A stretch of DNA of 64,000 bases from Pseudomonadota bacterium (GTDB lineage: Bacteria > Pseudomonadota > Gammaproteobacteria > Burkholderiales > Sulfuriferulaceae). The position numbers and the translations under genes were made by a program. This document shows positions 1 through 64,000 of the stretch, piece after piece. The DNA is taken from NCBI GenBank assembly GCA_021795395.1, contig JAJYPN010000011.1:1-64000 (forward strand), read 5' to 3'. How positions within the stretch are numbered: the first letter of the stretch is position 1; each line of letters starts with the position of its first letter. The notes under the pieces are model-generated. The model was not told the DNA's origin, searched no databases, and worked only from the letters and a program-made list of their open reading frames with translations.

Positions 1-2
1 CC

Positions 3-1250
3 GCCTGGACATTGAATATCGTCGCAGCGCTGATCCAGGGATTATTACTGTTTGCGATCGCGCCGTCGGTAGCTCATTTTTACAACGACCACCGTTTGAT
101 ATTGATCGTTCAGCTGCTTGCATTAGGCACGCTGGTGCAGGGATTCGAGAATATCGGCATAGTCGCCTTTCGTAAGGAACTTGAATTTCACAAGGATTTC
201 AATTTTCAGCTGGCCAAAAAACTCATTTCATTTGTTGTAACCATGGCCATGGCATTCTGGCTGAGAAATTACTGGGCGCTGATCGGCGGCATGCTGGTGT
301 CGCGTTTCATGGGTGTCGCATTCAGTTATACGCTGCAATCCTACCGACCGAAATTTTCACTTGCGGCGAGAGGCGAGTTGTTCCATTTCTCCAAATGGCT
401 CCTTGTCAATAATCTGCTTTTTTTCGCCAACCATCAATCCGCGAGCTTCATCCTGGGCAAGATCACCGGCGCCAACGCACTGGGATTGTTCTCGCTGTCG
501 TATGAAATATCCAACCTGCCCTCCACCGACCTGGTGGCGCCCATCAACCGCGCCATTTTTCCCGGTTACGCGAAAATGGCGCACGACCTGGAAATGTTGC
601 GGCAGGGATACCTGAATGTCTTTGCTGCGATAGCGCTGGTGGCGCTACCGGTTTGCAGCGGCATCGCGCTGCTCGCCGATCCGCTGGTGCATGTCATGCT
701 GGGCGAAAAATGGCTGGCGGCCATCCCCTTGATTCAAATCCTCGCGATCGCCGGATTAACCCAATCGCTGCAAACCAATAAAAGTTCCATTTACCTTGCT
801 CTGGGCCGACCGCGCATCCTGACCCTGCTCGCGGTTTTCCATGCGCTCGCATTGTTGCCGGCACTGGTGTGGGGAGCGATGCTGGACGGCGCGATGGGAG
901 CCGCCTATGCCACCGTCATGATATCAATACTGCTCATGCCGATAAATTTTTTTATTCTGTCGAGAATCCTGCGTCTGCGCCTCATACGCCTAGTCGCGGT
1001 AATCTGGCGGCCGGCGCTCGCCTCGCTCGTCATGATTGCGGCGGTCGGCGCGCTGCAAGCCGTCACTCGAACCGGCAATACCTTTATCGGCAATCTCGGC
1101 CAACTCGTTATTCTGGCGTTGGCGGGTAGTCTGGTTTATAGCGGCGCCGTTTTATTATTGTGGCGAATCTCGGGAATGAAGCCGGGAGTGGAAACGCTCG
1201 TACTGGGCAAACTAGGCGGTCGTTATCGGTCCATTTTCGTTAAAGAGTAA
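3..1250 (+). CDS. Lipopolysaccharide/EPS flippase (Wzx-like), 5' end cut by window
   Basis: The reading frame is open to the left edge, so the true start lies outside the window; the first internal candidate is a TTG at 12. The visible 412 or so residues are strongly hydrophobic with repeated membrane segments, and they carry the MOP-superfamily pattern of Polysacc_synt_3 flippases found in exosortase-associated EPS loci (an early FRKELEFHKDF segment, then HFSKWLLVNNLL). The expected role is flipping undecaprenyl-linked repeat units across the inner membrane. It is followed convergently by glycosyltransferase genes on the other strand. The family call is by recognition; the substrate is unknown. 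Confidence 0.85.
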   Translation, partial: AWTLNIVAALIQGLLLFAIAPSVAHFYNDHRLILIVQLLALGTLVQGFENIGIVAFRKELEFHKDFNFQLAKKLISFVVTMAMAFWLRNYWALIGGMLVSRFMGVAFSYTLQSYRPKFSLAARGELFHFSKWLLVNNLLFFANHQSASFILGKITGANALGLFSLSYEISNLPSTDLVAPINRAIFPGYAKMAHDLEMLRQGYLNVFAAIALVALPVCSGIALLADPLVHVMLGEKWLAAIPLIQILAIAGLTQSLQTNKSSIYLALGRPRILTLLAVFHALALLPALVWGAMLDGAMGAAYATVMISILLMPINFFILSRILRLRLIRLVAVIWRPALASLVMIAAVGALQAVTRTGNTFIGNLGQLVILALAGSLVYSGAVLLLWRISGMKPGVETLVLGKLGGRYRSIFVKE

Positions 1251-1277
1251 TACCGAGACACGAATCTTTTAGCTTCT

Positions 1278-2258
1278 CTATTTTGTCGAGCCACGTTCAT
1301 TTCTGCTTAGTTCCTTAAATATACCGCAGACAATCGCGTGTTCAGCAAATTTATCCAACCATTCGGATGGATCGCAAAATGCCCGAGCCCACAGATATTC
1401 AAGCTTGGTTTGAACAAACTGGCGCCAAAGCCAACGGGGTTTTCCGAATAATTTGTACCCATAATCCGGCGTACTCAAAAAAGCCCGGGTTTGACCGTCT
1501 TTTTCGTAATAATTTTGCAGATACTTCAAAGTCATGCGATCTTTGCTGTTGATGTGTTTGACACTTGCTTCCGGAACCCATATTCCGGTTGCGCCTTCTC
1601 GAAGAACATTTCTTATCAATGAAGTTTCTTCACCCATGTAGTTGCCGGTTGGGCTGGCTCCTAATTCAGCCGCATAAAACGATCGTTTTTGTTCAATACT
1701 TCGTATTGCAAAATTTGCTCCAAAAGGCACCCGATTTGGTTCTTTATGTGAAAATGTCACGGGAATATTGCCCAAATCGTTGTGACAAAATGCATTGGCG
1801 ACCGATCGCCAGCCCTTATTCAGCCATTCTGGTTGATCGCCATCAAAAACCGCTCGAATTGGCCCGCCAAAAAGTGCTGCATCGTGATAACGATCGAAGG
1901 CGGCCAAATAAGCAATCATCCATCGCTCATCGACTACAACATCATCATCCGTCCATATAATATAATTGCCGCGGGCCGCAGCGACAGCGGCATTTCTTGC
2001 ATTTGAAAGCCCGGGTTTGCTTTCAAAAATTCTCTTTATCGGAAGCTCGTGCTCAAAAGATCGAATTATTTCATCCGTCTCATCTGTCGAATTATTATTG
2101 ACTACAAGCACTTCCCAATTCAAGCCGGATGGCTTATGCATCATTGTTAAACTGTGCAAGGTGCGAGCCAGAGAATCCGATCGGTTCCATGTACATATTG
2201 CGATAGTGACGTCCTTTCCAGCCTCCTCGTTCGTCTTATTCAAATCCAACTCGTTCAT
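1278..2258 (-). CDS. Family 2 glycosyltransferase
   Basis: A 326-residue GT-A type glycosyltransferase. The N-terminus has TIAICTWNR, followed by VVNNNSTDET and the nucleotide/metal-binding WTDDDVV segment near residues 100-110, which is the DXD-like site of GT2 enzymes. It probably adds a sugar to the lipid-linked EPS repeat unit on the cytoplasmic face. The ATG at 2258 is preceded by an AAGGA Shine-Dalgarno. It lies downstream of a GT4 gene on the same strand with a 195-bp gap that holds no convincing gene. Donor and acceptor cannot be read from sequence. Confidence 0.88.
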   Translation of the reverse strand: MNELDLNKTNEEAGKDVTIAICTWNRSDSLARTLHSLTMMHKPSGLNWEVLVVNNNSTDETDEIIRSFEHELPIKRIFESKPGLSNARNAAVAAARGNYIIWTDDDVVVDERWMIAYLAAFDRYHDAALFGGPIRAVFDGDQPEWLNKGWRSVANAFCHNDLGNIPVTFSHKEPNRVPFGANFAIRSIEQKRSFYAAELGASPTGNYMGEETSLIRNVLREGATGIWVPEASVKHINSKDRMTLKYLQNYYEKDGQTRAFLSTPDYGYKLFGKPRWLWRQFVQTKLEYLWARAFCDPSEWLDKFAEHAIVCGIFKELSRNERGSTK

Positions 2259-2453
2259 ATAATTTCCTTGCAGACCAGATTTGATAGCAAAACCGCCTTG
2301 AATAATTCGGCATTAATTGTCGCATAATGTTAGTGAAATCTCGAATATTTAGCATTGCGTAGCGCCGCTCAGTACTGCCGATTACAAGTAAGCTGCCGAT
2401 CCGGCTAAACTCAAAAATATCGATACATTGCATCATAACCCCCACACGATTTA

Positions 2454-3668
2454 TCAGCACAAATCTACATAGCGCTCATAAGCCGTGTTCCAGCCGAAAT
2501 TCGACAACACATGCCGTTTCAGATTGGCCGCCATCCGTTGCGCTTCGGCAGGATGACGCAACAGGAACAGGATTTGATCCGCCAGAGCGTTAACATCATC
2601 GGACGGTACCAAACAGCCGGTTTCGCCGTGATTTAAAATTTCAGTCACACCGCCCACAGCACTGGCAATTACAGGCAAGCCGAAAACACCCGCCTCCAGT
2701 ACCACGATACCGAAAGGTTCCCGCCTCGAAGGTAATACAAACATGACTGCCGCTTCCAGATATCGTGCTATACGCGAATGAGGCAGATCCTTGACAAGGA
2801 CGACAGAATCCTCCAATCCCAGCGCCGTAATCAAGTCTTCTATCTTTTTTTCAGATTCGCCCGACCGTCCGATCAACACAAGCCGATGTTCCGGAAACGC
2901 CGTATGAATTAATGCAAAAGCCCGTACCAGTACATCCTGGCCTTTTTTATCTTCGAATGTACCGATATTCAGGATAAACGGACGATCGGCAAGTGCGGGG
3001 TCAATCCGGAAACTTCGATCGGACTCCCTGTTCAATCGATCGAAATCGATACCGTTGTGTATGATTTCCGGCTGGCAATGCGGTGAGAACGATATCACCT
3101 GATCAGCGAGACTTTGCGAACACGTCACTATCGAATCCGCCGATGCCATGAGAAATTTCCAGCCGATTTTTTCCAGATATCGGGTGTTGACGGCATTGCC
3201 GATATCCAATCCATGAAACGAAAGTACAATTTTCCCCTTGAACATCCGTAATTTTTTTAAAGCCACGAAACTCAATATCGCCAAAGTAGGATAATGCGCA
3301 TTGATCACAGCTACCCGATTGCGTTTCAAGAAGCTGGCGATGGTTTTCCATTGAGCCGGCATATCCAATACATAGCTCAGCAATCCAGATACCGGATGCT
3401 TGCTGTCATGCGGCGAGCGCAGGCGGAATAGCACCTTGTCGAATCCGTCTTCATGCCGATTCGTCAAGTTGGGATACGACCAGTCGCTTATCATCAACAA
3501 GGGGCGATATCGACCATGCGATTCAAATTCCTTGTAAAGGTTGACTACTACCTGGTTGACGCCCCCCGGATGGTCAATTTCCCAAGGTAAAATAAATAGA
3601 TGGGTGAGCTTGTCAATCTGCATCTGGCCTGCACATCCTGAAAATTCCAACAATAAATTAGCTGGCAT
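2454..3668 (-). CDS. Family 4 glycosyltransferase
   Basis: A 404-residue GT-B fold glycosyltransferase. The N-terminal half has a glycine-rich HPGGVNQVV motif. The C-terminal half has the GT4 donor-binding signature SRREPFGIVVLEAG, with the paired glutamates, and a following GLPVIASAVGGVTEI. It should transfer a hexose from a nucleotide sugar to the growing EPS unit. The start is uncertain: the ATG at 3623 (16 residues in, MQIDKLTH) gives a more typical N-terminus, but neither start has a strong ribosome site. It faces away from the ligase gene at 3797, so the roughly 130-bp interval must hold two divergent promoters. Confidence 0.87.
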   Translation of the reverse strand: MPANLLLEFSGCAGQMQIDKLTHLFILPWEIDHPGGVNQVVVNLYKEFESHGRYRPLLMISDWSYPNLTNRHEDGFDKVLFRLRSPHDSKHPVSGLLSYVLDMPAQWKTIASFLKRNRVAVINAHYPTLAILSFVALKKLRMFKGKIVLSFHGLDIGNAVNTRYLEKIGWKFLMASADSIVTCSQSLADQVISFSPHCQPEIIHNGIDFDRLNRESDRSFRIDPALADRPFILNIGTFEDKKGQDVLVRAFALIHTAFPEHRLVLIGRSGESEKKIEDLITALGLEDSVVLVKDLPHSRIARYLEAAVMFVLPSRREPFGIVVLEAGVFGLPVIASAVGGVTEILNHGETGCLVPSDDVNALADQILFLLRHPAEAQRMAANLKRHVLSNFGWNTAYERYVDLC

Positions 3669-3796
3669 TTTAGTTCGTCTTCATGCGAAATCATAGTAAA
3701 CTTGCACGATAATCTTACATCGGCATGATTGTATCTGACCTGCATCCACCTGAATTCGGCTGATATGACGACATTACTTCTCGGCAAGGAATTTTA

Positions 3797-5134
3797 ATGA
3801 GAGACATCCTCATTTCCGTCATCGTCTTCGGCTCCTTGCCGTTCATCCTCAAACGCCCGTACATCGGGATTTTAATGTGGGTATGGATCAGCGTGATGAA
3901 TCCGCACCGGCTGGCTTATGGCTTTGCGTACAGTTTCCCCTTCGCCGAAATCATCGCGCTGACTACCCTCTTATCGACATTGTTCAGCAAAGCCCGCCGT
4001 TTCCCTGTCGTGCCGACGACCGTATTTTTAATGCTCTTCATGATCTGGATGAATATTACCTCTCTCTTTGCCATACATTTCGACCAGATTTATTTTCACT
4101 GGGCAACCATCATGAAAATACTATTGATGACACTGGTATCGATAGCAGTGATACATACCAGGGAACAGGTACGTTTATTCATCTGGGTGCTGGTGCTGTC
4201 GTTGGGGTTTTACGGAGTAAAGGGAGGGATTTTCACTCTGGCCAGCGGCGGAAATTTTCATGTATGGGGACCGGAAGGCTCATTCATTGAAGACAATAAT
4301 TCTCTGGCGCTGGCGTTGATCATGCTCATCCCGTTGATGCGCTACCTGCAACTTACCGAACCCAGCGTTTGGGTACGACGAGGTTTGACGGTAGCCATGC
4401 TGTTATGCGGATTTTCCGCTCTCGGCAGTTATTCACGCGGCGCCCTGATCGCCATTGCCGCAACTTCGGTGTTTTTATGGTTTAAAAGCCCCAGGAAGCT
4501 GGTCCTGGGTGTGGGCTTGACTATCGCTATCACATTGCTGGTTACTTTCATGCCTGCACAATGGGAAGAAAGAATGCATACCATCGATACCTATCAGCAG
4601 GACGCTTCTGCCATGGGCAGGATCAATGCCTGGCATATGGCCTGGAACCTGGCAATGGATAGACCGATCGTAGGAGGAGGATTCGAAATTTACGACAAGG
4701 GAGTGTTTGCGAAATACGCCCCCAATCCGCTCGATGTGCACGCCGCGCACAGCATCTATTTTCAGGTGCTGGGGGAACACGGATTTGTCGGTCTCGCGCT
4801 TTTTTTAATCCTCGGGATATTAACCTGGCGCAACGGCAGCTGGATCATTGCAAAATCACGAGACAGGCCTGATTTGCTGTGGGCATCCGATCTGGCAAAA
4901 ATGCTGCAGGTAAGCCAGATCGCGTACGCTACGGGCGGAGCTTTCCTGAGCCTCGCCTATTTCGACATGCCGTATTATGTGCTGGCGGCGATGCTGATTA
5001 CCAGAATCGTGGTCGAAAGGGAATTGCACACCGTCACCCGAACGGCCGCTATACTGGCACCAAAAAGGATCCTGAAAAATCGCCCCGCTTTTTCCAGAAA
5101 CCCGATACGGCCTCTCGATCAGTCCGGCAACTGA
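3797..5134 (+). CDS. Putative O-glycosylation ligase, exosortase-A-associated
   Basis: A 445-residue polytopic membrane protein of the O-antigen ligase/Wzy_C superfamily. The start MRDILISVIVFGSLPF, followed by KRPYIGILMW and SVMNPHRLAYGFAY, is the hallmark of the exosortase-A-associated ligase family. The conserved periplasmic loop carries VGGGFEIYD and then HSIYFQVLGEHGFVGL, which supplies the catalytic-type histidine and glutamate. Such proteins are proposed to attach glycan to PEP-CTERM proteins or to polymerise it. An AAGGA ribosome site lies 6 bases before the ATG. The FeeM-like gene follows on the same strand after 134 bp. Confidence 0.88.
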   Translation: MRDILISVIVFGSLPFILKRPYIGILMWVWISVMNPHRLAYGFAYSFPFAEIIALTTLLSTLFSKARRFPVVPTTVFLMLFMIWMNITSLFAIHFDQIYFHWATIMKILLMTLVSIAVIHTREQVRLFIWVLVLSLGFYGVKGGIFTLASGGNFHVWGPEGSFIEDNNSLALALIMLIPLMRYLQLTEPSVWVRRGLTVAMLLCGFSALGSYSRGALIAIAATSVFLWFKSPRKLVLGVGLTIAITLLVTFMPAQWEERMHTIDTYQQDASAMGRINAWHMAWNLAMDRPIVGGGFEIYDKGVFAKYAPNPLDVHAAHSIYFQVLGEHGFVGLALFLILGILTWRNGSWIIAKSRDRPDLLWASDLAKMLQVSQIAYATGGAFLSLAYFDMPYYVLAAMLITRIVVERELHTVTRTAAILAPKRILKNRPAFSRNPIRPLDQSGN

Positions 5135-5268
5135 TCATGCCTGCGTATAAATTATCGGGATCTTTTATCTTTTTTTCATTTCTGATTATCTTCAAATGGG
5201 AATTTTGGCTTGTATTTGACCTAACATAGTAATACACTGTTGCCAACTCGTACAGGACTAACCGCGTT

Positions 5269-6051
5269 ATGCCATTAATGATGAAGTATCCCGTCCAAGA
5301 ACATAACGAAGATGTGATTGCCTCATTTTTTGAAAAAACCAGCGGGAAAATGTCAACCTACAGCGTTGATTTTACTGAAGAAGACAGCCAGCAAGACATA
5401 GCAACCGAAAAGAGCGAATTCAGGATACGGCTGGCGAATACCGCCAATCGCAGAGGGGCTGCCAGTATCCTCATCAACAAGATGTACTCATGGCGCGGCT
5501 ATGGAAACGGGAACGTCTCCCAGATCAATAACCCCAACCGGATTACCTTGCTGGCCTCGGGGCCGGACGATGTAGCCATTGGTACCATTTCCATGGGACT
5601 GCATTCGTCGCTGGGCTTGTATGCCGATACCATGTATCACGATGAACTGGAACAGCTCCGGCGACAAGGCAAGATCGTGTGCGAATACAATCGCCTTGCC
5701 ATCGATCCCGAGATCAAATCCAAACGGGTGTTGGCGAGTCTTTTTCATATTGCTTATCTCTATCCCTATTATCTGTTCGGTCATACGGATGGGGTGCTCG
5801 AAGTCAATCCTCGACATGTCCGGTTTTACGAAAAAATGATGGGATTTACCCAGATCGGCCCTGAGCGTACCTGCCCGCGAGTAAATGCTCCCGCCGTTTT
5901 ATTGCATACCGATTTTTCTTACGCCAGGGAACAGATCAAAAAATGGGGCGGCCTCATGGATAAAGCACGTCATGAACGTTCGCTGTACCCCTATTTTTTT
6001 GATCCTGTTGATGAAGCGGGTATTCTTGGGCGTCTCAAGGCCATGACCTGA
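5269..6051 (+). CDS. FeeM-like N-acyl amino acid synthase (GNAT fold)
   Basis: A 260-residue protein resembling FeeM-type long-chain N-acyl amino acid synthases, which join an acyl chain from acyl-ACP to an amino acid. Visible family features are FRIRLANTANRRGAASILINKMY, CEYNRLAIDP in the acyl-CoA/ACP core, and the C-terminal pattern HTDGVLEVNPRHVRFYEKMMGF, matching the PRHVRFYE stretch of autoinducer-synthase-like GNATs. Related acyltransferases are recurrent in exosortase loci. It begins a tight set with the ThiF-like (22 bp) and nitroreductase-like (59 bp) genes. The acyl donor and amino acid are unknown. ATG codons also occur at residues 4 and 5. Confidence 0.75.
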   Translation: MPLMMKYPVQEHNEDVIASFFEKTSGKMSTYSVDFTEEDSQQDIATEKSEFRIRLANTANRRGAASILINKMYSWRGYGNGNVSQINNPNRITLLASGPDDVAIGTISMGLHSSLGLYADTMYHDELEQLRRQGKIVCEYNRLAIDPEIKSKRVLASLFHIAYLYPYYLFGHTDGVLEVNPRHVRFYEKMMGFTQIGPERTCPRVNAPAVLLHTDFSYAREQIKKWGGLMDKARHERSLYPYFFDPVDEAGILGRLKAMT

Positions 6052-6073
6052 TCTGTTTTGAAAAGGATAACCC

Positions 6074-6958
6074 ATGCCTCATGAGCAATTCTGTTATGAC
6101 AGCGCATTCTCCAGAAATATAGGATGGGTCACCCGGGATGAACAGGCCGTGCTGCAGGGCAAGCGCGTCGCCATTGCAGGCATGGGAGGTGTAGGAGGCG
6201 TACATTTGCTGACATTGGTACGTCTCGGCATAGGCGCTTTCAATATCGCCGATTTCGATGTCTTCGAAATTCAGAATTTCAACCGCCAGGTTGGGGCTAC
6301 CTTATCCGCACTGAATCAGCCCAAGGCGGAAACCCTGGCAAACATGGCGCTGGATATCAATCCCGACCTCGATATCAAGATTTTTTCCAATGGCATCGAT
6401 GAACAGAATCTGCCTGCGTTCCTGGCCGATACCGATCTATACGTGGACGGCTTGGATTTTTTTGCCTTTGATGCCCGCCAATCCACCTTCGCAGCGTGCG
6501 CGAAATATGGCATCCCTGCCATTACTGCAGCGCCTTTGGGCATGGGCGCGGCGCTGCTGATTTTTATGCCCGGGAAAATGAGTTTTGAGGAATATTTTAT
6601 TTGGGGTCGTCGCAGCGAAGATGAAAAAGCCTTGCGGTTTTTGTTGGGCCTGGCTCCCGCAGGCTTGCACTTCGGCTATCTGGCCGACCGCAGCGCGGTC
6701 AATCTGGCGGAACGTAGAGGACCTTCAACGATCATGGCGTGCCAGATGTGTGCCGGCATGACCGCCACGGAAGCACTGAAAATATTATTGAAACGCGGCA
6801 AGGTATTGTCCGCACCCCACAGCTTGCAATTCGATGCCTATCGCAACAAGATTTCCCGTTCCTGGAGACCGGGTGGCAATAATCATCTTCTACAAAAAAT
6901 TGCCCTGATGATAGGGAAAAGGCGACTTGCGAAACTTGCGCAATCTCCATCCGTTTAA
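6074..6958 (+). CDS. ThiF/MoeB/HesA (E1-like) adenylyltransferase
   Basis: A 294-residue Rossmann-fold adenylating enzyme. It has the nucleotide-binding loop AGMGGVGG (about residues 35-42), an acidic strand DFDVFEIQNFNRQ carrying the Arg finger, the lysine of QPKAETL and the VDGLD acidic motif, so adenylation residues appear intact. Only one CxxC pair is visible (CQMC, about residue 223), whereas MoeB/ThiF normally have two zinc-binding pairs, so it is probably a divergent subtype acting on something other than ThiS or MoaD. The ribosome site AAGGA is well placed. Its neighbours suggest activation of a carboxylate in an N-acyl amino acid-related pathway; that part is inference. Confidence 0.8.
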   Translation: MPHEQFCYDSAFSRNIGWVTRDEQAVLQGKRVAIAGMGGVGGVHLLTLVRLGIGAFNIADFDVFEIQNFNRQVGATLSALNQPKAETLANMALDINPDLDIKIFSNGIDEQNLPAFLADTDLYVDGLDFFAFDARQSTFAACAKYGIPAITAAPLGMGAALLIFMPGKMSFEEYFIWGRRSEDEKALRFLLGLAPAGLHFGYLADRSAVNLAERRGPSTIMACQMCAGMTATEALKILLKRGKVLSAPHSLQFDAYRNKISRSWRPGGNNHLLQKIALMIGKRRLAKLAQSPSV

Positions 6959-7017
6959 CGCGCTCGCAACGGATTCCGGATCGGCAAGCGTATTGCGACC
7001 GCATCGAGTAAAGGGCG

Positions 7018-8109
7018 ATGGCAAAAATAGATATTGAAAAAATTCTGGATCATGCACGGTGGGCGCCCAGCGGCGATAATACGCAATGCTGGCGGTTCGA
7101 AATCGTTAATGACAGCCATTTCGCAGTTCATGGATTCGATACCCGGAAAACCTGTGTCTACGACTACCAGGGCCGCGCCAGCCTGATTGCATTGGGTGCA
7201 CTGCTGGAAAATATAATCATCGCCGCCACTGAACAATCGCTGGCGGCAATAGTGCACTATCGCGAGGACAGCAAACCTGAACGACCGCTATTCGATGTAC
7301 ATTTAAGCCACGCCGCCGTTCAACCCAGCTCCCTGTTACCCTTCATTCGCAGCCGTTCCGTGCAAAGACGCCCCTACAGCACAGAAAATCTGACTATCGA
7401 TCAAATTCGGATATTGACGACATCTTTAGGCGATACCCATACGCTGCTTTGGTTTGACGGTTTATTCAACCGCATACGCATGGCTGGCATGCTATCCGCA
7501 GCCGGTAAACTGAGGTTGACCATACCGGAGGCATATGAAGTACATCGGCAGGTCATCGCCTGGAATGCGCGATTCAGTATCGATAAAGTACCCGATCAAG
7601 CCATAGGTCTCGATAGAATTTCGTTAAAATTGATGCGCCATGTTTTAGCCAGCTGGAAGCGTGTCGAATTTTTTAACACGTATTTGGCTGGCACTCTGAT
7701 ACCAAGAATTCAACTGGATATCATTCCGGCTTTACGCTGCGCAGGACATTTCATGATCAGCGCCCATTCGAGACCGGTGTCTGTAACGGATTATATTGCG
7801 GCAGGCAGAGCCGTTCAACGTTTCTGGCTGACCGCCACACAGCTCGGTCTCCAATTGCAACCGGAAATGAGCCCATTGATTTTCAGCAGTTATGCCAGCG
7901 AAGGAATGCAAATCTCATCAAAAGCCTCCGCACAAAAACAGGCAGATAACATCCTGCAAACCATGCGCCGTCTGATCGCGAATGACAGCAATTTCGATCG
8001 GATCGTGTTCATGGGCCGGGTCGGCAAGGCCGACCCGGCTGTCGCACGTTCGACACGGCGACCGCTCGCCCAATTAACAACCGTCGATAAATTTGACACC
8101 CCTCTCTAA
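7018..8109 (+). CDS. Nitroreductase-fold protein (MoeY/Acg-like)
   Basis: A 363-residue protein with the nitroreductase-family N-terminal pattern ILDHARWAPSGDNTQCWRF (FMN-binding ARxAPSxxNxQ), then GALLENIIIAA, and RSRSVQRRPYS in the middle. It is longer than simple nitroreductases (about 200 residues) and resembles the two-lobed Acg/MoeY type. In mycobacteria a ThiF-like and a nitroreductase-like domain are joined in one protein annotated MoeY; here they are adjacent separate genes, which supports a shared reaction. It presumably binds flavin and oxidises or reduces the product of the upstream enzymes. The PEP-CTERM gene follows, with its own promoter. Confidence 0.7.
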   Translation: MAKIDIEKILDHARWAPSGDNTQCWRFEIVNDSHFAVHGFDTRKTCVYDYQGRASLIALGALLENIIIAATEQSLAAIVHYREDSKPERPLFDVHLSHAAVQPSSLLPFIRSRSVQRRPYSTENLTIDQIRILTTSLGDTHTLLWFDGLFNRIRMAGMLSAAGKLRLTIPEAYEVHRQVIAWNARFSIDKVPDQAIGLDRISLKLMRHVLASWKRVEFFNTYLAGTLIPRIQLDIIPALRCAGHFMISAHSRPVSVTDYIAAGRAVQRFWLTATQLGLQLQPEMSPLIFSSYASEGMQISSKASAQKQADNILQTMRRLIANDSNFDRIVFMGRVGKADPAVARSTRRPLAQLTTVDKFDTPL

Positions 8110-8159
8110 ACTCAATCAATCAAAATATATTTCATCATCTAATTCAATAGATTATATTG

Positions 8160-8176
8160 GTGGCATAGTAATTGCT
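8160..8176 (+). promoter_or_regulatory. Sigma-54 (-24/-12) promoter of the PEP-CTERM gene
   Basis: The sequence TGGCAT-5 bp-TTGCT starts at 8161. It puts the invariant GG and GC exactly 10 bases apart, as sigma-54 promoters require, 44 bp before the PEP-CTERM start codon. PEP-CTERM genes are commonly driven by RpoN with the PrsK/PrsR two-component system, so the position fits established biology. No PrsR activator site could be defined. Confidence 0.75.
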
Positions 8177-8219
8177 TTATCTTGGTCGTCACCTCTTTAT
8201 CGTTTCTATTGGAGCTACC

Positions 8220-9077
8220 ATGAACAAAAAGTCGATTTACTCCGCCCTGCTTGCCAGCGCAATGATTGCAGGCGTATATGCAACCCCTGCCTCGGCCAAT
8301 ATTGATATTTCCAACTGGCAACTCAATCTGCCCGGAATATTGGATACCGGTATCAACCAGCTGGCTTTTAACGGCGAAAGCTACGTCACCAACACGGCAA
8401 CCAGCACGCCCGGCATATTCACTTCTACCGACACCGGCGTATTCGATATCGCGCAATACAATAACGGCAACCCCTTGCACCTCAATGGCGGCCAACTGAC
8501 CGGCGTATTCCAGGCCACCGACCTGACCAACCTCACTGGCGGCACACCGTTTTACACATTCACTGGCGGCACATTCACCCTGTATTACAATCCTTCGCAG
8601 GTTTATGGCACGACTTCCGCCAACCTGTACGGCGCAGCAACCGGTACGGCGTTTGCGACCTTTAACATTGATGTCACCAATAACCCCAATACCGGGGGCG
8701 GCTTCCTGAATGCAAACGGCACTCCCACCGCCAATGGTACGGTCACGTTGTCCAGCACACCGCCGGCTACATTGACCAACCATCCTTTCCTGGATTCGAC
8801 GGGTACTCCTCTGTCGCCAAATATCCTGCTGGGTTTTGTCACCACCAACGCTTCGGAAGATACTACTGCCAGCCCAGGCAACTATACCATAGATCCCAAT
8901 CTGGTTGCAGCCTTGTCCGGTACTACCGGTACCATGAACAATACACCGACCAACTTGTTCATATCGAACGGCGGCCAATTCAAACTGCAGGATATTCCTG
9001 AGCCAGCTACCCTCGCGTTGATGGGTATCGGCCTGGTAGGGATTGCCGTTTCAATCCGCCGTAAGGATCGCAACTGA
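8220..9077 (+). CDS. PEP-CTERM sorting-domain protein
   Basis: A secreted protein of 285 residues. A signal peptide (MNKKSIYSALL...TPASA) precedes a low-complexity, Thr/Asn/Gly-rich, cysteine-poor body. The C-terminus has the classic exosortase sorting signal: PEPATLAL, a hydrophobic helix, and a basic tail RRKDRN. A GGAG ribosome site at 8211-8214 supports the ATG at 8220 rather than the upstream in-frame TTG at 8172. The protein should be exported, then cut and perhaps glycan-anchored by an exosortase outside this window. Its body resembles floc-associated PEP-CTERM proteins in style only. It has its own sigma-54 promoter and a strong terminator. Confidence 0.9.
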   Translation: MNKKSIYSALLASAMIAGVYATPASANIDISNWQLNLPGILDTGINQLAFNGESYVTNTATSTPGIFTSTDTGVFDIAQYNNGNPLHLNGGQLTGVFQATDLTNLTGGTPFYTFTGGTFTLYYNPSQVYGTTSANLYGAATGTAFATFNIDVTNNPNTGGGFLNANGTPTANGTVTLSSTPPATLTNHPFLDSTGTPLSPNILLGFVTTNASEDTTASPGNYTIDPNLVAALSGTTGTMNNTPTNLFISNGGQFKLQDIPEPATLALMGIGLVGIAVSIRRKDRN

Positions 9078-9103
9078 TCTGCCGGTTTCGTACCTGATTT
9101 TAC

Positions 9104-9137
9104 AAAGGGAGCATCATTGATGCTCCCTTTTTGTTTT
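9104..9137 (+). terminator. Rho-independent terminator after the PEP-CTERM gene
   Basis: A near-perfect 13-bp stem (AAAGGGAGCATCA paired with TGATGCTCCCTTT) with a very short loop, followed by TTGTTTT. It sits 27 bp past the stop codon. The opposite strand has a weaker T run, so it may also partly stop transcription from the convergent TPR lipoprotein gene. Confidence 0.9.
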
Positions 9138-9187
9138 GAATCAGAATTGCCATAGACGACATCTATTTCGCGAAACCTCATTCAGCA

Positions 9188-11977
9188 TTAATTTCCCAGG
9201 CTCTGCAACAAGGCTGCTGCATCGTCTGTTTGCGCAGCCAGCTTGTTCGAATCGAGCAATTGTTTCAAAATCTGGCGTGCCTGCGCCTTATTACCGGTTT
9301 TAGCCAGCGCTACGGCGTAATGGTAACGAATATCCGCTGCAGCAGGCACCATCGCAGCCGCTTTCCGTAAAAGCTTTACCCCTCCCGTCGCATCGCCTTC
9401 CTGCACCAATATCCAACCCAGGGTGTCCATGATCTGCGGATTGTTCGGGGAGTGCTGATAAGCCTGTTGCGCCATTTCCAAAGCGCGCGGATCTTTCATC
9501 TTCTGGTAAATCCACGCCACATTGTTCAGTACAGCCGGCGTACCTGGCGCTTTCCGCAACACGATCAGATACTGTTGCAATGCAGCGGCATCGTCGCCCC
9601 TGGTCAAATACATTTGAGCAAGATAGTTCCTTGCCACCAGATCATCGGGATGAACGTGCAGCCATTGCAATAAATTCCTGTCTGCAAGATTAGTCTTACC
9701 GCCGAGCATCAAGGCATTATGAAGCTTGATTTCAGCCACAGTGGTGGACGCCATGGACTGAGCCTTTTCATAAGCACTGGCGGCCTTATCATAACGCTTT
9801 TGAGCAAGATCGATGTCCCCCTCAAGAATATAAGCCTGAGGCGATTTAGGGTTTTGCTTTTGCTTATCGCGTACCAGGTCGTATGCACGGCCGTATTCTC
9901 CTGTCATGTCATAAACAGCTATCAATGCATTCAGCGCATCGGGGTAATCCGGCTGCAATGCCAGAGCGGTATTCAGCGAATTTTCCGCCGAAGGATAGGC
10001 TTTCGTCATCGCCTGTACGCTGCCCAAACGGAAAAAAGCCAATGATGAACGGGGTACCAATTGAGTGAGCGTTGTGTACGTGGCCACTGCCGCATCCAAT
10101 TGACCGACTGCGATCTGGGTATTGCCCAGCAAATCCATCGCTGCCGGGTCCTTGGGCGCAACCCGCAGTGCGTGTTGCGCCAAAGCGAGCGCAGCGGCGC
10201 TTTGATCATGCGCCAGCCGGTACCGCACCAGTTCTCGTACCGGCTGCATGTCTGCAGGATGTGCCTTGGCTGCTTTTTCCAGCCAGCCGACATAGTCGCT
10301 TTCCTGGCCGGTATGTTGCGCCATGCCAGCCAGATACATCATCGCCTGAAGATTGTTTTTATCCCTGGCCAATACCGATTCAAATTGCTGACGTGCCGCG
10401 GGTAAATCGTCTTCCTTCAGATAGAGCTGGCCGAGACTGAGCGCAGCGGGCAGATAACCGGGATCGACCGATAACGCCTTGCTGAAACTTTTTTGCGCGT
10501 CGGCCAGATCATTTTTACCGAGGTAAGCCGCGCCTTCCAGATTGTAAATCATAGGCAGATGCGGCCATTTTTGTTGCATTTTTTGCGTGGTACTCAAGGC
10601 ATGGTCGTAATCCTTGTTTCCCAGATAAGCCAGCACCAACGCGCTTTCCGCATCCGCATGCCCGGTATCCAGGGCTGCCGCCGCTTCCAGATCGGCAATC
10701 GCCTGACCGGATTGTCCGCTGGCTATTCTGCTCAAGCCCAGTTGAGTTCGCAATGATGCATTGTCCGGTTCGATCGCTACCTCTTTAGCCAGATATTGGG
10801 CAGCTTTATCGGCTTCGCCCGACTGAGCGTACGCCTCTACCGCCAATCCCAGTGCCGGCACATCCGTGCCCGACAATAAAGGGGATAAGGTCTTTAACGC
10901 CTCGGACGGCTGTTTCAATTTGAGCTGGGTTGCAGCCAACATTTTTCTGGCATAAACATTATCGGGAAATTCCTCAACAAAACGGGAAAAATCCTTTTCC
11001 GCACGTTCATCGTCCCCAAGCTGATAACTGATGCTGCCCCGCAGCAGGATGCTCGGCATGTGATCAGGTACGGCCTTCAACACCTGCAGGATATCATCCC
11101 TGGCCAACGCATATTTGCCCGTCTGGAAATGCAACATCGCCTGCAAATATTTTCCCATCAGGTTTTTCGGGTGGGTTTTCTCCAAGGTTTCGATCTGTAC
11201 TTTCGCCTCATCGACCTTTCCCATAGCCAGAGCCAGGGAAGCAATGTCGCCCATGGCTGCGGCATTTTTTGCGTCAATCTTGAGTACGTTTCGATATTCT
11301 GCCAACGCCTTTTCGTTTTGTGCCGAAGCCCGCAAAATATCGCCCTTCAATAACAAGGCTTCGACTCGATTGGGGTTTTCCGCAATCAGTTTATCCAGCA
11401 ATTGCAAAGCGCCGGTAGTGTCATTATTGATCGCGTCCAATTTGGCCATGCCCATGATGGCTCCGGCATCATGGGGGGATGCCGCCAAGGCGGCGGCAAA
11501 TGCCGCCTTCGCCGCATCTTTCTGATTCAGTCCCAGATAGGCATTGCCTTTCATGACCCATAGACCAGCCAACTCATCGCCTTGTAATGCTGCCGTTATG
11601 TGAACGTTATCAATTACTTTCTGAAATTCCCCCATGCCCAGATACGCCGAATCCAGCGCCAGCTCGATCGTGTTCGCATGCATTCCGGATTTCAAAGCCC
11701 GCTGTAATTCATCGACCGCTGCCGGATAATTTCCCTCCTTGTTGTATAAGGTACCAAGCAAATAACGAGCATCCGAATTGTTCGCATCCTTTTGCAAGGC
11801 GTTTTTGAGTTGGATCACGGCTGATTTGTCATCGCCCCTGGCATGATAGCGCTCGGCATCTTTCAAATAGTCCGCACTGGATTCGGATTGTCCACAACCG
11901 TGAAGCAACCCGCAGGATATCGTCAGCATCACCGCCCATGACAAGTACTTCACCTTCCAACCCTGCTGCGATTTCAT
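9188..11977 (-). CDS. prsT: PEP-CTERM system TPR-repeat lipoprotein (PrsT family)
   Basis: A protein of 929 residues from the chosen start. The frame opens at 12001, but the ATG at 11977 has a GGAGAAGG ribosome site just upstream and gives a standard lipoprotein signal (KYLSWAVMLTISCGLLHGC, lipobox cysteine). The rest is a long array of TPR units (motifs such as ADARYLLGTLYNKEG, PNNPQIMDTLGWILV). This matches the PEP-CTERM system TPR lipoprotein family in length and pattern. It probably acts at the outer membrane or periplasm in export or assembly of EPS and PEP-CTERM proteins. It is transcribed towards the PEP-CTERM gene and ends 57 bp from the shared terminator hairpin. Confidence 0.88.
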   Translation of the reverse strand: MKSQQGWKVKYLSWAVMLTISCGLLHGCGQSESSADYLKDAERYHARGDDKSAVIQLKNALQKDANNSDARYLLGTLYNKEGNYPAAVDELQRALKSGMHANTIELALDSAYLGMGEFQKVIDNVHITAALQGDELAGLWVMKGNAYLGLNQKDAAKAAFAAALAASPHDAGAIMGMAKLDAINNDTTGALQLLDKLIAENPNRVEALLLKGDILRASAQNEKALAEYRNVLKIDAKNAAAMGDIASLALAMGKVDEAKVQIETLEKTHPKNLMGKYLQAMLHFQTGKYALARDDILQVLKAVPDHMPSILLRGSISYQLGDDERAEKDFSRFVEEFPDNVYARKMLAATQLKLKQPSEALKTLSPLLSGTDVPALGLAVEAYAQSGEADKAAQYLAKEVAIEPDNASLRTQLGLSRIASGQSGQAIADLEAAAALDTGHADAESALVLAYLGNKDYDHALSTTQKMQQKWPHLPMIYNLEGAAYLGKNDLADAQKSFSKALSVDPGYLPAALSLGQLYLKEDDLPAARQQFESVLARDKNNLQAMMYLAGMAQHTGQESDYVGWLEKAAKAHPADMQPVRELVRYRLAHDQSAAALALAQHALRVAPKDPAAMDLLGNTQIAVGQLDAAVATYTTLTQLVPRSSLAFFRLGSVQAMTKAYPSAENSLNTALALQPDYPDALNALIAVYDMTGEYGRAYDLVRDKQKQNPKSPQAYILEGDIDLAQKRYDKAASAYEKAQSMASTTVAEIKLHNALMLGGKTNLADRNLLQWLHVHPDDLVARNYLAQMYLTRGDDAAALQQYLIVLRKAPGTPAVLNNVAWIYQKMKDPRALEMAQQAYQHSPNNPQIMDTLGWILVQEGDATGGVKLLRKAAAMVPAAADIRYHYAVALAKTGNKAQARQILKQLLDSNKLAAQTDDAAALLQSLGN

Positions 11978-12210
11978 ACCTTCTCCGAAATGTAATAACA
12001 CTATGCTTGATCCGAGTATATTATAAAAATTGACCCATATCGACTTTTCGCATTTGATCCGGAAACAAGCTGTACGGAACGATTCCTGCCATCCTGTATG
12101 CAGGATATGAATTCAGATTATTTCCGAGTCCTTGCGGATCGATCTCCCCTTGTATTCTGCTTCCAAACAACCGACAATACGCGCTATATTCGATCATTCT
12201 CATTCATCAA

Positions 12211-13170
12211 ATGCTGGATTTCGCCCTGAAAACTTCCGGAACGCTGCTCTCACCGCCAGGCGAACGGGCGAAGCTATCCATCCTGATCTATCATCGTGTG
12301 TTGCGCCAGCCCGATGAACTCTTTCCTTTGGAAGTCGATGCCGCCCGATTTGAAGCGCAGATGCTAGCAGTACGCAAGCTGTTTCATGTCCTGCCGCTGT
12401 CGGAGGCGGTCTTCCGACTGAAAGACGGTTGCTTGCCTGCCAGAAGCGCATGCATCACCTTTGACGACGGCTATGCAGACAATGTCGAAGTCGCATTCCC
12501 CATACTGCAGCGTTTGCAGATTCCTGCCACGTTTTTCGTAGCGGACGGCTTTCTGGATGGCGGTATCATGTTCAATGACCGCATCATGGAAATGATACGC
12601 AACATCCGGATACCGTTGCTCGATCTCACTTCCCTGGGCATGGATCGCCTGCCGCTGACCAGCCTTGAACAAAAACGCGCTGCCATTGCGTATCTGCTGT
12701 CACGATTAAAATACGCTTCCCTTGAAAAACGCGAGGAATGGCTGATAGAGATCGAACGTATCGCCGGAACCGTTCCGGCTGCGCATCTGATGATGCGCAG
12801 CCAGCAAGTCCGCGAACTGTTCGACGCCGGAATGGAAATCGGCGGACACACCGTAAACCATCCGATTTTGGCCAGCATCGACATGGCAAGTTCCGAATCG
12901 GAAATCCTCCGCAACAAAGAACGGCTGGAAAAAATCACGAACCATCCGGTCAAATTATTTGCCTATCCCAACGGAAAGCCCCAGACCGACTACAATGCCG
13001 AACATGTCGCCCTGATCGAAAAACTCGGTTTCGATGCGGCTGTCAGCACACGGCCCGGTGTTTCATATCGTCACAGCGATTATTTTCAATTACCCCGCTT
13101 TACTCCCTGGGACCTTTCACCAACCCGATTTTCATTGCGTTTGCTAAACAATTTACGCAAGCCATGTTGA
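12211..13170 (+). CDS. Polysaccharide deacetylase (CE4/NodB family)
   Basis: A 319-residue carbohydrate esterase 4. Visible are the metal/catalytic motif TFDDGYAD (about residue 82), the metal-binding HxxxH motif GGHTVNHP (about residue 212), and a later FAYPNGKP strand. It removes N- or O-acetyl groups from an amino-sugar polymer. There is no obvious signal peptide, so it may act on cytoplasmic lipid-linked intermediates. It is followed by the PLP decarboxylase and asparagine-synthase-like genes on the same strand, likely a transcription unit. Confidence 0.88.
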   Translation: MLDFALKTSGTLLSPPGERAKLSILIYHRVLRQPDELFPLEVDAARFEAQMLAVRKLFHVLPLSEAVFRLKDGCLPARSACITFDDGYADNVEVAFPILQRLQIPATFFVADGFLDGGIMFNDRIMEMIRNIRIPLLDLTSLGMDRLPLTSLEQKRAAIAYLLSRLKYASLEKREEWLIEIERIAGTVPAAHLMMRSQQVRELFDAGMEIGGHTVNHPILASIDMASSESEILRNKERLEKITNHPVKLFAYPNGKPQTDYNAEHVALIEKLGFDAAVSTRPGVSYRHSDYFQLPRFTPWDLSPTRFSLRLLNNLRKPC

Positions 13171-13246
13171 GCGGTCGCTGGCATAATTGCAAGGATAATC
13201 GTTACATGGATCCCTCTCATCCTATCGCTGCCGCCGTTTTTCACCG

Positions 13247-14521
13247 GTGCATCGACAGATTCAACTTTTGCGTACCCGCCTGCCCATGATCTCCTCTCGA
13301 CCCCAGCATAACGAACCACACCCATTTCCCGTCATCGACAATTGCCTGCATATTGGCGGATTAGCTTTGACCCGCCTTGCAGCGCGCATCGGTAAAACTC
13401 CCTTTTACGCGTACGACCGCCAGTTGCTGACCGACAAGGTGCGTGTCCTGCGTGATAAATTGCCGGCTGACGTACATCTGCATTATGCAATGAAAGCCAA
13501 CCCCATGCCCGCCGTAGTCCAGCATATGGCCAGTCTGGTAGACGGCCTGGACGTAGCCTCCGCGGTGGAAATGCATGTTGCGCTGGATACCGTCATGCCG
13601 GCAGCACGTATCAGTTTTGCAGGACCCGGAAAACAGGAAAGCGACCTGGCTTGCGCCATTGCCGCGGGTATCGTCATCAATCTGGAATCCGAACTGGAAA
13701 TGCAGCGTGCCGCGCGCATCGGTACGCAAATGGGCATGGTTCCTCAGGTAGCCGTCAGGGTAAATCCTGATTTCGAACTCAAATCTTCGGGCATGAAAAT
13801 GAGCGGCGGAGCCAAACAGTTCGGTATCGATGCCGAACAGGTACCCAATGTTTTAAAGCGTATGGCCGGTCTCGATCTGGCATTTATGGGTTTCCATATT
13901 TTCAGCGGATCACAGAATCTCAAGGCGGAATCGATCATGGATGCGCAGGAAAAATCCATTGCTCTGGCGCTTGATCTGGCCGAACATGCTCCCGCCCCCA
14001 TGCAATTGCTCAATATAGGCGGCGGATTCGGTATCCCTTATTTTCCAGGAGAACACGCTCTGGATGTCGATGCGATCGGCCAAAATCTGGCGAAATTATT
14101 ACATAACGCAAAAAGCAGATTAGCCGGCGCTCAGGTAATACTTGAACTGGGTCGCTATCTGGTAGGAGAAGCGGGCATTTACGTATGCCGGGTCATCGAC
14201 AGAAAAATATCCAGAGGGCAGATATTTTTAGTCGTGGATGGCGGCTTGCACCATCATCTGGCGGCATCGGGCAACTTTGGACAAGTCATCCGTAAAAACT
14301 ATCCCGTTGCCGTGGGCAATGCCATGCAGCACGACGCACTGGAAACCGTATCGGTGGTCGGCCCTTTATGCACGCCGCTGGATTTGCTTGCTGATAAAAT
14401 GCAATTACCGCATGCCGAAGCGGGGGATTTGATCGTCATTTTCCAATCGGGAGCGTACGGACTGAGCGCCAGCCCGACTCACTTTCTGAGCCAGGCTGCT
14501 GCTGCCGAAGTATTGGTATAA
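13247..14521 (+). CDS. PLP-dependent decarboxylase, exosortase-A-associated
   Basis: A 424-residue fold-type III decarboxylase of the diaminopimelate/ornithine type. The PLP lysine sits in HYAMKANPMP, followed by GFHIFSGSQN, the phosphate-binding NIGGGFGIPY, and ELGRYLVGEAG. The fit is to the subfamily found in exosortase-A EPS loci, where the substrate is not established; it may decarboxylate an amino acid that is then attached to the polymer. The start is uncertain: GTG at 13247, or ATG at 13286 (MISSRPQHN), and neither shows a good ribosome site. Confidence 0.85.
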   Translation: MHRQIQLLRTRLPMISSRPQHNEPHPFPVIDNCLHIGGLALTRLAARIGKTPFYAYDRQLLTDKVRVLRDKLPADVHLHYAMKANPMPAVVQHMASLVDGLDVASAVEMHVALDTVMPAARISFAGPGKQESDLACAIAAGIVINLESELEMQRAARIGTQMGMVPQVAVRVNPDFELKSSGMKMSGGAKQFGIDAEQVPNVLKRMAGLDLAFMGFHIFSGSQNLKAESIMDAQEKSIALALDLAEHAPAPMQLLNIGGGFGIPYFPGEHALDVDAIGQNLAKLLHNAKSRLAGAQVILELGRYLVGEAGIYVCRVIDRKISRGQIFLVVDGGLHHHLAASGNFGQVIRKNYPVAVGNAMQHDALETVSVVGPLCTPLDLLADKMQLPHAEAGDLIVIFQSGAYGLSASPTHFLSQAAAAEVLV

Positions 14522-14547
14522 GGATAACAATCGGGGAACCATCGCGT

Positions 14548-16368
14548 ATGAATGTTTTTTACGGCTACACCGGACCAACGAATAATCACGGCAACATTCT
14601 GGATAAAATGGGAGAAAGCCCAACCAGTCCGGCCTTGGCCCGTCTCGTAACACCGTACGGTTGCGTCGCCACGCTGGACGGAAGCGCATCCGGAGAATCC
14701 GGAATACTGGCCGTAATTAACGGAAATCCCTATTTCACCGACAGACGTCTGGCGGAACGCGCACGCACTCACGGCATGGCAGCGGCCATGATTCATGCCT
14801 ACCTCGAATACGACCTGGCGGCGTTTAAATTACTTGCGGGACATTTTTCAGCAACCATCGTCGATAGCAAGAATTCCCTGACCTTGCTGGCCACAGATCG
14901 CTCCGCCGTTTATCCCGTCGTCTATACCGTAACCCAAAACCAGCTGATATTCGGCTCCAGCCTGGATATGCTCAAACGCCATCCGCTGGTGAAATCGAAA
15001 ATAGATTCCCAGGCGATTTATGATTTCGTATTCTTTCACATGATACCCTCGCCCGGCACTATTTATCAGGATCATCACCGTTTATTGCCGGGTCAGTACC
15101 TGCGCTTTACCAAGGGAAAAGCCGAAGTCGGTTCGTATTGGGAAATGCAATTCACGGAAAACGCGCAGCTTCCATTCGAAGAACTCAAGTCTGTATTTCT
15201 TGATACGGTAAGGCAGGCGGTAAAAGACGCCACGAACGACACTCGCACAGGTGCCTTTTTAAGTGGCGGCACCGACAGTTCGACCATTGCCGGAATGCTC
15301 GGCGAAGTGACGGGAAAACCGGCTGAAACCTACTCCATCGGTTTCGAGGCGGAAGGCTATGATGAAATGGAGTATGCCCGTATCGCTGCCAGGCATTTCG
15401 GCACGCATCAGCACGAATACTATGTGACGCCCAACGATGTGGCACACGCCATACCATTGATTGCGGCCGCCTACGACCAGCCATTCGGCAATTCTTCCGC
15501 CGTGCCCAGCTATTATTGCGCCAAATTTGCGCAAGCCGACGGAATGGAACAGCTGCTGGGGGGGGACGGTGGCGATGAATTGTTCGGCGGCAATACCCGT
15601 TATGCAAAACAGAAAATTTTTTCCTTGTACGAAGCCCTTCCCGAATCATTGCGCCGCAGCGCCATCGAGCCTTTGATCTTTGGCATTCCGGGCGGCAATG
15701 CCATTTTGCCAGTGCGCAAACTGCGCAGCTATATCGAACAGGCTTCAGTACCGTTGCCTGCACGGCTGGAAACCTATAATCTATTGAACCGGCTGGGCGC
15801 AGTCAATGTGTTTACGCCCGAATTCCTCGCAACCATCGATGCCGATCATCCTTTTGCGTTAATGAACTCGCTGTATCATGGCGTGCATGCCAAAACGCAA
15901 ATCAACCGTCTGCTGGCGCTGGATCTTAAATTCACCCTGGCCGACAACGATCTGCCCAAAGTCATCCAGACCTGCCATCTATCGGGTATCAAGGCGGCAT
16001 TTCCCTTGCTGGACGACAAGGTGGTGGCGTTTTCTGCCAGCCTCGCTCCCGATCTCAAGCTCAAGGGAACCAGATTGCGTTATTTCTTCAAGGAAGCGCT
16101 ACGGGGATTTTTGCCCGACGCCATCCTTACCAAAAGCAAACATGGCTTCGGTTTGCCGTTCGGCGAATGGTTAAGGAATAACGAAGCGCTGCAAACGATG
16201 TCTTACGACAGTCTTGAATCACTGAAAGGCCGCGGCATCATACAAGCCGCTTTCATCGATGAATTGCGCCAGCTGCATCAAACCCATTCGGGGTATTACG
16301 GCACCATGATCTGGGTATTGATGATGCTGGAGCAATGGTTCCGTACACATACGGACATCGCCGGTTAA
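14548..16368 (+). CDS. Asparagine-synthase-like amidotransferase lacking the glutaminase cysteine
   Basis: A 606-residue AsnB-type protein. The C-terminal synthetase half is intact, with PP-loop SGGTDSS at residues 239-245, [13 protein letters not shown], and a late [11 protein letters not shown]. The N-terminal glutaminase half starts MNVFYGYTG, whereas active members start MCGI and use Cys2 as nucleophile; no equivalent Cys is present. It may use free ammonia, act as an adenylating ligase, or be fed by a partner. In EPS loci such enzymes amidate uronic acids, which fits the nearby TviB/TviC-like genes. It shares the TTAA stop overlap with the convergent epimerase gene. Confidence 0.83.
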
Positions 16369-17396
16369 GCCAGACTCGCGATATACCAGGCAGCCGCTTT
16401 TTCCATGCCGGTACGCACAGAATATTGGGGCTTATATCCGATCAGGCGATGAGCCTTGCTGATATCGGCCAGCGAATAACGCACATCTCCCGCGCGAAAA
16501 TCACGGTATACCGGCTCCTGCAAACGGATGGCCGCCGCTTTATCGGCAAGTTGATCACGAATCAGGTAAAACAGTTGATTGAGCGTGGTAATTTCGCCAT
16601 ATGCCACATTATACACTTCGCCCAGTGCTTCCTCATTTTTGGCGCACGCCGCGAGTATATTTGCCTGTACTGCATTATCCACATAACAGAAATCCCTGCT
16701 GGTCTCCCCGTCGCCATTGATATAAACGGGTTCGCCGTGCAGCATGCTGGCAAACCATTTGGGCACCACTGCGGCGTATGCCCCGGTGGGATTCTGTCGC
16801 GGCCCGAAGACATTGAAATACCGCAAGCCCGTGGCCTTGAAACCATAAGTACGGGTGAATACGTCCGCATATAATTCATTCACGAATTTGGTGACCGCAT
16901 AAGGCGACAAGGGGCGGCCTATGGTCTGTTCCACTTTGGGCAGGCCGGGATGATCGCCGTACGTCGAGCTCGATGCCGCATACACGAAACGCTTGACCTT
17001 GGCATCCCGGGCTGCCACCAGCATATTGAGAAAACCGGAAATATTATTGGCATTGGTCAAGATCGGATCCACGATAGAGCGGGGGACGCTGCCGAGGGCG
17101 GCCTGGTGCAATACGTAATCCACTCCGGCACAGGCTAGACGGCAGTCGTCCAGATTACAGATATCCCCCTTGATGAATCTGAAACGCTGCCATTGGGATT
17201 CCGTCACCAGCGAACGCACTTCGTCCAGATTGCGACCGTCTTCGGTCGAGAGATTGTCCAGTCCCACTACGCTTTGATCCAGCTTTAACAGGGTCTCCAA
17301 CAAATTCGAGCCAATGAATCCTGCGACACCCGTTATCATCCAGATTTTTGGTGATGCCAACAAATCCTTTTTTGTATTTTCGTATTCTATTGTCAT
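16365..17396 (-). CDS. tviC: UDP-GlcNAc(A) C4-epimerase (WbpP/TviC-like SDR)
   Basis: A 343-residue extended short-chain dehydrogenase. It has the NAD-binding loop GVAGFIGSN near residue 20, the SSS triad serines in AASSSTYGD, and the catalytic Y-x3-K in [11 protein letters not shown]. The [10 protein letters not shown](N)P and [12 protein letters not shown] segments are typical of WbpP/TviC. It interconverts UDP-GlcNAc/GalNAc or the matching uronic acids. Together with the TviB-like dehydrogenase downstream of it in coordinates, it should supply UDP-GalNAcA to the EPS pathway. The exact substrate is inferred. Confidence 0.85.
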
Positions 17397-17426
17397 CCCG
17401 TTTTTCCATAGATTGGTAGTGACCTG

Positions 17427-17525
17427 GGAGCCTGTCGGACTTGAAGAATCGTTGCGTAATGCTTCAAGCAGGCAAACCGCAAAACGGTTGCTCGCAGCCG
17501 ATTTCCTTTAAATCCGACAGGCTCC
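17427..17525. repeat. 99-bp MITE/REP-like inverted-repeat element
   Basis: Perfect 13-bp terminal inverted repeats (GGAGCCTGTCGGA at 17427-17439, its complement at 17513-17525) continue inward with good but imperfect pairing for about 30 bp. The centre has a second hairpin (CAAACCG/CGGTTG). It sits alone between the epimerase and dehydrogenase genes and has no coding capacity, as expected for a miniature element mobilised or maintained in trans. Confidence 0.7.
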
Positions 17526-17551
17526 TGATGCGGCAAACGTCATGCGTCATC

Positions 17552-18847
17552 TTATAAACGCCATGTGCGGATGCCATGCACTTTCAGTGCAATCGAGTCG
17601 TATATGCCTTTCACATCGATGACCACCGGATTTTTTTCCATCAATGACAAGAATTTTTCCGGCGTGAATTCGCGATACTGAGCATGGGATACCGCCGCCA
17701 CCACTGCGGACGCCGGTTTCAATTCCGCGAAGGAGGTCAACGAAATCCCGTATTCATGTTCGGCTTCGGCAGAATCTGCCAAGGGATCGTGCACTTGTAC
17801 ATGAATGCCATAATCTTTCAGTTCGCGAATGATATCAATGACCTTGGAGTTACGCAAATCCGGGCAATCCTCCTTGAACGTCAAGCCGAGCACCGTTACG
17901 GTACAGCCCCGGATTCCGTGTCCGGCATGGATCATTTCCTTCACCGTGCGTTGCGCGACAAATTTCCCCATGCCATCATTGATACGCCGTCCTGCCAGGA
18001 TAACCTGCGGAATATAACCCAATTTTTCCGCCTTATGGGTCAAATAATACGGGTCGACACCGATACAGTGGCCGCCTACCAGACCGGGTTTGAATTTAAG
18101 AAAATTCCACTTGGTGCCGGCCGCTTCCAGCACTTGATTGGTATCGATACCCATGCGATCAAAAATCAGGGCCAATTCGTTCATCAACGCGATATTCAGG
18201 TCACGTTGCGTGTTCTCGATTACCTTTGCGGCTTCAGCCACTTTAATGGACGCTGCGCGATGAACGCCTGCGGTCACCACCGATTCGTAAACCTGTGCGA
18301 CGATCTCGCAGGATTCGGCATCCTGCCCGGACACCACCTTTTTTATTTTGGTGAAGGTATGTTCCTTGTCGCCCGGATTAATACGTTCCGGGCTATACCC
18401 CACTTTAAAGTCGACTCCGCATTTCAGTCCGGAACACGCTTCGAGGACGGGAACGCATTCATCTTCGGTTACGCCTGGATAAACCGTCGATTCATACACC
18501 ACGATATCGCCCCGCTTCAAGGCATGCCCGACTGATGCAGAAGCTTTTAACATCATGGTCAAATCGGGTTGATTGGCATCGTTGACCGGCGTTGGCACCG
18601 CCACGATATGAAAATCGGCCAATTTCAATTCATCTATCTTATCCGTATAAAGTATATCTGCCGAGGCCAGATCGGCGGATTCGACTTCATGCGTGCGGTC
18701 ATACGCCTTTTTCAGTTCCGCGATACGTGCCGCATTGATGTCGAAACCTACAGTCCTGCGTACCTTCCCAAACGCCACTGCTACCGGCAAGCCCACGTAA
18801 CCGAGGCCCACTACGGAAATCACCCTGTCTTTCGCTTGAACCATCAC
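17552..18847 (-). CDS. tviB: UDP-N-acetyl-aminosugar 6-dehydrogenase (TviB/WbpO-like)
   Basis: A 431-residue UDP-glucose/UDP-ManNAc dehydrogenase family member. The N-terminal NAD site is VVGLGYVGLP, the substrate domain has YSPERINPGD, and the catalytic cysteine lies in GGHCIGVDPYYL. The C-terminal segment VTVLGLTFKEDCPDLRNS is conserved. It oxidises UDP-GlcNAc (or UDP-ManNAc) at C6 to the uronic acid. The TviB-type subfamily is favoured because of the neighbouring TviC-like epimerase. The MITE-like element separates the two genes, but they remain codirectional. Confidence 0.87.
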   Translation of the reverse strand: MMVQAKDRVISVVGLGYVGLPVAVAFGKVRRTVGFDINAARIAELKKAYDRTHEVESADLASADILYTDKIDELKLADFHIVAVPTPVNDANQPDLTMMLKASASVGHALKRGDIVVYESTVYPGVTEDECVPVLEACSGLKCGVDFKVGYSPERINPGDKEHTFTKIKKVVSGQDAESCEIVAQVYESVVTAGVHRAASIKVAEAAKVIENTQRDLNIALMNELALIFDRMGIDTNQVLEAAGTKWNFLKFKPGLVGGHCIGVDPYYLTHKAEKLGYIPQVILAGRRINDGMGKFVAQRTVKEMIHAGHGIRGCTVTVLGLTFKEDCPDLRNSKVIDIIRELKDYGIHVQVHDPLADSAEAEHEYGISLTSFAELKPASAVVAAVSHAQYREFTPEKFLSLMEKNPVVIDVKGIYDSIALKVHGIRTWRL

Positions 18848-19310
18848 TAAATCTCCATTGATATATTAATTAATTACACAGAGTGTCTTGCAAAACCATT
18901 TTTCCCAATCCTGCTCAGCCTTCGACACTGGTTCGATAAAAAGAGGATGCTTCCATATTGTCTGTTCAATTTCAAGGTCAAAAATATAAAGGTTTCAAAC
19001 TTCTTTATTAGTACTTTTTTTATTCATTCTGCCTAGGTGCCGAACGGGATAAACGCCGGTGTGATATCGTCTCATACATTATGAAACCGTCTCCCCAAAT
19101 CACGGCAAGTATCGCTGATTGACTGCATTAGCGCAAGATTTACCGTAGACAAGTCGAACTGTATCGTATTGTTGAAATATGCCATTTTAAACGCTTAATT
19201 GCACAGTAATATTACAAATTCATGCTGGAGGATTAATTTGCCATCGCATAAGCCTATGCTAGAATTGCCTGGATGTTAACAGACTCTCGCCAACCCATCC
19301 AAAGCAACTC
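18848..19310. other. 463-bp non-coding divergent promoter region
   Basis: It lies between the divergently transcribed TviB-like and Wzy-like genes. It is AT-rich near 18860 and 19005-19025. No ORF, strong hairpin or clear sigma-70/sigma-54 promoter stands out. Confidence 0.6.
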
Positions 19311-21728
19311 GTGAGCATAAACCCCTCTCCTACCGTTACTGTGCGGCACCATGCCAGATCGGATCGCTACGCATCAAAATTCACCCATCTTTCCATTATT
19401 CTCGCGTGCATGAGCGCGATCGTATTCGGCCTGCTCCATTATCCGCTGAATGCGCCTGTATTGGGATTGATATTGCTCGGCTATATGGCGTTATTGTGGC
19501 GCTATCCCAAAGTCTGGTTATTCTGCCTGCCGGCAGTATTGCCTTTGGCAAATCTGTCACCCTGGAGCGGCTGGTTATACTTTGAAGAAATGGATTTTTT
19601 CGTTATGGCCACGGTAATCATGGGTTACTGGAAGCTGATGCCGCTACGCGCTACCCATGAATTGTCATTGGGCGGAACCGTTCTGTTACTTCTGCTTAGT
19701 CTTTCCTACTGCATCAGTACTTATATGGGCTTAACCCCCTATCACAGTCCCGATCTGAATTCATTCAACAATTACTTGAGCCCTTTCAATAGCTTGCGTA
19801 TATTGAAGCCGTTTATGTGGTCGTTGTTGTTATTGCCTTTATTGCGCCGCAGCGTGTCTGCCGAACTACTGCAACGTTTATTTGTTCCCGGAATGTTGAC
19901 GGGACTGTGCGGCGTAGTCCTGGTTTCAATCTGGGAGCGCCTGACATTTCCGGGATTATTGAATTTTGCCAGCGATTATCGGATTACCGCTTCCTTTCCT
20001 GAAATGCATACCGGAGGTGCAGCGCTGGACGCCTATTTATCGCTAACTCTTCCTTTTGCGCTGGCCTGGCTGCTGCAGCAACGCAAACGATCGGCTATCA
20101 TTGCTGCCGGCATTTTGCTTGCCGGCGGTACGTATGCCGCGCTGGTGACATTCTCTCGTGGCTTATATCTTGCTTATGCCGTATCTGTCATCATACTCGG
20201 CATATTCCTGACGGCCAAAGCCGCTTACCGGTTCTTTAATCTTCGAAAAACCCTGATGTTCGCTACGCTGCTCACAGTGGCGACCTGGCTGCTTGTCGAG
20301 ACCTTCGGACATGGGGGCTACCGCGGGCTATCGGCTGCCCTTGCATTATTCGGTGCTGCCTTTTATCTGGGCGATCCCCTTCATCGTGCCCATCGTCTCA
20401 AACTCGCCCTGACGGCCGGTGTCAGTCTGATGTGCATGGTTATCCTGTTTTTGCTGGCTGTAACGAATAAGGGAGCGTATCTGGCTTTCGGAATGGCCGC
20501 TTTCGTATTTTTGACGGGTTTTTTGCTGGAAGAAACCAGAACTGAGAAAAAGTCGGCTAGATTATTTGCGTATACCGGTTTTATCGCCATGGCGATCGCC
20601 AGTCCAGCCGTTAATTGGCATTGGGGAGGAACTGCCGCTGCCGATTATGCCGTCATGTCGTCACTGTTTGCCGTTGCCCTACTGATGTTAAACCACCGTC
20701 TTCCCGAACCGCTATGGATATGGAGCAAAAATAGCTCGGTGGTACTGATTTTCGGGCTTATTCTATTGGGAACAGTGATTCCGATTTTTGGAAACACGTA
20801 CATGACCGGACGTTTTGAAACCTCCGATGCCGACATTCATACCCGTGCCGAACATTGGGAAAACACGTTGGGAATGATGAATGGCAACCTGAAAACGGAA
20901 TTGTTCGGGATGGGACTCGGGCGCTTTCCGGAAACCTATTACTGGAAGAATAATGCGCACGATATCCCCGGCAGTTACCGTTTTTTCTCTGAAAACGGTA
21001 ACAACTTTTTACGCCTGTCTGCAGCGCGATATCAAGCCGGATATGGAGAATACCTGCGTATGGGCGAACGGATTTCCATCCAGCCCTTTCATGATTACAC
21101 GTTATCCGTCGCGGCGCGTACGATATTCCCCGATACTCGGCTGCATACGGAAATATGCGAAAAATACCTGCTCTATTTCTCGCGCTGCATCGAGGCCAAT
21201 ATTGTATTGATTCCGGACAATACCTGGCATCGTTACATGGCACGCTTCAACTCGGGCACCATGGGCAGCGAACCCTGGTACAAACGGCCTACGGTACAAT
21301 TTTCGTTGGCCGATGATCGATCAGGCGGCCTTGTGGATATCGGCAGCGCCAGCCTCGTCGACAAATCCGGCCACAATCTGCTCCGCAACCCACATTTCGC
21401 ATCGCTCATGGATCACTGGTTTTTCACCAGCGATCACTACCATTTACCCTGGCACGCGAAAGACCTTGCGCTCAATGTCTATTTCGACCAAGGCTTATTC
21501 GGGCTCATCGTTTTCATCCTGCTGTATCTCGATGCCTTGATTTTATTACTTAAAAAAGCTCAGCGCGGCGAACTGTTTTCCGCCACGCTGCTGGCTTCCT
21601 TGCTCGGTTTTTTTATGGTAGGGCTGTTTGACAGTATTTTGGACTTTCCCCGTTTGTCATTATTATATTATCTCCTTTTGTATATCGCTCTGCTTCGTCC
21701 CGTTCCCACCTTATCGCGCAAACATTAA
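19311..21728 (+). CDS. Wzy/O-antigen-ligase-like protein with a large extra-membrane insertion
   Basis: An 805-residue polytopic membrane protein starting at GTG. About 14 hydrophobic segments and the Wzy_C landmarks are present: a GMGLGRF motif near residue 533 and, much later, WHAKDLALNVYFDQGLFGL near 714-732. In usual family members these two are some 20-40 residues apart; here about 170 residues, largely polar and beta-rich in appearance, are inserted between them. The likely function is EPS polymerisation or ligation at the periplasmic face. The stop overlaps the convergent TPR gene by 4 bp. The start codon has only a weak ribosome site. Confidence 0.75.
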   Translation: MSINPSPTVTVRHHARSDRYASKFTHLSIILACMSAIVFGLLHYPLNAPVLGLILLGYMALLWRYPKVWLFCLPAVLPLANLSPWSGWLYFEEMDFFVMATVIMGYWKLMPLRATHELSLGGTVLLLLLSLSYCISTYMGLTPYHSPDLNSFNNYLSPFNSLRILKPFMWSLLLLPLLRRSVSAELLQRLFVPGMLTGLCGVVLVSIWERLTFPGLLNFASDYRITASFPEMHTGGAALDAYLSLTLPFALAWLLQQRKRSAIIAAGILLAGGTYAALVTFSRGLYLAYAVSVIILGIFLTAKAAYRFFNLRKTLMFATLLTVATWLLVETFGHGGYRGLSAALALFGAAFYLGDPLHRAHRLKLALTAGVSLMCMVILFLLAVTNKGAYLAFGMAAFVFLTGFLLEETRTEKKSARLFAYTGFIAMAIASPAVNWHWGGTAAADYAVMSSLFAVALLMLNHRLPEPLWIWSKNSSVVLIFGLILLGTVIPIFGNTYMTGRFETSDADIHTRAEHWENTLGMMNGNLKTELFGMGLGRFPETYYWKNNAHDIPGSYRFFSENGNNFLRLSAARYQAGYGEYLRMGERISIQPFHDYTLSVAARTIFPDTRLHTEICEKYLLYFSRCIEANIVLIPDNTWHRYMARFNSGTMGSEPWYKRPTVQFSLADDRSGGLVDIGSASLVDKSGHNLLRNPHFASLMDHWFFTSDHYHLPWHAKDLALNVYFDQGLFGLIVFILLYLDALILLLKKAQRGELFSATLLASLLGFFMVGLFDSILDFPRLSLLYYLLLYIALLRPVPTLSRKH

Positions 21729-22384
21729 TTTACCGGACTCCATTTACCTATTTTCTCCAGTTTTTTGCGCAAACCAGGCAAAGGGAACCCGGCGGCATAG
21801 GCTTTCTGTGCATAGGCCAACGATTTGTCGTAATCTTTCAAATTAAAATACAGCAAACCTTCGTTGTACAAGATATTTGCATTTTCAGGGTCGAGCTTTT
21901 CCGCTTGGGCATCCTGTTCCAGCGCTGCATTGTCCTTATGCTTTTGATAAAGATAATTGGCGTAAACCATATGAATCAAGGCATCCGATGGCGCAAAGGC
22001 GAACGCTCTCTCGAAATAGCAGCCGACTGTAAAATGCGCGCCGTTCGGACGATCGGTTTTCTCCTTGAGAGCCAGGTTGGCCATGGAATTCAGCGCACGT
22101 GGATGATTGGGAAAAGCGCGCAGCACATAATCCAGATCACCGCCTATCGAACCAGAATCGCCATGCGACAACATCTGGACAGCGGGCGAAAAGTGATATT
22201 GCTCCACTATCTGCAAATTATGTCCCTTATTGTCTGGATCATTGTAATCGAACGGACCAAACTGTCCGGGACTGGGTGTGACCGGCGGGCACGCCCCATC
22301 GGCAGCCAACGCTGTATTTGCCCAAGCGGATGCGCATCCTAACAAAACACACATTACCATTAATTTAGTTCTCAATTTTTCCAT
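21725..22384 (-). CDS. Secreted TPR-repeat protein of EPS locus
   Basis: A 219-residue protein with a signal peptide (MEKLRTKLMVMCVLLG...ALAAD), a mature N-terminus rich in Pro/Gly (FGPFDYNDPDNKG) and three or so TPR units (HPRALNSMANLAL, ALIHMVYANYLYQ, ENANILYNEGLLYF). The FGPFDY segment recurs in small TPR proteins next to EPS genes. It may scaffold polymerisation or export in the periplasm. It is convergent with, and overlaps by 4 bp, the Wzy-like gene. Confidence 0.7.
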   Translation of the reverse strand: MEKLRTKLMVMCVLLGCASAWANTALAADGACPPVTPSPGQFGPFDYNDPDNKGHNLQIVEQYHFSPAVQMLSHGDSGSIGGDLDYVLRAFPNHPRALNSMANLALKEKTDRPNGAHFTVGCYFERAFAFAPSDALIHMVYANYLYQKHKDNAALEQDAQAEKLDPENANILYNEGLLYFNLKDYDKSLAYAQKAYAAGFPLPGLRKKLEKIGKWSPVN

Positions 22385-22784
22385 CCTTCAAACAATTCGA
22401 CCGAATTTATACTTATGATACGTATGCAAGCGTTTGTCTTACAGACAATAATATAACTCAAGACTCAAGAATATTCTTTGCATGCGGCAAATAAATCGTG
22501 AGCAGGAATTCAACGCAGTAGCCGATCGGTCAAACCGGAACACACAATGCATCAGAAATTGCCTATTCGAATTTTTCAGCATGATCATGCGAACTTAACG
22601 GCTCGAAACAATCCAGCGATGCCTGGTCCGAAGCCGTTAACACGATGTAAGCGATTTATGCGCATCATCATGCCGAACTGGCATGATGATGCCAACTGGC
22701 AAACGTATCAATTCACTGAATGCGCTTTTATGGCTACCAGTGAAGTACAGGGAGTAGCGACATGAGCGAGAAAGCGGATTGGCT
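22385..22784. other. 400-bp intergenic region, no credible gene
   Basis: A 72-codon ORF at 22547-22765 lacks a ribosome site and any recognisable pattern, and its 3' part is formed by two inverted repeats (22595-22640 and 22662-22692). The stretch looks like decayed sequence or an untranslated structured element. Confidence 0.55.
22595..22692. repeat. Two adjacent hairpins
   Basis: The first is TTAACGGCT (22595-22603) paired with AGCCGTTAA (22632-22640). The second is a perfect 13-bp stem, GCATCATCATGCC (22662-22674) with GGCATGATGATGC (22680-22692), and a 5-base loop. Neither is followed by a T run, so they are not ordinary terminators. They could be REP-like or part of an untranslated RNA. 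Confidence 0.55.
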
Positions 22785-23179
22785 TTAAATTAAGTACGAT
22801 GGATCGTACGACACACGCTGCAAAAGTTTCTTGTTGCTGACATTCATGACATCGAACCGGTCCAGAAACATGAAATCATATTGTTTCAAATGGGCCTGCA
22901 AGCCGGCGTTTTTCAGGATACTTTGCATAGTTTGCGAATTCCGGCCTGTTGGTCGTAGCCAGCCTCTCGTATCGGTGCTTGAGGAAAGAAGGATACCAGG
23001 GTTAGTGGGAAGGGGATTTCTCTGCGTGTATTCAGAACTCGCAGTAAGCAGTTCTGAATATTCTGAAATCGCTCCAAAGTTTCCTGACTGTTGCTTTCCT
23101 CCGCGTAATATTCGTAAAAATGGCTGTCGGTCGTATGGTCCCAAGTTTCAACAGTCGATTGAGATCGGTTTACTTTCAT
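22785..23179 (-). pseudogene. Remnant of a class I SAM methyltransferase
   Basis: Two overlapping minus-strand frames seem to hold the two ends of one protein. The frame starting at 23179 gives FYEYYAEESNSQETLERFQ, typical of the N-terminal cap of some EPS-locus methyltransferases. A second frame ending at 22785 gives NAGLQAHLKQYDFMFLDRFD, which looks like a C-terminus. The central Rossmann core with its glycine motif is missing. An internal deletion plus frameshift is the simplest reading. Homology is judged by eye only. Confidence 0.45.
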
Positions 23180-23491
23180 GGCATAACACCCCTAACGAAT
23201 AAAACTCGGAAGTTATGGTTAAAATAGTATAACTCGATCTTCGTATAATCCTACAAAACCGAATTAAATTCCAACTTAATTTGGGCCATTTTCTGTGTAG
23301 AAAGTCAATTAAAATTTACGGAAATAAGCTGTAATTGCATTGCATGTAACACAATAATACTTTCGTATAGTAATGTACTTATGTTTAATTGACTTTATAA
23401 AAAACCTTTCAGCTTTCACCTCAACATTCATTGAAAAATTTAGCTCGCCTAGAAATCCATGCACGGAAAACTTTAGACCGGTGGACGCAAC
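23180..23491. other. AT-rich spacer, nothing recognised
   Basis: 312 bp between the methyltransferase remnant and the tRNA terminator. No ORF with a ribosome site, no repeat and no strong hairpin was seen. Confidence 0.55.
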
Positions 23492-23524
23492 AAAAAACCG
23501 GTTAGAATTTTCTTCTAACCGGTT
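23492..23524 (-). terminator. Rho-independent terminator of the tRNA/rpoD transcript
   Basis: A 12-bp stem (AACCGGTTAGAA with TTCTAACCGGTT), loop of 5, followed on the minus strand by six T residues. It lies 8 bp beyond the tRNA 3' end. Confidence 0.9.
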
Positions 23525-23531
23525 GATTTAT

Positions 23532-23608
23532 TGGTGGGTCTGCACGGACTTGAACCGTGGACCAAAGGATTATGAGTCCTCTGCTCTAACCAACTGAGCT
23601 ACAGACCC
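23532..23608 (-). tRNA. tRNA with CAU anticodon, probably tRNA-Ile2
   Basis: A 77-nt cloverleaf with encoded CCA: acceptor GGGTCTG/CAGACCC, D-arm GCTC/GAGC, anticodon stem GAGGA/TCCTT with loop CTCATAA, variable TGGTC, T-arm CACGG/CCGTG with TTCAAGT. CAU can be elongator Met, or Ile2 (lysidine-modified by TilS). The anticodon-loop and variable/T-arm pattern resembles ileX-type tRNA-Ile2 more than metT, so Ile2 is favoured. It is not the initiator, since the first pair G-C is intact. It lies just downstream of rpoD. Confidence 0.92.
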
Positions 23609-23662
23609 GAAACAAGGATTTTACCACTTCAGGTCTACGCTTGCCAGATGCCAGGAGATAAA

Positions 23663-25642
23663 TTATTGGTTGCCGTTGTCGATGAAGCTCTTCAGACGGT
23701 CGGAACGCGACGGATGACGCAGCTTGCGCAAGGCCTTGGCTTCTATCTGACGGATGCGTTCGCGGGTAACGTCGAATTGCTTGCCGACTTCTTCCAGCGT
23801 GTGGTCGGTATTCATTTCGATACCGAAACGCATGCGCAGGACCTTGGCTTCGCGTTGCGTCAAGCCGTCGAGAATTTCCTTGGTGACTTCCTGCAGGCTG
23901 TCGTAAATGGCGGCGTCCATCGGCGCGAGCGTCGAGGTATCTTCGATAAAGTCGCCCAGATGCGAATCTTCGTCGTCTCCGATCGGCGTTTCCATCGATA
24001 TCGGTTCTTTGGAGATTTTCAGGATCTTGCGAATTTTTTCTTCCGGCATTTCCATTTTTTCGGCAAGTACGGACGGATCGGGTTCCTGCCCGGTTTCCTG
24101 CAATATCTGCCGGGCGATCCGGTTCATCTTGTTGATGGTTTCAATCATATGCACAGGAATGCGGATAGTACGGGCCTGATCGGCGATGGAGCGCGTAATC
24201 GCCTGGCGTATCCACCATGTCGCATACGTCGAAAATTTGTAACCACGGCGGTATTCGAACTTGTCCACCGCTTTCATCAGGCCGATATTGCCTTCCTGTA
24301 TCAGGTCGAGGAACTGCAATCCGCGATTCGTATATTTTTTGGCGATCGAGATGACGAGGCGCAAGTTGGCCTCGATCATTTCGCGTTTCGCTCGCAGCGT
24401 GCGCGCTTCGCCGGCGGACATCTGGCGATTGATCTCCTTGATGGCCTGGATCGGGATGCCGATCCTGTCCTGCAATGCAATCAAGCCGTTTTGCCGTTCG
24501 ATAATCGTATACTGATGGCGCAGAATGTTTTCACCATAGGGTTTTTTCGACGCGGCCTGCTCGCCCACCCATTCCAGATTGGTTTCGTTATTGAGAAAGG
24601 TCTTGATGAATTGTTCGCGCGGCATGCCGGATTTCTTTACGGCGACTTCCATGATGTCGCGTTCGTGCGAACGTATGGTTTCCACCAGCGAACGGATGAT
24701 ATTGCATAAGGATTCGACCTGTTTGGCCGAAAAACGGATTTCCAGCAGTACATTCGACACTTCGCTTTGCAATTCGGCATACTGTTTGCTGCCGTAACCG
24801 AATTTTTTGTGCGCCGCCTGCATGCGTTTGACCAATTTGCGCAGGCGCTCGAAGCGTTCCATCGCGTCGGCCTTGAGCTGGGCGAGATTGGCGGCGGCGA
24901 TGGCCGTACCGTCGATATCCTCGTCGTCTTCTTCATCCAGTTCTTCCTCGTCGTTTTCGTCTTCGACGACGACCAGCGACGCCGCGGCCAGAGCGGCTGC
25001 TTCCAGCTCCGCTTCGCTGGCGACGATACCGTCGACGAATTCGTCTATGCGGATTTCATCGCGCTCGACCTTGTCCACCAGCGATAAAATCTGGTCGATG
25101 GTAATAGGACAAGCCGAAATGGCCTGTACCATGTGTTTCAAACCGTCTTCTATCCGCTTGGCGATTTCGATTTCGCCTTCACGCGTCAACAGCTCCACGG
25201 TACCCATCTCGCGCATATACATGCGTACCGGATCGGTCGTTCTGCCGAATTCGGAATCTACCGTCGACAAGGCGGCTTCCGCCTCGGCGACTACGTCTTC
25301 ATCCGCCACGGCAGGCGCGGCATCCGACATGAGCAGGATTTCGGCGTCGGGCGCCTCGTCGTAAACCTGTATACCCATGTCGTTGATCATGCCGATCACC
25401 CCTTCGATTTGCTCGGCATCGAGCATATCGTCGGGCAGATGGTCGTTGATTTCGGCATAAGTCAGATAACCGCGCTCCTTACCGAGAATGATCAGAGTCT
25501 TGAGCCTTGCGCGACGCGTCTCCATATCGTTTTGCCGGACTTCCATCCTGTCCTGCTCGAGCGATGCGCCGCGCCCGCGCTGCCCTTCCTGCTCATTCGT
25601 CCTCAGTTCGTTTTTGTCTTGTTTTTCCTGATCGATTGCCAT
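23663..25642 (-). CDS. rpoD: RNA polymerase sigma-70 factor RpoD
   Basis: A 659-residue primary sigma factor. Region 1.1 is at the N-terminus, then the acidic non-conserved region (an E/D run near residues 225-245). Region 2 has [24 protein letters not shown] and the -10 reader [11 protein letters not shown]. The C-terminal region 4.2 helix-turn-helix is [20 protein letters not shown]. It directs most housekeeping transcription. It is the last protein gene of the rpsU-yqeY-dnaG-rpoD block, with the tRNA 54 bp downstream. Confidence 0.98.
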
Positions 25643-25721
25643 AAACGATATCCAATGAATTACTGCGTAAAATAAATATAAAGCTGCCTGGTATCAGCTG
25701 TTCTGCACTCAACCCGTTCGG

Positions 25722-27428
25722 TCAACGTAATCGCTGCAATTCGTTTTTATCTTCTTCGGTTAAATCACGCAAGGGTTTTTGCGCCAGCATCCGCATACGC
25801 GACTGTTTGACAGTCGCGAGCAATTGTTCTTTGGCCAGATCGAAATCCGGCCTTACATCGAAATCTTCGCTCAGGTCCATCATTTCCGCTCCGCATTGCG
25901 CAATCAGTGCAGCATGAGATTGATTGCGGCTCTGTTCCAGAAGCATTGCTGTATCCAAATGGGGATGACTGCTCAAAATTACAAGCGTTTCGTATAAAGC
26001 TTGCGCATAATCGTCATTCTGAATCAGCCAGGACTTTTCCAGTTCCGCCCCCAGTTCCGGCTTGAACAACACCATACGCAATAACTTATGGCTGACGGAG
26101 GCAGGGGCCGGTCGCCGTACTGGCGCCGGCTGGATAAACCTTGCACCCGCCGGCGCGATTTTCCACAGCCTTGTCAATTCCTCCATCTCGATGTGTACCA
26201 GTTCGGCGGTTCGTTTGCGCAGCATCAGCGCCAGATTAGGCGCGTTCACTTGCGCAATGAGCGGTTGCAAGTCCTTCAAAAAGGCGCTTTTACCTTCATC
26301 CAGCGCAAGATCGTGACGCGAGGCGATATGCCTGAACAGATAGGCAGACAGCGGAACGGTGGAAGCGGTCAGCAAGCGTTCGAATTCCTCGCGCCCGAAT
26401 TCACGCACATAACTGTCCGGATCGTGATCTTCGGGTAAAAACAAAAATCCGATGCGACTGCTATCCGTCACTACCGCCAGGCTTTGCTCCAGCGCACGCC
26501 AAGCCGCCTTTTGACCCGCCTTGTCGCCATCGAAACAAAACACGATTTCATCGGTATGGCGCAATAATTTCTGTATATGCAGCGGCGTCGTCGCGGTCCC
26601 CAGCGTCGCAACGGCATAGTCTACGCCATGTTGCGCCAGCGCAACCACATCCATATATCCTTCGACTACCAATACCCGGCCCGCATCGCGTATTGCCCGG
26701 CGCGCCGAAAACAGCGCATAGAGTTCATGCCCTTTCTGAAACAGCGGCGTTTCCGGCGAATTGAGGTATTTGGGTTCCCCGCCATCGATCACCCTGCCGC
26801 CGAAACCTATCGTATCGCCTTTCTGGTTAACGATAGGAAACATGATACGATCCCGAAACCGGTCATAGCGCTGTCCAGCGTCATTGACTATCACCAAGCC
26901 GGCCTCCTGCAGCGAGGCATCCGCATAGGATGTAACGATCTGATCGAGATTTTGCCACCCGTCGGGTGCATAGCCCAAACCGAAACGCGCCGCCACCGCA
27001 CCGGTCAAACCCCTGCGTTTCAGATATTCGATCGCCTTGGGCGTACGTTTGAGTTGTTGCCGATAAAACTGTGCGGCACGCTGCATGACATCGACCAGAC
27101 TGCTTTCCTGCTGACCCGGCATGCGGGCGACCGCGGCCGTTTGCGGAACCTCCATGCCCGTCATCGCAGCCAGCGTGGTAATCGCTTCGACATAACCCAG
27201 CCCGGAAAATTCCATCAAAAAACCGATAGCGGTTCCATGCGCACCGCAACCGAAACAGTGATAAAACTGTTTGGTCGGAGAAACCGTAAACGAAGGAGTT
27301 TTTTCGTTATGAAACGGACAGCACGCTTGATAATTAGCGCCGGTTTTTTTTAGCGGAACGCGCGGATCGATCACCTCCACAATATCGACGCGGCTTAGCA
27401 GAGTCTGAATAAAATCTTGCGGAATCAT
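25722..27428 (-). CDS. dnaG: DNA primase DnaG
   Basis: A 568-residue primase. The N-terminal zinc-binding CHC2 motif is CPFHNEKTPSF...YHCFGC, the central TOPRIM domain has VVEGYMDVVAL and FCFDGDKAG, and a C-terminal helicase-interaction region follows. It synthesises RNA primers at the replication fork. Part of the conserved macromolecular synthesis block, 79 bp upstream of rpoD. Confidence 0.98.
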   Translation of the reverse strand: MIPQDFIQTLLSRVDIVEVIDPRVPLKKTGANYQACCPFHNEKTPSFTVSPTKQFYHCFGCGAHGTAIGFLMEFSGLGYVEAITTLAAMTGMEVPQTAAVARMPGQQESSLVDVMQRAAQFYRQQLKRTPKAIEYLKRRGLTGAVAARFGLGYAPDGWQNLDQIVTSYADASLQEAGLVIVNDAGQRYDRFRDRIMFPIVNQKGDTIGFGGRVIDGGEPKYLNSPETPLFQKGHELYALFSARRAIRDAGRVLVVEGYMDVVALAQHGVDYAVATLGTATTPLHIQKLLRHTDEIVFCFDGDKAGQKAAWRALEQSLAVVTDSSRIGFLFLPEDHDPDSYVREFGREEFERLLTASTVPLSAYLFRHIASRHDLALDEGKSAFLKDLQPLIAQVNAPNLALMLRKRTAELVHIEMEELTRLWKIAPAGARFIQPAPVRRPAPASVSHKLLRMVLFKPELGAELEKSWLIQNDDYAQALYETLVILSSHPHLDTAMLLEQSRNQSHAALIAQCGAEMMDLSEDFDVRPDFDLAKEQLLATVKQSRMRMLAQKPLRDLTEEDKNELQRLR

Positions 27429-27468
27429 AGCATTGCCTTTGATTCACGCACTGAAATCGTACGTGGAA

Positions 27469-27927
27469 TTAACTGGCCAGCCTGGCCTTGATTCGGCCCG
27501 AAACCTGCGCCATGTCTGCACGACCGGCGAGCTTGGGTTTTATCGCCGCCACGACCTTGCCCATGTCCTTCACCCCGGCTGCGCCGGTTTCCGTCACAGC
27601 CTGTTCAATCATCCGATCAATTTCTTCATCGCTCGCAGCAGCCGGCATGTAGCCCTGCAAGACACTGATTTCGAAATGTTCGATATCGGCAAGTTCCTGA
27701 CGGCCCGCCGCTTCGTACTGGGAAATGGAATCGCGCCGCTGCTTGAGCATTTTATCGATTGCCGCAACGATTTGCGTATCGTCGAGCTCGATCCGCTCAT
27801 CGACCTCGCGCTGTTTAATTGCCGCCAACAGCAATCGGATCGCTCCCAGGCGTGCCGTTTCCCTGGCGCGCATGGCCGACTTCATGTCTTCCGTGATCCT
27901 TGCTTTCAAACTCATGGACATCGACAA
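27469..27927 (-). CDS. yqeY: GatB/YqeY domain protein
   Basis: A 152-residue YqeY family protein (start SLKARITEDMKSAMRAREtype, RLGAIRLLLAAIKQREVDER). The domain resembles the tRNA-binding tail of GatB, but the cellular role is not settled. Three in-frame ATGs occur at the start (27927, 27921, 27915); the last gives the usual family N-terminus. It sits between rpsU and dnaG, as in many betaproteobacteria. Confidence 0.93.
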   Translation of the reverse strand: MSMSMSLKARITEDMKSAMRARETARLGAIRLLLAAIKQREVDERIELDDTQIVAAIDKMLKQRRDSISQYEAAGRQELADIEHFEISVLQGYMPAAASDEEIDRMIEQAVTETGAAGVKDMGKVVAAIKPKLAGRADMAQVSGRIKARLAS

Positions 27928-27936
27928 AACTACTGA

Positions 27937-28149
27937 TCAATACATTTTAGGAGGCAGCGTCTGATTGCGAATGCGCTTATAATGGCGTTTGACGGCAGCG
28001 GCCAGCTTGCGCTTGCGCTCGGCGGTAGGTTTTTCGTAAAATTCACGAGCACGCAATTCGGTCAGCAGACCGGTTTTTTCCACCGTACGTTTGAAACGAC
28101 GCATTGCTACTTCGAACGGCTCATTTTCCTTGACGCGGACACTAGGCAT
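27937..28149 (-). CDS. rpsU: 30S ribosomal protein bS21
   Basis: A 70-residue basic protein starting [20 protein letters not shown], the canonical bS21 N-terminus, with the KRHYKRIR region near the end. The frame continues up to 28182, but the ATG at 28149 has a GGAG site about 9 bases upstream and matches family length. First gene of the block leading to rpoD. Confidence 0.97.
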
Positions 28150-28184
28150 GTAATCTAAACTCCAAAATGGGAGGAAAAACAAGA

Positions 28185-28213
28185 ATTATAAACCTCCAAT
28201 GGCTTTTTTCCAA
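28185..28213 (-). promoter_or_regulatory. Sigma-70 promoter of rpsU-yqeY-dnaG-rpoD
   Basis: On the minus strand TTGGAA (28208-28213) is separated by exactly 17 bp from TATAAT (28185-28190), about 36 bp before the rpsU start codon. Confidence 0.75.
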
Positions 28214-28462
28214 GCTCACCGAAACAAAATATTCTACTTTCAAGCCAGGTATCGCTTTTTCGGCATTCCCATAAACCAGATTGCGAGTTGCAACCTGATA
28301 TCAACGCACTCACCCGATTGCCAGGTACCGGCATCGGTACCGATAGCGCAATCAACTTGCGTTTTCGCTTCTGCACCCGTACGCTGCCACACCGTATTCT
28401 TCCAGTGCGTTTTCCTCTCGATAGGCATGTCGGCGCAATCGTTTTCAGGTTAAAATAGCGAT
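28214..28462. other. Intergenic region upstream of dnaX
   Basis: About 250 bp between the divergent rpsU promoter and dnaX. ORFs here are antisense shadows without ribosome sites. No regulatory motif could be assigned. Confidence 0.5.
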
Positions 28463-30109
28463 ATGACCTATCAAGTATTGGCGCGTAAATGGCGTCCACG
28501 AACCTTCTCGGAACTTGCCGGACAAGCGCATGTAGTGCGCGCATTAAGCAACGCGCTCAGCCAGAATCGCTTGCATCATGCGTATCTGTTCACCGGCACG
28601 CGCGGCGTGGGCAAAACCACCGTCGCACGCATACTGGCGAAAGCACTTAATTGCGAAACCGGCATAAGCGCAACGCCTTGCGGTGTCTGTTCGGCTTGTA
28701 CGCAAATCGACGCCGGGCGTTTCGTCGATTTGCTCGAACTCGATGCCGCGTCCAATACCGGCATCGACAATATGCGAGAAGTACTCGATAACGCTCAATA
28801 CGCCCCCACGGCCGGCCGTTTCAAAGTATATATCATCGATGAAGTCCACATGCTGTCCAAACCGGCGTTCAATTCCATGCTGAAAACGCTGGAAGAACCG
28901 CCGGAACATGTCAAATTCATCCTCGCCACGACTGACCCGCAAAAAATCCCCATTACGGTTTTGTCGCGCTGCCTGCAATTCAATCTCAAGCAGATGCCGC
29001 CCGAACTGATACGCGAACATCTGACCAGAATACTGGCGCTGGAAGCGATCGATGCACAGCCGGCAGCGTTACAGTTGATCGCTCGCGCCGCCGAGGGCAG
29101 CATGCGCGATGCCTTATCCCTGCTCGATCAGGCGATCGCTTATAGCGGCGGAGCAATCCTGGCCGACACGGTACATGGAATGCTCGGCGCGCTGGACCGG
29201 CATTATCTGTTCAATCTGCTATCGGCGCTGATTGCCGACGACGGGCCGGCTTTGCTCGATCAGGCGGGGCATATGGCGGCAAGAAGCATCGATTTCGATA
29301 CCGCATTGCGCGATCTCGCAGCTTTGCTGCAACAGATCGCCCTGATTCAGATCGTACCCGCGGCGCTGGACGAAGATACGCCCGAACGCGAAACCATCGT
29401 CAAGCTCGCTGCACAAATCGATCCGCAAACCGTACAGCTTTACTACCAGATCAGTCTGCTCGGTCGCCGCGATCTCGGACTGGCTCCCGACGAGTTCGCG
29501 GGCTTCAGCATGACCTTGTTGCGCATGCTGGCCTTTTTGCCGCAAACCCGCACCGCCGATTTACCCGTCAAATCTCGGCATGACACGCCCGCGCCCATCG
29601 CCGCCATAACCGAAACGAAGCGTCCGTATAACGATACCCCTGCACCCGAAGTTGGCGCCACCGTTACCCAATCCAGCGTAGCCGAGCCATCGCCCCCCGA
29701 ATTCGTTGCCAATCAGACGGGATGGAGCGAACTGGTTATCCAGCTCCAGCTCGGCGGACAGGCGCGCATGCTGGCGCTGCAATGCGAATTCGACCGGCTT
29801 GCCGGCAATACTCTGCATTTGCGCTTGCCGGTCGCCCAAAAGCATCTAATCGACAAATCGTATCAGGACAAATTGCGCGAAGCGCTCAGCAAACACTTCG
29901 ATCGCGCTATCCGGCTTGAAATCAGTCTGACCGAGGCCGATGCCAATACTCCGATCAAACAGCAAAACGAAGCCCGAGCCCAGCGTCAGGCGGCGGCAGA
30001 AAACCTGATACGGGAAGACGGTTTCGTACGCGATGCCATCAATCAGCTCGATGCGCGCATCGTCAGCGTCGAACCGATTACTCACACCACCAATCAAGGA
30101 GCAACATAA
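28463..30109 (+). CDS. dnaX: DNA polymerase III subunits gamma/tau
   Basis: A 548-residue clamp-loader ATPase. It has Walker [10 protein letters not shown] near residue 45, a zinc module with [10 protein letters not shown], the Walker B region [14 protein letters not shown], and the sensor/arginine-finger [16 protein letters not shown]. The C-terminal quarter is the tau-type variable extension. It loads the beta clamp. First gene of a dnaX-ybaB-recR-HIT series with 1-12 bp gaps. No clear programmed-frameshift heptamer was identified. Confidence 0.97.
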
Positions 30110-30110
30110 T

Positions 30111-30437
30111 ATGCTAAAAGGCGGCATAGGCAACATGATGAAACAGGCGCAACAAATGCAGGAAAACATGCAGAAAATGCAGGAAAAACTGGCCGAAATG
30201 GAAGTCGAAGGCGTCTCCGGAGCCGGTTTGGTCAAGGTACTGATGACCTGTCGCAACGATGTGCGACGCGTCAGCATTGATCCCAGCCTGATGAACGACG
30301 ACAAGGATATGCTCGAAGACCTGATTGCCGCGGCGATGAACGATGCCGTGCGCAAAGCCGAAGCGACCACCCAGGAAAAAATGAGCGGTTTCACTGCGGG
30401 ACTGAATTTGCCCCCGGGCCTCAAACTGCCGTTCTGA
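30111..30437 (+). CDS. ybaB: Nucleoid-associated protein YbaB/EbfC
   Basis: A 108-residue protein, [21 protein letters not shown], with the Met/Gln-rich first helix of the YbaB family and C-terminal [16 protein letters not shown]. The ATG at 30111 has an AAGGAG site at 30096-30101, so the longer open frame from 30033 is not used. It binds DNA as a dimer. The gene order dnaX-ybaB-recR is widely conserved. Confidence 0.95.
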
Positions 30438-30447
30438 ACCCTGATTC

Positions 30448-31056
30448 ATGATGAAATCGCCAACCAGGCTGGCCGAATTGATCGCCGCTCTGCGCGTGCT
30501 GCCGGGTATCGGCCCCAAATCCGCCCAGCGCATGGCGTATCATTTATTGCAACGCGACAGGCCAGGTGCAATCCGCCTGGCCGCGGCGATCGATCAGGCG
30601 CTCACGCAAATGACCCATTGCACTTTGTGCAACGATTTCAGCGAAACGCCGGTTTGCCAGCTATGCGCTTCGACCGCCCGCGACGCCAGCCTGCTGGCTG
30701 TCGTCGAAATGCCTACCGATTTATTGATGATGGAGCAAACGCTGAATTACCGGGGCCTGTATTTCGTCCTCATGGGCCGACTGTCTCCGCTCGATGGCAT
30801 CGGTCCGCGTGAAATCCATCTGGACCGCCTGATCCAGCGCGCAGGCAACGGCATCGTCAACGAAGTCATTCTGGCCACCAATTTCACCATAGAGGGCGAA
30901 GCCACGGCGCACGCCATCACGGAACTGCTGCGACCGCGCAATATTGCCGTCAGCCGGATCGCCCGGGGCGTTCCGGTCGGCGGTGAACTCGAACACATCG
31001 ATTCAGGCACGCTGGCGCAGGCATTGAACGACCGGCGTCGTTGCGATGTCAATTAG
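30448..31056 (+). CDS. recR: Recombination mediator RecR
   Basis: A 202-residue protein with an N-terminal HhH ([17 protein letters not shown]), a four-cysteine zinc finger ([16 protein letters not shown], about 55-70), and a TOPRIM domain with [14 protein letters not shown] and the [10 protein letters not shown] motif. It acts with RecF/RecO in loading RecA at gaps. Confidence 0.97.
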
Positions 31057-31068
31057 TGCCGCCTCAAG

Positions 31069-31488
31069 ATGACCGACATCGTTTGCCCATTATGCCAACC
31101 CTCCGGCGAAAACATACTCTGGCAGGATGAAACCTGCCGCGTCACGCTCGCCGGAGACGCAGATTATCCCGGATTCTGCCGTGTCGTCTGGCAGGATCAC
31201 GTCAAGGAAATGAGCGATCTCGATACCGCGCAGCAACAACGCATGATGCATGTCGTCTTCAGCGTCGAAACCGCGCTGCGCGATGCCCTCAAGCCGGATA
31301 AAATCAATCTCGCCAGCCTGGGTAATGTTGTGCCTCACTTGCACTGGCATATCATTCCGCGTTTCGCGCACGACAAACACTACCCTAACCCGATCTGGGG
31401 CGAACCCCGCCGCGAGAGCACAACCCGCCGAGATGATTACCTGATTGCCGGGATATTAAAAGCGGCTCTGGCGCAACGTTTGTCTTGA
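31069..31488 (+). CDS. HIT family hydrolase
   Basis: A 139-residue histidine-triad protein. The catalytic H-x-H-x-H motif is HLHWHIIPR near residues 93-101, and the N-terminus CPLCQPSGE has a CxxC pair. It hydrolyses nucleotide phosphoramidate-type or dinucleoside substrates; the physiological one is unknown. Directly follows recR by 12 bp, probably cotranscribed. Confidence 0.9.
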   Translation: MTDIVCPLCQPSGENILWQDETCRVTLAGDADYPGFCRVVWQDHVKEMSDLDTAQQQRMMHVVFSVETALRDALKPDKINLASLGNVVPHLHWHIIPRFAHDKHYPNPIWGEPRRESTTRRDDYLIAGILKAALAQRLS

Positions 31489-31529
31489 TTCCCGAATAAG
31501 TTACGAAGCATTTGTTTTCCCGATCGAAT

Positions 31530-31562
31530 TATAATACAATTTACTACAAATGTAGCTAGGGG
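31530..31562 (+). promoter_or_regulatory. Promoter/operator of the ParD/ParE-type pair
   Basis: A perfect -10 hexamer TATAAT (31530-31535) is followed by an inverted repeat CTACA-AA-TGTAG (31544-31555) and a GGGG ribosome site before the antitoxin ATG. No good -35 is visible at the right spacing. The inverted repeat is a plausible autorepression site for the TA complex. Confidence 0.5.
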
Positions 31563-31568
31563 AAATAG

Positions 31569-31796
31569 ATGAGTATGCCAGTCAGAATTGACGATAAACT
31601 TTACGAACAAGCAAAAATCACTGCGCAGGGCGAGTGTCGCACCATCGCCGGGCAACTGGAATTCTGGGCGAAAATCGGCAAAGCGGCACTGGATAATCCT
31701 GATCTTCCTATCGAATTCATCAGAGATATCCTGATCGCCCAGGCAGAAGATCGTAAACATCTTACTTCATTTGTGCCGGGACAATTCCGTGACTGA
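31569..31796 (+). CDS. ParD-like type II antitoxin
   Basis: A 75-residue protein, SMPVRIDDKLYEQAKITAQ followed by CRTIAGQLEFWAKIGKAALDNP. This matches the ParD-like ribbon-helix-helix antitoxin family, in which the first strand and the two helices make the DNA-binding dimer. It overlaps the toxin by 8 bp, the normal antitoxin-first order. Confidence 0.82.
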   Translation: MSMPVRIDDKLYEQAKITAQGECRTIAGQLEFWAKIGKAALDNPDLPIEFIRDILIAQAEDRKHLTSFVPGQFRD

Positions 31797-32064
31797 GATT
31801 CTGATTCAGCAAACGAATGGTTTTCTGCGGGCTTACAAAAAGCTGCGAAATAACCAAAAATTGGCCGTTGACCGGGCGATTGCAGACATAGCTCATAATC
31901 CCACGCTAGGAGAAGCGAAGAAAGGCGATCTTTCCGGCGTTTATATTTACAAGTTCAATTGCATAAATCAGCTGTTTCTCCTGGCTTATGAATACGATCC
32001 AATTTCACGGCTGTTGCTATTGGTCGGAACGCACGAAAACTTTTATCGCGACCTCAAGCGCTGA
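31789..32064 (+). CDS. RelE/ParE-superfamily toxin
   Basis: A protein of 91 residues from the GTG at 31789 (an upstream in-frame TTG at 31771 is less likely, lying deeper in the antitoxin). It shows the RelE/ParE layout: AYKKLRNNQKLAVDRAI helices, then DLSGVYIYKF, LFLLAYEYD and LLLLVGTHENFYRDLKR. It likely targets translation or gyrase, but which cannot be told. The pair sits between a HIT gene and phoR. Confidence 0.78.
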   Translation: MTEILIQQTNGFLRAYKKLRNNQKLAVDRAIADIAHNPTLGEAKKGDLSGVYIYKFNCINQLFLLAYEYDPISRLLLLVGTHENFYRDLKR

Positions 32065-32134
32065 CAAGCTCGTTTCTGACATTAATCGGTCAGGATTCTT
32101 TTAGCACCCTTAACCGCTTTCTCCAACCGCCCGC

Positions 32135-33448
32135 TTATTTCCTGATCACCCTGGAAACCGGAAAACAGGCGCTGAAGCAGCTGCCCTGGCCCACTTTGCT
32201 TTCTATCACCAGCCGACCCTGGTGACGGGTCAAGACATGTTTGGCGATCGCCAAGCCGAGACCGGTACCGCCGGTTTCGCGCGACCGGCCGCGATCCACG
32301 CGATAAAAACGTTCCGTCAGGCGCGGGATGTGATGCGCTTCTATTCCGTCGCCTCTGTCCTGCACGCTAAAGCATAATTCCTGTTCGCGCCAGGCCCAGG
32401 CGAGAGTAATCGCCTTGCCAGGCGGCGTATAACGCACGGCATTGCTGACGAGATTGCCCAACCCGCTGACGAGTTCGTCCGCATTGCCCAACAGGTCGTC
32501 TTCGCTATCGCTGACCAGATAAATGGGATGACGTCCCGCGCTCAGGCTCAACGCATCCTGATACAGTGTCTGGATCAGATCGGGCATGTCGATGCGTTTT
32601 TCCACCAGTCTATTTTGCGGGCTTTCCAGGCGCGACAGCGCCAGCAAATCTTCTACCAGCCGTCGCATGCGTTCGGTCTGCTGCTGCATCAGATCGCAAT
32701 ATTTATATAGATCTTCGGGTAATATATTGCGCATGTCCAGAAACGTTTCCAGGAAACCGCCGACTACCGTCAACGGCGTACGCAGTTCATGCGAAACGTT
32801 GGCCACAAAATCGCGGCGCATGGCTTCCACCATTTCAAACTGGGTAACGTCGCGGGAAATGAGCATTTTCTGTTTATCGCCGAACGGCACCATTTGCACC
32901 GATAGAGTCATATCCCGCGAACAGGGCGATTTCATGACGAACGGCCAGCGATAATCGTCGCCGCCCAAATAATCGTGAAACGCCGACTGGCGAATCAGGT
33001 AACCGATAAACTGGCCGCGGTCCGATTTATCGTCCAGACCGAAATGACGACAGGCGGCGGGATTGAACCAGTCGATCTGGTCTGCTTCATTGAGCATCAC
33101 GATTCCGTCCGGAATGGCCTGCGCGGCGTGTTCAAAACGATCCAGTACCGCAAACAGTTTGGAATTGCTGCGTTTATGCAGCCGGATCAAGCGTTCGAGC
33201 GCGTAAAATATTTCATCCCAGGCTCCGCTTGCTACCGGAACCGGGCTGATGTCGCCTTTCATCAGCCAATTGGTCAGAACCGACATATAATAGATGTGAT
33301 ACCCAAGATAGATGGACAACCCGGCTATCGCCACTGCCAGACCTGCGATCAATCCCCCGTACAAGCCGACGCCGGATGCGCCGACGCCCAATACCAACAG
33401 CACGATTAACGGGCGCCACCAGAATTCGCTCAAATCCATCCCCAACAC
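32135..33448 (-). CDS. phoR: Phosphate-regulon sensor kinase PhoR
   Basis: A 437-residue membrane histidine kinase. Two N-terminal hydrophobic segments (about residues 12-50), a PAS-like region (GIVMLNEADQIDWFNPAACRHF), the H-box FVANVSHELRTPL, and N/G boxes (LGNLVSNAVRYTP, DRGDGI, GTGLGLAIAKHV). It phosphorylates PhoB under phosphate limitation. It lies 38 bp downstream of phoB, same strand. Confidence 0.93.
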   Translation of the reverse strand: MLGMDLSEFWWRPLIVLLVLGVGASGVGLYGGLIAGLAVAIAGLSIYLGYHIYYMSVLTNWLMKGDISPVPVASGAWDEIFYALERLIRLHKRSNSKLFAVLDRFEHAAQAIPDGIVMLNEADQIDWFNPAACRHFGLDDKSDRGQFIGYLIRQSAFHDYLGGDDYRWPFVMKSPCSRDMTLSVQMVPFGDKQKMLISRDVTQFEMVEAMRRDFVANVSHELRTPLTVVGGFLETFLDMRNILPEDLYKYCDLMQQQTERMRRLVEDLLALSRLESPQNRLVEKRIDMPDLIQTLYQDALSLSAGRHPIYLVSDSEDDLLGNADELVSGLGNLVSNAVRYTPPGKAITLAWAWREQELCFSVQDRGDGIEAHHIPRLTERFYRVDRGRSRETGGTGLGLAIAKHVLTRHQGRLVIESKVGQGSCFSACFPVSRVIRK

Positions 33449-33486
33449 AGGCCGTCTTGCGTTAGCCGAGTCAATTATTCCGTAAT

Positions 33487-34176
33487 TTATGATTGCGCCG
33501 AAAGCCGATAGCCAGCCCCGCGCACGGTTTCAATCAAATCTTCGTGCCCGGAGACTTCCAGAGCCAGGCGCAATCGGCGGATATGTACATCGACAGTACG
33601 CTCTTCCACGAAAACATGATCGCCCCAGACATGATCCAGCAATTGCGCTCTCGAGTATACACGCTCGGGATGCGTCATCATGAAATGCAGCAAACGAAAC
33701 TCGGTGGGCCCCAGCTCCAGCGCCACGTTATTGCCGATGACACGATGACTGACGGGATCCAGGCTCAGGCCGCGCACTTCGACGCGGTCTTCTGTCATTT
33801 GCGGCGCGCGGCGGCGCAGTACCGCTTTGATGCGCGCCGACAATTCGCGCGGCGAAAACGGTTTGGTTATATAATCATCGGCGCCGGTTTCGAGACCCAG
33901 CACCTTGTCGCGCTCGTCGCCTCTGGCCGTAAGCATGATGATAGGCACTTGCTTCATCCGTACGTCGGTGCGGAATATTCGCGCCAGTTCGATTCCGCTC
34001 ATTCCCGGCAGCATCCAGTCGAGCAACATGAGATCCGGCAATGTTTCGCGCGTAATCATCAGGGCCTGTTCGGCGGAGTCGGCGCACATGACGGCATGAC
34101 CGGCTTGCGAGAGATTGAATTTCACCAATTCCTGTATACCCGGCTCATCTTCAACCAACAATATCGTCGCCGCCAT
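33487..34176 (-). CDS. phoB: Phosphate-regulon response regulator PhoB
   Basis: A 229-residue OmpR-family regulator. The receiver domain carries the acidic pair in VEDE and Asp53 in LLDWMLPGMSG; the C-terminal winged helix has EFRLLHFMMTHPERVYSRAQLLDHVWG and ERTVDVHIRRLR. The ATG at 34176 has a GGGAG site; the open frame to 34197 would start inside the -10 element. Upstream is a triple Pho box, implying autoregulation. Confidence 0.95.
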   Translation of the reverse strand: MAATILLVEDEPGIQELVKFNLSQAGHAVMCADSAEQALMITRETLPDLMLLDWMLPGMSGIELARIFRTDVRMKQVPIIMLTARGDERDKVLGLETGADDYITKPFSPRELSARIKAVLRRRAPQMTEDRVEVRGLSLDPVSHRVIGNNVALELGPTEFRLLHFMMTHPERVYSRAQLLDHVWGDHVFVEERTVDVHIRRLRLALEVSGHEDLIETVRGAGYRLSAQS

Positions 34177-34196
34177 GAATAGTCTCCCTGGTTTCA

Positions 34197-34245
34197 ATTA
34201 TAATATTCGCTATCATATGACAAGAAAATGACAAGAAAATGACAA
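34197..34245 (-). promoter_or_regulatory. PhoB promoter with three-repeat Pho box
   Basis: On the minus strand TTGTCAT occurs three times at 11-bp spacing (plus-strand ATGACAA at 34217, 34228, 34239), the direct-repeat geometry that PhoB binds. A TATAAT -10 lies at 34197-34202. The divergent tsaD start is at 34283, so the site could also influence tsaD. Confidence 0.85.
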
Positions 34246-34282
34246 TTTTGTCTCCAAACGGATTAAAAGCTCAATTATTAAT

Positions 34283-35353
34283 ATGTTAGTATTGGGTATC
34301 GAATCTTCCTGCGATGAAACCGGCGTCGCATTATACGATAGCGATCAAGGTCTGCTCGGTCACGCACTGCATAGCCAGATCGCCATGCATGCGGAATACG
34401 GCGGCGTTGTTCCCGAGCTTGCCTCGCGCGATCATCTGCGCAGGATACTGCCACTGACCCGGCGTGTACTCGAAGCGGCGCAACTGCAACTGGCCGATGT
34501 CGATGCGATTGCTTACACCGAAGGACCCGGCCTCGCCGGCGCTTTGCTGGTCGGCACCGGCATCGCCCACGCTCTCGGCGTCGCTCTGTCGATACCCGTA
34601 CTCGGAGTTCATCACCTCGAAGGTCATTTACTCTCACCCTTGCTGTCATCCGATCCGCCCGATTTTCCTTTCGTCGCACTACTGGTATCGGGCGGCCATA
34701 CCCAACTGATGGAAGTGCAGACAGTCGGCCGCTACCGTACCCTGGGCGACACGCTCGACGATGCTGCCGGCGAAGCCTTCGACAAAACCGCGCAGTTGCT
34801 GGGGCTTGCATATCCGGGCGGCGCGGCTTTATCCCGGTTGGCGGAATCCGGCGATCCGCTGCGTTTTCGATTGCCTCGTCCCATGCTTCATTCGGGCGAT
34901 CTGAATTTCAGCTTCAGCGGTTTGAAAACCGCGGTCCTCAATCTTGCGCAAAAATATCCGGAAATTTCCGATCGCGCCGACATCGCAGCCGCATTCCAGC
35001 TGGCCATGACCGACGTGTTATCGGCCAAATCCGTCGCTGCGCTCAAAATCGCCGACTGCAAACGGCTGGTCGTGGCCGGCGGCGTCGGCGCCAATCGACA
35101 GTTGCGCTCAGCGCTCGCTCTGAGCGTTCAAACCATGGACGCACAGGTTTATTTCCCCGAACTGGCCTTCTGTACCGACAACGGCGCAATGATCGCTTAC
35201 GCCGGAGCGATGCGGCTGCGCTACGGCGGTCACGAAGCCGGACCGTTTACCGTGAGACCACGCTGGGATCTGGAGACAATGGCTAGTCCCGACTGCGCCG
35301 ATCAACAGACCGAGAGCGCCGATTTACGCGCCAGCAAATCGTCGAATGCCTGA
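34283..35353 (+). CDS. tsaD: tRNA threonylcarbamoyladenosine synthase subunit TsaD
   Basis: A 356-residue ASKHA-fold protein starting [19 protein letters not shown], with the metal-binding HLEGH, the SGGHTQL strand and the [18 protein letters not shown] segment. It transfers the threonylcarbamoyl group to A37 of ANN-decoding tRNAs with TsaB/TsaE. The 3' end overlaps the convergent TPR gene by 52 bp; the C-terminus is about 15-20 residues longer than the E. coli protein. Confidence 0.96.
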
Positions 35354-37878
35354 ACAATCCGCTGCACGTACGGATTTTTAAACGCCAAGCTGGTTTGTTC
35401 CTTTTCGGGATGGATCAGCATCGTCGCGTTGGCTTCGAACAATAAAATTCTGCCGTCGGGCAACAGCGTAAAATCCGCTCCGGCATAATCCAGATTCAGC
35501 TTGCGGCCTATCGCTGTCATTGCGACCATGCCCCGAGCGCCGAGGACCCGATCGGAATTTTCGAGAAATTGCCGTTCTTCTGCCAGTTTCCACGCTACGT
35601 CCTGCATTTCCGCAGTGGCATAATGCACCATCCAGTGCGGCGAAATCGCCAGATGGTATGGAAACGGTTGACCATCGATGAATATCATGCGGTATTTGCG
35701 AAAAAAACCGTCTTCCGAACGATAATCATAATAAGCCGACACATACATGATCTCGCCCTGCTCCGCCGCCAACCGCTCCTGCAGCGCGGCCTCGGTTGCG
35801 AGCAGCGTCATTTGCTCGCCGCCGTGCGATCCGGCCGGCCTCGCCAAAACCGGAAATGGCAGATTCCCCGGAAACCCGTCGCCACGCTCGATGCGCCATA
35901 CCGGCGGCACGATCACGTCCTCCACTTCGCCCAGCAAAGCCGGCATCCGGTGACGGGCGGTACGCGCAACAGAGTCTGGCGGGTTCAGTATCGGCCGGTT
36001 ACAGTGCTCGATGAATGCCGCGATCGGCGCGGAAGTATTGCCGGTCATATCCGGCTCGCCGACGGCGTTGAACACTACGTCATAACCGGGCAATGCCGAC
36101 CAGGCGCTTGCCCCAGCGTATTCAACCATCCACTCTATCGTATTATTGGTTGCCGACGGCAACAGATGCGCAACGGGCACATTGCCTTTTTCCACCCCCA
36201 ACAATATCAGTACGGTACGCTTCGCGGTCGCCGTAACGTTGCTGAACCAGCATTGACGGCTATATGCCAGATCCATATGCTTTCGAGCCTCGGCCGTCCG
36301 ACCATCGTTGACCATAATCGCCGATAGATTGCGATGCGCAACGACCGAAACCGCATCGACTTCCAGAGCTCGCCGATACCAGCTTTCCGCCAGTGCGTAC
36401 TGCTCGGCTCCGGAATACAGTATGCCGAGATTGCACAGCGTTTGCGCATCGATTTTGTACACCAGCGCCCGTTGATAGCTGGCGGCGGCTTCCTCCATCC
36501 GTCCCAGCTCCTTGAGCGCATTGCCGAGGTTATTGTGCGCTTCGGCGTAATCCGGCTTTAGTTCCAGCGCCCGGCGATAGTTTGCGACCGCTTCGTCCAG
36601 CCGGGCTTGCGCCTGAAATATGCCGGCCAAATTATAATGCGTTTCGGCCGAATCGGGTTTGATCTTCAAGGCGCGCTCATAGCAGGCGATGGCCTGCTCG
36701 GCTTCGCCCGATTCCTGCAAGGCGCAACCGAGATTATTATGCACTTCGACAGAAGCGGGATTCAAAACCATGGCGCGCCGATAGCTGTCGATCGCGTCCT
36801 CGAATTCACCTTGAGCATGCAACGTGCTGCCGAGATTATTGTACGCTTCGGCATAATCCGGCTTTAAATCCAGCGCACGGCGATAGCTTACGGCCGCTTC
36901 GTCCCATCTGCCCAAATCTTTAAGTGCATTGCCGAGGTTATTGTAAGCCTGAGCATAAGCAGGCTGGCACGCCACCGCCTGGCGGTAGCTGAGCACCGCA
37001 TCTTCGGTGTTTCCCATCTGTTTCAGCGCATTGCCGAGATTGTAATGCAGTACGGCATAATCGGGCCGTACCGCCAGCGCCTGCCGGTAGCTGGCGATGG
37101 CGTCTTTCATATCGCCTTTGTCCTTCAATGCATTGCCCAGGTTATTCCAGGCTTCGGCATAGCTGCGGTCGCAGGCGATCGCCAGCCGGTAACTGCTGAT
37201 CGCATCATCCAGTGCCAGTCGGGTTTGCAGCGCATTGCCGAGATTATTGTGCGCCTCGGCATAATCCGGTTGAAGCGCCAGCGCTCGGCGATAATGAGCT
37301 ATCGCCGTCTCCAGATCGTTTTCTTCCTGCAGCACGTTTGCCAGGTTGTAATGGATCATTGCCGATCCGGGCATGATTTCCAGCGCCCGGCGATAGCTCA
37401 ATTTCGCTTCCGCAAGCTTGCCCTGTTCTTTCAATGCATTCGCCAGATTATTATGCGCTTCAACATAATCCGGCTTGCGCACTATCGCCAGCCGGTAATG
37501 TTCCGTCGCCGCTTCCAGCTCGCCGGCTTGCTGCAACACTACGCCGAGATTGGCATAATAATCCGGATTCAGCGTATTGGCGGCAATGGCTTTGCCCATC
37601 AAATTGATAGCCGCCGCATTCTTACCTTGCGCATGGGCAATCAACCCGAGCAGATATAACGCATCTGCATGAGCCGGTTCATTTTTCAGTATCTCCTGGT
37701 AAAGTTTCTCGGCATGCGGCAGATTGCCGCTTTGATGATACGACAAGGCTAGCCGCAGAAGTGCGGCCGATATCGCGGCTTCCTGCCTGACAGGCGCCTG
37801 GTCGATACGCATACAGCAATGTTTGTATTTTTTTCCGCTGCCGCAGGAGCATAAGGCATTACGACTGGTTTTTTGCAT
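35302..37878 (-). CDS. SEC-C/TPR/ATP-grasp-like fusion protein
   Basis: An 858-residue three-part protein. Residues 1-25 are a SEC-C zinc motif ([13 protein letters not shown]). Residues 35-545 hold about 15 consecutive TPR units (repeated [12 protein letters not shown] consensus). Residues 560-850 form a domain shared with the 42341-43579 protein ([51 protein letters not shown]), which resembles RimK/glutathione-synthetase-type ATP-grasp ligases. The substrate is unknown; TPR plus SEC-C suggest binding a protein partner. The coding DNA is internally repetitive because of the TPRs. No signal peptide, so cytoplasmic. Confidence 0.75.
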
Positions 37879-37952
37879 ACGCCTATCTGATAATCCAAAC
37901 CGAAACTCTAACAGAAATAGTAGTTATTACATCATTACGGCCAGATAATACC

Positions 37953-39485
37953 CTATTCGGCTGCGGCAGCGCCGCTGGCGATGAAAGGTGGCTTCGCCAG
38001 CCAGATAAAGAGCATCAAACCGCCGAAGATCCAGGCCGAGGCGATAAATACGTCATTGATCGCCAGCATATACGACTGTTTGCTCACCTGCTGTTGCAAT
38101 AAAGCCAGCGATACCGGTTGAGAAAATCCGGCGGCGTGCAAGGTATGCAATGCCGCCTGCGTAACCGGGTCCATGACTGTTACCGGTTCGACCAGCTGGC
38201 TTTGGTGAAAGGCCTCCCGCCTGTCCCATAGCGCCACGCTAAGCGAAGTGCCGAAGCTGCCGCCGAGTATCCGCATGAAATTGGACAGGCCCGATGCGCT
38301 GGCAATCCGGTTTGCCGGCAAGCCGGATAGCAGGATCGACATGATAGGAATGAAAAAGGTAGCCATCCCTATACCCTGGAAAAAACGCGGCATGGTCAAT
38401 TGCCAAAACCCGACTTGGGTATTGAATGTCGAAGCCCAATATGCGATCAGGGCGAACACCGTGAAACTGAAACTTGCCAACACACGCAAATCGAAACGGT
38501 TCATGTATTTACCGACGATAGGCGACATGATCACCGACAGGATGCCTATCGGTGCGGCCGACAGGCCTGCCCACGTAGCGGTATAACCCATTTGCGTCTG
38601 CAGCCACAAGGGATAAACCACCACTCCGGAGAAAAACGTCATGTAACCGAGACTGATGGCGGTCGTACCAACGCTGAAATTGCGTACGGAAAACAGGCTG
38701 AGATCGACAACCGGATGCGCTGCCGTCAGCTCCCAGATTATAAATACGGTCAGGGAAACCACCGAGATGATACCCAGAATCACGATAAACGTTGACCCGA
38801 ACCAGTCCATCTCGTTACCCTTGTCGAGCAGCACTTGCAGACAGCCTACACCGATAATCAGCAAGAACAGTCCGGTTTTGTCTATCGGCTGCCGAATTCT
38901 TTCCGTTTCACGCTTGCTGAGCAGTTTCCAGGTGAAATAGGTCGACAACAGCCCGACCGGGACATTGATATAAAAAATCCAGGGCCAGGTTAAATTATCG
39001 GTAATATATCCTCCCAGGATGGGCCCAAATATCGGCGCGACGACCACGGTCATTCCCCATAAAGACAGGGCGAGGCCCTTTTTTTCCGGCGGATAATTCG
39101 CCAGCAGCAGACTTTGCGACAGTGGTATCATGGGGCCGGCGACCGCGCCCTGGATGATGCGAAACACCATCAGCATCGGCAGATTGGTCGATAAGCCGCA
39201 AAACATCGAAGCCAGGGTAAATAACAGCGTCGCTGCGACAAACAGCCTGACTTCACCGAATCGTTTCGCCAGCCAGCCCGACAGCGGCAAGGCGATGGCA
39301 TTACTCACGGCAAACGAGGTAATGACCCAGGTCCCCTGATCCGGACTCACTGCCAGATCCCCTGAAATATCAGGAATCGACACGTTGGCAATCGACGTGT
39401 CGAGTACCTGCATGAATGTGGCCAGCGACAATGCAACCGTCAGCAGGGCGAGTGCGGAACCGTGTATCGGTACTTGTTGGCTCAT
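37953..39485 (-). CDS. emrB: DHA2-family MFS multidrug exporter (EmrB)
   Basis: A 510-residue transporter with 14 predicted membrane helices. Family marks are LDTSIANVSIPDISGDL in TM1, the WVITSF loop, and RIIQGAVAGPMIPLSQSLLL near TM4-5 with the motif C-like GPILGGYI. It exports hydrophobic compounds using the proton gradient, together with the EmrA adaptor 7 bp upstream and the NodT-type channel. Confidence 0.93.
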   Translation of the reverse strand: MSQQVPIHGSALALLTVALSLATFMQVLDTSIANVSIPDISGDLAVSPDQGTWVITSFAVSNAIALPLSGWLAKRFGEVRLFVAATLLFTLASMFCGLSTNLPMLMVFRIIQGAVAGPMIPLSQSLLLANYPPEKKGLALSLWGMTVVVAPIFGPILGGYITDNLTWPWIFYINVPVGLLSTYFTWKLLSKRETERIRQPIDKTGLFLLIIGVGCLQVLLDKGNEMDWFGSTFIVILGIISVVSLTVFIIWELTAAHPVVDLSLFSVRNFSVGTTAISLGYMTFFSGVVVYPLWLQTQMGYTATWAGLSAAPIGILSVIMSPIVGKYMNRFDLRVLASFSFTVFALIAYWASTFNTQVGFWQLTMPRFFQGIGMATFFIPIMSILLSGLPANRIASASGLSNFMRILGGSFGTSLSVALWDRREAFHQSQLVEPVTVMDPVTQAALHTLHAAGFSQPVSLALLQQQVSKQSYMLAINDVFIASAWIFGGLMLFIWLAKPPFIASGAAAAE

Positions 39486-39492
39486 CGGGTTT

Positions 39493-40722
39493 TCATTCGT
39501 TTTTCTGCAGGATCCGCGCGATCATACGGTCGACCGCCCGGTCGTTATTCGTAAAGATCGCCGTCGTATAAATCGGACTCAACGGCCGACCCGACGAAAC
39601 CACTGCACCGCTCCGATCGTGCGTGTCAACGGTTGCGGTAAGGGACAAACCCAGCCGCAAGGGATATCTGGCGATCTCGCGCGGGTCCAGCGCAATTCGT
39701 ACCGGCAGCCGCTGCACGATTTTTATCCAGTTTCCCGTTGCATTCTGCGCAGGCAATAATGAAAACACACTGCCGGTACCGGCACCCAATCCTTCGACTT
39801 TGCCATGGAATCTCACACCGCTGCCGTATAAATCGGAGATAACGGTAACCGGTTGACCGATACGGATGTCTCCCAGCTGGTTCTCCTTGAAATTGGCGTT
39901 CACCCAGATCTGATTGAGCGGTACGATCACCATCAAGGGCGTGCCCGGACTGACGCGTTGCCCGATTTGCACGGAACGTTTTGCGATTACCCCCGACACC
40001 GGCGCCTTGATCGTCATACGCTGAACCTCCAGGTACGCTTCCTTCAAGACCGCTTCCGCAGCCAGAACCGAAGGATGCGTGGTCAGCGTCGTATGGGCGA
40101 CCATGCCTTGCGCCGCCTGCAATTGATATTTTGAGGTATTCAATGCCGATTGCGCCTGCGTCAGCCGGGTTTGCGCATGCTGGACTTCTTCTGCCGAAAC
40201 CGCATGTTCGCCGACCAGGCTTTTACGCCGGGCCAGATCGCGACGCGCATTGACGAGATCGGCCTGACGTTGAACCATCGTGCTGCGCAATTCATGGACG
40301 GCGTCGTAGAGCTGCCGGACATGGCGCACCGTTTGGCCGAGTTGTGCTTCGGCTTTCGCCAGCATGATCTTAGCCTGGGCGCCATCGAGCGATATCAACG
40401 GCTGACCCACTTGCACTGTTTGCGTATCGTCGGTATACAGTGCGACCACATTGCTGTTCGTCTGCGGCATCAGCTCCACCATATTGCCGGCAACATACGC
40501 GTCGTCGGTCGATTGTTCGAATTGGGCATAATCGAACCAGTAAATGGCGTAACTGACACCCAGGAGCACAAATACCAGAGCGGCGATGATCAGCATCAGT
40601 TTGCGTTTGGCCTTATTTTCCGGCCGATCGTTATCGCCGCCTGTCCCGCGCTGATCGCCGGCCGGCTTGGTATCGCCGGCCAGTTTGTTTTCGCTGCTTT
40701 CCTTATCTGTCTTATTTTCCAT
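39493..40722 (-). CDS. emrA: HlyD/EmrA-family membrane fusion protein
   Basis: A 409-residue adaptor: a charged cytoplasmic tail of about 40 residues, one membrane helix (LMLIIAALVFVLLGVSYAIYW), a biotinyl-lipoyl half (STDDAYVAGN, PLISLD), a coiled-coil hairpin (about 95-210), and the second half (IKAPVSGVIAKRSVQIGQRV). It bridges EmrB and the outer membrane channel. It overlaps the end of the NodT gene by 11 bp. Confidence 0.93.
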   Translation of the reverse strand: MENKTDKESSENKLAGDTKPAGDQRGTGGDNDRPENKAKRKLMLIIAALVFVLLGVSYAIYWFDYAQFEQSTDDAYVAGNMVELMPQTNSNVVALYTDDTQTVQVGQPLISLDGAQAKIMLAKAEAQLGQTVRHVRQLYDAVHELRSTMVQRQADLVNARRDLARRKSLVGEHAVSAEEVQHAQTRLTQAQSALNTSKYQLQAAQGMVAHTTLTTHPSVLAAEAVLKEAYLEVQRMTIKAPVSGVIAKRSVQIGQRVSPGTPLMVIVPLNQIWVNANFKENQLGDIRIGQPVTVISDLYGSGVRFHGKVEGLGAGTGSVFSLLPAQNATGNWIKIVQRLPVRIALDPREIARYPLRLGLSLTATVDTHDRSGAVVSSGRPLSPIYTTAIFTNNDRAVDRMIARILQKNE

Positions 40723-42109
40723 ATGCCACTGCCTTAACAGGTTTGATATTTGGTAATCCGCCTAATGCCTGAATCAGGGAAAGCGTTTCTGCCAACTGTC
40801 GCGAGTCGAGATCGATCCGGGTCTGTTGCGCGTTCAGCAGCGGTAACTCCGCCTGCAATACCGGCAAGTAATCTTCCATCCCGCGCTGGTAACGCGCTTC
40901 GGCAAGCTGCCGCGTACGCTCCAGCGTCGTGACCACAGCCTGTTCGGCCTGCGTTTGCAGCCTGAGGGACTGCAGGGAAATCAACGCCGCATTCGCATCG
41001 CGCATGGCGCCGATAACGGTGTGATTATAGGTTTCGACCGCAATATCGTATTGCGCGTAATCGGCCCCGAGAGTGGCCCGGAGCCTGCCGGCGTCGAATA
41101 TGGGCAAATGTATGGCGGGACCGACCGTAGCCATTTCGCTGCCGCTTTGCAACAGCCTCCTCAGCCCCAGACTCTGGAATCCGACCGAAGCGCCCAGATT
41201 GATGTTGGGATAAAAATCCGCTTTTGCGGCATCGGCCAGGGCAGAGGCCGCCTTGATTTCCATGCTTTGCGCAATGATATCTGGACGCGAACCGATCAGA
41301 TCGGCAGGAATCACTTGAGGCAGTGTCGGCGCTGCGTCGGCAGTCGTATATATGGCGTCCCCTGCGGTCGACGGCTGACCCATCAACGCTGCTATCGCAT
41401 TCCGATCGAGCTTGTCGAGTTCGGACAAACGGGCGATATCGAGCTTAAGCGTAGCGATTCCGCTTGCATATTGCGCCATAGGCAAATCCGATGTAAGGCC
41501 GCTATGCGCTCTCAATTTCAACAAATGCAGCAGGCTTTGCTGTTCTGTCAGCATGGATTGCGCCACGGCCATTTTAGCGGCATCGCTTTGCAATTTAAAA
41601 TAGCTTTGAGCGACCGCCACACTTAAAATCAGCCGGGCTTCCGCCGTCTCTGCTTTGGTAGCGTCCACTTCGGCCAGCGCGGCATTGAGCGCTGCGCGGT
41701 TTTTACCCCACCAGTCGAATTCGTAATTGAAATCGAGCGTTAATTGACCGAGATTGAAAACGCTGCCGCCGAGCGGAGGTGGAAACAGACCCTGAGGGCT
41801 GAGTTTCTCCCGCACCGCAGAACCATTGGTATCGAGAGTGGGACCGAGATTCGCGCCCGATATATCCGCTTGCCGCTGCGCGAGCCGCACTCTTGCGCGA
41901 GCAATCCTGATGTCCGGCGAATTCGTCAATGCGGTCGCGATCAGGTCGCTTAGCTGCCGGTCATGAAACGACTCCCACCAGTTCGAATTCCATTGTGCAG
42001 CGGATTGTGCCGGCAACGGCATTTTTCTGGCTTGCGCATGCAAGCCGGAAGAATCCGCGCAGGATGTCAGCAAGGCAACCGTAAACAAGGTACCGATCGA
42101 ACGCCACAT
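40712..42109 (-). CDS. NodT-family outer-membrane efflux lipoprotein
   Basis: A protein of 465 residues from the ATG at 42109, which has a GGAAAG site and gives a lipoprotein signal (MWRSIGTLFTVALLTSC); the frame to 42169 is open but less fitting. Two OEP repeats follow (IRIARARVRLAQRQADISGA; YQRGMEDYLPVLQAELPLL). It forms the TolC-like channel of the EmrAB system and is the first gene of that operon. Confidence 0.9.
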   Translation of the reverse strand: MWRSIGTLFTVALLTSCADSSGLHAQARKMPLPAQSAAQWNSNWWESFHDRQLSDLIATALTNSPDIRIARARVRLAQRQADISGANLGPTLDTNGSAVREKLSPQGLFPPPLGGSVFNLGQLTLDFNYEFDWWGKNRAALNAALAEVDATKAETAEARLILSVAVAQSYFKLQSDAAKMAVAQSMLTEQQSLLHLLKLRAHSGLTSDLPMAQYASGIATLKLDIARLSELDKLDRNAIAALMGQPSTAGDAIYTTADAAPTLPQVIPADLIGSRPDIIAQSMEIKAASALADAAKADFYPNINLGASVGFQSLGLRRLLQSGSEMATVGPAIHLPIFDAGRLRATLGADYAQYDIAVETYNHTVIGAMRDANAALISLQSLRLQTQAEQAVVTTLERTRQLAEARYQRGMEDYLPVLQAELPLLNAQQTRIDLDSRQLAETLSLIQALGGLPNIKPVKAVAYGK

Positions 42110-42185
42110 AATCACTTTCCAGCTAACGCAGGGATGGCCATTGGGAATAAAATAAGAGAATGCGTGCAATCCATCATTTTACACA

Positions 42186-42233
42186 ACAAGGTAGTTCATG
42201 TAAGTATTGTAACGTACTAAACTATCTTGTCAA
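42186..42233 (-). promoter_or_regulatory. emr operon promoter overlapped by an inverted-repeat operator
   Basis: On the minus strand TTGACA (42228-42233) is 16 bp from TACAAT (42206-42211), a strong sigma-70 promoter about 95 bp before the NodT start codon. An 11-bp inverted repeat with one mismatch, ACAAGGTAGTT (42186-42196) and AACTATCTTGT (42220-42230), brackets the -10 and touches the -35, as expected for repression. No regulator gene is adjacent. Confidence 0.7.
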
Positions 42234-42340
42234 TTATACGTGCGCTTTTCTGTTTATATCGGCTAAGATAATATCTCAAAGGTGACTTGGCATACTAATA
42301 AGCATGACACCATACGAAATGATTAACACCGCTATCAGAC

Positions 42341-43579
42341 ATGAAAACCCATCTCCCCAACGATAGTCAAGCTATCGGAACAAACGAAGAGAACTTTGCT
42401 GCATGCGAACCGTTAATGGGCGTCGCGCGCTTGATGCGCATGGCGAAGAGCAAGGCAGACCTCTCGCATCTGGTCAATATTGCCGCTTACAATCCGGACG
42501 ACGCCAATCTGCTCATGAATTTGTCCATGATTTTTCAGCTCACGGGCAATCGCGAAGTATCGTTTGAAATTCAAAAAAAAGCGCTGAGCCGGCGCACGCT
42601 TTTTCATCTGTCCGCGCAAAAAACTCCTGCGACGATCACTCTGCTGGCGCTGATGCGTCCGGGCGACATGATGGACAATACGCCGCTGGATTTCCTGCTG
42701 GAACAATCCGACGTTGATCTGGACCTGCTCTATGTTTCCGCCGAACATCCGTTGCCGGACCTTCTTCCGGAGCATGATCTGCTCTTTATCGCTATCGGCG
42801 AAGCCATTGAAAACAAACCCCTGCTCGAACAGCTATATCCGCTGACAGCGAACTGGCCCAAGCCCGTCATCAATCATCCCGACAAAATCCTGCGTTTGGC
42901 ACGCGATCGGGTGTCGGCCCTACTATCGTTCATCGACGGCATCGTCATGCCGATCACCGCGCGTATCGGCAGAACGTCGTTGACCCAGATTGCCGACAAT
43001 GAGCGAACCACGGCGGAATTCCTGGAAAACGACAGTTACCCCGTCATCGTCCGGCCGCTGGATTCGCATGCCGGACGCGGTCTGTACAAACTCGACGGGC
43101 CGCAGGACTTGCCTGGCTATTTGCAGGATACGCCGGACAAGGAGTTTTACGTATCGCGCTTCATCGATTACAGCAGTGCAGACGGCCTATTCCGCAAATA
43201 CCGCATCGCGCTGGTGGAAGGCCGGCCTTACGCTTGCCACATGGCCATTTCCGAACACTGGATGGTACATTACAAAAACGCAGGCATGACCGAAAACGCC
43301 GGCAAGCGTGCCGAAGAAGCCGAATTCATGGTCCATTTCGACACCCGTTTCGGTGCCAGACATGCGGCTGCGTTGCGAGCGATATACGAACGCATTGAAC
43401 TCGATTATTTCATCATCGACTGCGCCGAAACCGCCGACGGCAATCTACTCATATTCGAACTCGACAACCGCGGCTTCGTCCACGCCATGGACGACGTCGA
43501 GCTGTTCACTTATAAACCGCCGGTGATGCAAAAACTGTTCGATGCGTTCAGAACGATGCTGGGGTACAGAGCAGGCTAA
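42341..43579 (+). CDS. ATP-grasp-like protein, paralogue of the TPR fusion's C-terminal domain
   Basis: A 412-residue protein. Residues 1-95 are helical and TPR-like (DDANLLMNLSMIFQLTGN). The rest is a RimK/ATP-grasp-like unit: PVINHPDKILRLARDRVSALL, the nucleotide-binding YPVIVRPLDSHAGRGLYKL, then SADGLFRKYRIALVEGRPYACHMAIS and LDYFIIDCAETADGNLLIFELD. Line-by-line similarity with residues 560-850 of the 35302-37878 protein shows they are paralogues on either side of the emr genes. The ribosome site is weak. Substrate unknown. Confidence 0.72.
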   Translation: MKTHLPNDSQAIGTNEENFAACEPLMGVARLMRMAKSKADLSHLVNIAAYNPDDANLLMNLSMIFQLTGNREVSFEIQKKALSRRTLFHLSAQKTPATITLLALMRPGDMMDNTPLDFLLEQSDVDLDLLYVSAEHPLPDLLPEHDLLFIAIGEAIENKPLLEQLYPLTANWPKPVINHPDKILRLARDRVSALLSFIDGIVMPITARIGRTSLTQIADNERTTAEFLENDSYPVIVRPLDSHAGRGLYKLDGPQDLPGYLQDTPDKEFYVSRFIDYSSADGLFRKYRIALVEGRPYACHMAISEHWMVHYKNAGMTENAGKRAEEAEFMVHFDTRFGARHAAALRAIYERIELDYFIIDCAETADGNLLIFELDNRGFVHAMDDVELFTYKPPVMQKLFDAFRTMLGYRAG

Positions 43580-43620
43580 CTTTAAGCAGCCGTTAATTTC
43601 GCTACCAATGCCCTGTTCTG

Positions 43621-44109
43621 CTAATCCACTTCTTGCTTGATAATGGCGGCATCCAGACGACTAGCAGCAGTTGCTCGCGAACCTGTTGCCGGCAATAACT
43701 CTCCGGCGCGACCAAGCCCAAACGCAGGCATATTCACATAAATGGCTTCAAAAGCCCCTGGATGAATCAAGTAGGTTTCATGCCAGATACCCACGTCGCC
43801 ATTTGTGCCGAGAGACTGGTTAAATGCTCGCCATGCCGGATAATGTGCAGCATCCTGATTTTTGGCATACGCCAAGAGTTGAGCGGATGAACGCCAATAT
43901 TGAACCATTAGGGTTGTCCGACCCAACCACATTTCATAGCTCAGCAATCCGGCGTCGGGCGTGGTTCGCAATTCTTTAATCATGCGCGTCATCGCCGAAA
44001 TCACCGGCACCCATTTATGAAACTTCCATAAGCGATTAACGCGCATCCCTATTAAAAAAACCGAAAATTCACCTTGCAGATGCCCGCTTGAACGTTCAGG
44101 GTTTATCAT
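43621..44109 (-). CDS. DUF4188 family protein
   Basis: A 162-residue protein with FSVFLIGMRVNRLWKFHKWVPVISAM, LLSYEMWLGRTTLMVQYWRS and WHETYLIHPGAFEAIYVNMP, the pattern of DUF4188 proteins (a heme-monooxygenase/aldoxime-dehydratase-like ferredoxin fold). The frame reaches 44136; ATGs at 44118 and 44109 give the typical N-terminus, and the latter was chosen. No clear ribosome site decides. Function not established. Confidence 0.75.
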   Translation of the reverse strand: MINPERSSGHLQGEFSVFLIGMRVNRLWKFHKWVPVISAMTRMIKELRTTPDAGLLSYEMWLGRTTLMVQYWRSSAQLLAYAKNQDAAHYPAWRAFNQSLGTNGDVGIWHETYLIHPGAFEAIYVNMPAFGLGRAGELLPATGSRATAASRLDAAIIKQEVD

Positions 44110-44341
44110 GGTGCGCATTCCAAACGGAAGATGCATACATTATAACGACATTCGATCGAATTCATCGCCCTTCTTTAAAATTTCATATAGCCTTTCTCCT
44201 CAAAATTGGCGACCGCATGAATCGGTTACAGAAATCCCGATCGCTTATGCGAACGAACCTCGGCACTTGGAAATGGATCACTGTTCTATCTTTCTCCTCT
44301 CCAATCCTGGTGTCGCTCAGGGCTATAGTTATACATTGGAC

Positions 44342-44470
44342 TTACGACTGCGGGCCCTTGGATTTCTTATTGAAAAACCATAACAGGAACACCGCCATGC
44401 CGATCATGAAAGCAAGCGTGAAAAGACTAAGCCAGCCGGTTGGTGTTCCCAATAAAATTTCAAGCGCCAT
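44342..44470 (-). CDS. 42-residue DUF3149-like membrane protein
   Basis: A tiny protein, MALEILLGTPTGWLSLFTLA then a hydrophobic helix and FFNKKSKGPQS. The GGAG site (GGAGCGAATC before ATG) supports this start rather than the longer frame to 44578. It matches DUF3149-type single-helix proteins. It lies 23 bp after the fixH gene at the end of the cbb3 operon, so a role in oxidase assembly or stability is possible but not shown. Confidence 0.75.
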   Translation of the reverse strand: MALEILLGTPTGWLSLFTLAFMIGMAVFLLWFFNKKSKGPQS

Positions 44471-44492
44471 GATTCGCTCCTTGTCGCATTCG

Positions 44493-45011
44493 TTAAAAGA
44501 TGACAGGTAGTTGCTGATTCGCCGTTCCAGCTGCCGGTACCAGTAAATCACCGTTAAGCCGCCAGCTTTTGGCGGCATCTTCCAGGATCAACTGCCATTT
44601 TCCCGGGGTCGGCGGCGACAGATATCCCTGATAGAGTCCCCGCCCCACTGGTTGCAGCCGCACCATCTGGTCCTTGCCGGCCTTGGCCGGAAAGATCACG
44701 CGCAACTGCAGCACCGGCGGCAGCGACCTGTCGGAGGCGGCAGAAAGTTTCAGGATGGCGCGAGTATGATCCTGATTGAGTTCGAGCTTGCCGTGCAGCC
44801 CCAGGGTCGAAGCCAGTTTTTCGCGATACAAGGTGTGGTTGATGGCCAACCCGCGTTTATAGTAATCGTTATCGACCATGCCATCGTTGGTCTTGATCGC
44901 GAGCCAGAGGGTGATAAAACCGGCGACCACCACCACAAACGGGCCGGCCATAAGGATCCATGGCCACGGTTCACGATACCAGGGCAGCGCTTGATTGTTG
45001 GAAATGGCCAT
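44493..45011 (-). CDS. ccoH: FixH/CcoH family cbb3 oxidase accessory protein
   Basis: A 172-residue protein with one N-terminal membrane helix (WPWILMAGPFVVVVAGFITLWLAI), the DNDYYKRGLAIN motif of FixH and a C-terminal beta-sandwich domain (GLYQGYLSPPTPGKWQLILE). It helps assemble cbb3 oxidase, probably in copper handling with CcoI. It lies 9 bp downstream of ccoG. Confidence 0.9.
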   Translation of the reverse strand: MAISNNQALPWYREPWPWILMAGPFVVVVAGFITLWLAIKTNDGMVDNDYYKRGLAINHTLYREKLASTLGLHGKLELNQDHTRAILKLSAASDRSLPPVLQLRVIFPAKAGKDQMVRLQPVGRGLYQGYLSPPTPGKWQLILEDAAKSWRLNGDLLVPAAGTANQQLPVIF

Positions 45012-45020
45012 GGAAACTCC

Positions 45021-46448
45021 TTAGCGTGAAATAAAACTGGACTGCGCACTCGCTTCGAGACGCGGATTGTTTATAGTCTCGAGATGGAACTCGATCGGGG
45101 TCGAACCCGGCTTGACGTCATCCGGATTGATTTGCACCTTTCCTGCCGCCACCAGAGTAGAAGCCGCGCGTACTTGCAACTGCGACGGCTCGGTGATTAG
45201 CCTCGCTCCCTTGATCCCGCTGACCGAGAGTACATAGGTATGAGGCTGCTCGTCGGTATTCATGATCTCCAGCTGATAGACATTTTCGATCAGTCCATCA
45301 TTGGTCTCTCGTTCCAGCGTCGCGCGATCGCGCATCACATCGAGTCGCAGCGGCACCCGCAGGTAGAGAGCGACCACCATGGCGATGATCATCATCGAAA
45401 GTATGCCGCCATAGACCAGAATCCGCGGCCGGAATACGTGGGGCAACAGATTTTTCTCCGGGTACGCGTGATTCATGGCGTTTTCAGTCGAATACCTGAT
45501 CAGGCCTCGCGGGTATCCCATCTTGTCCATCACCTGATTGCAGCCGTCGATGCATGCGGCGCAGCCTATGCATTCGTATTGCAGGCCATGGCGTATGTCG
45601 ATCCCCGTCGGACAGACCTGCACACAAATGCTGCAGTCGACGCAATCCCCCAATCCGGCGGCCTTGGGGTTCACCGTCTTGCTGCGGGAGCCCCGCGGTT
45701 CGCCGCGTTCGGGATCGTAGGTGATGATGAGCGTGTCCGGATCGAACATTACGCTCTGGAAACGGGCATAAGGACACATGTATTTACACACCTGCTCGCG
45801 CATCCAGCCAGCGTTGCCGTAGGTGGCAAGGCTGTAGAACAGCACCCAGAATGTCTCCCAAGGCCCAAGACTCCAACGAATCACTTCGGATGCCAGTACC
45901 TTGATAGGCGTGAAATAGCCAACAAAAGTGAAACCGGTCCATAATGCAAGCGCGATCCAGATGCCATGTTTGGCGCCCTTGATGGCGATTTTGCGCGCAT
46001 TCCAGGGGCTTGCGTCGAGCCTCACCCGCTTCGCACGATCGCCTTCGATCTTGCGCTCGATCCACAGGAATATTTCCGTGTAGACCGTCTGAGGACAGGC
46101 ATAGCCGCACCACAGTCGCCCCGCTACCGCCGTGAACAGAAACAATGACAGAGCGGCAATCACCAACAATGCGGTAAGAAATATGAAATCCTGCGGCCAG
46201 AATACTAAACCGAATATGTAAAATTTACGCGACGCCAAATCGAATAGAACAGCTTGCCTGCCATTCCATGACAACCAGGGAAGCCCGTAGTAAAGCAGCT
46301 GGGTAATAAGGGCTGCAACCACTCTGAGATCGGCAAAGACTCCCGTAACCGCGCGAGGATAAATAGTTTTCCTGATCTCGTAGAGATCGGCCTCGATACC
46401 GGTGTTACCCGGTATCAGCGGGATCTTGGACATGGGCTTACTCAACAT
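45021..46448 (-). CDS. ccoG: cbb3 oxidase accessory ferredoxin-like protein CcoG
   Basis: A protein of 475 residues from the ATG at 46448, where AAGGA precedes the start; the open frame to 46682 runs into ccoP and is not used. Membrane helices flank RLWCGYACPQTVYTE, and a 2x[4Fe-4S] domain holds CVDCSICVQVCPTGIDI and CIGCAACIDGCNQV. A C-terminal Ig-like domain (FixG_C) follows. CcoG reduces copper for insertion into the oxidase. Confidence 0.95.
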   Translation of the reverse strand: MLSKPMSKIPLIPGNTGIEADLYEIRKTIYPRAVTGVFADLRVVAALITQLLYYGLPWLSWNGRQAVLFDLASRKFYIFGLVFWPQDFIFLTALLVIAALSLFLFTAVAGRLWCGYACPQTVYTEIFLWIERKIEGDRAKRVRLDASPWNARKIAIKGAKHGIWIALALWTGFTFVGYFTPIKVLASEVIRWSLGPWETFWVLFYSLATYGNAGWMREQVCKYMCPYARFQSVMFDPDTLIITYDPERGEPRGSRSKTVNPKAAGLGDCVDCSICVQVCPTGIDIRHGLQYECIGCAACIDGCNQVMDKMGYPRGLIRYSTENAMNHAYPEKNLLPHVFRPRILVYGGILSMMIIAMVVALYLRVPLRLDVMRDRATLERETNDGLIENVYQLEIMNTDEQPHTYVLSVSGIKGARLITEPSQLQVRAASTLVAAGKVQINPDDVKPGSTPIEFHLETINNPRLEASAQSSFISR

Positions 46449-46528
46449 TAATCCTTCGGTCGACAATAGAACACCTACCCGAATCGCCATCCCGCTGGCT
46501 GAATGGCGCAACAGGCTTATGCAGCTCC

Positions 46529-47437
46529 CTATTTCTGCCCCTGGAGGGACAGGCTGTAGACATAAGCCGCCAGCAGATGGATTTTTCCTTCTCCCAGCCG
46601 ATTCTTCCATGCCGGCATGACACCATGACGCCCTTTGGCTATAGTTTCCATGATAGTCTTCTCCGATCCACCGTAGAGCCATATGCGATCAGTCAGATTG
46701 GGCGCACCGATGGTCTGGTTGCCCTTGCCTTCCGGACCATGGCATACCGCACAATTGCTGGCAAAGATGTTCTTGCCCGCGGACGCAAGCACCGCGTCAT
46801 GGGGCCTGCCGCTCAAGCTCAATACATAATTCGCCACCTGCTTTACTCCCTGCTCGCCCAGAATCGGCTCCCACGCCGGCATGAAGCCATTGCGGCCGTT
46901 GGCGATGGTAGCCTGTATGGTCTCGGGATCGCCACCATACAGCCAATCGTTGTCACGCAAGTTGGGGAAGCCCGGGCCGCCACCCGCATCGGAGCCATGA
47001 CACTGGTAGCAATAGGTGAGGAACAGCCGCTGGCCCATCTGGTTCGCGACCGGATCAGCTGCCACCATCTTCAGGTTCTGCTTGAGGTACTTGTCGAATA
47101 ACGGCCCATACTCCGCGTCCGCCTGAGCCGACTCGTCGTTGTACTGCCCTCTGGAAGTCCATCCGAGGAGCCCCGGGTAGCTTCCGAGCCCCGGATAGAG
47201 AACGAGGTACGCCAGAGCAAATACGATAGTGATATAGAACAGCCATCTCCACCAGCCTGGCAAGGGATTATTCCATTCGCTTAGATCTTCGTCCCAGACG
47301 TGACCCGTCGTTTCCACTTTCTCCCCCGCAGCCACCCGCTTCGTGCTCAGCTTCAATACTACGGCGCAGCCGAAAATGCTCGCCAGGGTGATGAGGGTAA
47401 CGTAACCATTCCAGAAACCGCTGACAAAATCACTCAT
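46529..47437 (-). CDS. ccoP: cbb3 oxidase diheme subunit CcoP
   Basis: A 302-residue subunit with two membrane helices in the first 90 residues (including the HVWDEDLSEWNNPLPGWW linker) and two cytochrome c domains with CYQCH and CAVCH heme sites, each followed by a distal MPAW methionine. It passes electrons from soluble cytochromes to CcoO/CcoN. Confidence 0.96.
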   Translation of the reverse strand: MSDFVSGFWNGYVTLITLASIFGCAVVLKLSTKRVAAGEKVETTGHVWDEDLSEWNNPLPGWWRWLFYITIVFALAYLVLYPGLGSYPGLLGWTSRGQYNDESAQADAEYGPLFDKYLKQNLKMVAADPVANQMGQRLFLTYCYQCHGSDAGGGPGFPNLRDNDWLYGGDPETIQATIANGRNGFMPAWEPILGEQGVKQVANYVLSLSGRPHDAVLASAGKNIFASNCAVCHGPEGKGNQTIGAPNLTDRIWLYGGSEKTIMETIAKGRHGVMPAWKNRLGEGKIHLLAAYVYSLSLQGQK

Positions 47438-47640
47438 GATCGGGCTCCTTCACCATGGCAGGTCATCCTTGCCGCTTCCATGGCATCGGCGCTGCGTTCG
47501 AACCCGTCGTCTTCCATCGGCGATCGCGCTGCTGCCTCGAAGTCCTTGTTGCGCCTGCCGCTATAAGCCCACAGCACAATGCCGACAAAAGTAACGAAGG
47601 ACACTACTTCCACAATCGACTCTATAGCAATCATATTCAT
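47434..47640 (-). CDS. ccoQ: cbb3 oxidase subunit CcoQ
   Basis: A 68-residue protein with one membrane helix (VEVVSFVTFVGIVLWAYS) followed by RRNKDFEAAARSPMEDD, the usual CcoQ/FixQ tail. A GAGGTG ribosome site supports the ATG at 47640. It stabilises the CcoNOP complex. It overlaps ccoP by 4 bp. Confidence 0.9.
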   Translation of the reverse strand: MNMIAIESIVEVVSFVTFVGIVLWAYSGRRNKDFEAAARSPMEDDGFERSADAMEAARMTCHGEGARS

Positions 47641-47645
47641 CGCAT

Positions 47646-48260
47646 TCACCTCGTATTTTTCAATGCAGTGCCCAGACTCTGCAGATAGGCGATCAGCGCA
47701 TCCTGCTCTGTCTTGCCTGCCACTTCTGCCTTGGCCCCGGCGATCTCTGCGTCGGTGTAAGGGACTCCCACGATGCGCAGGGTCCGCATCCTGGCAGCAA
47801 TATCGTTGCCAGTGAGCACATTCCTGGCGAGCCACGGATAGGCAGGCATGATCGATTCGGGCACGACATCGCGTGGTTCATTTAAATGGATTCGATGCCA
47901 TGCATTCGAGTAGCGTCCGCCGACGCGCGCCAGGTCGGGACCGTTACGCTCAGATCCCCACAGGAACGGATGATCGTAGACGGATTCCCCCGCCACGGAA
48001 TAGTGTCCATAGCGTTCGGTTTCGGCACGGAACGGCCGGATCATCTGCGAATGACAAAGCATGCAGCCCTCGCGGATATAGATGTCGCGTCCCTCCAGTT
48101 GCAACGGCGTATAGAGTTTCAAACCCGCCACCGGTTGCGTCGTGGATCTCTGGAAAAACAGCGGGACGATCTCCACCAGGCCCGCCACCGATATCACCAG
48201 AATGATCAGAACGATCAAGATCCCGGTGTTCTTTTCAATCACTTCATGCATTGAGTTCAT
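47646..48260 (-). CDS. ccoO: cbb3 oxidase monoheme subunit CcoO
   Basis: A protein of 204 residues from the ATG at 48260, with a GGAGACGG site just upstream (frame open to 48314). An N-terminal helix is followed by the heme c motif [16 protein letters not shown], the [34 protein letters not shown] region and a distal MPAYPWL methionine. It receives electrons from CcoP. Confidence 0.96.
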
Positions 48261-48276
48261 GTACCGTCTCCAATCC

Positions 48277-49707
48277 TTAAGCGTGGGCGGGAGCGACCGC
48301 GGGAATCGGCGCAATCGCCGCTTTCTGTCCGGCGATGGTCTTCCACACGTTGTAGGCCATGATCAGCATGCCGAGGAAGAACAACAGCCCCCCTGCAAGA
48401 CGGATGACGTTGAACGGATGGAGCGCTTTCACCGCTTCGGCGAAGCTGTAGGTGAGCGTGCCGTCGGGATTGGTGGCGCGCCACATGATGCCTTGCATGA
48501 CGCCGGCGATCCACATGGAAGAGATATACAGCACCACGCCTATGGTCGACACCCAGAAGTGCACCGTGATGAGTCTCTGGCTGTACATCTCTGTCTTGCC
48601 GTACAAGCGCGGGATGAGGTAATAAAGTGACCCGATGGTGATAAACGCCACCCAGCCCAATGCGCCCGAATGTACGTGGCCGATCACCCAGTAGGTATAG
48701 TGGGAGAGAGCATTGACGGTTTTGATTGCCATCATCGGACCTTCAAAGGTGGACATGCCGTAGAATGACAACGCAGTCACCATGAACTTGAGGATGGGAT
48801 CGGTACGCAGCTTGTGCCACGCACCTGACAGCGTCATGATACCGTTGATCATTCCTCCCCATGAAGGCGCCAACAGGATCAGTGAGAACACCATGCCGAG
48901 ACTTTGCGCCCAGTCGGGCAGCGCGGTGTACTCCAAATGGTGGGGGCCGGCCCACATATAGACGAAGATCAACGCCCAGAAATGCACCACCGAAAGCCGG
49001 TAGGAATATATCGGGCGGCCAGCCTGTTTGGGAATGAAGTAATACATCATCCCGAGGAAACCGGCGGTGAGGAAGAAACCGACGGCGTTATGGCCATACC
49101 ACCATTGCACCATGGCATCCTGGGCACCGCCAAAAATGGGATAAGCCTTCAAAGAGAACAGGCTTACCGGCACTGACAAGTGGTTGACGATGTGCAGCAC
49201 GGCAACGGTCAGAATATAAGCCGCGAAGAACCAGTTGGCCACGTAGATGTGGGGAGTCTTGCGCTTGACGATGGTACCAAAGAATACGATTGCATAAGCT
49301 ACCCAGACAACCAGGATCACAAGCGCAATCGGCCAGACCATTTCCGCATATTCGTGGCTGGCGGTATAGCCCATAGGCAAGGCGATGGCGTCGAGCACGA
49401 TCGCCAGTTGCCAGCCCCAGAAGGTGAAGGCGGCGAGCTTGTCCGAAAACAGCCGCACCTGGCAGGTCCGCTGCACCACGTAATAGGAAGTGGCGAACAG
49501 CCCCGAGCCGCCGAACGCAAAAATGACCGCGTTGGTATGTAACGGCCGCAGACGGCCGAAACTCAAGTACGGGATATGTGTCATATCCGGCCACACCAGC
49601 AAGCTGGCGATATAGACGCCGACCAGCATGCCGACTATGCCCCATACCACCGTCATGATGGCAAACTGCCGCACTACCTTATAGTTGTATGTCGTTTGTG
49701 CTTCCAC
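48277..49707 (-). CDS. ccoN: cbb3 oxidase catalytic subunit CcoN
   Basis: A protein of 476 residues from the GTG at 49707, which sits 8 bases after AGGAGG; the first in-frame GTG at 49716 is too close to that site. Twelve membrane helices and the heme and copper histidines are visible ([64 protein letters not shown]). It reduces O2 at high affinity and pumps protons. Confidence 0.97.
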
Positions 49708-49772
49708 AATGAACACCTCCTGAGCTTAGAACCAAACCGGCGCGCTTTCCGAGCGCGTTTCGGGCCACATCA

Positions 49773-49979
49773 TCAAATTTCATCCCTGTTCACTTTTGAT
49801 TTAAGGTCAAACGCAATATCCGCTTCTTCCGTTGCCGGGCTATCGTCATCCAGCAGAATGCGGTAAGCCGGCCCTACAAGGTCATCGAACTGACCCGAGT
49901 GCAGCGTCCACCAGAACAATGTACCGAAGAGGAACACCAGTACCAGCGAGAGGGGAATCAACAAGTACAGGACGTCCAT
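49773..49979 (-). CDS. ccoS: cbb3 oxidase maturation protein CcoS
   Basis: A 68-residue protein starting MDVLYLLIPLSLVLVFLFG, one helix, then FWWTLHSGQFDDLVGPAYRILLDDD, the conserved CcoS pattern. It is required for cofactor insertion into CcoN. It begins 2 bp after the ccoI stop codon. Confidence 0.93.
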   Translation of the reverse strand: MDVLYLLIPLSLVLVFLFGTLFWWTLHSGQFDDLVGPAYRILLDDDSPATEEADIAFDLKSKVNRDEI

Positions 49980-49981
49980 CG

Positions 49982-52480
49982 TCAGGCCGGAGCGACCGCG
50001 CGCTGCGGCTCCGTCTCCCCCTTTGCCCTCGAAACCTTGAATCGGGTGAGTCGCAGCGCGTTGCCTACTACCAGCAAGGAACTCGCCGACATCCCGATTC
50101 CAGCCATCCACGGTGTCACCTGTCCCGCCAGCGCAAGCGGCAGCGCGACCAGATTGTAGACAGCCGCCCATACCAAATTCTGGCGGATAAGCTCCATGGT
50201 TCGCCGCGCCATGACCACCGCATCGAGCAGGTTTACCAGATGCTCCGACAACAGGATCATGTCGGCGCTTGCCTGGGCGAGTTGGGTGCCCCCGCCCATG
50301 GCGATCGATACTGCGCTCCCTCCGAGGACCGGGGCGTCGTTCGCGCCATCGCCCACCATCGCCACCACGGCGCCACCCCTTTCCAGGCGGCGTACGTAAT
50401 CAAGCTTTTCCGCCGGAGAGACGCCAGCGACTACAGTCTCGATTCCAAGAGCAGTGGCGACGGCTTGCGCCGCTTCGATGCGGTCGCCGCTCAAAAGCGT
50501 TACCTGTTTGCCCATGCGCGCGAGCGCCGCCACCAGCTCTCTGGCTTCGGGACGGACCCGGTCGCTGATTGCGAACCAGCCCAGCCAGCCGCAATCGTCT
50601 CCCAAAGCGACCAGCGTCACCCCGGATTCATCCGGCTTGATCGGGAAAGGCTTGCCGTGGAGCGCCTGGACGAAGCGCGGCGTGCCGAGGCGCAACCGCC
50701 TGCCTCCCATGACCCCTTCGATGCCGCTTCCCGGCACGTTATGCACGTGCTCAGCCGGCAGTCTGGCCGGCGCCTTGATGCGGCGCGCCTCTTCTTTCAG
50801 AGCGCGCGCAACCGGATGTTCCGAGCTTTGCTCCAGCGCGCTCGCCAGCGCCAGGCACTCGGCTTCAGGCAAGCCTGCCAAGGCTGTGATCTTGAGGACG
50901 CTCATGCGCCCCTGCGTCAGGGTCCCGGTCTTATCGAACACGAAATGACTGGCCTTCGCCAGGGTTTCGAGCGCATGCCCCCGGGTGACGAGAACGCCCA
51001 GGCGCGTCAGGGTGCCGGTCGCTGCCGTAAGCGCGGCAGGTGTGGCGAGAGAAAGTGCGCAGGGGCAAGTCACCACCAGCACCGAGACCGTCACCCATAG
51101 CGCGCGGGAGGGATCGACGAGATACCAGCCCAGAGCAGCAGCGGCGGCAATTACGAGAACCGCGAACACAAACCAGCGCGCCGCGCGGTCCGCAGTGACT
51201 GCGACGATGGGCTTTTCACTGGAGGCGCGATCGAGCAGGCGCACGATTCCGGCGAGCATGGTCTCCTGCCCGACCCGCTCTACCCGCATGAAGAGCGGGC
51301 TTGCCACATTGATCGCACCGCCGGCGATGGCGTCGCCGCGGCGCTTCACGACCGGGCGGCTCTCGCCGGTCAACAGCGCCTCATCCACTTCGCTCGCACC
51401 TTCTTCGACCCGCCCGTCGGCGGGAATCGTGTCTCCGGCGCGCACCAGCACCCAGTCTCCCGCCTTGAGCGAAGATACCGGCACCGGCTCGACTTCACGG
51501 GAAGCAGGAAACTCCGGAACCCGTTCCGCCATCGCCGGTATGAGCTTCACCAGCCTGTCGACCTCCTGAACGGCTTTCCCCCGGGCGTTCATTTCCAGAA
51601 ACCTGCCGCACAGCAGAAAAAATACAAACATGGTGATAGAATCAAAATAGACTTCGCCGCGGCCGTCCAGTGTCGCCCAAATACTGGCGGCGAAGGCAAC
51701 CCCGATCCCCAGCGCAACTGGCACGTCCATGCCGACCCGGCGTAGTTTGAGATCGCGCAGTGCTCCCGCAAAAAAAGGCCCGGCAGAATAAAATACCACC
51801 GGAAGCGCCAGCACCATGCTTGCGATCCGCATAAATTCGCGGATATCGGGGCTCATATCGCCCTTGGCAAAGTAGGTGGGCACCGCATACATCATCACTT
51901 GCATCATGCCGAGGCCGGCGACGAACAGCCGCCACAGGGCTGTCTTCCGCTCCTTGCGCTGCATTTCGTCGTAGCGGGTGGAATCGTAGGGGTAGGCGTG
52001 ATAACCGATGTCTGCAACCGCTTGCAGGATTTCGCTCAAGCGGATACGGCCCTCGTCCCAGCACACCCGGGCGCGGCGCGTGGCATAGTTGATCTCGGCC
52101 CCGAGCACACCGGAAAGACTCGCGAGATGCTGCTCGTTCAGCCAGATGCACGCTGCGCAGGTAATGCCTTCGAGGATGAGCGAGGCTTCCTTGACGTGCT
52201 CTGCACCCTTGCGCACGAAACTTTGCTGCACCCTGGGATCGTCGTACAGACGCAGTTTTTTGACCAGAGTGCGTTGCGCTTCTCGTGGCGATTCGGGCAA
52301 ACTGGTACGACTCCGGTAATAGGACCCGAGACTCGCGCCGGCGATCACCTGCGCCACTGCCTGACAACCACGACAGCACATGTCGCGGGCCGTTCCATCG
52401 ATCATAACAGGATAGCTTGCCCCTATCGGCAACGGCAGCCCGCAATGAAAACACTCAGACTGAGGGGTTGCGTCTGGCAT
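49982..52480 (-). CDS. ccoI: Copper-translocating P1B ATPase CcoI (FixI)
   Basis: A protein of 832 residues from the ATG at 52480. The frame is open to 52660, with another ATG at 52558; none has a clear ribosome site, but this start gives the usual MPDATPQSECFHCGLPLP. Features in order: N-terminal CxxC (CFHC) and CCRGC, the metal-binding CAAC, the TGES actuator motif, the CPC transport motif (VTCPCALSL), DKTGT phosphorylation site and GDGANDAPVL. It delivers copper for cbb3 assembly and heads the operon. Confidence 0.94.
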   Translation of the reverse strand: MPDATPQSECFHCGLPLPIGASYPVMIDGTARDMCCRGCQAVAQVIAGASLGSYYRSRTSLPESPREAQRTLVKKLRLYDDPRVQQSFVRKGAEHVKEASLILEGITCAACIWLNEQHLASLSGVLGAEINYATRRARVCWDEGRIRLSEILQAVADIGYHAYPYDSTRYDEMQRKERKTALWRLFVAGLGMMQVMMYAVPTYFAKGDMSPDIREFMRIASMVLALPVVFYSAGPFFAGALRDLKLRRVGMDVPVALGIGVAFAASIWATLDGRGEVYFDSITMFVFFLLCGRFLEMNARGKAVQEVDRLVKLIPAMAERVPEFPASREVEPVPVSSLKAGDWVLVRAGDTIPADGRVEEGASEVDEALLTGESRPVVKRRGDAIAGGAINVASPLFMRVERVGQETMLAGIVRLLDRASSEKPIVAVTADRAARWFVFAVLVIAAAAALGWYLVDPSRALWVTVSVLVVTCPCALSLATPAALTAATGTLTRLGVLVTRGHALETLAKASHFVFDKTGTLTQGRMSVLKITALAGLPEAECLALASALEQSSEHPVARALKEEARRIKAPARLPAEHVHNVPGSGIEGVMGGRRLRLGTPRFVQALHGKPFPIKPDESGVTLVALGDDCGWLGWFAISDRVRPEARELVAALARMGKQVTLLSGDRIEAAQAVATALGIETVVAGVSPAEKLDYVRRLERGGAVVAMVGDGANDAPVLGGSAVSIAMGGGTQLAQASADMILLSEHLVNLLDAVVMARRTMELIRQNLVWAAVYNLVALPLALAGQVTPWMAGIGMSASSLLVVGNALRLTRFKVSRAKGETEPQRAVAPA

Positions 52481-52822
52481 CGCGGCTTCGGAAAGGCTGA
52501 CCGAAGGTTTTGACTGAAGAAATGAAACCTCCGCCCCTGGAAAAGATATAACGCTCATGATGCCATGGCTTGCAACCGGCCGCTCTAGCCGTACCGAACG
52601 CGTCCTTTCCCGTCCCTGTCGGATGTTCCCTTGATCTGCATGGCCCCTGCCGCAATACATGGTACATACCCCCTGAAGAATCGACCGTCAGATAGATCTG
52701 ACGTACAGTCAGTATCCAACACCCCCATACTGCACTTCATCAATTTATACTTATCATTACGATAAAAAGGTTTTTATATCTTCTGAATGGATTTATTTTA
52801 AAATATCCATGACAAAATAATC

Positions 52823-52836
52823 ATGATCTGGATCAA
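52823..52836. promoter_or_regulatory. FNR/ANR box between ccoI and fnr
   Basis: Minus strand TTGAT-CCAG-ATCAT matches the TTGAT-N4-ATCAA FNR consensus at 9 of 10 fixed positions. It lies in the 537-bp interval between ccoI and fnr, so it could control the oxidase operon, fnr itself, or both. The rest of the interval is AT-rich with no other clear element. Confidence 0.75.
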
Positions 52837-53017
52837 CAAATAGAACGAAAAATGTTGAGACTGTCAATAAATAATTGTGTAAAGTACCTATAATTGCCTT
52901 TACGGTTAATAATCGATAGATATTGAAATTCGGTTTTGGCGATAATAAAGCCCTGACAACAGACTATCCTGAACCGGGGCCAGAATATTGGATATACTTG
53001 ACCCGCTGGAGCAACTT

Positions 53018-53758
53018 ATGCCTAAGCTATATAAAAGGGACGCCTCGGCTTGCGAACTCATAGCATGCAAAGACTGCGGTATATACCAATTATGTCGCCT
53101 GGCAAGTGGCTGTGAAGATCCCAGCGTCTCCAATGCACTGGTCAGGCGGCGCTTCATATTGAGACGTGGGGAATTTCTCTATCGGAATGGCGATACATTC
53201 CAGGATATCTACGCGGTTCGCCATGGATCGATAAAAACATATATAGCCAGCGATGATGGCAAAACGCAAATTACCAACTTTCTTGGATCCGGCGAGTTAA
53301 TTGGGTTCGACGCTATCGATGCGGGGCGCTTCGATAGCGAAGCCATCGTGTTGGAAACAACGAGTGTCTGCGAGGTATCGTTTTCGCATTTCCAGGGTTT
53401 GAGCAGAAAAATTCCCGGCTTGCTGGACCAACTGGTCGTCGTCATGAGTCACGCTATACTACGCGACCAGCAGATGATGCTGCTGCTTGGAAAAAAGAGC
53501 GCGACCGAGAAACTGGCAACATACCTGGTGAATCTCGGTCGGCATATCGACAAGAATAAATCCTCCCCTTCCACCTATAAGTTAACCATGTCGCGAAGGG
53601 ATATCGGCAATTATCTTGGACTGACCCAAGAAACGATTTGCCGGATTCTGGCGCGCTTCCAAGAGGATGGCATCATCAGGATCCAGAGAAAATATCTGCA
53701 TTTCGTCGATATGAATCGACTGAGGGAACTGGCTTCGAAAATTCAGGCAGAGCGATAA
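53018..53758 (+). CDS. fnr: FNR-type oxygen-sensing transcription regulator
   Basis: A protein of 246 residues from the ATG at 53018, which has a TGGAG site (the open frame begins at a TTG, 52988). Cysteines at 17, 20 and 26 keep the C-x2-C-x5-C spacing of the FNR [4Fe-4S] cluster, with a fourth Cys in SVCEVSF. A cNMP-fold sensor, dimer helix and the HTH LTQETICRILARFQEDG follow. It activates or represses genes when oxygen is low and is divergent from the cbb3 operon it probably controls. Confidence 0.93.
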   Translation: MPKLYKRDASACELIACKDCGIYQLCRLASGCEDPSVSNALVRRRFILRRGEFLYRNGDTFQDIYAVRHGSIKTYIASDDGKTQITNFLGSGELIGFDAIDAGRFDSEAIVLETTSVCEVSFSHFQGLSRKIPGLLDQLVVVMSHAILRDQQMMLLLGKKSATEKLATYLVNLGRHIDKNKSSPSTYKLTMSRRDIGNYLGLTQETICRILARFQEDGIIRIQRKYLHFVDMNRLRELASKIQAER

Positions 53759-54141
53759 TATCTGTATCTTTAAGACCTGTTGAAAGATAACCATGTCGAT
53801 AGAACTGTATAACGATGGGTAGCAATTCTAATAAAATACTTGATAAAGCTGTCAAACCTATTTCGCCCCAATGAAAATCGACTATATGAAATATATATTA
53901 TTCATTAAGATACGCGAACAAATGAGCCGCCATCCTTTTCTATCAAATTCGCTTGTCTGATTCTGTTAGAATCTCATGCACCTCAGACCTGTGCAAATCC
54001 CCATCAACGCTGAATAGGATCATATTTGTTGTAACGCTGATCCAGAATATCCATAATTGTGTCTTTCTATTGCCATCAACGGGTTTTATACTCGCTTAGG
54101 TGCCGATTAATCTTTGATACGCATAGCGTGCGAGTGTTGCC
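53759..54141. other. 383-bp AT-rich spacer
   Basis: Between fnr and the SLATT-like gene. No convincing ORF, hairpin terminator or promoter was recognised; base composition is clearly lower in GC than in the genes to the left. Confidence 0.5.
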
Positions 54142-54846
54142 ATGAATAATATTGAAAAATCCTTGAGAAAAATATGTAAGGATGCTTGGCAAACTGCCGG
54201 GGCAAGATTCAATGCAGCGCGCATACTTGAGAGACGAGAAAAATTTTCGACATTCAGCATCGCCATGTTTTCCGCCATCAGTCTGGGAATTGCCGTCAGC
54301 CAGAAAATTTTTGTTTTTCCATCCGGTTCTCCGGTAGATACCCATCTGACTGCCCTGTCTGCGTTTATCGGATTGTTCGTGCTGGTTATCAGCTTGATTG
54401 AGGCGAATGAGAAATCGCTGCTCAAAGCCGAGCATCTCAAGCGAAGTGCGGATGACCTGAATGCGTATTGGCGCAAACTGAGTCTACAACTTGCCGCCTG
54501 CATGGATGGAGCGGTTTTAACGTATGAAGAAGCGAATCAATTAAGACTGGAATACGAAAATATCTTACGGTCATGCCAGGATAATCATGAGCCAACGGAT
54601 TTGGAATTGTTTTTGGCGAAGCGTCGGCTTAGACGCAAGCCTGACATTAAGTCCGAAAAGCCGGAATCCTGGGAATCGGAATCTGAATCTGAATCTGAAT
54701 CTGAATCTGAATCTGAAAAATTAGAAATGCCCCTAATTCGCGCGTATTGGATTTTGTTGCGCAGCCCTTTTTCCGGAATCGGGTATTTTCTCGTTTTCTG
54801 GTCGATTATTGTGGCGCTGATTGGGGTAGCTATTTTCCCATATTGA
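54142..54846 (+). CDS. SLATT/DUF4231-like membrane protein
   Basis: A 234-residue protein. An N-terminal helix (KICKDAWQTAGARFNAARILERREK) precedes two membrane helices (about 36-56 and 67-89), then a helical stretch with KAEHLKRSADDLNAYWRKL, a Ser-Glu repeat (about 173-193), and a third C-terminal helix (about 212-232). The 2TM plus helix layout resembles SLATT domains, which are proposed pore-forming effectors of nucleotide-signalled defence systems. No SMODS nucleotidyltransferase or SLOG sensor is beside it. Assignment is by pattern, moderately sure. Confidence 0.6.
   Translation: MNNIEKSLRKICKDAWQTAGARFNAARILERREKFSTFSIAMFSAISLGIAVSQKIFVFPSGSPVDTHLTALSAFIGLFVLVISLIEANEKSLLKAEHLKRSADDLNAYWRKLSLQLAACMDGAVLTYEEANQLRLEYENILRSCQDNHEPTDLELFLAKRRLRRKPDIKSEKPESWESESESESESESESEKLEMPLIRAYWILLRSPFSGIGYFLVFWSIIVALIGVAIFPY
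54679..54714 (+). repeat. (GAATCT)6 microsatellite inside the SLATT-like gene
   Basis: Six perfect tandem GAATCT units, preceded by one variant GAATCG, encoding a Glu-Ser run. Since each unit is 6 bp, slippage keeps the reading frame but changes the linker length before the last membrane helix. Confidence 0.95.
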
Positions 54847-55016
54847 TCGCGATTCTGTTTCGGTTCGTCCGCTCAGGCCGTTTTGCAGTAAATTAATTCA
54901 ATTATTAATAATTGATATTATTATTTTAATTGTTTATACTTGACGAAAATAACGTATTACACGCAGATTTATATGTGTTTCTGTCAAGACAATCGATTGT
55001 TATAAGGATATTGAAC

Positions 55017-55457
55017 ATGGATCGTGCCGGGATTCAATTTGTACCATTGCTGCTGCTTGTCTGGGTGTGTGGCGTTGTGCAGGCCAGCGCCGACACCACT
55101 GGCAGTTCCAATAATACGCCCCGCAGTACCGGGTTTTTTCGGTCATCGCTTGATGCTCTCAGCAATAAGCGATCCCAGGAAAATGACGCCAGGAAACAGG
55201 TTGTACAATCTTACAATATGTCATCTTTATCTGAAAACAAGGATGCGTCTATCCGTCGAAGCTCCGCCGAAAAAGCTGAGTCTATCCGTCGAAGCTCCGC
55301 CGAAAAAGCTGAGTCTATCCGTCGAAGCTCCGCCGAAAAAGCTGAGTCTATCCGTCGGGGTTTGGCGGAAAAAACTGAATCCATCCGTCGGGGTTTGGCG
55401 GAAAAAGCTGAGTACGAACGTCGGAGTTTGGCGGAAAAAGCCAAATACGATCGGTAA
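55017..55457 (+). CDS. Secreted protein of 11-residue tandem repeats
   Basis: A protein of 146 residues from the ATG at 55017 with an AAGGA site. The signal peptide is MDRAGIQFVPLLLLVWVCGV...ASA. The C-terminal half is six 11-residue units (SIRRSSAEKAE and variants SIRRGLAEKTE, YERRSLAEKAK), highly charged and predicted helical. The array ends in YDR and a TAA, after which SSAEKKE continues in frame to a TAG at 55481, so the stop falls inside a seventh unit. No known family recognised. Confidence 0.6.
   Translation: MDRAGIQFVPLLLLVWVCGVVQASADTTGSSNNTPRSTGFFRSSLDALSNKRSQENDARKQVVQSYNMSSLSENKDASIRRSSAEKAESIRRSSAEKAESIRRSSAEKAESIRRGLAEKTESIRRGLAEKAEYERRSLAEKAKYDR
55248..55445 (+). repeat. Six tandem 33-bp repeats
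   Basis: Three near-identical units (55248-55346) followed by three diverged ones (55347-55445). The unit is a multiple of three, so unit number can vary without breaking the frame. Several other frames also stay open through the array, which produces spurious antisense ORFs. Confidence 0.92.
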
Positions 55458-55481
55458 AGTTCCGCAGAGAAAAAAGAATAG

Positions 55482-55886
55482 GAATTGTCCTGGTGTTATA
55501 AAAAGATTTGGAAACAAAGGAATGCTACCCTTTTTGCCACAAGCTGATTGCCCCATTATGCGACAAGGTGGGACAGCCCAGCAAAGACTGTTCTTGGGAA
55601 GCGCTGATTTAATCGTCATCCCCGCGAAAGTGGGATCCAGATCATTGATTTTATTGGGTTCCGCATGCGCGGGGATGACGAAACCGAATAGTTCGGCGGC
55701 TTCCTTGGTAATCCGCGCGTGACTCAGTATTAACACAAGTAGCACACCCTCCTCTTTATCTTACATTTTCGCCCAAACTTGTCTTATATAATTCATTTAT
55801 TAATAATAGATAAATAACATTATATAATTTATAATAATCGAATCGAGCAACAGCGATTTGCATGCCGGTTCAATCAGGAGACGTTC
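55482..55886. other. 405-bp spacer with a palindromic element
   Basis: Apart from the 67-bp palindrome at 55614-55680, it contains an extremely AT-rich stretch (about 55790-55840), probably the promoter of the following lipoprotein gene. No gene seen. Confidence 0.55.
55614..55680. repeat. 67-bp dispersed palindromic element (CGTCATCCCCGCG ends)
   Basis: Perfect 13-bp terminal inverted repeats CGTCATCCCCGCG (55614-55626) and CGCGGGGATGACG (55668-55680). Elements with CCCCGCG...CGCGGGGATGAC ends are common intergenic repeats of beta- and gammaproteobacteria, though this copy's interior is degenerate. Confidence 0.75.
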
Positions 55887-56636
55887 ATGGGCAGATACAG
55901 CTTTACAAAAAAGGTAGCGGTAATAATTTTGACAACAATAGCGCTTGGCGCTTGTTCTACTCCCAGGTCAATTTACAAGGACGAAAACTTCTCGACCAAG
56001 GGGCCGTTCGAGCATCATTTCGACGCCGCGCCCGACATCACTTTCGCCGCCATGAAAAATGTCATATTGCGCCAGGGCTATACTCTGGAAAAGCAATCGG
56101 ATAGCGAATACGCGTTCGTGGCTTCCAAACAGCGGCAAAAAGACAAAGTCAATGCCGTTCTGACGATTTCGGCAGTCGCGTCGAACGATGGCGATAACGG
56201 CACCAACGGCTGGATGGCCGTACAGGAAGCGGATTTCGTGGTGAACGAAGCAAAAAACACTTCCAGCGTATCGCTTCTTTTCCTGTCGGTACCCATCCCT
56301 ACCGGTTCGACCAAATCCGTGAACAAGGAGCGGGGAGAAACGGTGACCGACCCGAAATTCTACGCCAATCTCTTCGATGCGGTCGATAAGGAAATTCCTT
56401 ATTCCCGGAAAGAAATCGCCGCCGAACAGCTGGAAGCGCAAAAACGACTGAAAGCCGCAGCCGAAGACAAACTGCGCGCCGAAACGCAAGCCCGCTCCAT
56501 CGTCGACAAGGAAACAGCCGACAGGACAAAAGCCGGTACGACGAATGCCAGCCAAACCAATGCTCCGGTCGCTGATGCCGTCAATACACAAGCACCTGAA
56601 AATCAAGCCAACACTTCAGCCACGCAAAACAAATAA
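55887..56636 (+). CDS. DUF2242-like lipoprotein
   Basis: A 249-residue protein with a lipoprotein signal (MGRYSFTKKVAVIILTTIALGAC, lipobox LGAC). The globular part has CSTPRSIYKDENFSTKGPFEHHF, TFAAMKNVILRQGYTLEKQSDSEYAFVASKQ and VSLLFLSVPIPTGS, which fits DUF2242. A C-terminal low-complexity helical tail (about residues 175-249) is rich in Ala, Gln and Thr. Function unknown. It is alone in its orientation unit, with a promoter region that is unusually AT-rich. Confidence 0.7.
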   Translation: MGRYSFTKKVAVIILTTIALGACSTPRSIYKDENFSTKGPFEHHFDAAPDITFAAMKNVILRQGYTLEKQSDSEYAFVASKQRQKDKVNAVLTISAVASNDGDNGTNGWMAVQEADFVVNEAKNTSSVSLLFLSVPIPTGSTKSVNKERGETVTDPKFYANLFDAVDKEIPYSRKEIAAEQLEAQKRLKAAAEDKLRAETQARSIVDKETADRTKAGTTNASQTNAPVADAVNTQAPENQANTSATQNK

Positions 56637-56766
56637 AAATTTTAGAACATCCAGTTTGCTTAAGAGCGTAGGGTTCCGTCTCCTGGCGCAACCCGTACTC
56701 ATAGATTACGTGGACATAGGAGCCGGTAATGCGCGACAATCAGGCTTTCCCTTCCGGAGACCATAC

Positions 56767-56973
56767 ATGGAGCTGACAGCAGTAATTACCCCTGCCGAAG
56801 AAGGTGGATATATTGCCCTCAATCCCGAAACGGGGACCACAACTCAAGGTGAAACAGTGGAAGCAGCCATCGCTAACTTAACCGAGGCCACGGCACTTTA
56901 TTTGTCCGAATTTCCTATCCATGCATCCGGTCATCCGCTGATTACAATGTTCAGCGTCCCAGAGCATGCCTAA
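56767..56973 (+). CDS. hicB: HicB-family antitoxin
   Basis: A 68-residue protein, MELTAVITPAEEGGYIALNPETGTTTQGETVEAAIANLTEATALYL, the HicB partial RNase-H fold. A GGAG site supports the ATG at 56767; the open frame to 56545 overlaps the previous gene and is rejected. It lacks the C-terminal DNA-binding domain of longer HicBs. It overlaps the toxin by 8 bp. Confidence 0.87.
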   Translation: MELTAVITPAEEGGYIALNPETGTTTQGETVEAAIANLTEATALYLSEFPIHASGHPLITMFSVPEHA

Positions 56974-57181
56974 ACTGCCGCACATTTCTGGAGCCAAGCT
57001 AATCAAAACACTTGAACGATTAGGCTTTGTAATGCTTCGTCAATCCGGTAGTCACGTCATCATGAAGCGCGGTTCCAAAGGCTGTGTCATTCCTAAACAT
57101 AGCGTAGTCAAAACAGAAACACTTGCAGGCATCTTACGTCAAGCGAACATATCGGCAGACGAGTTCATCAACGTCTTATAA
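56966..57181 (+). CDS. hicA: HicA-family mRNA interferase toxin
   Basis: A 71-residue double-stranded-RNA-binding-like toxin: ISGAKLIKTLERLGFVMLRQSGSHVIMKR, with the catalytic-type histidine in GSH, then CVIPKHSVVKTETLAGILRQANIS. It cleaves mRNA when HicB is degraded. Here the antitoxin gene comes first. Confidence 0.9.
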   Translation: MPKLPHISGAKLIKTLERLGFVMLRQSGSHVIMKRGSKGCVIPKHSVVKTETLAGILRQANISADEFINVL

Positions 57182-57239
57182 TCTGCAAGCGATCAACCAC
57201 ACACTGCATGTCTTTGTATGATGCAGCAAACAGTATCGC

Positions 57240-58667
57240 CTACCAACTCCCCCCCAACGCCGTGACCAGCCCCACGCTCGCCACCAGATCGCGACCGGCC
57301 ATGTTCAGATTGCTGCTGTCCGCGTTCAATGCCGCCACTTGTGCCGTCAGGACATTCAGATAGCTCACCGTACCGGCCGCGTATTGGTTATTGGCGATGT
57401 CCAGAGCGGCGTGGGCCGATGCGACCGCGGCTTGCTGCACGACGATTTCCTGCTTGAGGATACGCAAGGTCGCGAGATTGTCTTCGACTTCCTGAAAGCC
57501 CGTCAACACCGTTTGCCTGTAGGTAGCCACGGTAGTATCGTAAGCGGCTACGGCCTCGGCTTTTTGCGCACTGAACAGACCGCCGTTGAATAAAGTTCCC
57601 GCCAAGGCCGGTCCTACCGACCAGTATTGATAGGGCGCCGAAATCAGATTGGCGAAACTGACGCCCTGGTAGCCGCCGGTGGCATTGAGCGTCAGCGTCG
57701 GAAAAAATGCCGCTTCGGCGACGCCGATTTCCGCATTGGCGGCAGCGACCCTGCGTTCAGCGGCGGCGATGTCGGGCCTGCGCTCCAGCAAGGCTGAAGG
57801 AACGGCGACAGGTGTAGATGGCAGTGCAGGTAAAGTGCCGTCGGGAGGCAGGCTGAAATCCGCCGGCGCTTTGCCTATCAACAGGGCGATCGCGTGTTCG
57901 AGCTGCGCCCGTTGCACGCCGAGATCAAGCATCTGCGCCTCGGTCGATTTCAATTGAGTGTTCGCCAGTTCAACATTCAGATTGCTGACCGTGCCGCCTT
58001 CGTACATGTTGCGGGTAATTTGCAGCGTAGTCCGGTCGGCCGCTACCATGCGCTGCAACAACTCTGTTTGCCGGTCGACGATGCGCAGTTGCATGTACGA
58101 TTCGCCCAGCGTCGTTTGCATGCTTAATATCGCAGCCGCCCAATCCGCCGCGCTGGCTGCCGCCGAAGCGCGGCTGGCCTCGACCAGACGGCGAATCCGG
58201 CCCCAGATATCCAGTTCCCAACCGGCGTTCAGGGCGATATTATCGAATGTGTTGACGCCTTTGATCGCAAACTGGGTAGACGCCGTATGACTGCTGGTGG
58301 AAGAAACCCCGGCGGTCACCGTCGGCCAATACGCGGCCATGGCCGCGTCGAGCAACGCCCTCGCCTGCCGGTATTGCGCCGCGGCCAGCAGCACATTCTG
58401 GTTGGATACGGCGACCTGGTCCAGCAGTCCGTTAAGCACGGGATCGTGGTAAATTTCCCACCAGTTTTCGCGCAAGACCCGATCCTGCGGCTGCGCCTGC
58501 TTCCATTTACCCAGCTCCTTATACGCTCCCGGCGTTTCCACCGCAGGCCGATGGTAATCGGGACCCACTTCGCAGCCGGCGAGGCTCGCGAGCAGGCTTA
58601 AACCGAAAATGCGCAATCTGGTGCGCCGTGCGTCTGCCGCGTTAAAAATCCGCTTCACACTAAACAT
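57240..58667 (-). CDS. NodT-family outer-membrane lipoprotein of RND system
   Basis: A protein of 475 residues from the ATG at 58667, which overlaps the mdtC stop codon; a GTG at 58685 is an alternative. Lipoprotein signal ([13 protein letters not shown]), then the RND-type [17 protein letters not shown] and two OEP repeats. It forms the outer-membrane channel for the MdtBC-like pump and is last in its operon. Confidence 0.9.
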
Positions 58668-61600
58668 GTCCGTTATCGCCTTCACTGAGCAGGGATGTAG
58701 CCGAGGAATGATGACGGCGCCACTTGCGTACGCGCAAACGCAAACCGTCCAGATACAGATACACCACCGGAGTCGTATAGAGTGTCAGCAACTGGCTAAA
58801 AACCAAGCCGCCGACGATAGCAATACCCAGCGGCTGCCGCAGCTCGGCACCATCTCCGGTACCCAGCGCCAGCGGCAGCGCCGCAAACGACGCCGCCACA
58901 GTGGTCATCAGAATAGGTCGAAACCGCAACAGGCAGGCGTCGTAGATTGCATCACGCGGGCTCAGATTACGCTGTCTTTCGGCGGCAATGGCGAAATCGA
59001 TCATCATGATGGCATTTTTTTTGACGATGCCTATCAATAAAATAATACCGATCAGGCCGATAATGTTTAATTCCATATGGAACAGCAGGAGCGCGAGGAT
59101 GGCGCCGACACCGGCCGACGGCAGGGTGGACAGTATCGTCAGCGGATGCACCAGGCTCTCGTAGAGCACGCCCAGTACGATATAGACTGCAAACAAGGCA
59201 GCCAGAATCAGCAGGGGTTCGTCGGACAGGGATTTCTTGAAGGCTTCCGCCGTCCCCTGAAAGCTGCCGCGCACGGAATCCGGTAAGTGGATATCGAGCA
59301 TGGCGTTGTCGATCGCCCGTGTCGCTGCCGACAAGGACACGCCCACCGGCAAATTGAACGATATCGTAGTCGAAACGAACTGTCCCTGATGGTTGACCTG
59401 CAAAGGGGTGGTCGTCCTGGCGAAACGGGCGAATCCCGCCAGCGGAATCTGCAACCCGCCGGGCGCGATGACATACGTCGTCTTCAGGCTTTCCGGAGAC
59501 TGCCAATAGCGCGGTGCGGCCTCCATCACCACCCAATACTGGTTCAGGGGTTCGTAAATGGTCGAAACCAGACGCTGGCCGAACAAGTCGTTCAAGGTCG
59601 TATCGACCAGTCTCTGCGTCAAGCCCAGCCTGAGCATCGCATCGTGGTCGATCGTCAGGCTCACTTGATATCCTTTGTCCTGCTGGTCGGTGTCGATATC
59701 GGTGATTTCCGGCAGCTTGCTTAGCGCTGCGCGCACCCGCGGTTCCCATCGGCGCAGTTCGCTCATCTTGTCGGCCTGCAAGGTATACTGGTATTGCGCA
59801 TTGGCGACCCGTCCGCCGACCCGGATATCCTGCACGGCCTGCAATACCAGCTTGATGCCCGGCTGACCGGCCAATTTGCGGCGTAACCGGGCGATGACCC
59901 GATCGGCGGAGATTTTGCGTTCGGCGATCGGTTTGAGCACGATGAACATGCGACCGGCATTGCTCGCGCCGCTGGTAAACCCGACTACCTGCGCTACCGC
60001 CGGATCCTTGTCGACGATATTGACCAGCGTCACGAGTTTGGCGCGCATCGCCTGAAACGAAATGCTCTGGTCGGCCTTGATGCCGCCGATCAGCTTGCCG
60101 GTGTCCTGTTGAGGGAAAAAGCCTTTGGGAACGATCTTGTACAGATAGACGTTCAGGCTGATCGTTGCCAGCAGGATCGCCAGCATCAGGCCGCTGTGGC
60201 GCAACGCCCAGTCGAGCGAGACGCGGTAGCGCGCCAGCAGCACGGCAAAAAAACGCTCGCTCCAGCGGTAAAACCGGCCCTGCGTCGCAGTATTCGACGG
60301 TCGCAGCACCCACGCGCACATCATCGGCGTCAAGGTCAGCGAAACCGCCAGCGAAATCAGTATGGCCGCAGACAAGGTTACCGCGAATTCACGGAATAGC
60401 CGTCCGACGATGCCGCCCATCAGCAAAATGGGGAGGAATACCGCGATCAGCGACAGGCTCATGGCCACCACGGTGAAGCTCACCTCGCGCGTCCCCCTCA
60501 GTGCCGCCTGCAACGGGGCGATTCCGTTCTCGATATGACGTGTCACGTTCTCGACGACGACCACCGCGTCGTCGACGACGAATCCGGTGGCGATGGTCAG
60601 CGCCATCAGCGAAATGGTGTTGAGGCTGAAATGCGCCAGATACATCACGCCGAAGGTGCCGACCAGCGATACCGGCACCGCCACCCCGGGAATCAGCGCA
60701 GTCCTGCCGTTACGCAAAAACAGCAGCACGGCGAGCACGACCAGAACCACCGAAATCACCAGCGCGCGTTCGACATCCACCAGCGAGGCCCGTATCGTCG
60801 GCGTTCTGTCCATTGCGACCGTCATGGTGATCGCCGCCGGAATCGACGCCTGCAACATCGGCAACAAGGCCCGTACCCGGGCTACCGTCGCCAGGATATT
60901 GGCCCCCGGCTGCCGGCTCACGATCAGCATCACCGCCGGTTCACCATTCATCACCCCCAGATTGCGTATGTCCTGCACCGAATCCTCGACACTTGCGACG
61001 TCACCCAATCGCACCGGCGCGCCGTTCTGGTAGGCGACGATCAGCGGCCGATATTCGGCGGCGGTCCTCGCCTGATCGTTGGCGAGGATTTGCCAGTGAT
61101 GCCTGTCGTCCTCGATATATCCCTTGGGGTGGTTCGAATTGGTCGCGACGATCGCCGTGCGCACCTGTTCCACGCCTATACCGTGCTGGCTCAGCGCCGC
61201 CGGGTTCAGTTCCACCCTGACCGCCGGCAGCGATGCGCCGCCCACCGTCACCTGCCCTATGCCTTTTATCTGCGAGATTTTTTGCGCCAGTATGGTCGAG
61301 GCGGCATCGTACATCTGGCCGCGCGTCATCGTCGGCGACGTCAGCGCCAGAATCATGATGGGCGCATCGGCCGGATTGATCTTGCGGTAAGTCGGATTGC
61401 TCGGCATGCCGGTCGGCAGCAGACTGCGCGACGCATTCAACGCTGCCTGCACATCGCGCGCCGCGCCGTCGATATTGCGACTCAGATCGAACTGCAGCAC
61501 TATGCCGGTCGAGCCCAGCGAACTGGTCGAGGTAAGTTCGGTGATTCCCGCGATCACGCCGAGCGAGCGTTCGAGCGGCGTCGCCACCGTAGCCGCCATG

Positions 61601-61773
61601 GTTTCCGGACTGGCACCCGGCAGCGAGGCCTGCACGAAAATGGTAGGAAAATCGATCTGCGGCAAGGGCGACACCGGCAATGACACGAAACCGAGCAGAC
61701 CGGCCAGCACCACCGCCAGCGTCAGCAGCGTCGTAGCAATCCGCCGCGTGATGAACACTTCGATCAGATTCAT
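58660..61773 (-). CDS. mdtC: RND multidrug efflux permease, MdtC-like
   Basis: A 1037-residue HAE1/MdtC-type RND transporter with 12 membrane helices and two large periplasmic loops. Visible are [27 protein letters not shown] near the N-terminus, [14 protein letters not shown] in TM4, and [15 protein letters not shown] in TM10. It exports drugs or bile-salt-like compounds by proton antiport. Its start overlaps the mdtB stop by 4 bp. Confidence 0.94.
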
Positions 61774-64000
61774 GACAATGCCGCGGTTCCCGAGCGGCCG
61801 CCGGCGCTGAAACGTCGCGCCAGCCGGTCGAAACTCAGATAGATGACCGGAGTGGTGAACAGCGTCAGCAACTGGCTCATCAGCAATCCGCCGACCATGG
61901 TGACGCCCAGCGGAAAACGCAGCTCGGAGCCGACGCCGGTACCCAGCATCAGCGGCAACGCCGCCAGCAAAGCCGCCATCGTCGTCATCAATATCGGGCG
62001 GAAGCGCAGCAGACAGGCTTCGAAAATGGCGGCGCGCGGCGATTTACCCTCCTCGCGCTCGGCCTGCAAGGCAAAATCCACCATCATGATGGCGTTTTTC
62101 TTGACGATGCCTATCAGCAAAATGATGCCGATGATGGCGATCACATTCAGGTCGCTGCCCGTCAGCATCAGCGCCAGCAATGCGCCGACGCCGGCCGACG
62201 GCAGGGTGGACAATATCGTGACCGGATGAATATAACTTTCATAGAGCACGCCGAGCACGATATACATGGTAACGATCGCAGCCAGTATCAGCCAAAGGGT
62301 ACTATGCAGAGAGGCCTGAAACGCCAGCGCCGCGCCCTGAAAACTGGTTTGCACCGTGACCGGCAGACCCAGATCCCGTTCCGCCCGGTTAATCGCCTGT
62401 ACCGCCCGCCCCAGCGACACGCCGCGCGGCAGATTGAACGACAGCGTCGTTGCCGGGAACTGACCGATGTGATTGACCGTCAACGTCGTCGTCTTCTGGG
62501 TGACGCGCGCAAAATTGGACAAGGGCACCTGCCCGCCGGTCGGCGTCACCAGGTAAATATCGCGCAACGCCGCGATGCCCTGCGCGAACGACGGCTGGAC
62601 CTCCAGCACGACGCGGTACAGATTGGACTGGGTGTAAATGATCGATACCAAACGCTGGCCGTAAGCGTCGTACAAGGCGCTGTCTATCGCCGCCGGCGTA
62701 ATGCCGTATTGCGAGGCGCTGTCGCGATCGATATCGATATACGCCTGCAATCCCTTGTCCTGCACGTCGCTGGCGACATCGGCGAGTTCGGGCAAGCGGC
62801 GCAAGCGCTGCAAGAGCTTTTCCGACCAGACGTTCAATTCGCGGGCATTCGCGTCGACCAGGCTGAACTGATACTGCGTCCGGCTGACCCGGTCGTCGAT
62901 GGTCAGGTCTTGCACCGGCTGCATGTACAGTTTTATTCCTGCTACCTGCGCAACGCGTGGCTCCAGCCTGCGTATGACCGCCGCAGCGGTGAGCTTGCGC
63001 AAGCTTTCCGGTTTCAGGTTGATCATCAGCCGCCCGGTATTGAGGGTCAGATTCGTGCCGTCGACGCCGATGAACGACGATACGCTCGCCACCGCCGGGT
63101 CCTGCAATACCGCATCCACCAGGCTTTGCTGGCGACGCGCCATCGATGCGAACGAAACGGTTTGCGGCGCTTCGCTGATGCCTTGGATGGCGCCGGTATC
63201 CTGCAACGGAAAAAACCCTTTGGGTATCAGCACATAAAGCACGATGGTCAGCGCCACTGTCAGGCTTGCGATCAGCAAGGTAAAAGGCTGGTGGTCCAGC
63301 ACCCAGCTGAGCATCGCGCCGTAACGGGCAACCAGACGATCGAACAACCGCGCGCTGTACTGGCTGAACCGGGACTGCCGTTCTTCCGGCTCGCGGCGCA
63401 ACGTCCGCGCGCACATCATTGGCGTCAGGGTCAGCGACACAGCCGCCGAAATCAGGATGGTAATCGCCAGCGTCACGGCGAATTCGCGAAACAGCCGGCC
63501 AATGATGTCGCCCATGAACAGCAAGGGAATCAATACCGCGATCAGCGAAACGGTCAGGGAGATGATCGTGAAACCGATTTGCGCTGAACCTTTAAGTGCC
63601 GCTTCCAGCGGCGGCATGCCCTGTTCGATATAGCGCGAAATATTCTCTATCATGACGATGGCGTCGTCGACCACGAAACCGGTCGCCACCGTCAGCGCCA
63701 TCAAGGTCAGGTTATTGATGCCGTAACCGGCCAGATACATCACGGAAAAGGTGCCGACCAGCGACAGCGGCACCGCAACGCTGGGAATAATGGTCGCCGG
63801 CACGCTGCGCAGAAACAGGAAAATCACCATCACCACCAGCGCGATCGACACCATCATCTCGAAACGCACGTCGTCCACCGACGCGCGTATCGTCACGGTA
63901 CGGTCGGTCAGTATCTGCACGCGCACCGAGCCCGGCAAGGTCGCCTGCAATTTCGGCAGCATCGCCTTGATGTGGTCGACCGTGGCGATCACATTCGCGC
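61770..64000 (-). CDS. mdtB: RND multidrug efflux permease, MdtB-like (N-terminus outside window)
   Basis: The C-terminal 743 or so residues of a second RND permease: the frame is open to the right edge ([18 protein letters not shown]), so about 280-300 N-terminal residues lie beyond it. The TM4 motif [16 protein letters not shown]10 [16 protein letters not shown] and [20 protein letters not shown] match MdtB. Paired permeases of unequal sequence form the heterotrimeric MdtBC pump; an mdtA adaptor is expected just upstream, outside the window. Confidence 0.92.

Follow-up and report, generated by a model that had tools for sequence, protein, structure and literature searches.

An oxazolone synthetase, OxzA-OxzB of Pseudoalteromonas rubra, was reportedly described by de Rond, Asay and Moore in 2021. 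Passages of later reports attribute the formation of acyl-oxazolones by OxzAB, TyzABC and TrzAS to the same three protein families (PMC10404671, PMC12856293), namely N-acyl amino acid synthases (NAS), ThiF-type enzymes and nitroreductase-like flavin oxidases (NTR), which also accompany N-acyl dehydrotyrosines (PMC12479983). In Mycobacterium tuberculosis TyzA-TyzB-TyzC are Rv2336/Rv2338c/Rv2337c with C12:0-tyrazolone as product (PMC10404671), and TrzA-TrzS are Rv1356c-Rv1355c of the tryptazolone pathway (PMC12856293). TyzB and TrzS are described there as closing the oxazolone ring with ATP (PMC10404671, PMC12856293), and the FDO-A23 subcluster, to which TyzC belongs, already contains Betaproteobacteria (PMC10404671). 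The physiological role of acyl-oxazolones has been called a major unresolved question (PMC12856293).

The window analyzed here, meaning the whole stretch of 64,000 nucleotides, carries members of these three families among genes of an exosortase A (XrtA) system:

5269..6051, + strand: N-acyl amino acid synthase (NAS; FeeM/TyzA/NasY type), 260 aa; PF21926, E=2.3e-50
6074..6958, + strand: predicted ThiF-type ATP-dependent cyclase (TyzB-like), 294 aa; PF00899, E=1e-40; NF006077, 433 bits
7018..8109, + strand: predicted nitroreductase-superfamily FMN oxidase/desaturase (NTR; TyzC-like, Acg fold), 363 aa; PF00881, E=1e-9
3797..5134, + strand: context, putative O-glycosylation ligase, exosortase A system-associated; TIGR03097, 531 bits, cut-off 188
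8220..9077, + strand: context, PEP-CTERM surface protein, PepA-like; PF07589, E=1.7e-7; NF033554, 74.6 bits, slightly below the cut-off of 80
9188..12001, - strand: context, XrtA/PEP-CTERM system TPR protein PrsT; TIGR02917, 829 bits
13247..14521, + strand: context, PLP-dependent decarboxylase, exosortase A system-associated; TIGR03099, 625 bits

As an earlier note on this DNA had described, the first three genes are codirectional with intergenic gaps of 22 and 59 bp, and the matches listed agree with its assignment to FeeM-, ThiF- and nitroreductase-like families. It had also placed them inside an exosortase locus, which holds for the adjoining XrtA-system satellite genes (TIGR03097, the PEP-CTERM protein, TIGR02917 and TIGR03099), by which the locus is recognized, but not for the exosortase itself, as no XrtA match at E<=0.001 was found anywhere in the 64-kb window and xrtA of this genome sits on a different contig (C46).

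TyzABC resembles the window in consisting of three separate proteins, a FeeM-fold acyltransferase, a ThiF cyclase and a single-domain Acg-like flavin oxidase, whereas M. tuberculosis tyzA is on the opposite strand with mmpL9 nearby and the window genes form a codirectional row among XrtA-system genes in a Gram-negative (PMC10404671, in part). OxzA-OxzB likewise combines NAS, ThiF and flavin oxidase, but OxzB, as passages of PMC10404671 and PMC12856293 relate, is a ThiF-oxidase fusion where the window has separate genes. TrzA-TrzS shares the three domains and, for the oxidase, Acg (2YMV) as the nearest solved fold (PMC12856293, in part); TrzS is fused, however, and on NF005901 the window's ThiF and NTR score 64 and 112 bits (whole-protein cut-off 476). 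The earlier note had mentioned this protein, Rv1355c, under the name MoeY as a ThiF-nitroreductase fusion and had missed its present identity as TrzS of the tryptazolone pathway (PMC12856293, in part). Three separate genes in operon-like order are also found in the clusters of Massilia kyonggiensis and Thalassotalea (PMC12479983, in part), an arrangement shared by several Massilia loci among the best 80 of 539 (e.g. L116, L128, L146 and L150); the words exosortase and PEP-CTERM do not occur in the main text of that paper, whereas the window's cassette lies among XrtA-system genes. The three window proteins furthermore match successive segments of PRK14852 (NF011425, 'hypothetical protein'), a FeeM-ThiF-nitroreductase fusion of 989 aa, each far under the whole-protein cut-off as single domains must be, PRK14852 being one polypeptide (Nitratidesulfovibrio) in contrast to the three separate window genes. 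A single protein of 989 aa from Nitratidesulfovibrio vulgaris (L214) scores above the NF011425 cut-off and contains all three domains in the order of the cassette (FeeM 43-198, ThiF 316-565, nitroreductase from 609). It is surrounded by XrtA/PEP-CTERM genes, in another phylum than the window. The three functions are thus clustered or fused, as seen from the gene order in the window, the L214 fusion and the distances given below.

The profile of 34 NAS sequences, including that of the window, matches one solved structure, FeeM (2G0B, E=1.7e-22), and together with PF21926 this identifies the window's NAS as a FeeM/TyzA-type synthase, TyzA itself lying outside the alignment. Eleven columns of the alignment are invariant, including Y73, G77, E139, D146, E178, H183 and Y187. 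The comparison with FeeM proposed in the earlier note showed E139, D146, H183 and Y187 to be common to both proteins, whereas E178, invariant among the relatives, is Ser in FeeM. For the NTR the best solved relative by sequence profile is Acg (2YMV, E=8e-19), which is also the top Foldseek match (E=2.9e-13) of its AlphaFold model (pLDDT 94.7), and the agreement of profile and modeled fold points to a nitroreductase-superfamily flavin oxidase of Acg-like fold. The match to NF005901 (Rv1355c family) has E=2e-32, under the cut-off. 'Two-lobed', as the protein had been called, is only roughly right, the model being one Acg-like chain.

The ThiF protein scores above the NF006077 cut-off of 266 bits, and its nucleotide-binding residues are intact, as had been noted before. 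R14 and D128 are invariant in all 32 aligned sequences; D128, as the ATP-site Asp, aligns with D130 of MoeB and would be the equivalent of D217 in TrzS, which is itself outside the alignment. The protein has one CxxC, as previously described (C223/C226; C226 is kept in 30/32 and C223 in 25/32 sequences), but this is not half of a ThiF zinc site, since Cys169 and Cys172 of E. coli ThiF, which we take to be zinc ligands, fall on Glu172 and Phe175, and Cys184, presumably catalytic, on Leu187. ThiF/nitroreductase pairs occur in peptide heterocycle pathways, too. Together with the PF00899 fold this would suit a MoeB/ThiF-like sulfur-carrier activator, or a TOMM-like peptide-modifying part with the nitroreductase as azoline oxidase, both of which we rejected and consider very improbable: none of the compared zinc and catalytic positions is Cys, MoeB and a TcdA-like ThiF are encoded elsewhere in the genome (contigs C23 and C49), the single YcaO match of the genome is on contig C25 and not on that of the cassette, and among 200 genomes of the order all 35 ThiF-positive ones carry NAS, compared to 13/165 ThiF-negative ones.

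NAS was counted in these genomes at >=90 bits, because weak PF21926 matches (<48 bits), present in many of them, resemble a different family of acyltransferases; when the Pfam cut-off is applied instead, FeeM is found in 71/200. In the ThiF-positive genomes the distance between ThiF and NAS is <=400 bp in 24/35 and <=10 kb in 32/35, and the co-occurrence, these distances and the comparison of XrtA-locus genes given below exclude chance for the observation. The families also co-occur in named loci, so that the search suggested by the earlier note had a positive outcome in both collections. Of 593 candidates 539 were confirmed, and these loci, the best 80 of them, are biased to close relatives; their neighborhoods were scored via six-frame profile searches. 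In 74 of the 80 the NTR is either fused or at most 4 kb away, and in six it was not detected at that distance (L135, L149, L151, L158, L169 and L171, the last four with little downstream DNA). NAS is within 4 kb of ThiF in 44. In the whole of the fetched stretches, which the search covered, it was found in 46 loci and not in the other 34. In the ThiF tree some branches are long (L199, L196, L207) and the bootstrap is unsettled, and the label 'no NAS' can reflect a short stretch.

We further compared 20 cassette ThiF loci with 20 loci of another ThiF-family gene from the same genomes, hand-chosen for room around both genes from 59 distinct ThiF-positive genomes (35 + 26 from two samples, two shared; G000 omitted). 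The controls are other listed ThiF-family matches identified at family level; three cassette stretches (12.8, 13.3 and 18.9 kb) and one control (16.7 kb) are shorter, and the DNA of L206 and L213 is identical to that of the named loci L134 and L153. Within ~10 kb no NTR was found in 5/20 cassette loci (L195, L196, L199, L207 and L211), suggesting that desaturation may not be universal, and in 4 of the 20 NAS and ThiF are present and nitroreductase was not found. Ten ORFs near NTR-less ThiF genes matched no oxidase family; they had been selected for their length, and some may not be real genes. A universal three-gene unit was rejected on the basis of the several loci lacking a detected NTR or NAS.

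Since the trio families make acyl-oxazolones elsewhere, we regard the cassette as a further member of an already described pathway, and it is probable, by analogy to the homologues, that it encodes an Oxz/Tyz/Trz-like pathway to acyl-oxazolones, with an envelope lipid going with the XrtA system as its product. NAS would N-acylate a probably aromatic amino acid, taking the fatty acyl group from acyl-ACP or acyl-CoA, ThiF would activate the carboxylate with ATP and close the oxazolone (azlactone) ring, and NTR with FMN and O2 would introduce a 2,3 double bond into the amino-acid part before or after cyclization. Either this product or the N-acyl dehydro-amino acid resulting from ring opening would be a cell-envelope lipid accompanying the XrtA exopolysaccharide/PEP-CTERM system. 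What we observed here are the families, the conserved residues, the fold, the co-occurrence, the fusion and the genomic linkage; these sequence data do not allow the amino acid and the acyl chain to be predicted. The earlier note had arrived at the same core logic of building, activating and then oxidizing (or reducing), in line with published homologous trios, and had missed that the pathway was already described (PMC10404671, PMC12856293, PMC12479983, each in part). The end product could also be a linear N-acyl-2,3-dehydrotyrosine or dehydrophenylalanine of the kyonggic-acid type, with ThiF activation being transient or the ring always hydrolyzed. Indeed, M. kyonggiensis and Thalassotalea make such compounds from NAS, ThiF and nitroreductase clusters, and for the producers of kyonggic and thalassotalic acids and stieleriacines, which have the three genes, no oxazolone was seen (PMC12479983), which means that the compound isolated in the end may be the dehydro-amino acid in its open form. 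Acid and alcohols open oxazolone rings (PMC12856293, in part), but a missing ring is equally well explained by loss on extraction, and the ATP-driven ring closure by TyzB and TrzS argues for a cyclic product; we consider the linear one possible but rather unlikely.

XrtA is present in 33/35 ThiF-positive and 18/165 ThiF-negative genomes of the order, and in 24/26 and 27/248 in a second genome sample. The link to XrtA is significant inside families, whether or not the window's own family is included (permutation p<=5e-6), where single-genome families (G289, G301, G318) drop out of the stratified test, leaving 30/32, or 29/31 minus the window's family. XrtA-locus genes are within ~10 kb in 13/20 cassette loci in contrast to 0/20 control loci, and their markers, searched with score thresholds of our choice and seven seeds taken from named loci, appear in 43 of the best 80 of 539 named loci (36/73 without the seed loci); PEP-CTERM proteins were counted with a sequence pattern of our own having a background of 3/20. 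The cassette thus co-occurs with XrtA and lies among the genes of its locus, as would be expected of an XrtA/PEP-CTERM accessory, judged in the window itself from satellite genes. It might nevertheless be an independent secondary-metabolite cluster hitch-hiking in or near EPS islands without any role in the XrtA system. It is patchy, with 1/6 same-genus genomes carrying it, 18/51 XrtA-positive genomes of the order are without ThiF, and homologous pathways operate in mycobacteria, which to our knowledge have no XrtA. Association is not function, and the location of xrtA on another contig also argues against a functional link. Such hitch-hiking appears doubtful to us in view of the association in both samples and inside families, and of the three-domain fusion among XrtA-system genes in another phylum. 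We infer the envelope or EPS role of the product from genomic linkage only. The earlier note had suggested a lipid signal or a cell-surface modification coregulated with EPS, and the association with XrtA raises the likelihood of a role in the envelope.

A neighborhood of NAS and exosortase genes as in the window was reportedly described by Craig, Cherry and Brady (2011), in a study that appears to concern NAS. In Methylomonas LW13 disruption of a PEP-CTERM-associated NAS abolishes formation of the polysaccharide band, and the same mutant showed no growth in the gradient syringe (PMC11072679, in part), so that the band phenotype may be one of growth. In the literature searched, which did not include the full texts of the 2011 study by Craig et al. 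and the 2021 study by de Rond et al., we found no explanation for the presence of NAS in exosortase systems, nor an account of how tight the tie between this ThiF clade and exosortase A is. The near-exclusive tie in two genome samples is a concrete lead on the role of the lipid, and allows both this role and the presence of NAS to be tested in environmental hosts that can be cultured. We predict that carriers such as Massilia, Thauera, Methylomonas, Nitrosospira and Ferrovum (found among the best 80 of 539 loci) contain oxazolones or N-acyl dehydro-amino acids, and that carriers losing the ThiF or the oxidase gene show EPS or surface-protein phenotypes.

In Gram-negatives the oxazolone could also serve as an activated acyl donor instead of being an end product, the azlactone transferring its N-acyl (dehydro)aminoacyl group to exopolysaccharide or PEP-CTERM proteins. 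NAS-ThiF(-NTR) would then be a module for surface lipidation within the XrtA system, a reading that we think improbable. The loci with NAS and ThiF lacking NTR (4/20) and those with ABC exporter genes (7/20) are compatible with the donor role without demonstrating it. Two of the ten length-picked ORFs (L195, L199) are LolA-like, and an RND/MMPL exporter paralleling mmpL9 was not found among 6 ORFs beside such genes. The exporter genes near ThiF are of the MacB/DevC type and absent from the 20 control loci (p=0.004). Any exporter-type gene is found in 11/20 cassette loci and, as the LolA-like search seeds came from L195 and L199, both among the 20, in 9/18 without these two loci, compared to 0/20 controls (p=3e-4).

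The earlier reading of three open reading frames, all on the plus strand, was reproduced exactly; 22 and 59 bp separate them. They are flanked by an exosortase A-associated O-ligase gene on one side and a PEP-CTERM protein gene on the other.

3797-5134: exosortase A-associated O-ligase gene (TIGR03097)
5269-6051, plus strand: FeeM-type N-acyl amino acid synthase (NAS), 260 aa
6074-6958, plus strand: ThiF-type enzyme (ThiF), 294 aa
7018-8109, plus strand: nitroreductase-superfamily flavoprotein (NTR), 363 aa
8220-9077: PEP-CTERM protein gene
9188-12001, minus strand: prsT (TIGR02917)
13247-14521: decarboxylase gene (TIGR03099)

The earlier note had placed the cassette inside an exosortase locus, which holds for the satellite genes but not for xrtA itself. 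No exosortase A (XrtA) match at E≤0.001 was found within the 64-kb window, and the genome's over-cut-off XrtA lies on contig C46 and the window on C16 of a 57-contig assembly, so that the label rests on the satellite genes. Also present are genes for a TviC-like epimerase and a TviB-like UDP-GlcNAc dehydrogenase (16365-18847, minus strand; 488 and 511 bits, both under the equivalog cut-offs), which suggests from sequence an exopolysaccharide with a uronic-acid amino sugar. The EPS genes are adjoined by frames of 805 aa (19311-21728, plus) and 219 aa (21725-22384, minus), neither with an NCBIfam match at E 1e-20.

The NAS belongs to Pfam FeeM (E=2.3e-50), and a profile of 34 FeeM-type sequences including it retrieved one solved structure, FeeM 2G0B (E=1.7e-22). 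Eleven columns are invariant in the 34-sequence alignment, among them Y73, G77, E139, D146, E178, H183 and Y187; E139, D146, H183 and Y187 are common to the window protein and FeeM, while E178 is Ser in FeeM. The second protein matches Pfam ThiF (E=1e-40) and reaches 433 bits on NCBIfam NF006077 (PRK08223, ‘hypothetical protein’; cut-off 266) and about 60-85 bits on the listed MoeB and ThiF models; the same genome carries MoeB on contig C23 and a TcdA-like ThiF on C49. It has R14, D128 (aligned to MoeB D130), the GxGGxGG loop, NxNRQ and K84, with R14 and D128 invariant in 32/32 aligned sequences. The single CxxC pair noticed before is present (C223/C226, kept in 25/32 and 30/32 sequences, respectively) but does not sit at the zinc-site Cys169/172 of ThiF; at these positions and at the catalytic Cys184 the alignment places E172, F175 and L187. 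The NTR is a member of the Nitroreductase family (E=1e-9); it also matches, under their cut-offs, NF047509 (Acg/Rv3131 family, E=3e-33) and NF005901 (Rv1355c family, E=2e-32). Its best solved match is the Acg homologue 2YMV, both with a 40-sequence profile (E=8e-19) and by Foldseek (E=2.9e-13, TM 0.69/0.76) with an AlphaFold model (pLDDT 94.7, pTM 0.93), and 2YMV is likewise given as the nearest structure of the TrzS oxidase part (PMC12856293).

NAS, ThiF and NTR match consecutive segments of the 989-aa model NF011425/PRK14852 (E=4e-12, 1e-76 and 3e-13), the latter two also NF011424/PRK14851 (679 aa). All these matches fall under the whole-protein cut-offs, as expected since the window proteins are single domains, and the segment matches are explained by published trios (Tyz, Trz and the dehydro-amino acid clusters) that use the same families. 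In the Tyz pathway TyzA is described to acylate L-Tyr/L-Phe, TyzB to close the ring driven by ATP and TyzC to desaturate with O2, giving C12:0-tyrazolone (PMC10404671). Tryptazolones are reported as products of TrzA/TrzS, i.e. Rv1356c/Rv1355c (PMC12856293), OxzAB is cited in the acyl-oxazolone papers, and NAS, ThiF and nitroreductase genes are reported together in producers of N-acyl dehydrotyrosine or dehydrophenylalanine, one of them a Massilia (PMC12479983). Taken from these homologues, the cassette would carry out acylation, ATP-dependent cyclisation and flavin/O2 desaturation; the homologue reactions fit the features tested, and the pathway is probably of the oxazolone type. The ring may not survive as the end product: it is described to open in acid and alcohols (PMC12856293), and no ring product was seen in the kyonggic, thalassotalic and stieleriacine producers (PMC12479983).

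The same three domains occur in one chain in WP_011787321.1 (989 aa; FeeM 43-198, ThiF 316-565, nitroreductase from 609; 2397 bits on NF011425), encoded at L214:14068-17037 on plasmid pDVUL01 of Nitratidesulfovibrio vulgaris DP4 (NC_008741.1), which supports their sequential action. The gene is flanked by annotated XrtA-system genes (FemAB-like, deacetylase, TIGR03016, ATPase, autokinase, chain-length, TIGR03013) and PEP-CTERM protein genes, repeating the XrtA setting far from the Pseudomonadota; no exosortase gene itself is in the 31 kb covered. An ABC permease, ATPase and periplasmic adaptor follow about 8-11 kb downstream. The protein is annotated as ThiF family adenylyltransferase only.

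The families recur together, as the reading of these genes as one cassette requires. Of 200 genomes from the same order as the window, 35 exceeded the NF006077 cut-off, set apart by a marked drop in score (333 to 135 bits), and a NAS (FeeM ≥90 bits or TIGR03694 over cut-off) was present in 35/35 of these vs 13/165 others (p=1.4e-28). In 33 of the 35 the nearest NAS shared the contig of the ThiF, the distance being at most 10 kb in 32 and at most 400 bp in 24. The class sample (274 genomes) held 26 ThiF-positive genomes, 21 of them with PF21926, the one NAS model used there, over Pfam's cut-off vs 33/248 others. Among the best 80 of 539 named loci, NTR was fused (11) or within 4 kb at 74 and NAS within 4 kb at 44. 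One locus with FeeM, ThiF and NTR (L165) is on a MAG contig labelled Nitrospirae, and ThiF relatives L151 and L170 are on MAG contigs labelled Bryobacterales and Polarisedimenticolaceae, all labels as deposited. At L195:9461-11518 a 686-aa frame has its ThiF domain in the C-terminal half; the preceding stretch, about 380 residues with no Pfam match, could represent either extension of the frame upstream or a domain of unknown kind.

XrtA (TIGR03109 over cut-off) was present in 33/35 ThiF-positive vs 18/165 ThiF-negative order genomes (p=2e-22) and 24/26 vs 27/248 class genomes (p=3e-18), and in 54/58 vs 45/412 when the samples, which share G000, G107 and G224, were pooled without the window's own genome. 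Only G098, G249, G286 and G406 were ThiF-positive and XrtA-negative. A test stratified by family used the 19 families that had several genomes and one or more ThiF-positives: XrtA was found in 30/32 ThiF-positive genomes, whereas 200,000 within-family permutations averaged 19 and never exceeded 28 (p≤5e-6; Cochran-Mantel-Haenszel, CMH, p=1.5e-9). Leaving out the family of the window itself gave 29/31 (permutation p≤5e-6, CMH p=1.1e-8). Both genes shared a contig in 13/33, 11 of these about 10-37 kb apart. The converse is weaker, ThiF being missing from 18/51 XrtA-positive order genomes, and the NF006077 cut-off was reached in none of five further genomes from the genus of the window.

In 20 ThiF-positive genomes the surroundings of the cassette ThiF, about 10 kb to either side, were set against those of another ThiF-family gene from the same genome, with neighbour families named by NCBIfam for representatives. 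One or more of 11 XrtA-locus markers occurred at 13/20 cassette vs 0/20 control loci (p=6e-6), a PEP-CTERM-type C-terminus at 15/20 vs 3/20 (p=2e-4), a NAS at 17/20 vs 0/20 (p=1e-8) and a MacB/DevC-type ABC permease or its ATPase at 7/20 vs 0/20 (p=0.004). ABC or LolA-like genes occurred at 11/20 cassette loci, two being LolA-like seed loci, and without these at 9/18 (p=3e-4). Across the best 80 of 539 named loci, 43 had an XrtA-locus marker (36/73 without seven seed loci), 61 a PEP-CTERM-type frame, 17 an ABC permease, nine an ATPase and one a LolA-like gene. MacB/DevC/LolC-type ABC genes, not found in the 20 control loci, are a possible candidate for the lipid's exporter. Such genes lie near the cassette ThiF at L148:7877-9768, L134, L200-L202, L204-L206 and L208. 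LolA-like (PF17131) genes adjoin ThiF at L195:8649-9608 and L199:10627-11487, where no nitroreductase was detected; used as seeds, they also match two further members of the 20-locus cassette set (L196 and L209) and 0/20 controls. On a Bdellovibrio sp. HAGR004 plasmid (L215:6789-10852) a ThiF relative (50% identity) directly follows an ABC ATPase, a permease and a hypothetical gene, with no annotated NAS or nitroreductase in 11.5 kb, a stretch ending at the record's start. ABC-transporter and ThiF genes are also described side by side in the PEP-CTERM/EPS region of Rubrivivax gelatinosus, with Thauera counterparts (PMC3684757).

From the linkage, the exporter neighbours and a NAS phenotype in Methylomonas LW13 we infer a role in the envelope or EPS. 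Disruption of the PEP-CTERM-associated NAS of LW13 is reported to abolish a polysaccharide band, which complementation restores, but growth of the NAS mutants in the syringe was absent too, which weakens this last point (PMC11072679). The LW13 gene, moreover, may not adjoin a ThiF gene. The cassette adds to a pathway already described. An oxazolone-type ThiF as a near-constant companion of exosortase A was not found in the literature searched, Craig et al. 2011 lying outside its scope; nor was any paper linking oxazolone with exosortase (the terms are co-mentioned only unrelatedly) or joining exosortase, ThiF and N-acyl, and none among the matches listed held PEP-CTERM, N-acyl amino acid and ThiF all together.

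In the phylogenetic tree, the NAS type beside ThiF switches repeatedly (13 changes for TIGR03694, at least six forced by well-supported branches), and ThiF therefore appears to partner with either NAS family. The window ThiF pairs with that of a metagenome-assembled proteobacterium (L093; 76% identity, support 100/92); L094, Ferrovum myxofaciens (L117), L101 and L205 stand next to this pair in a six-row set with support of only 80/89. Among four Ferrovum strains compared, the PEP-CTERM system is reported for the F. myxofaciens strains only (PMC4886054).
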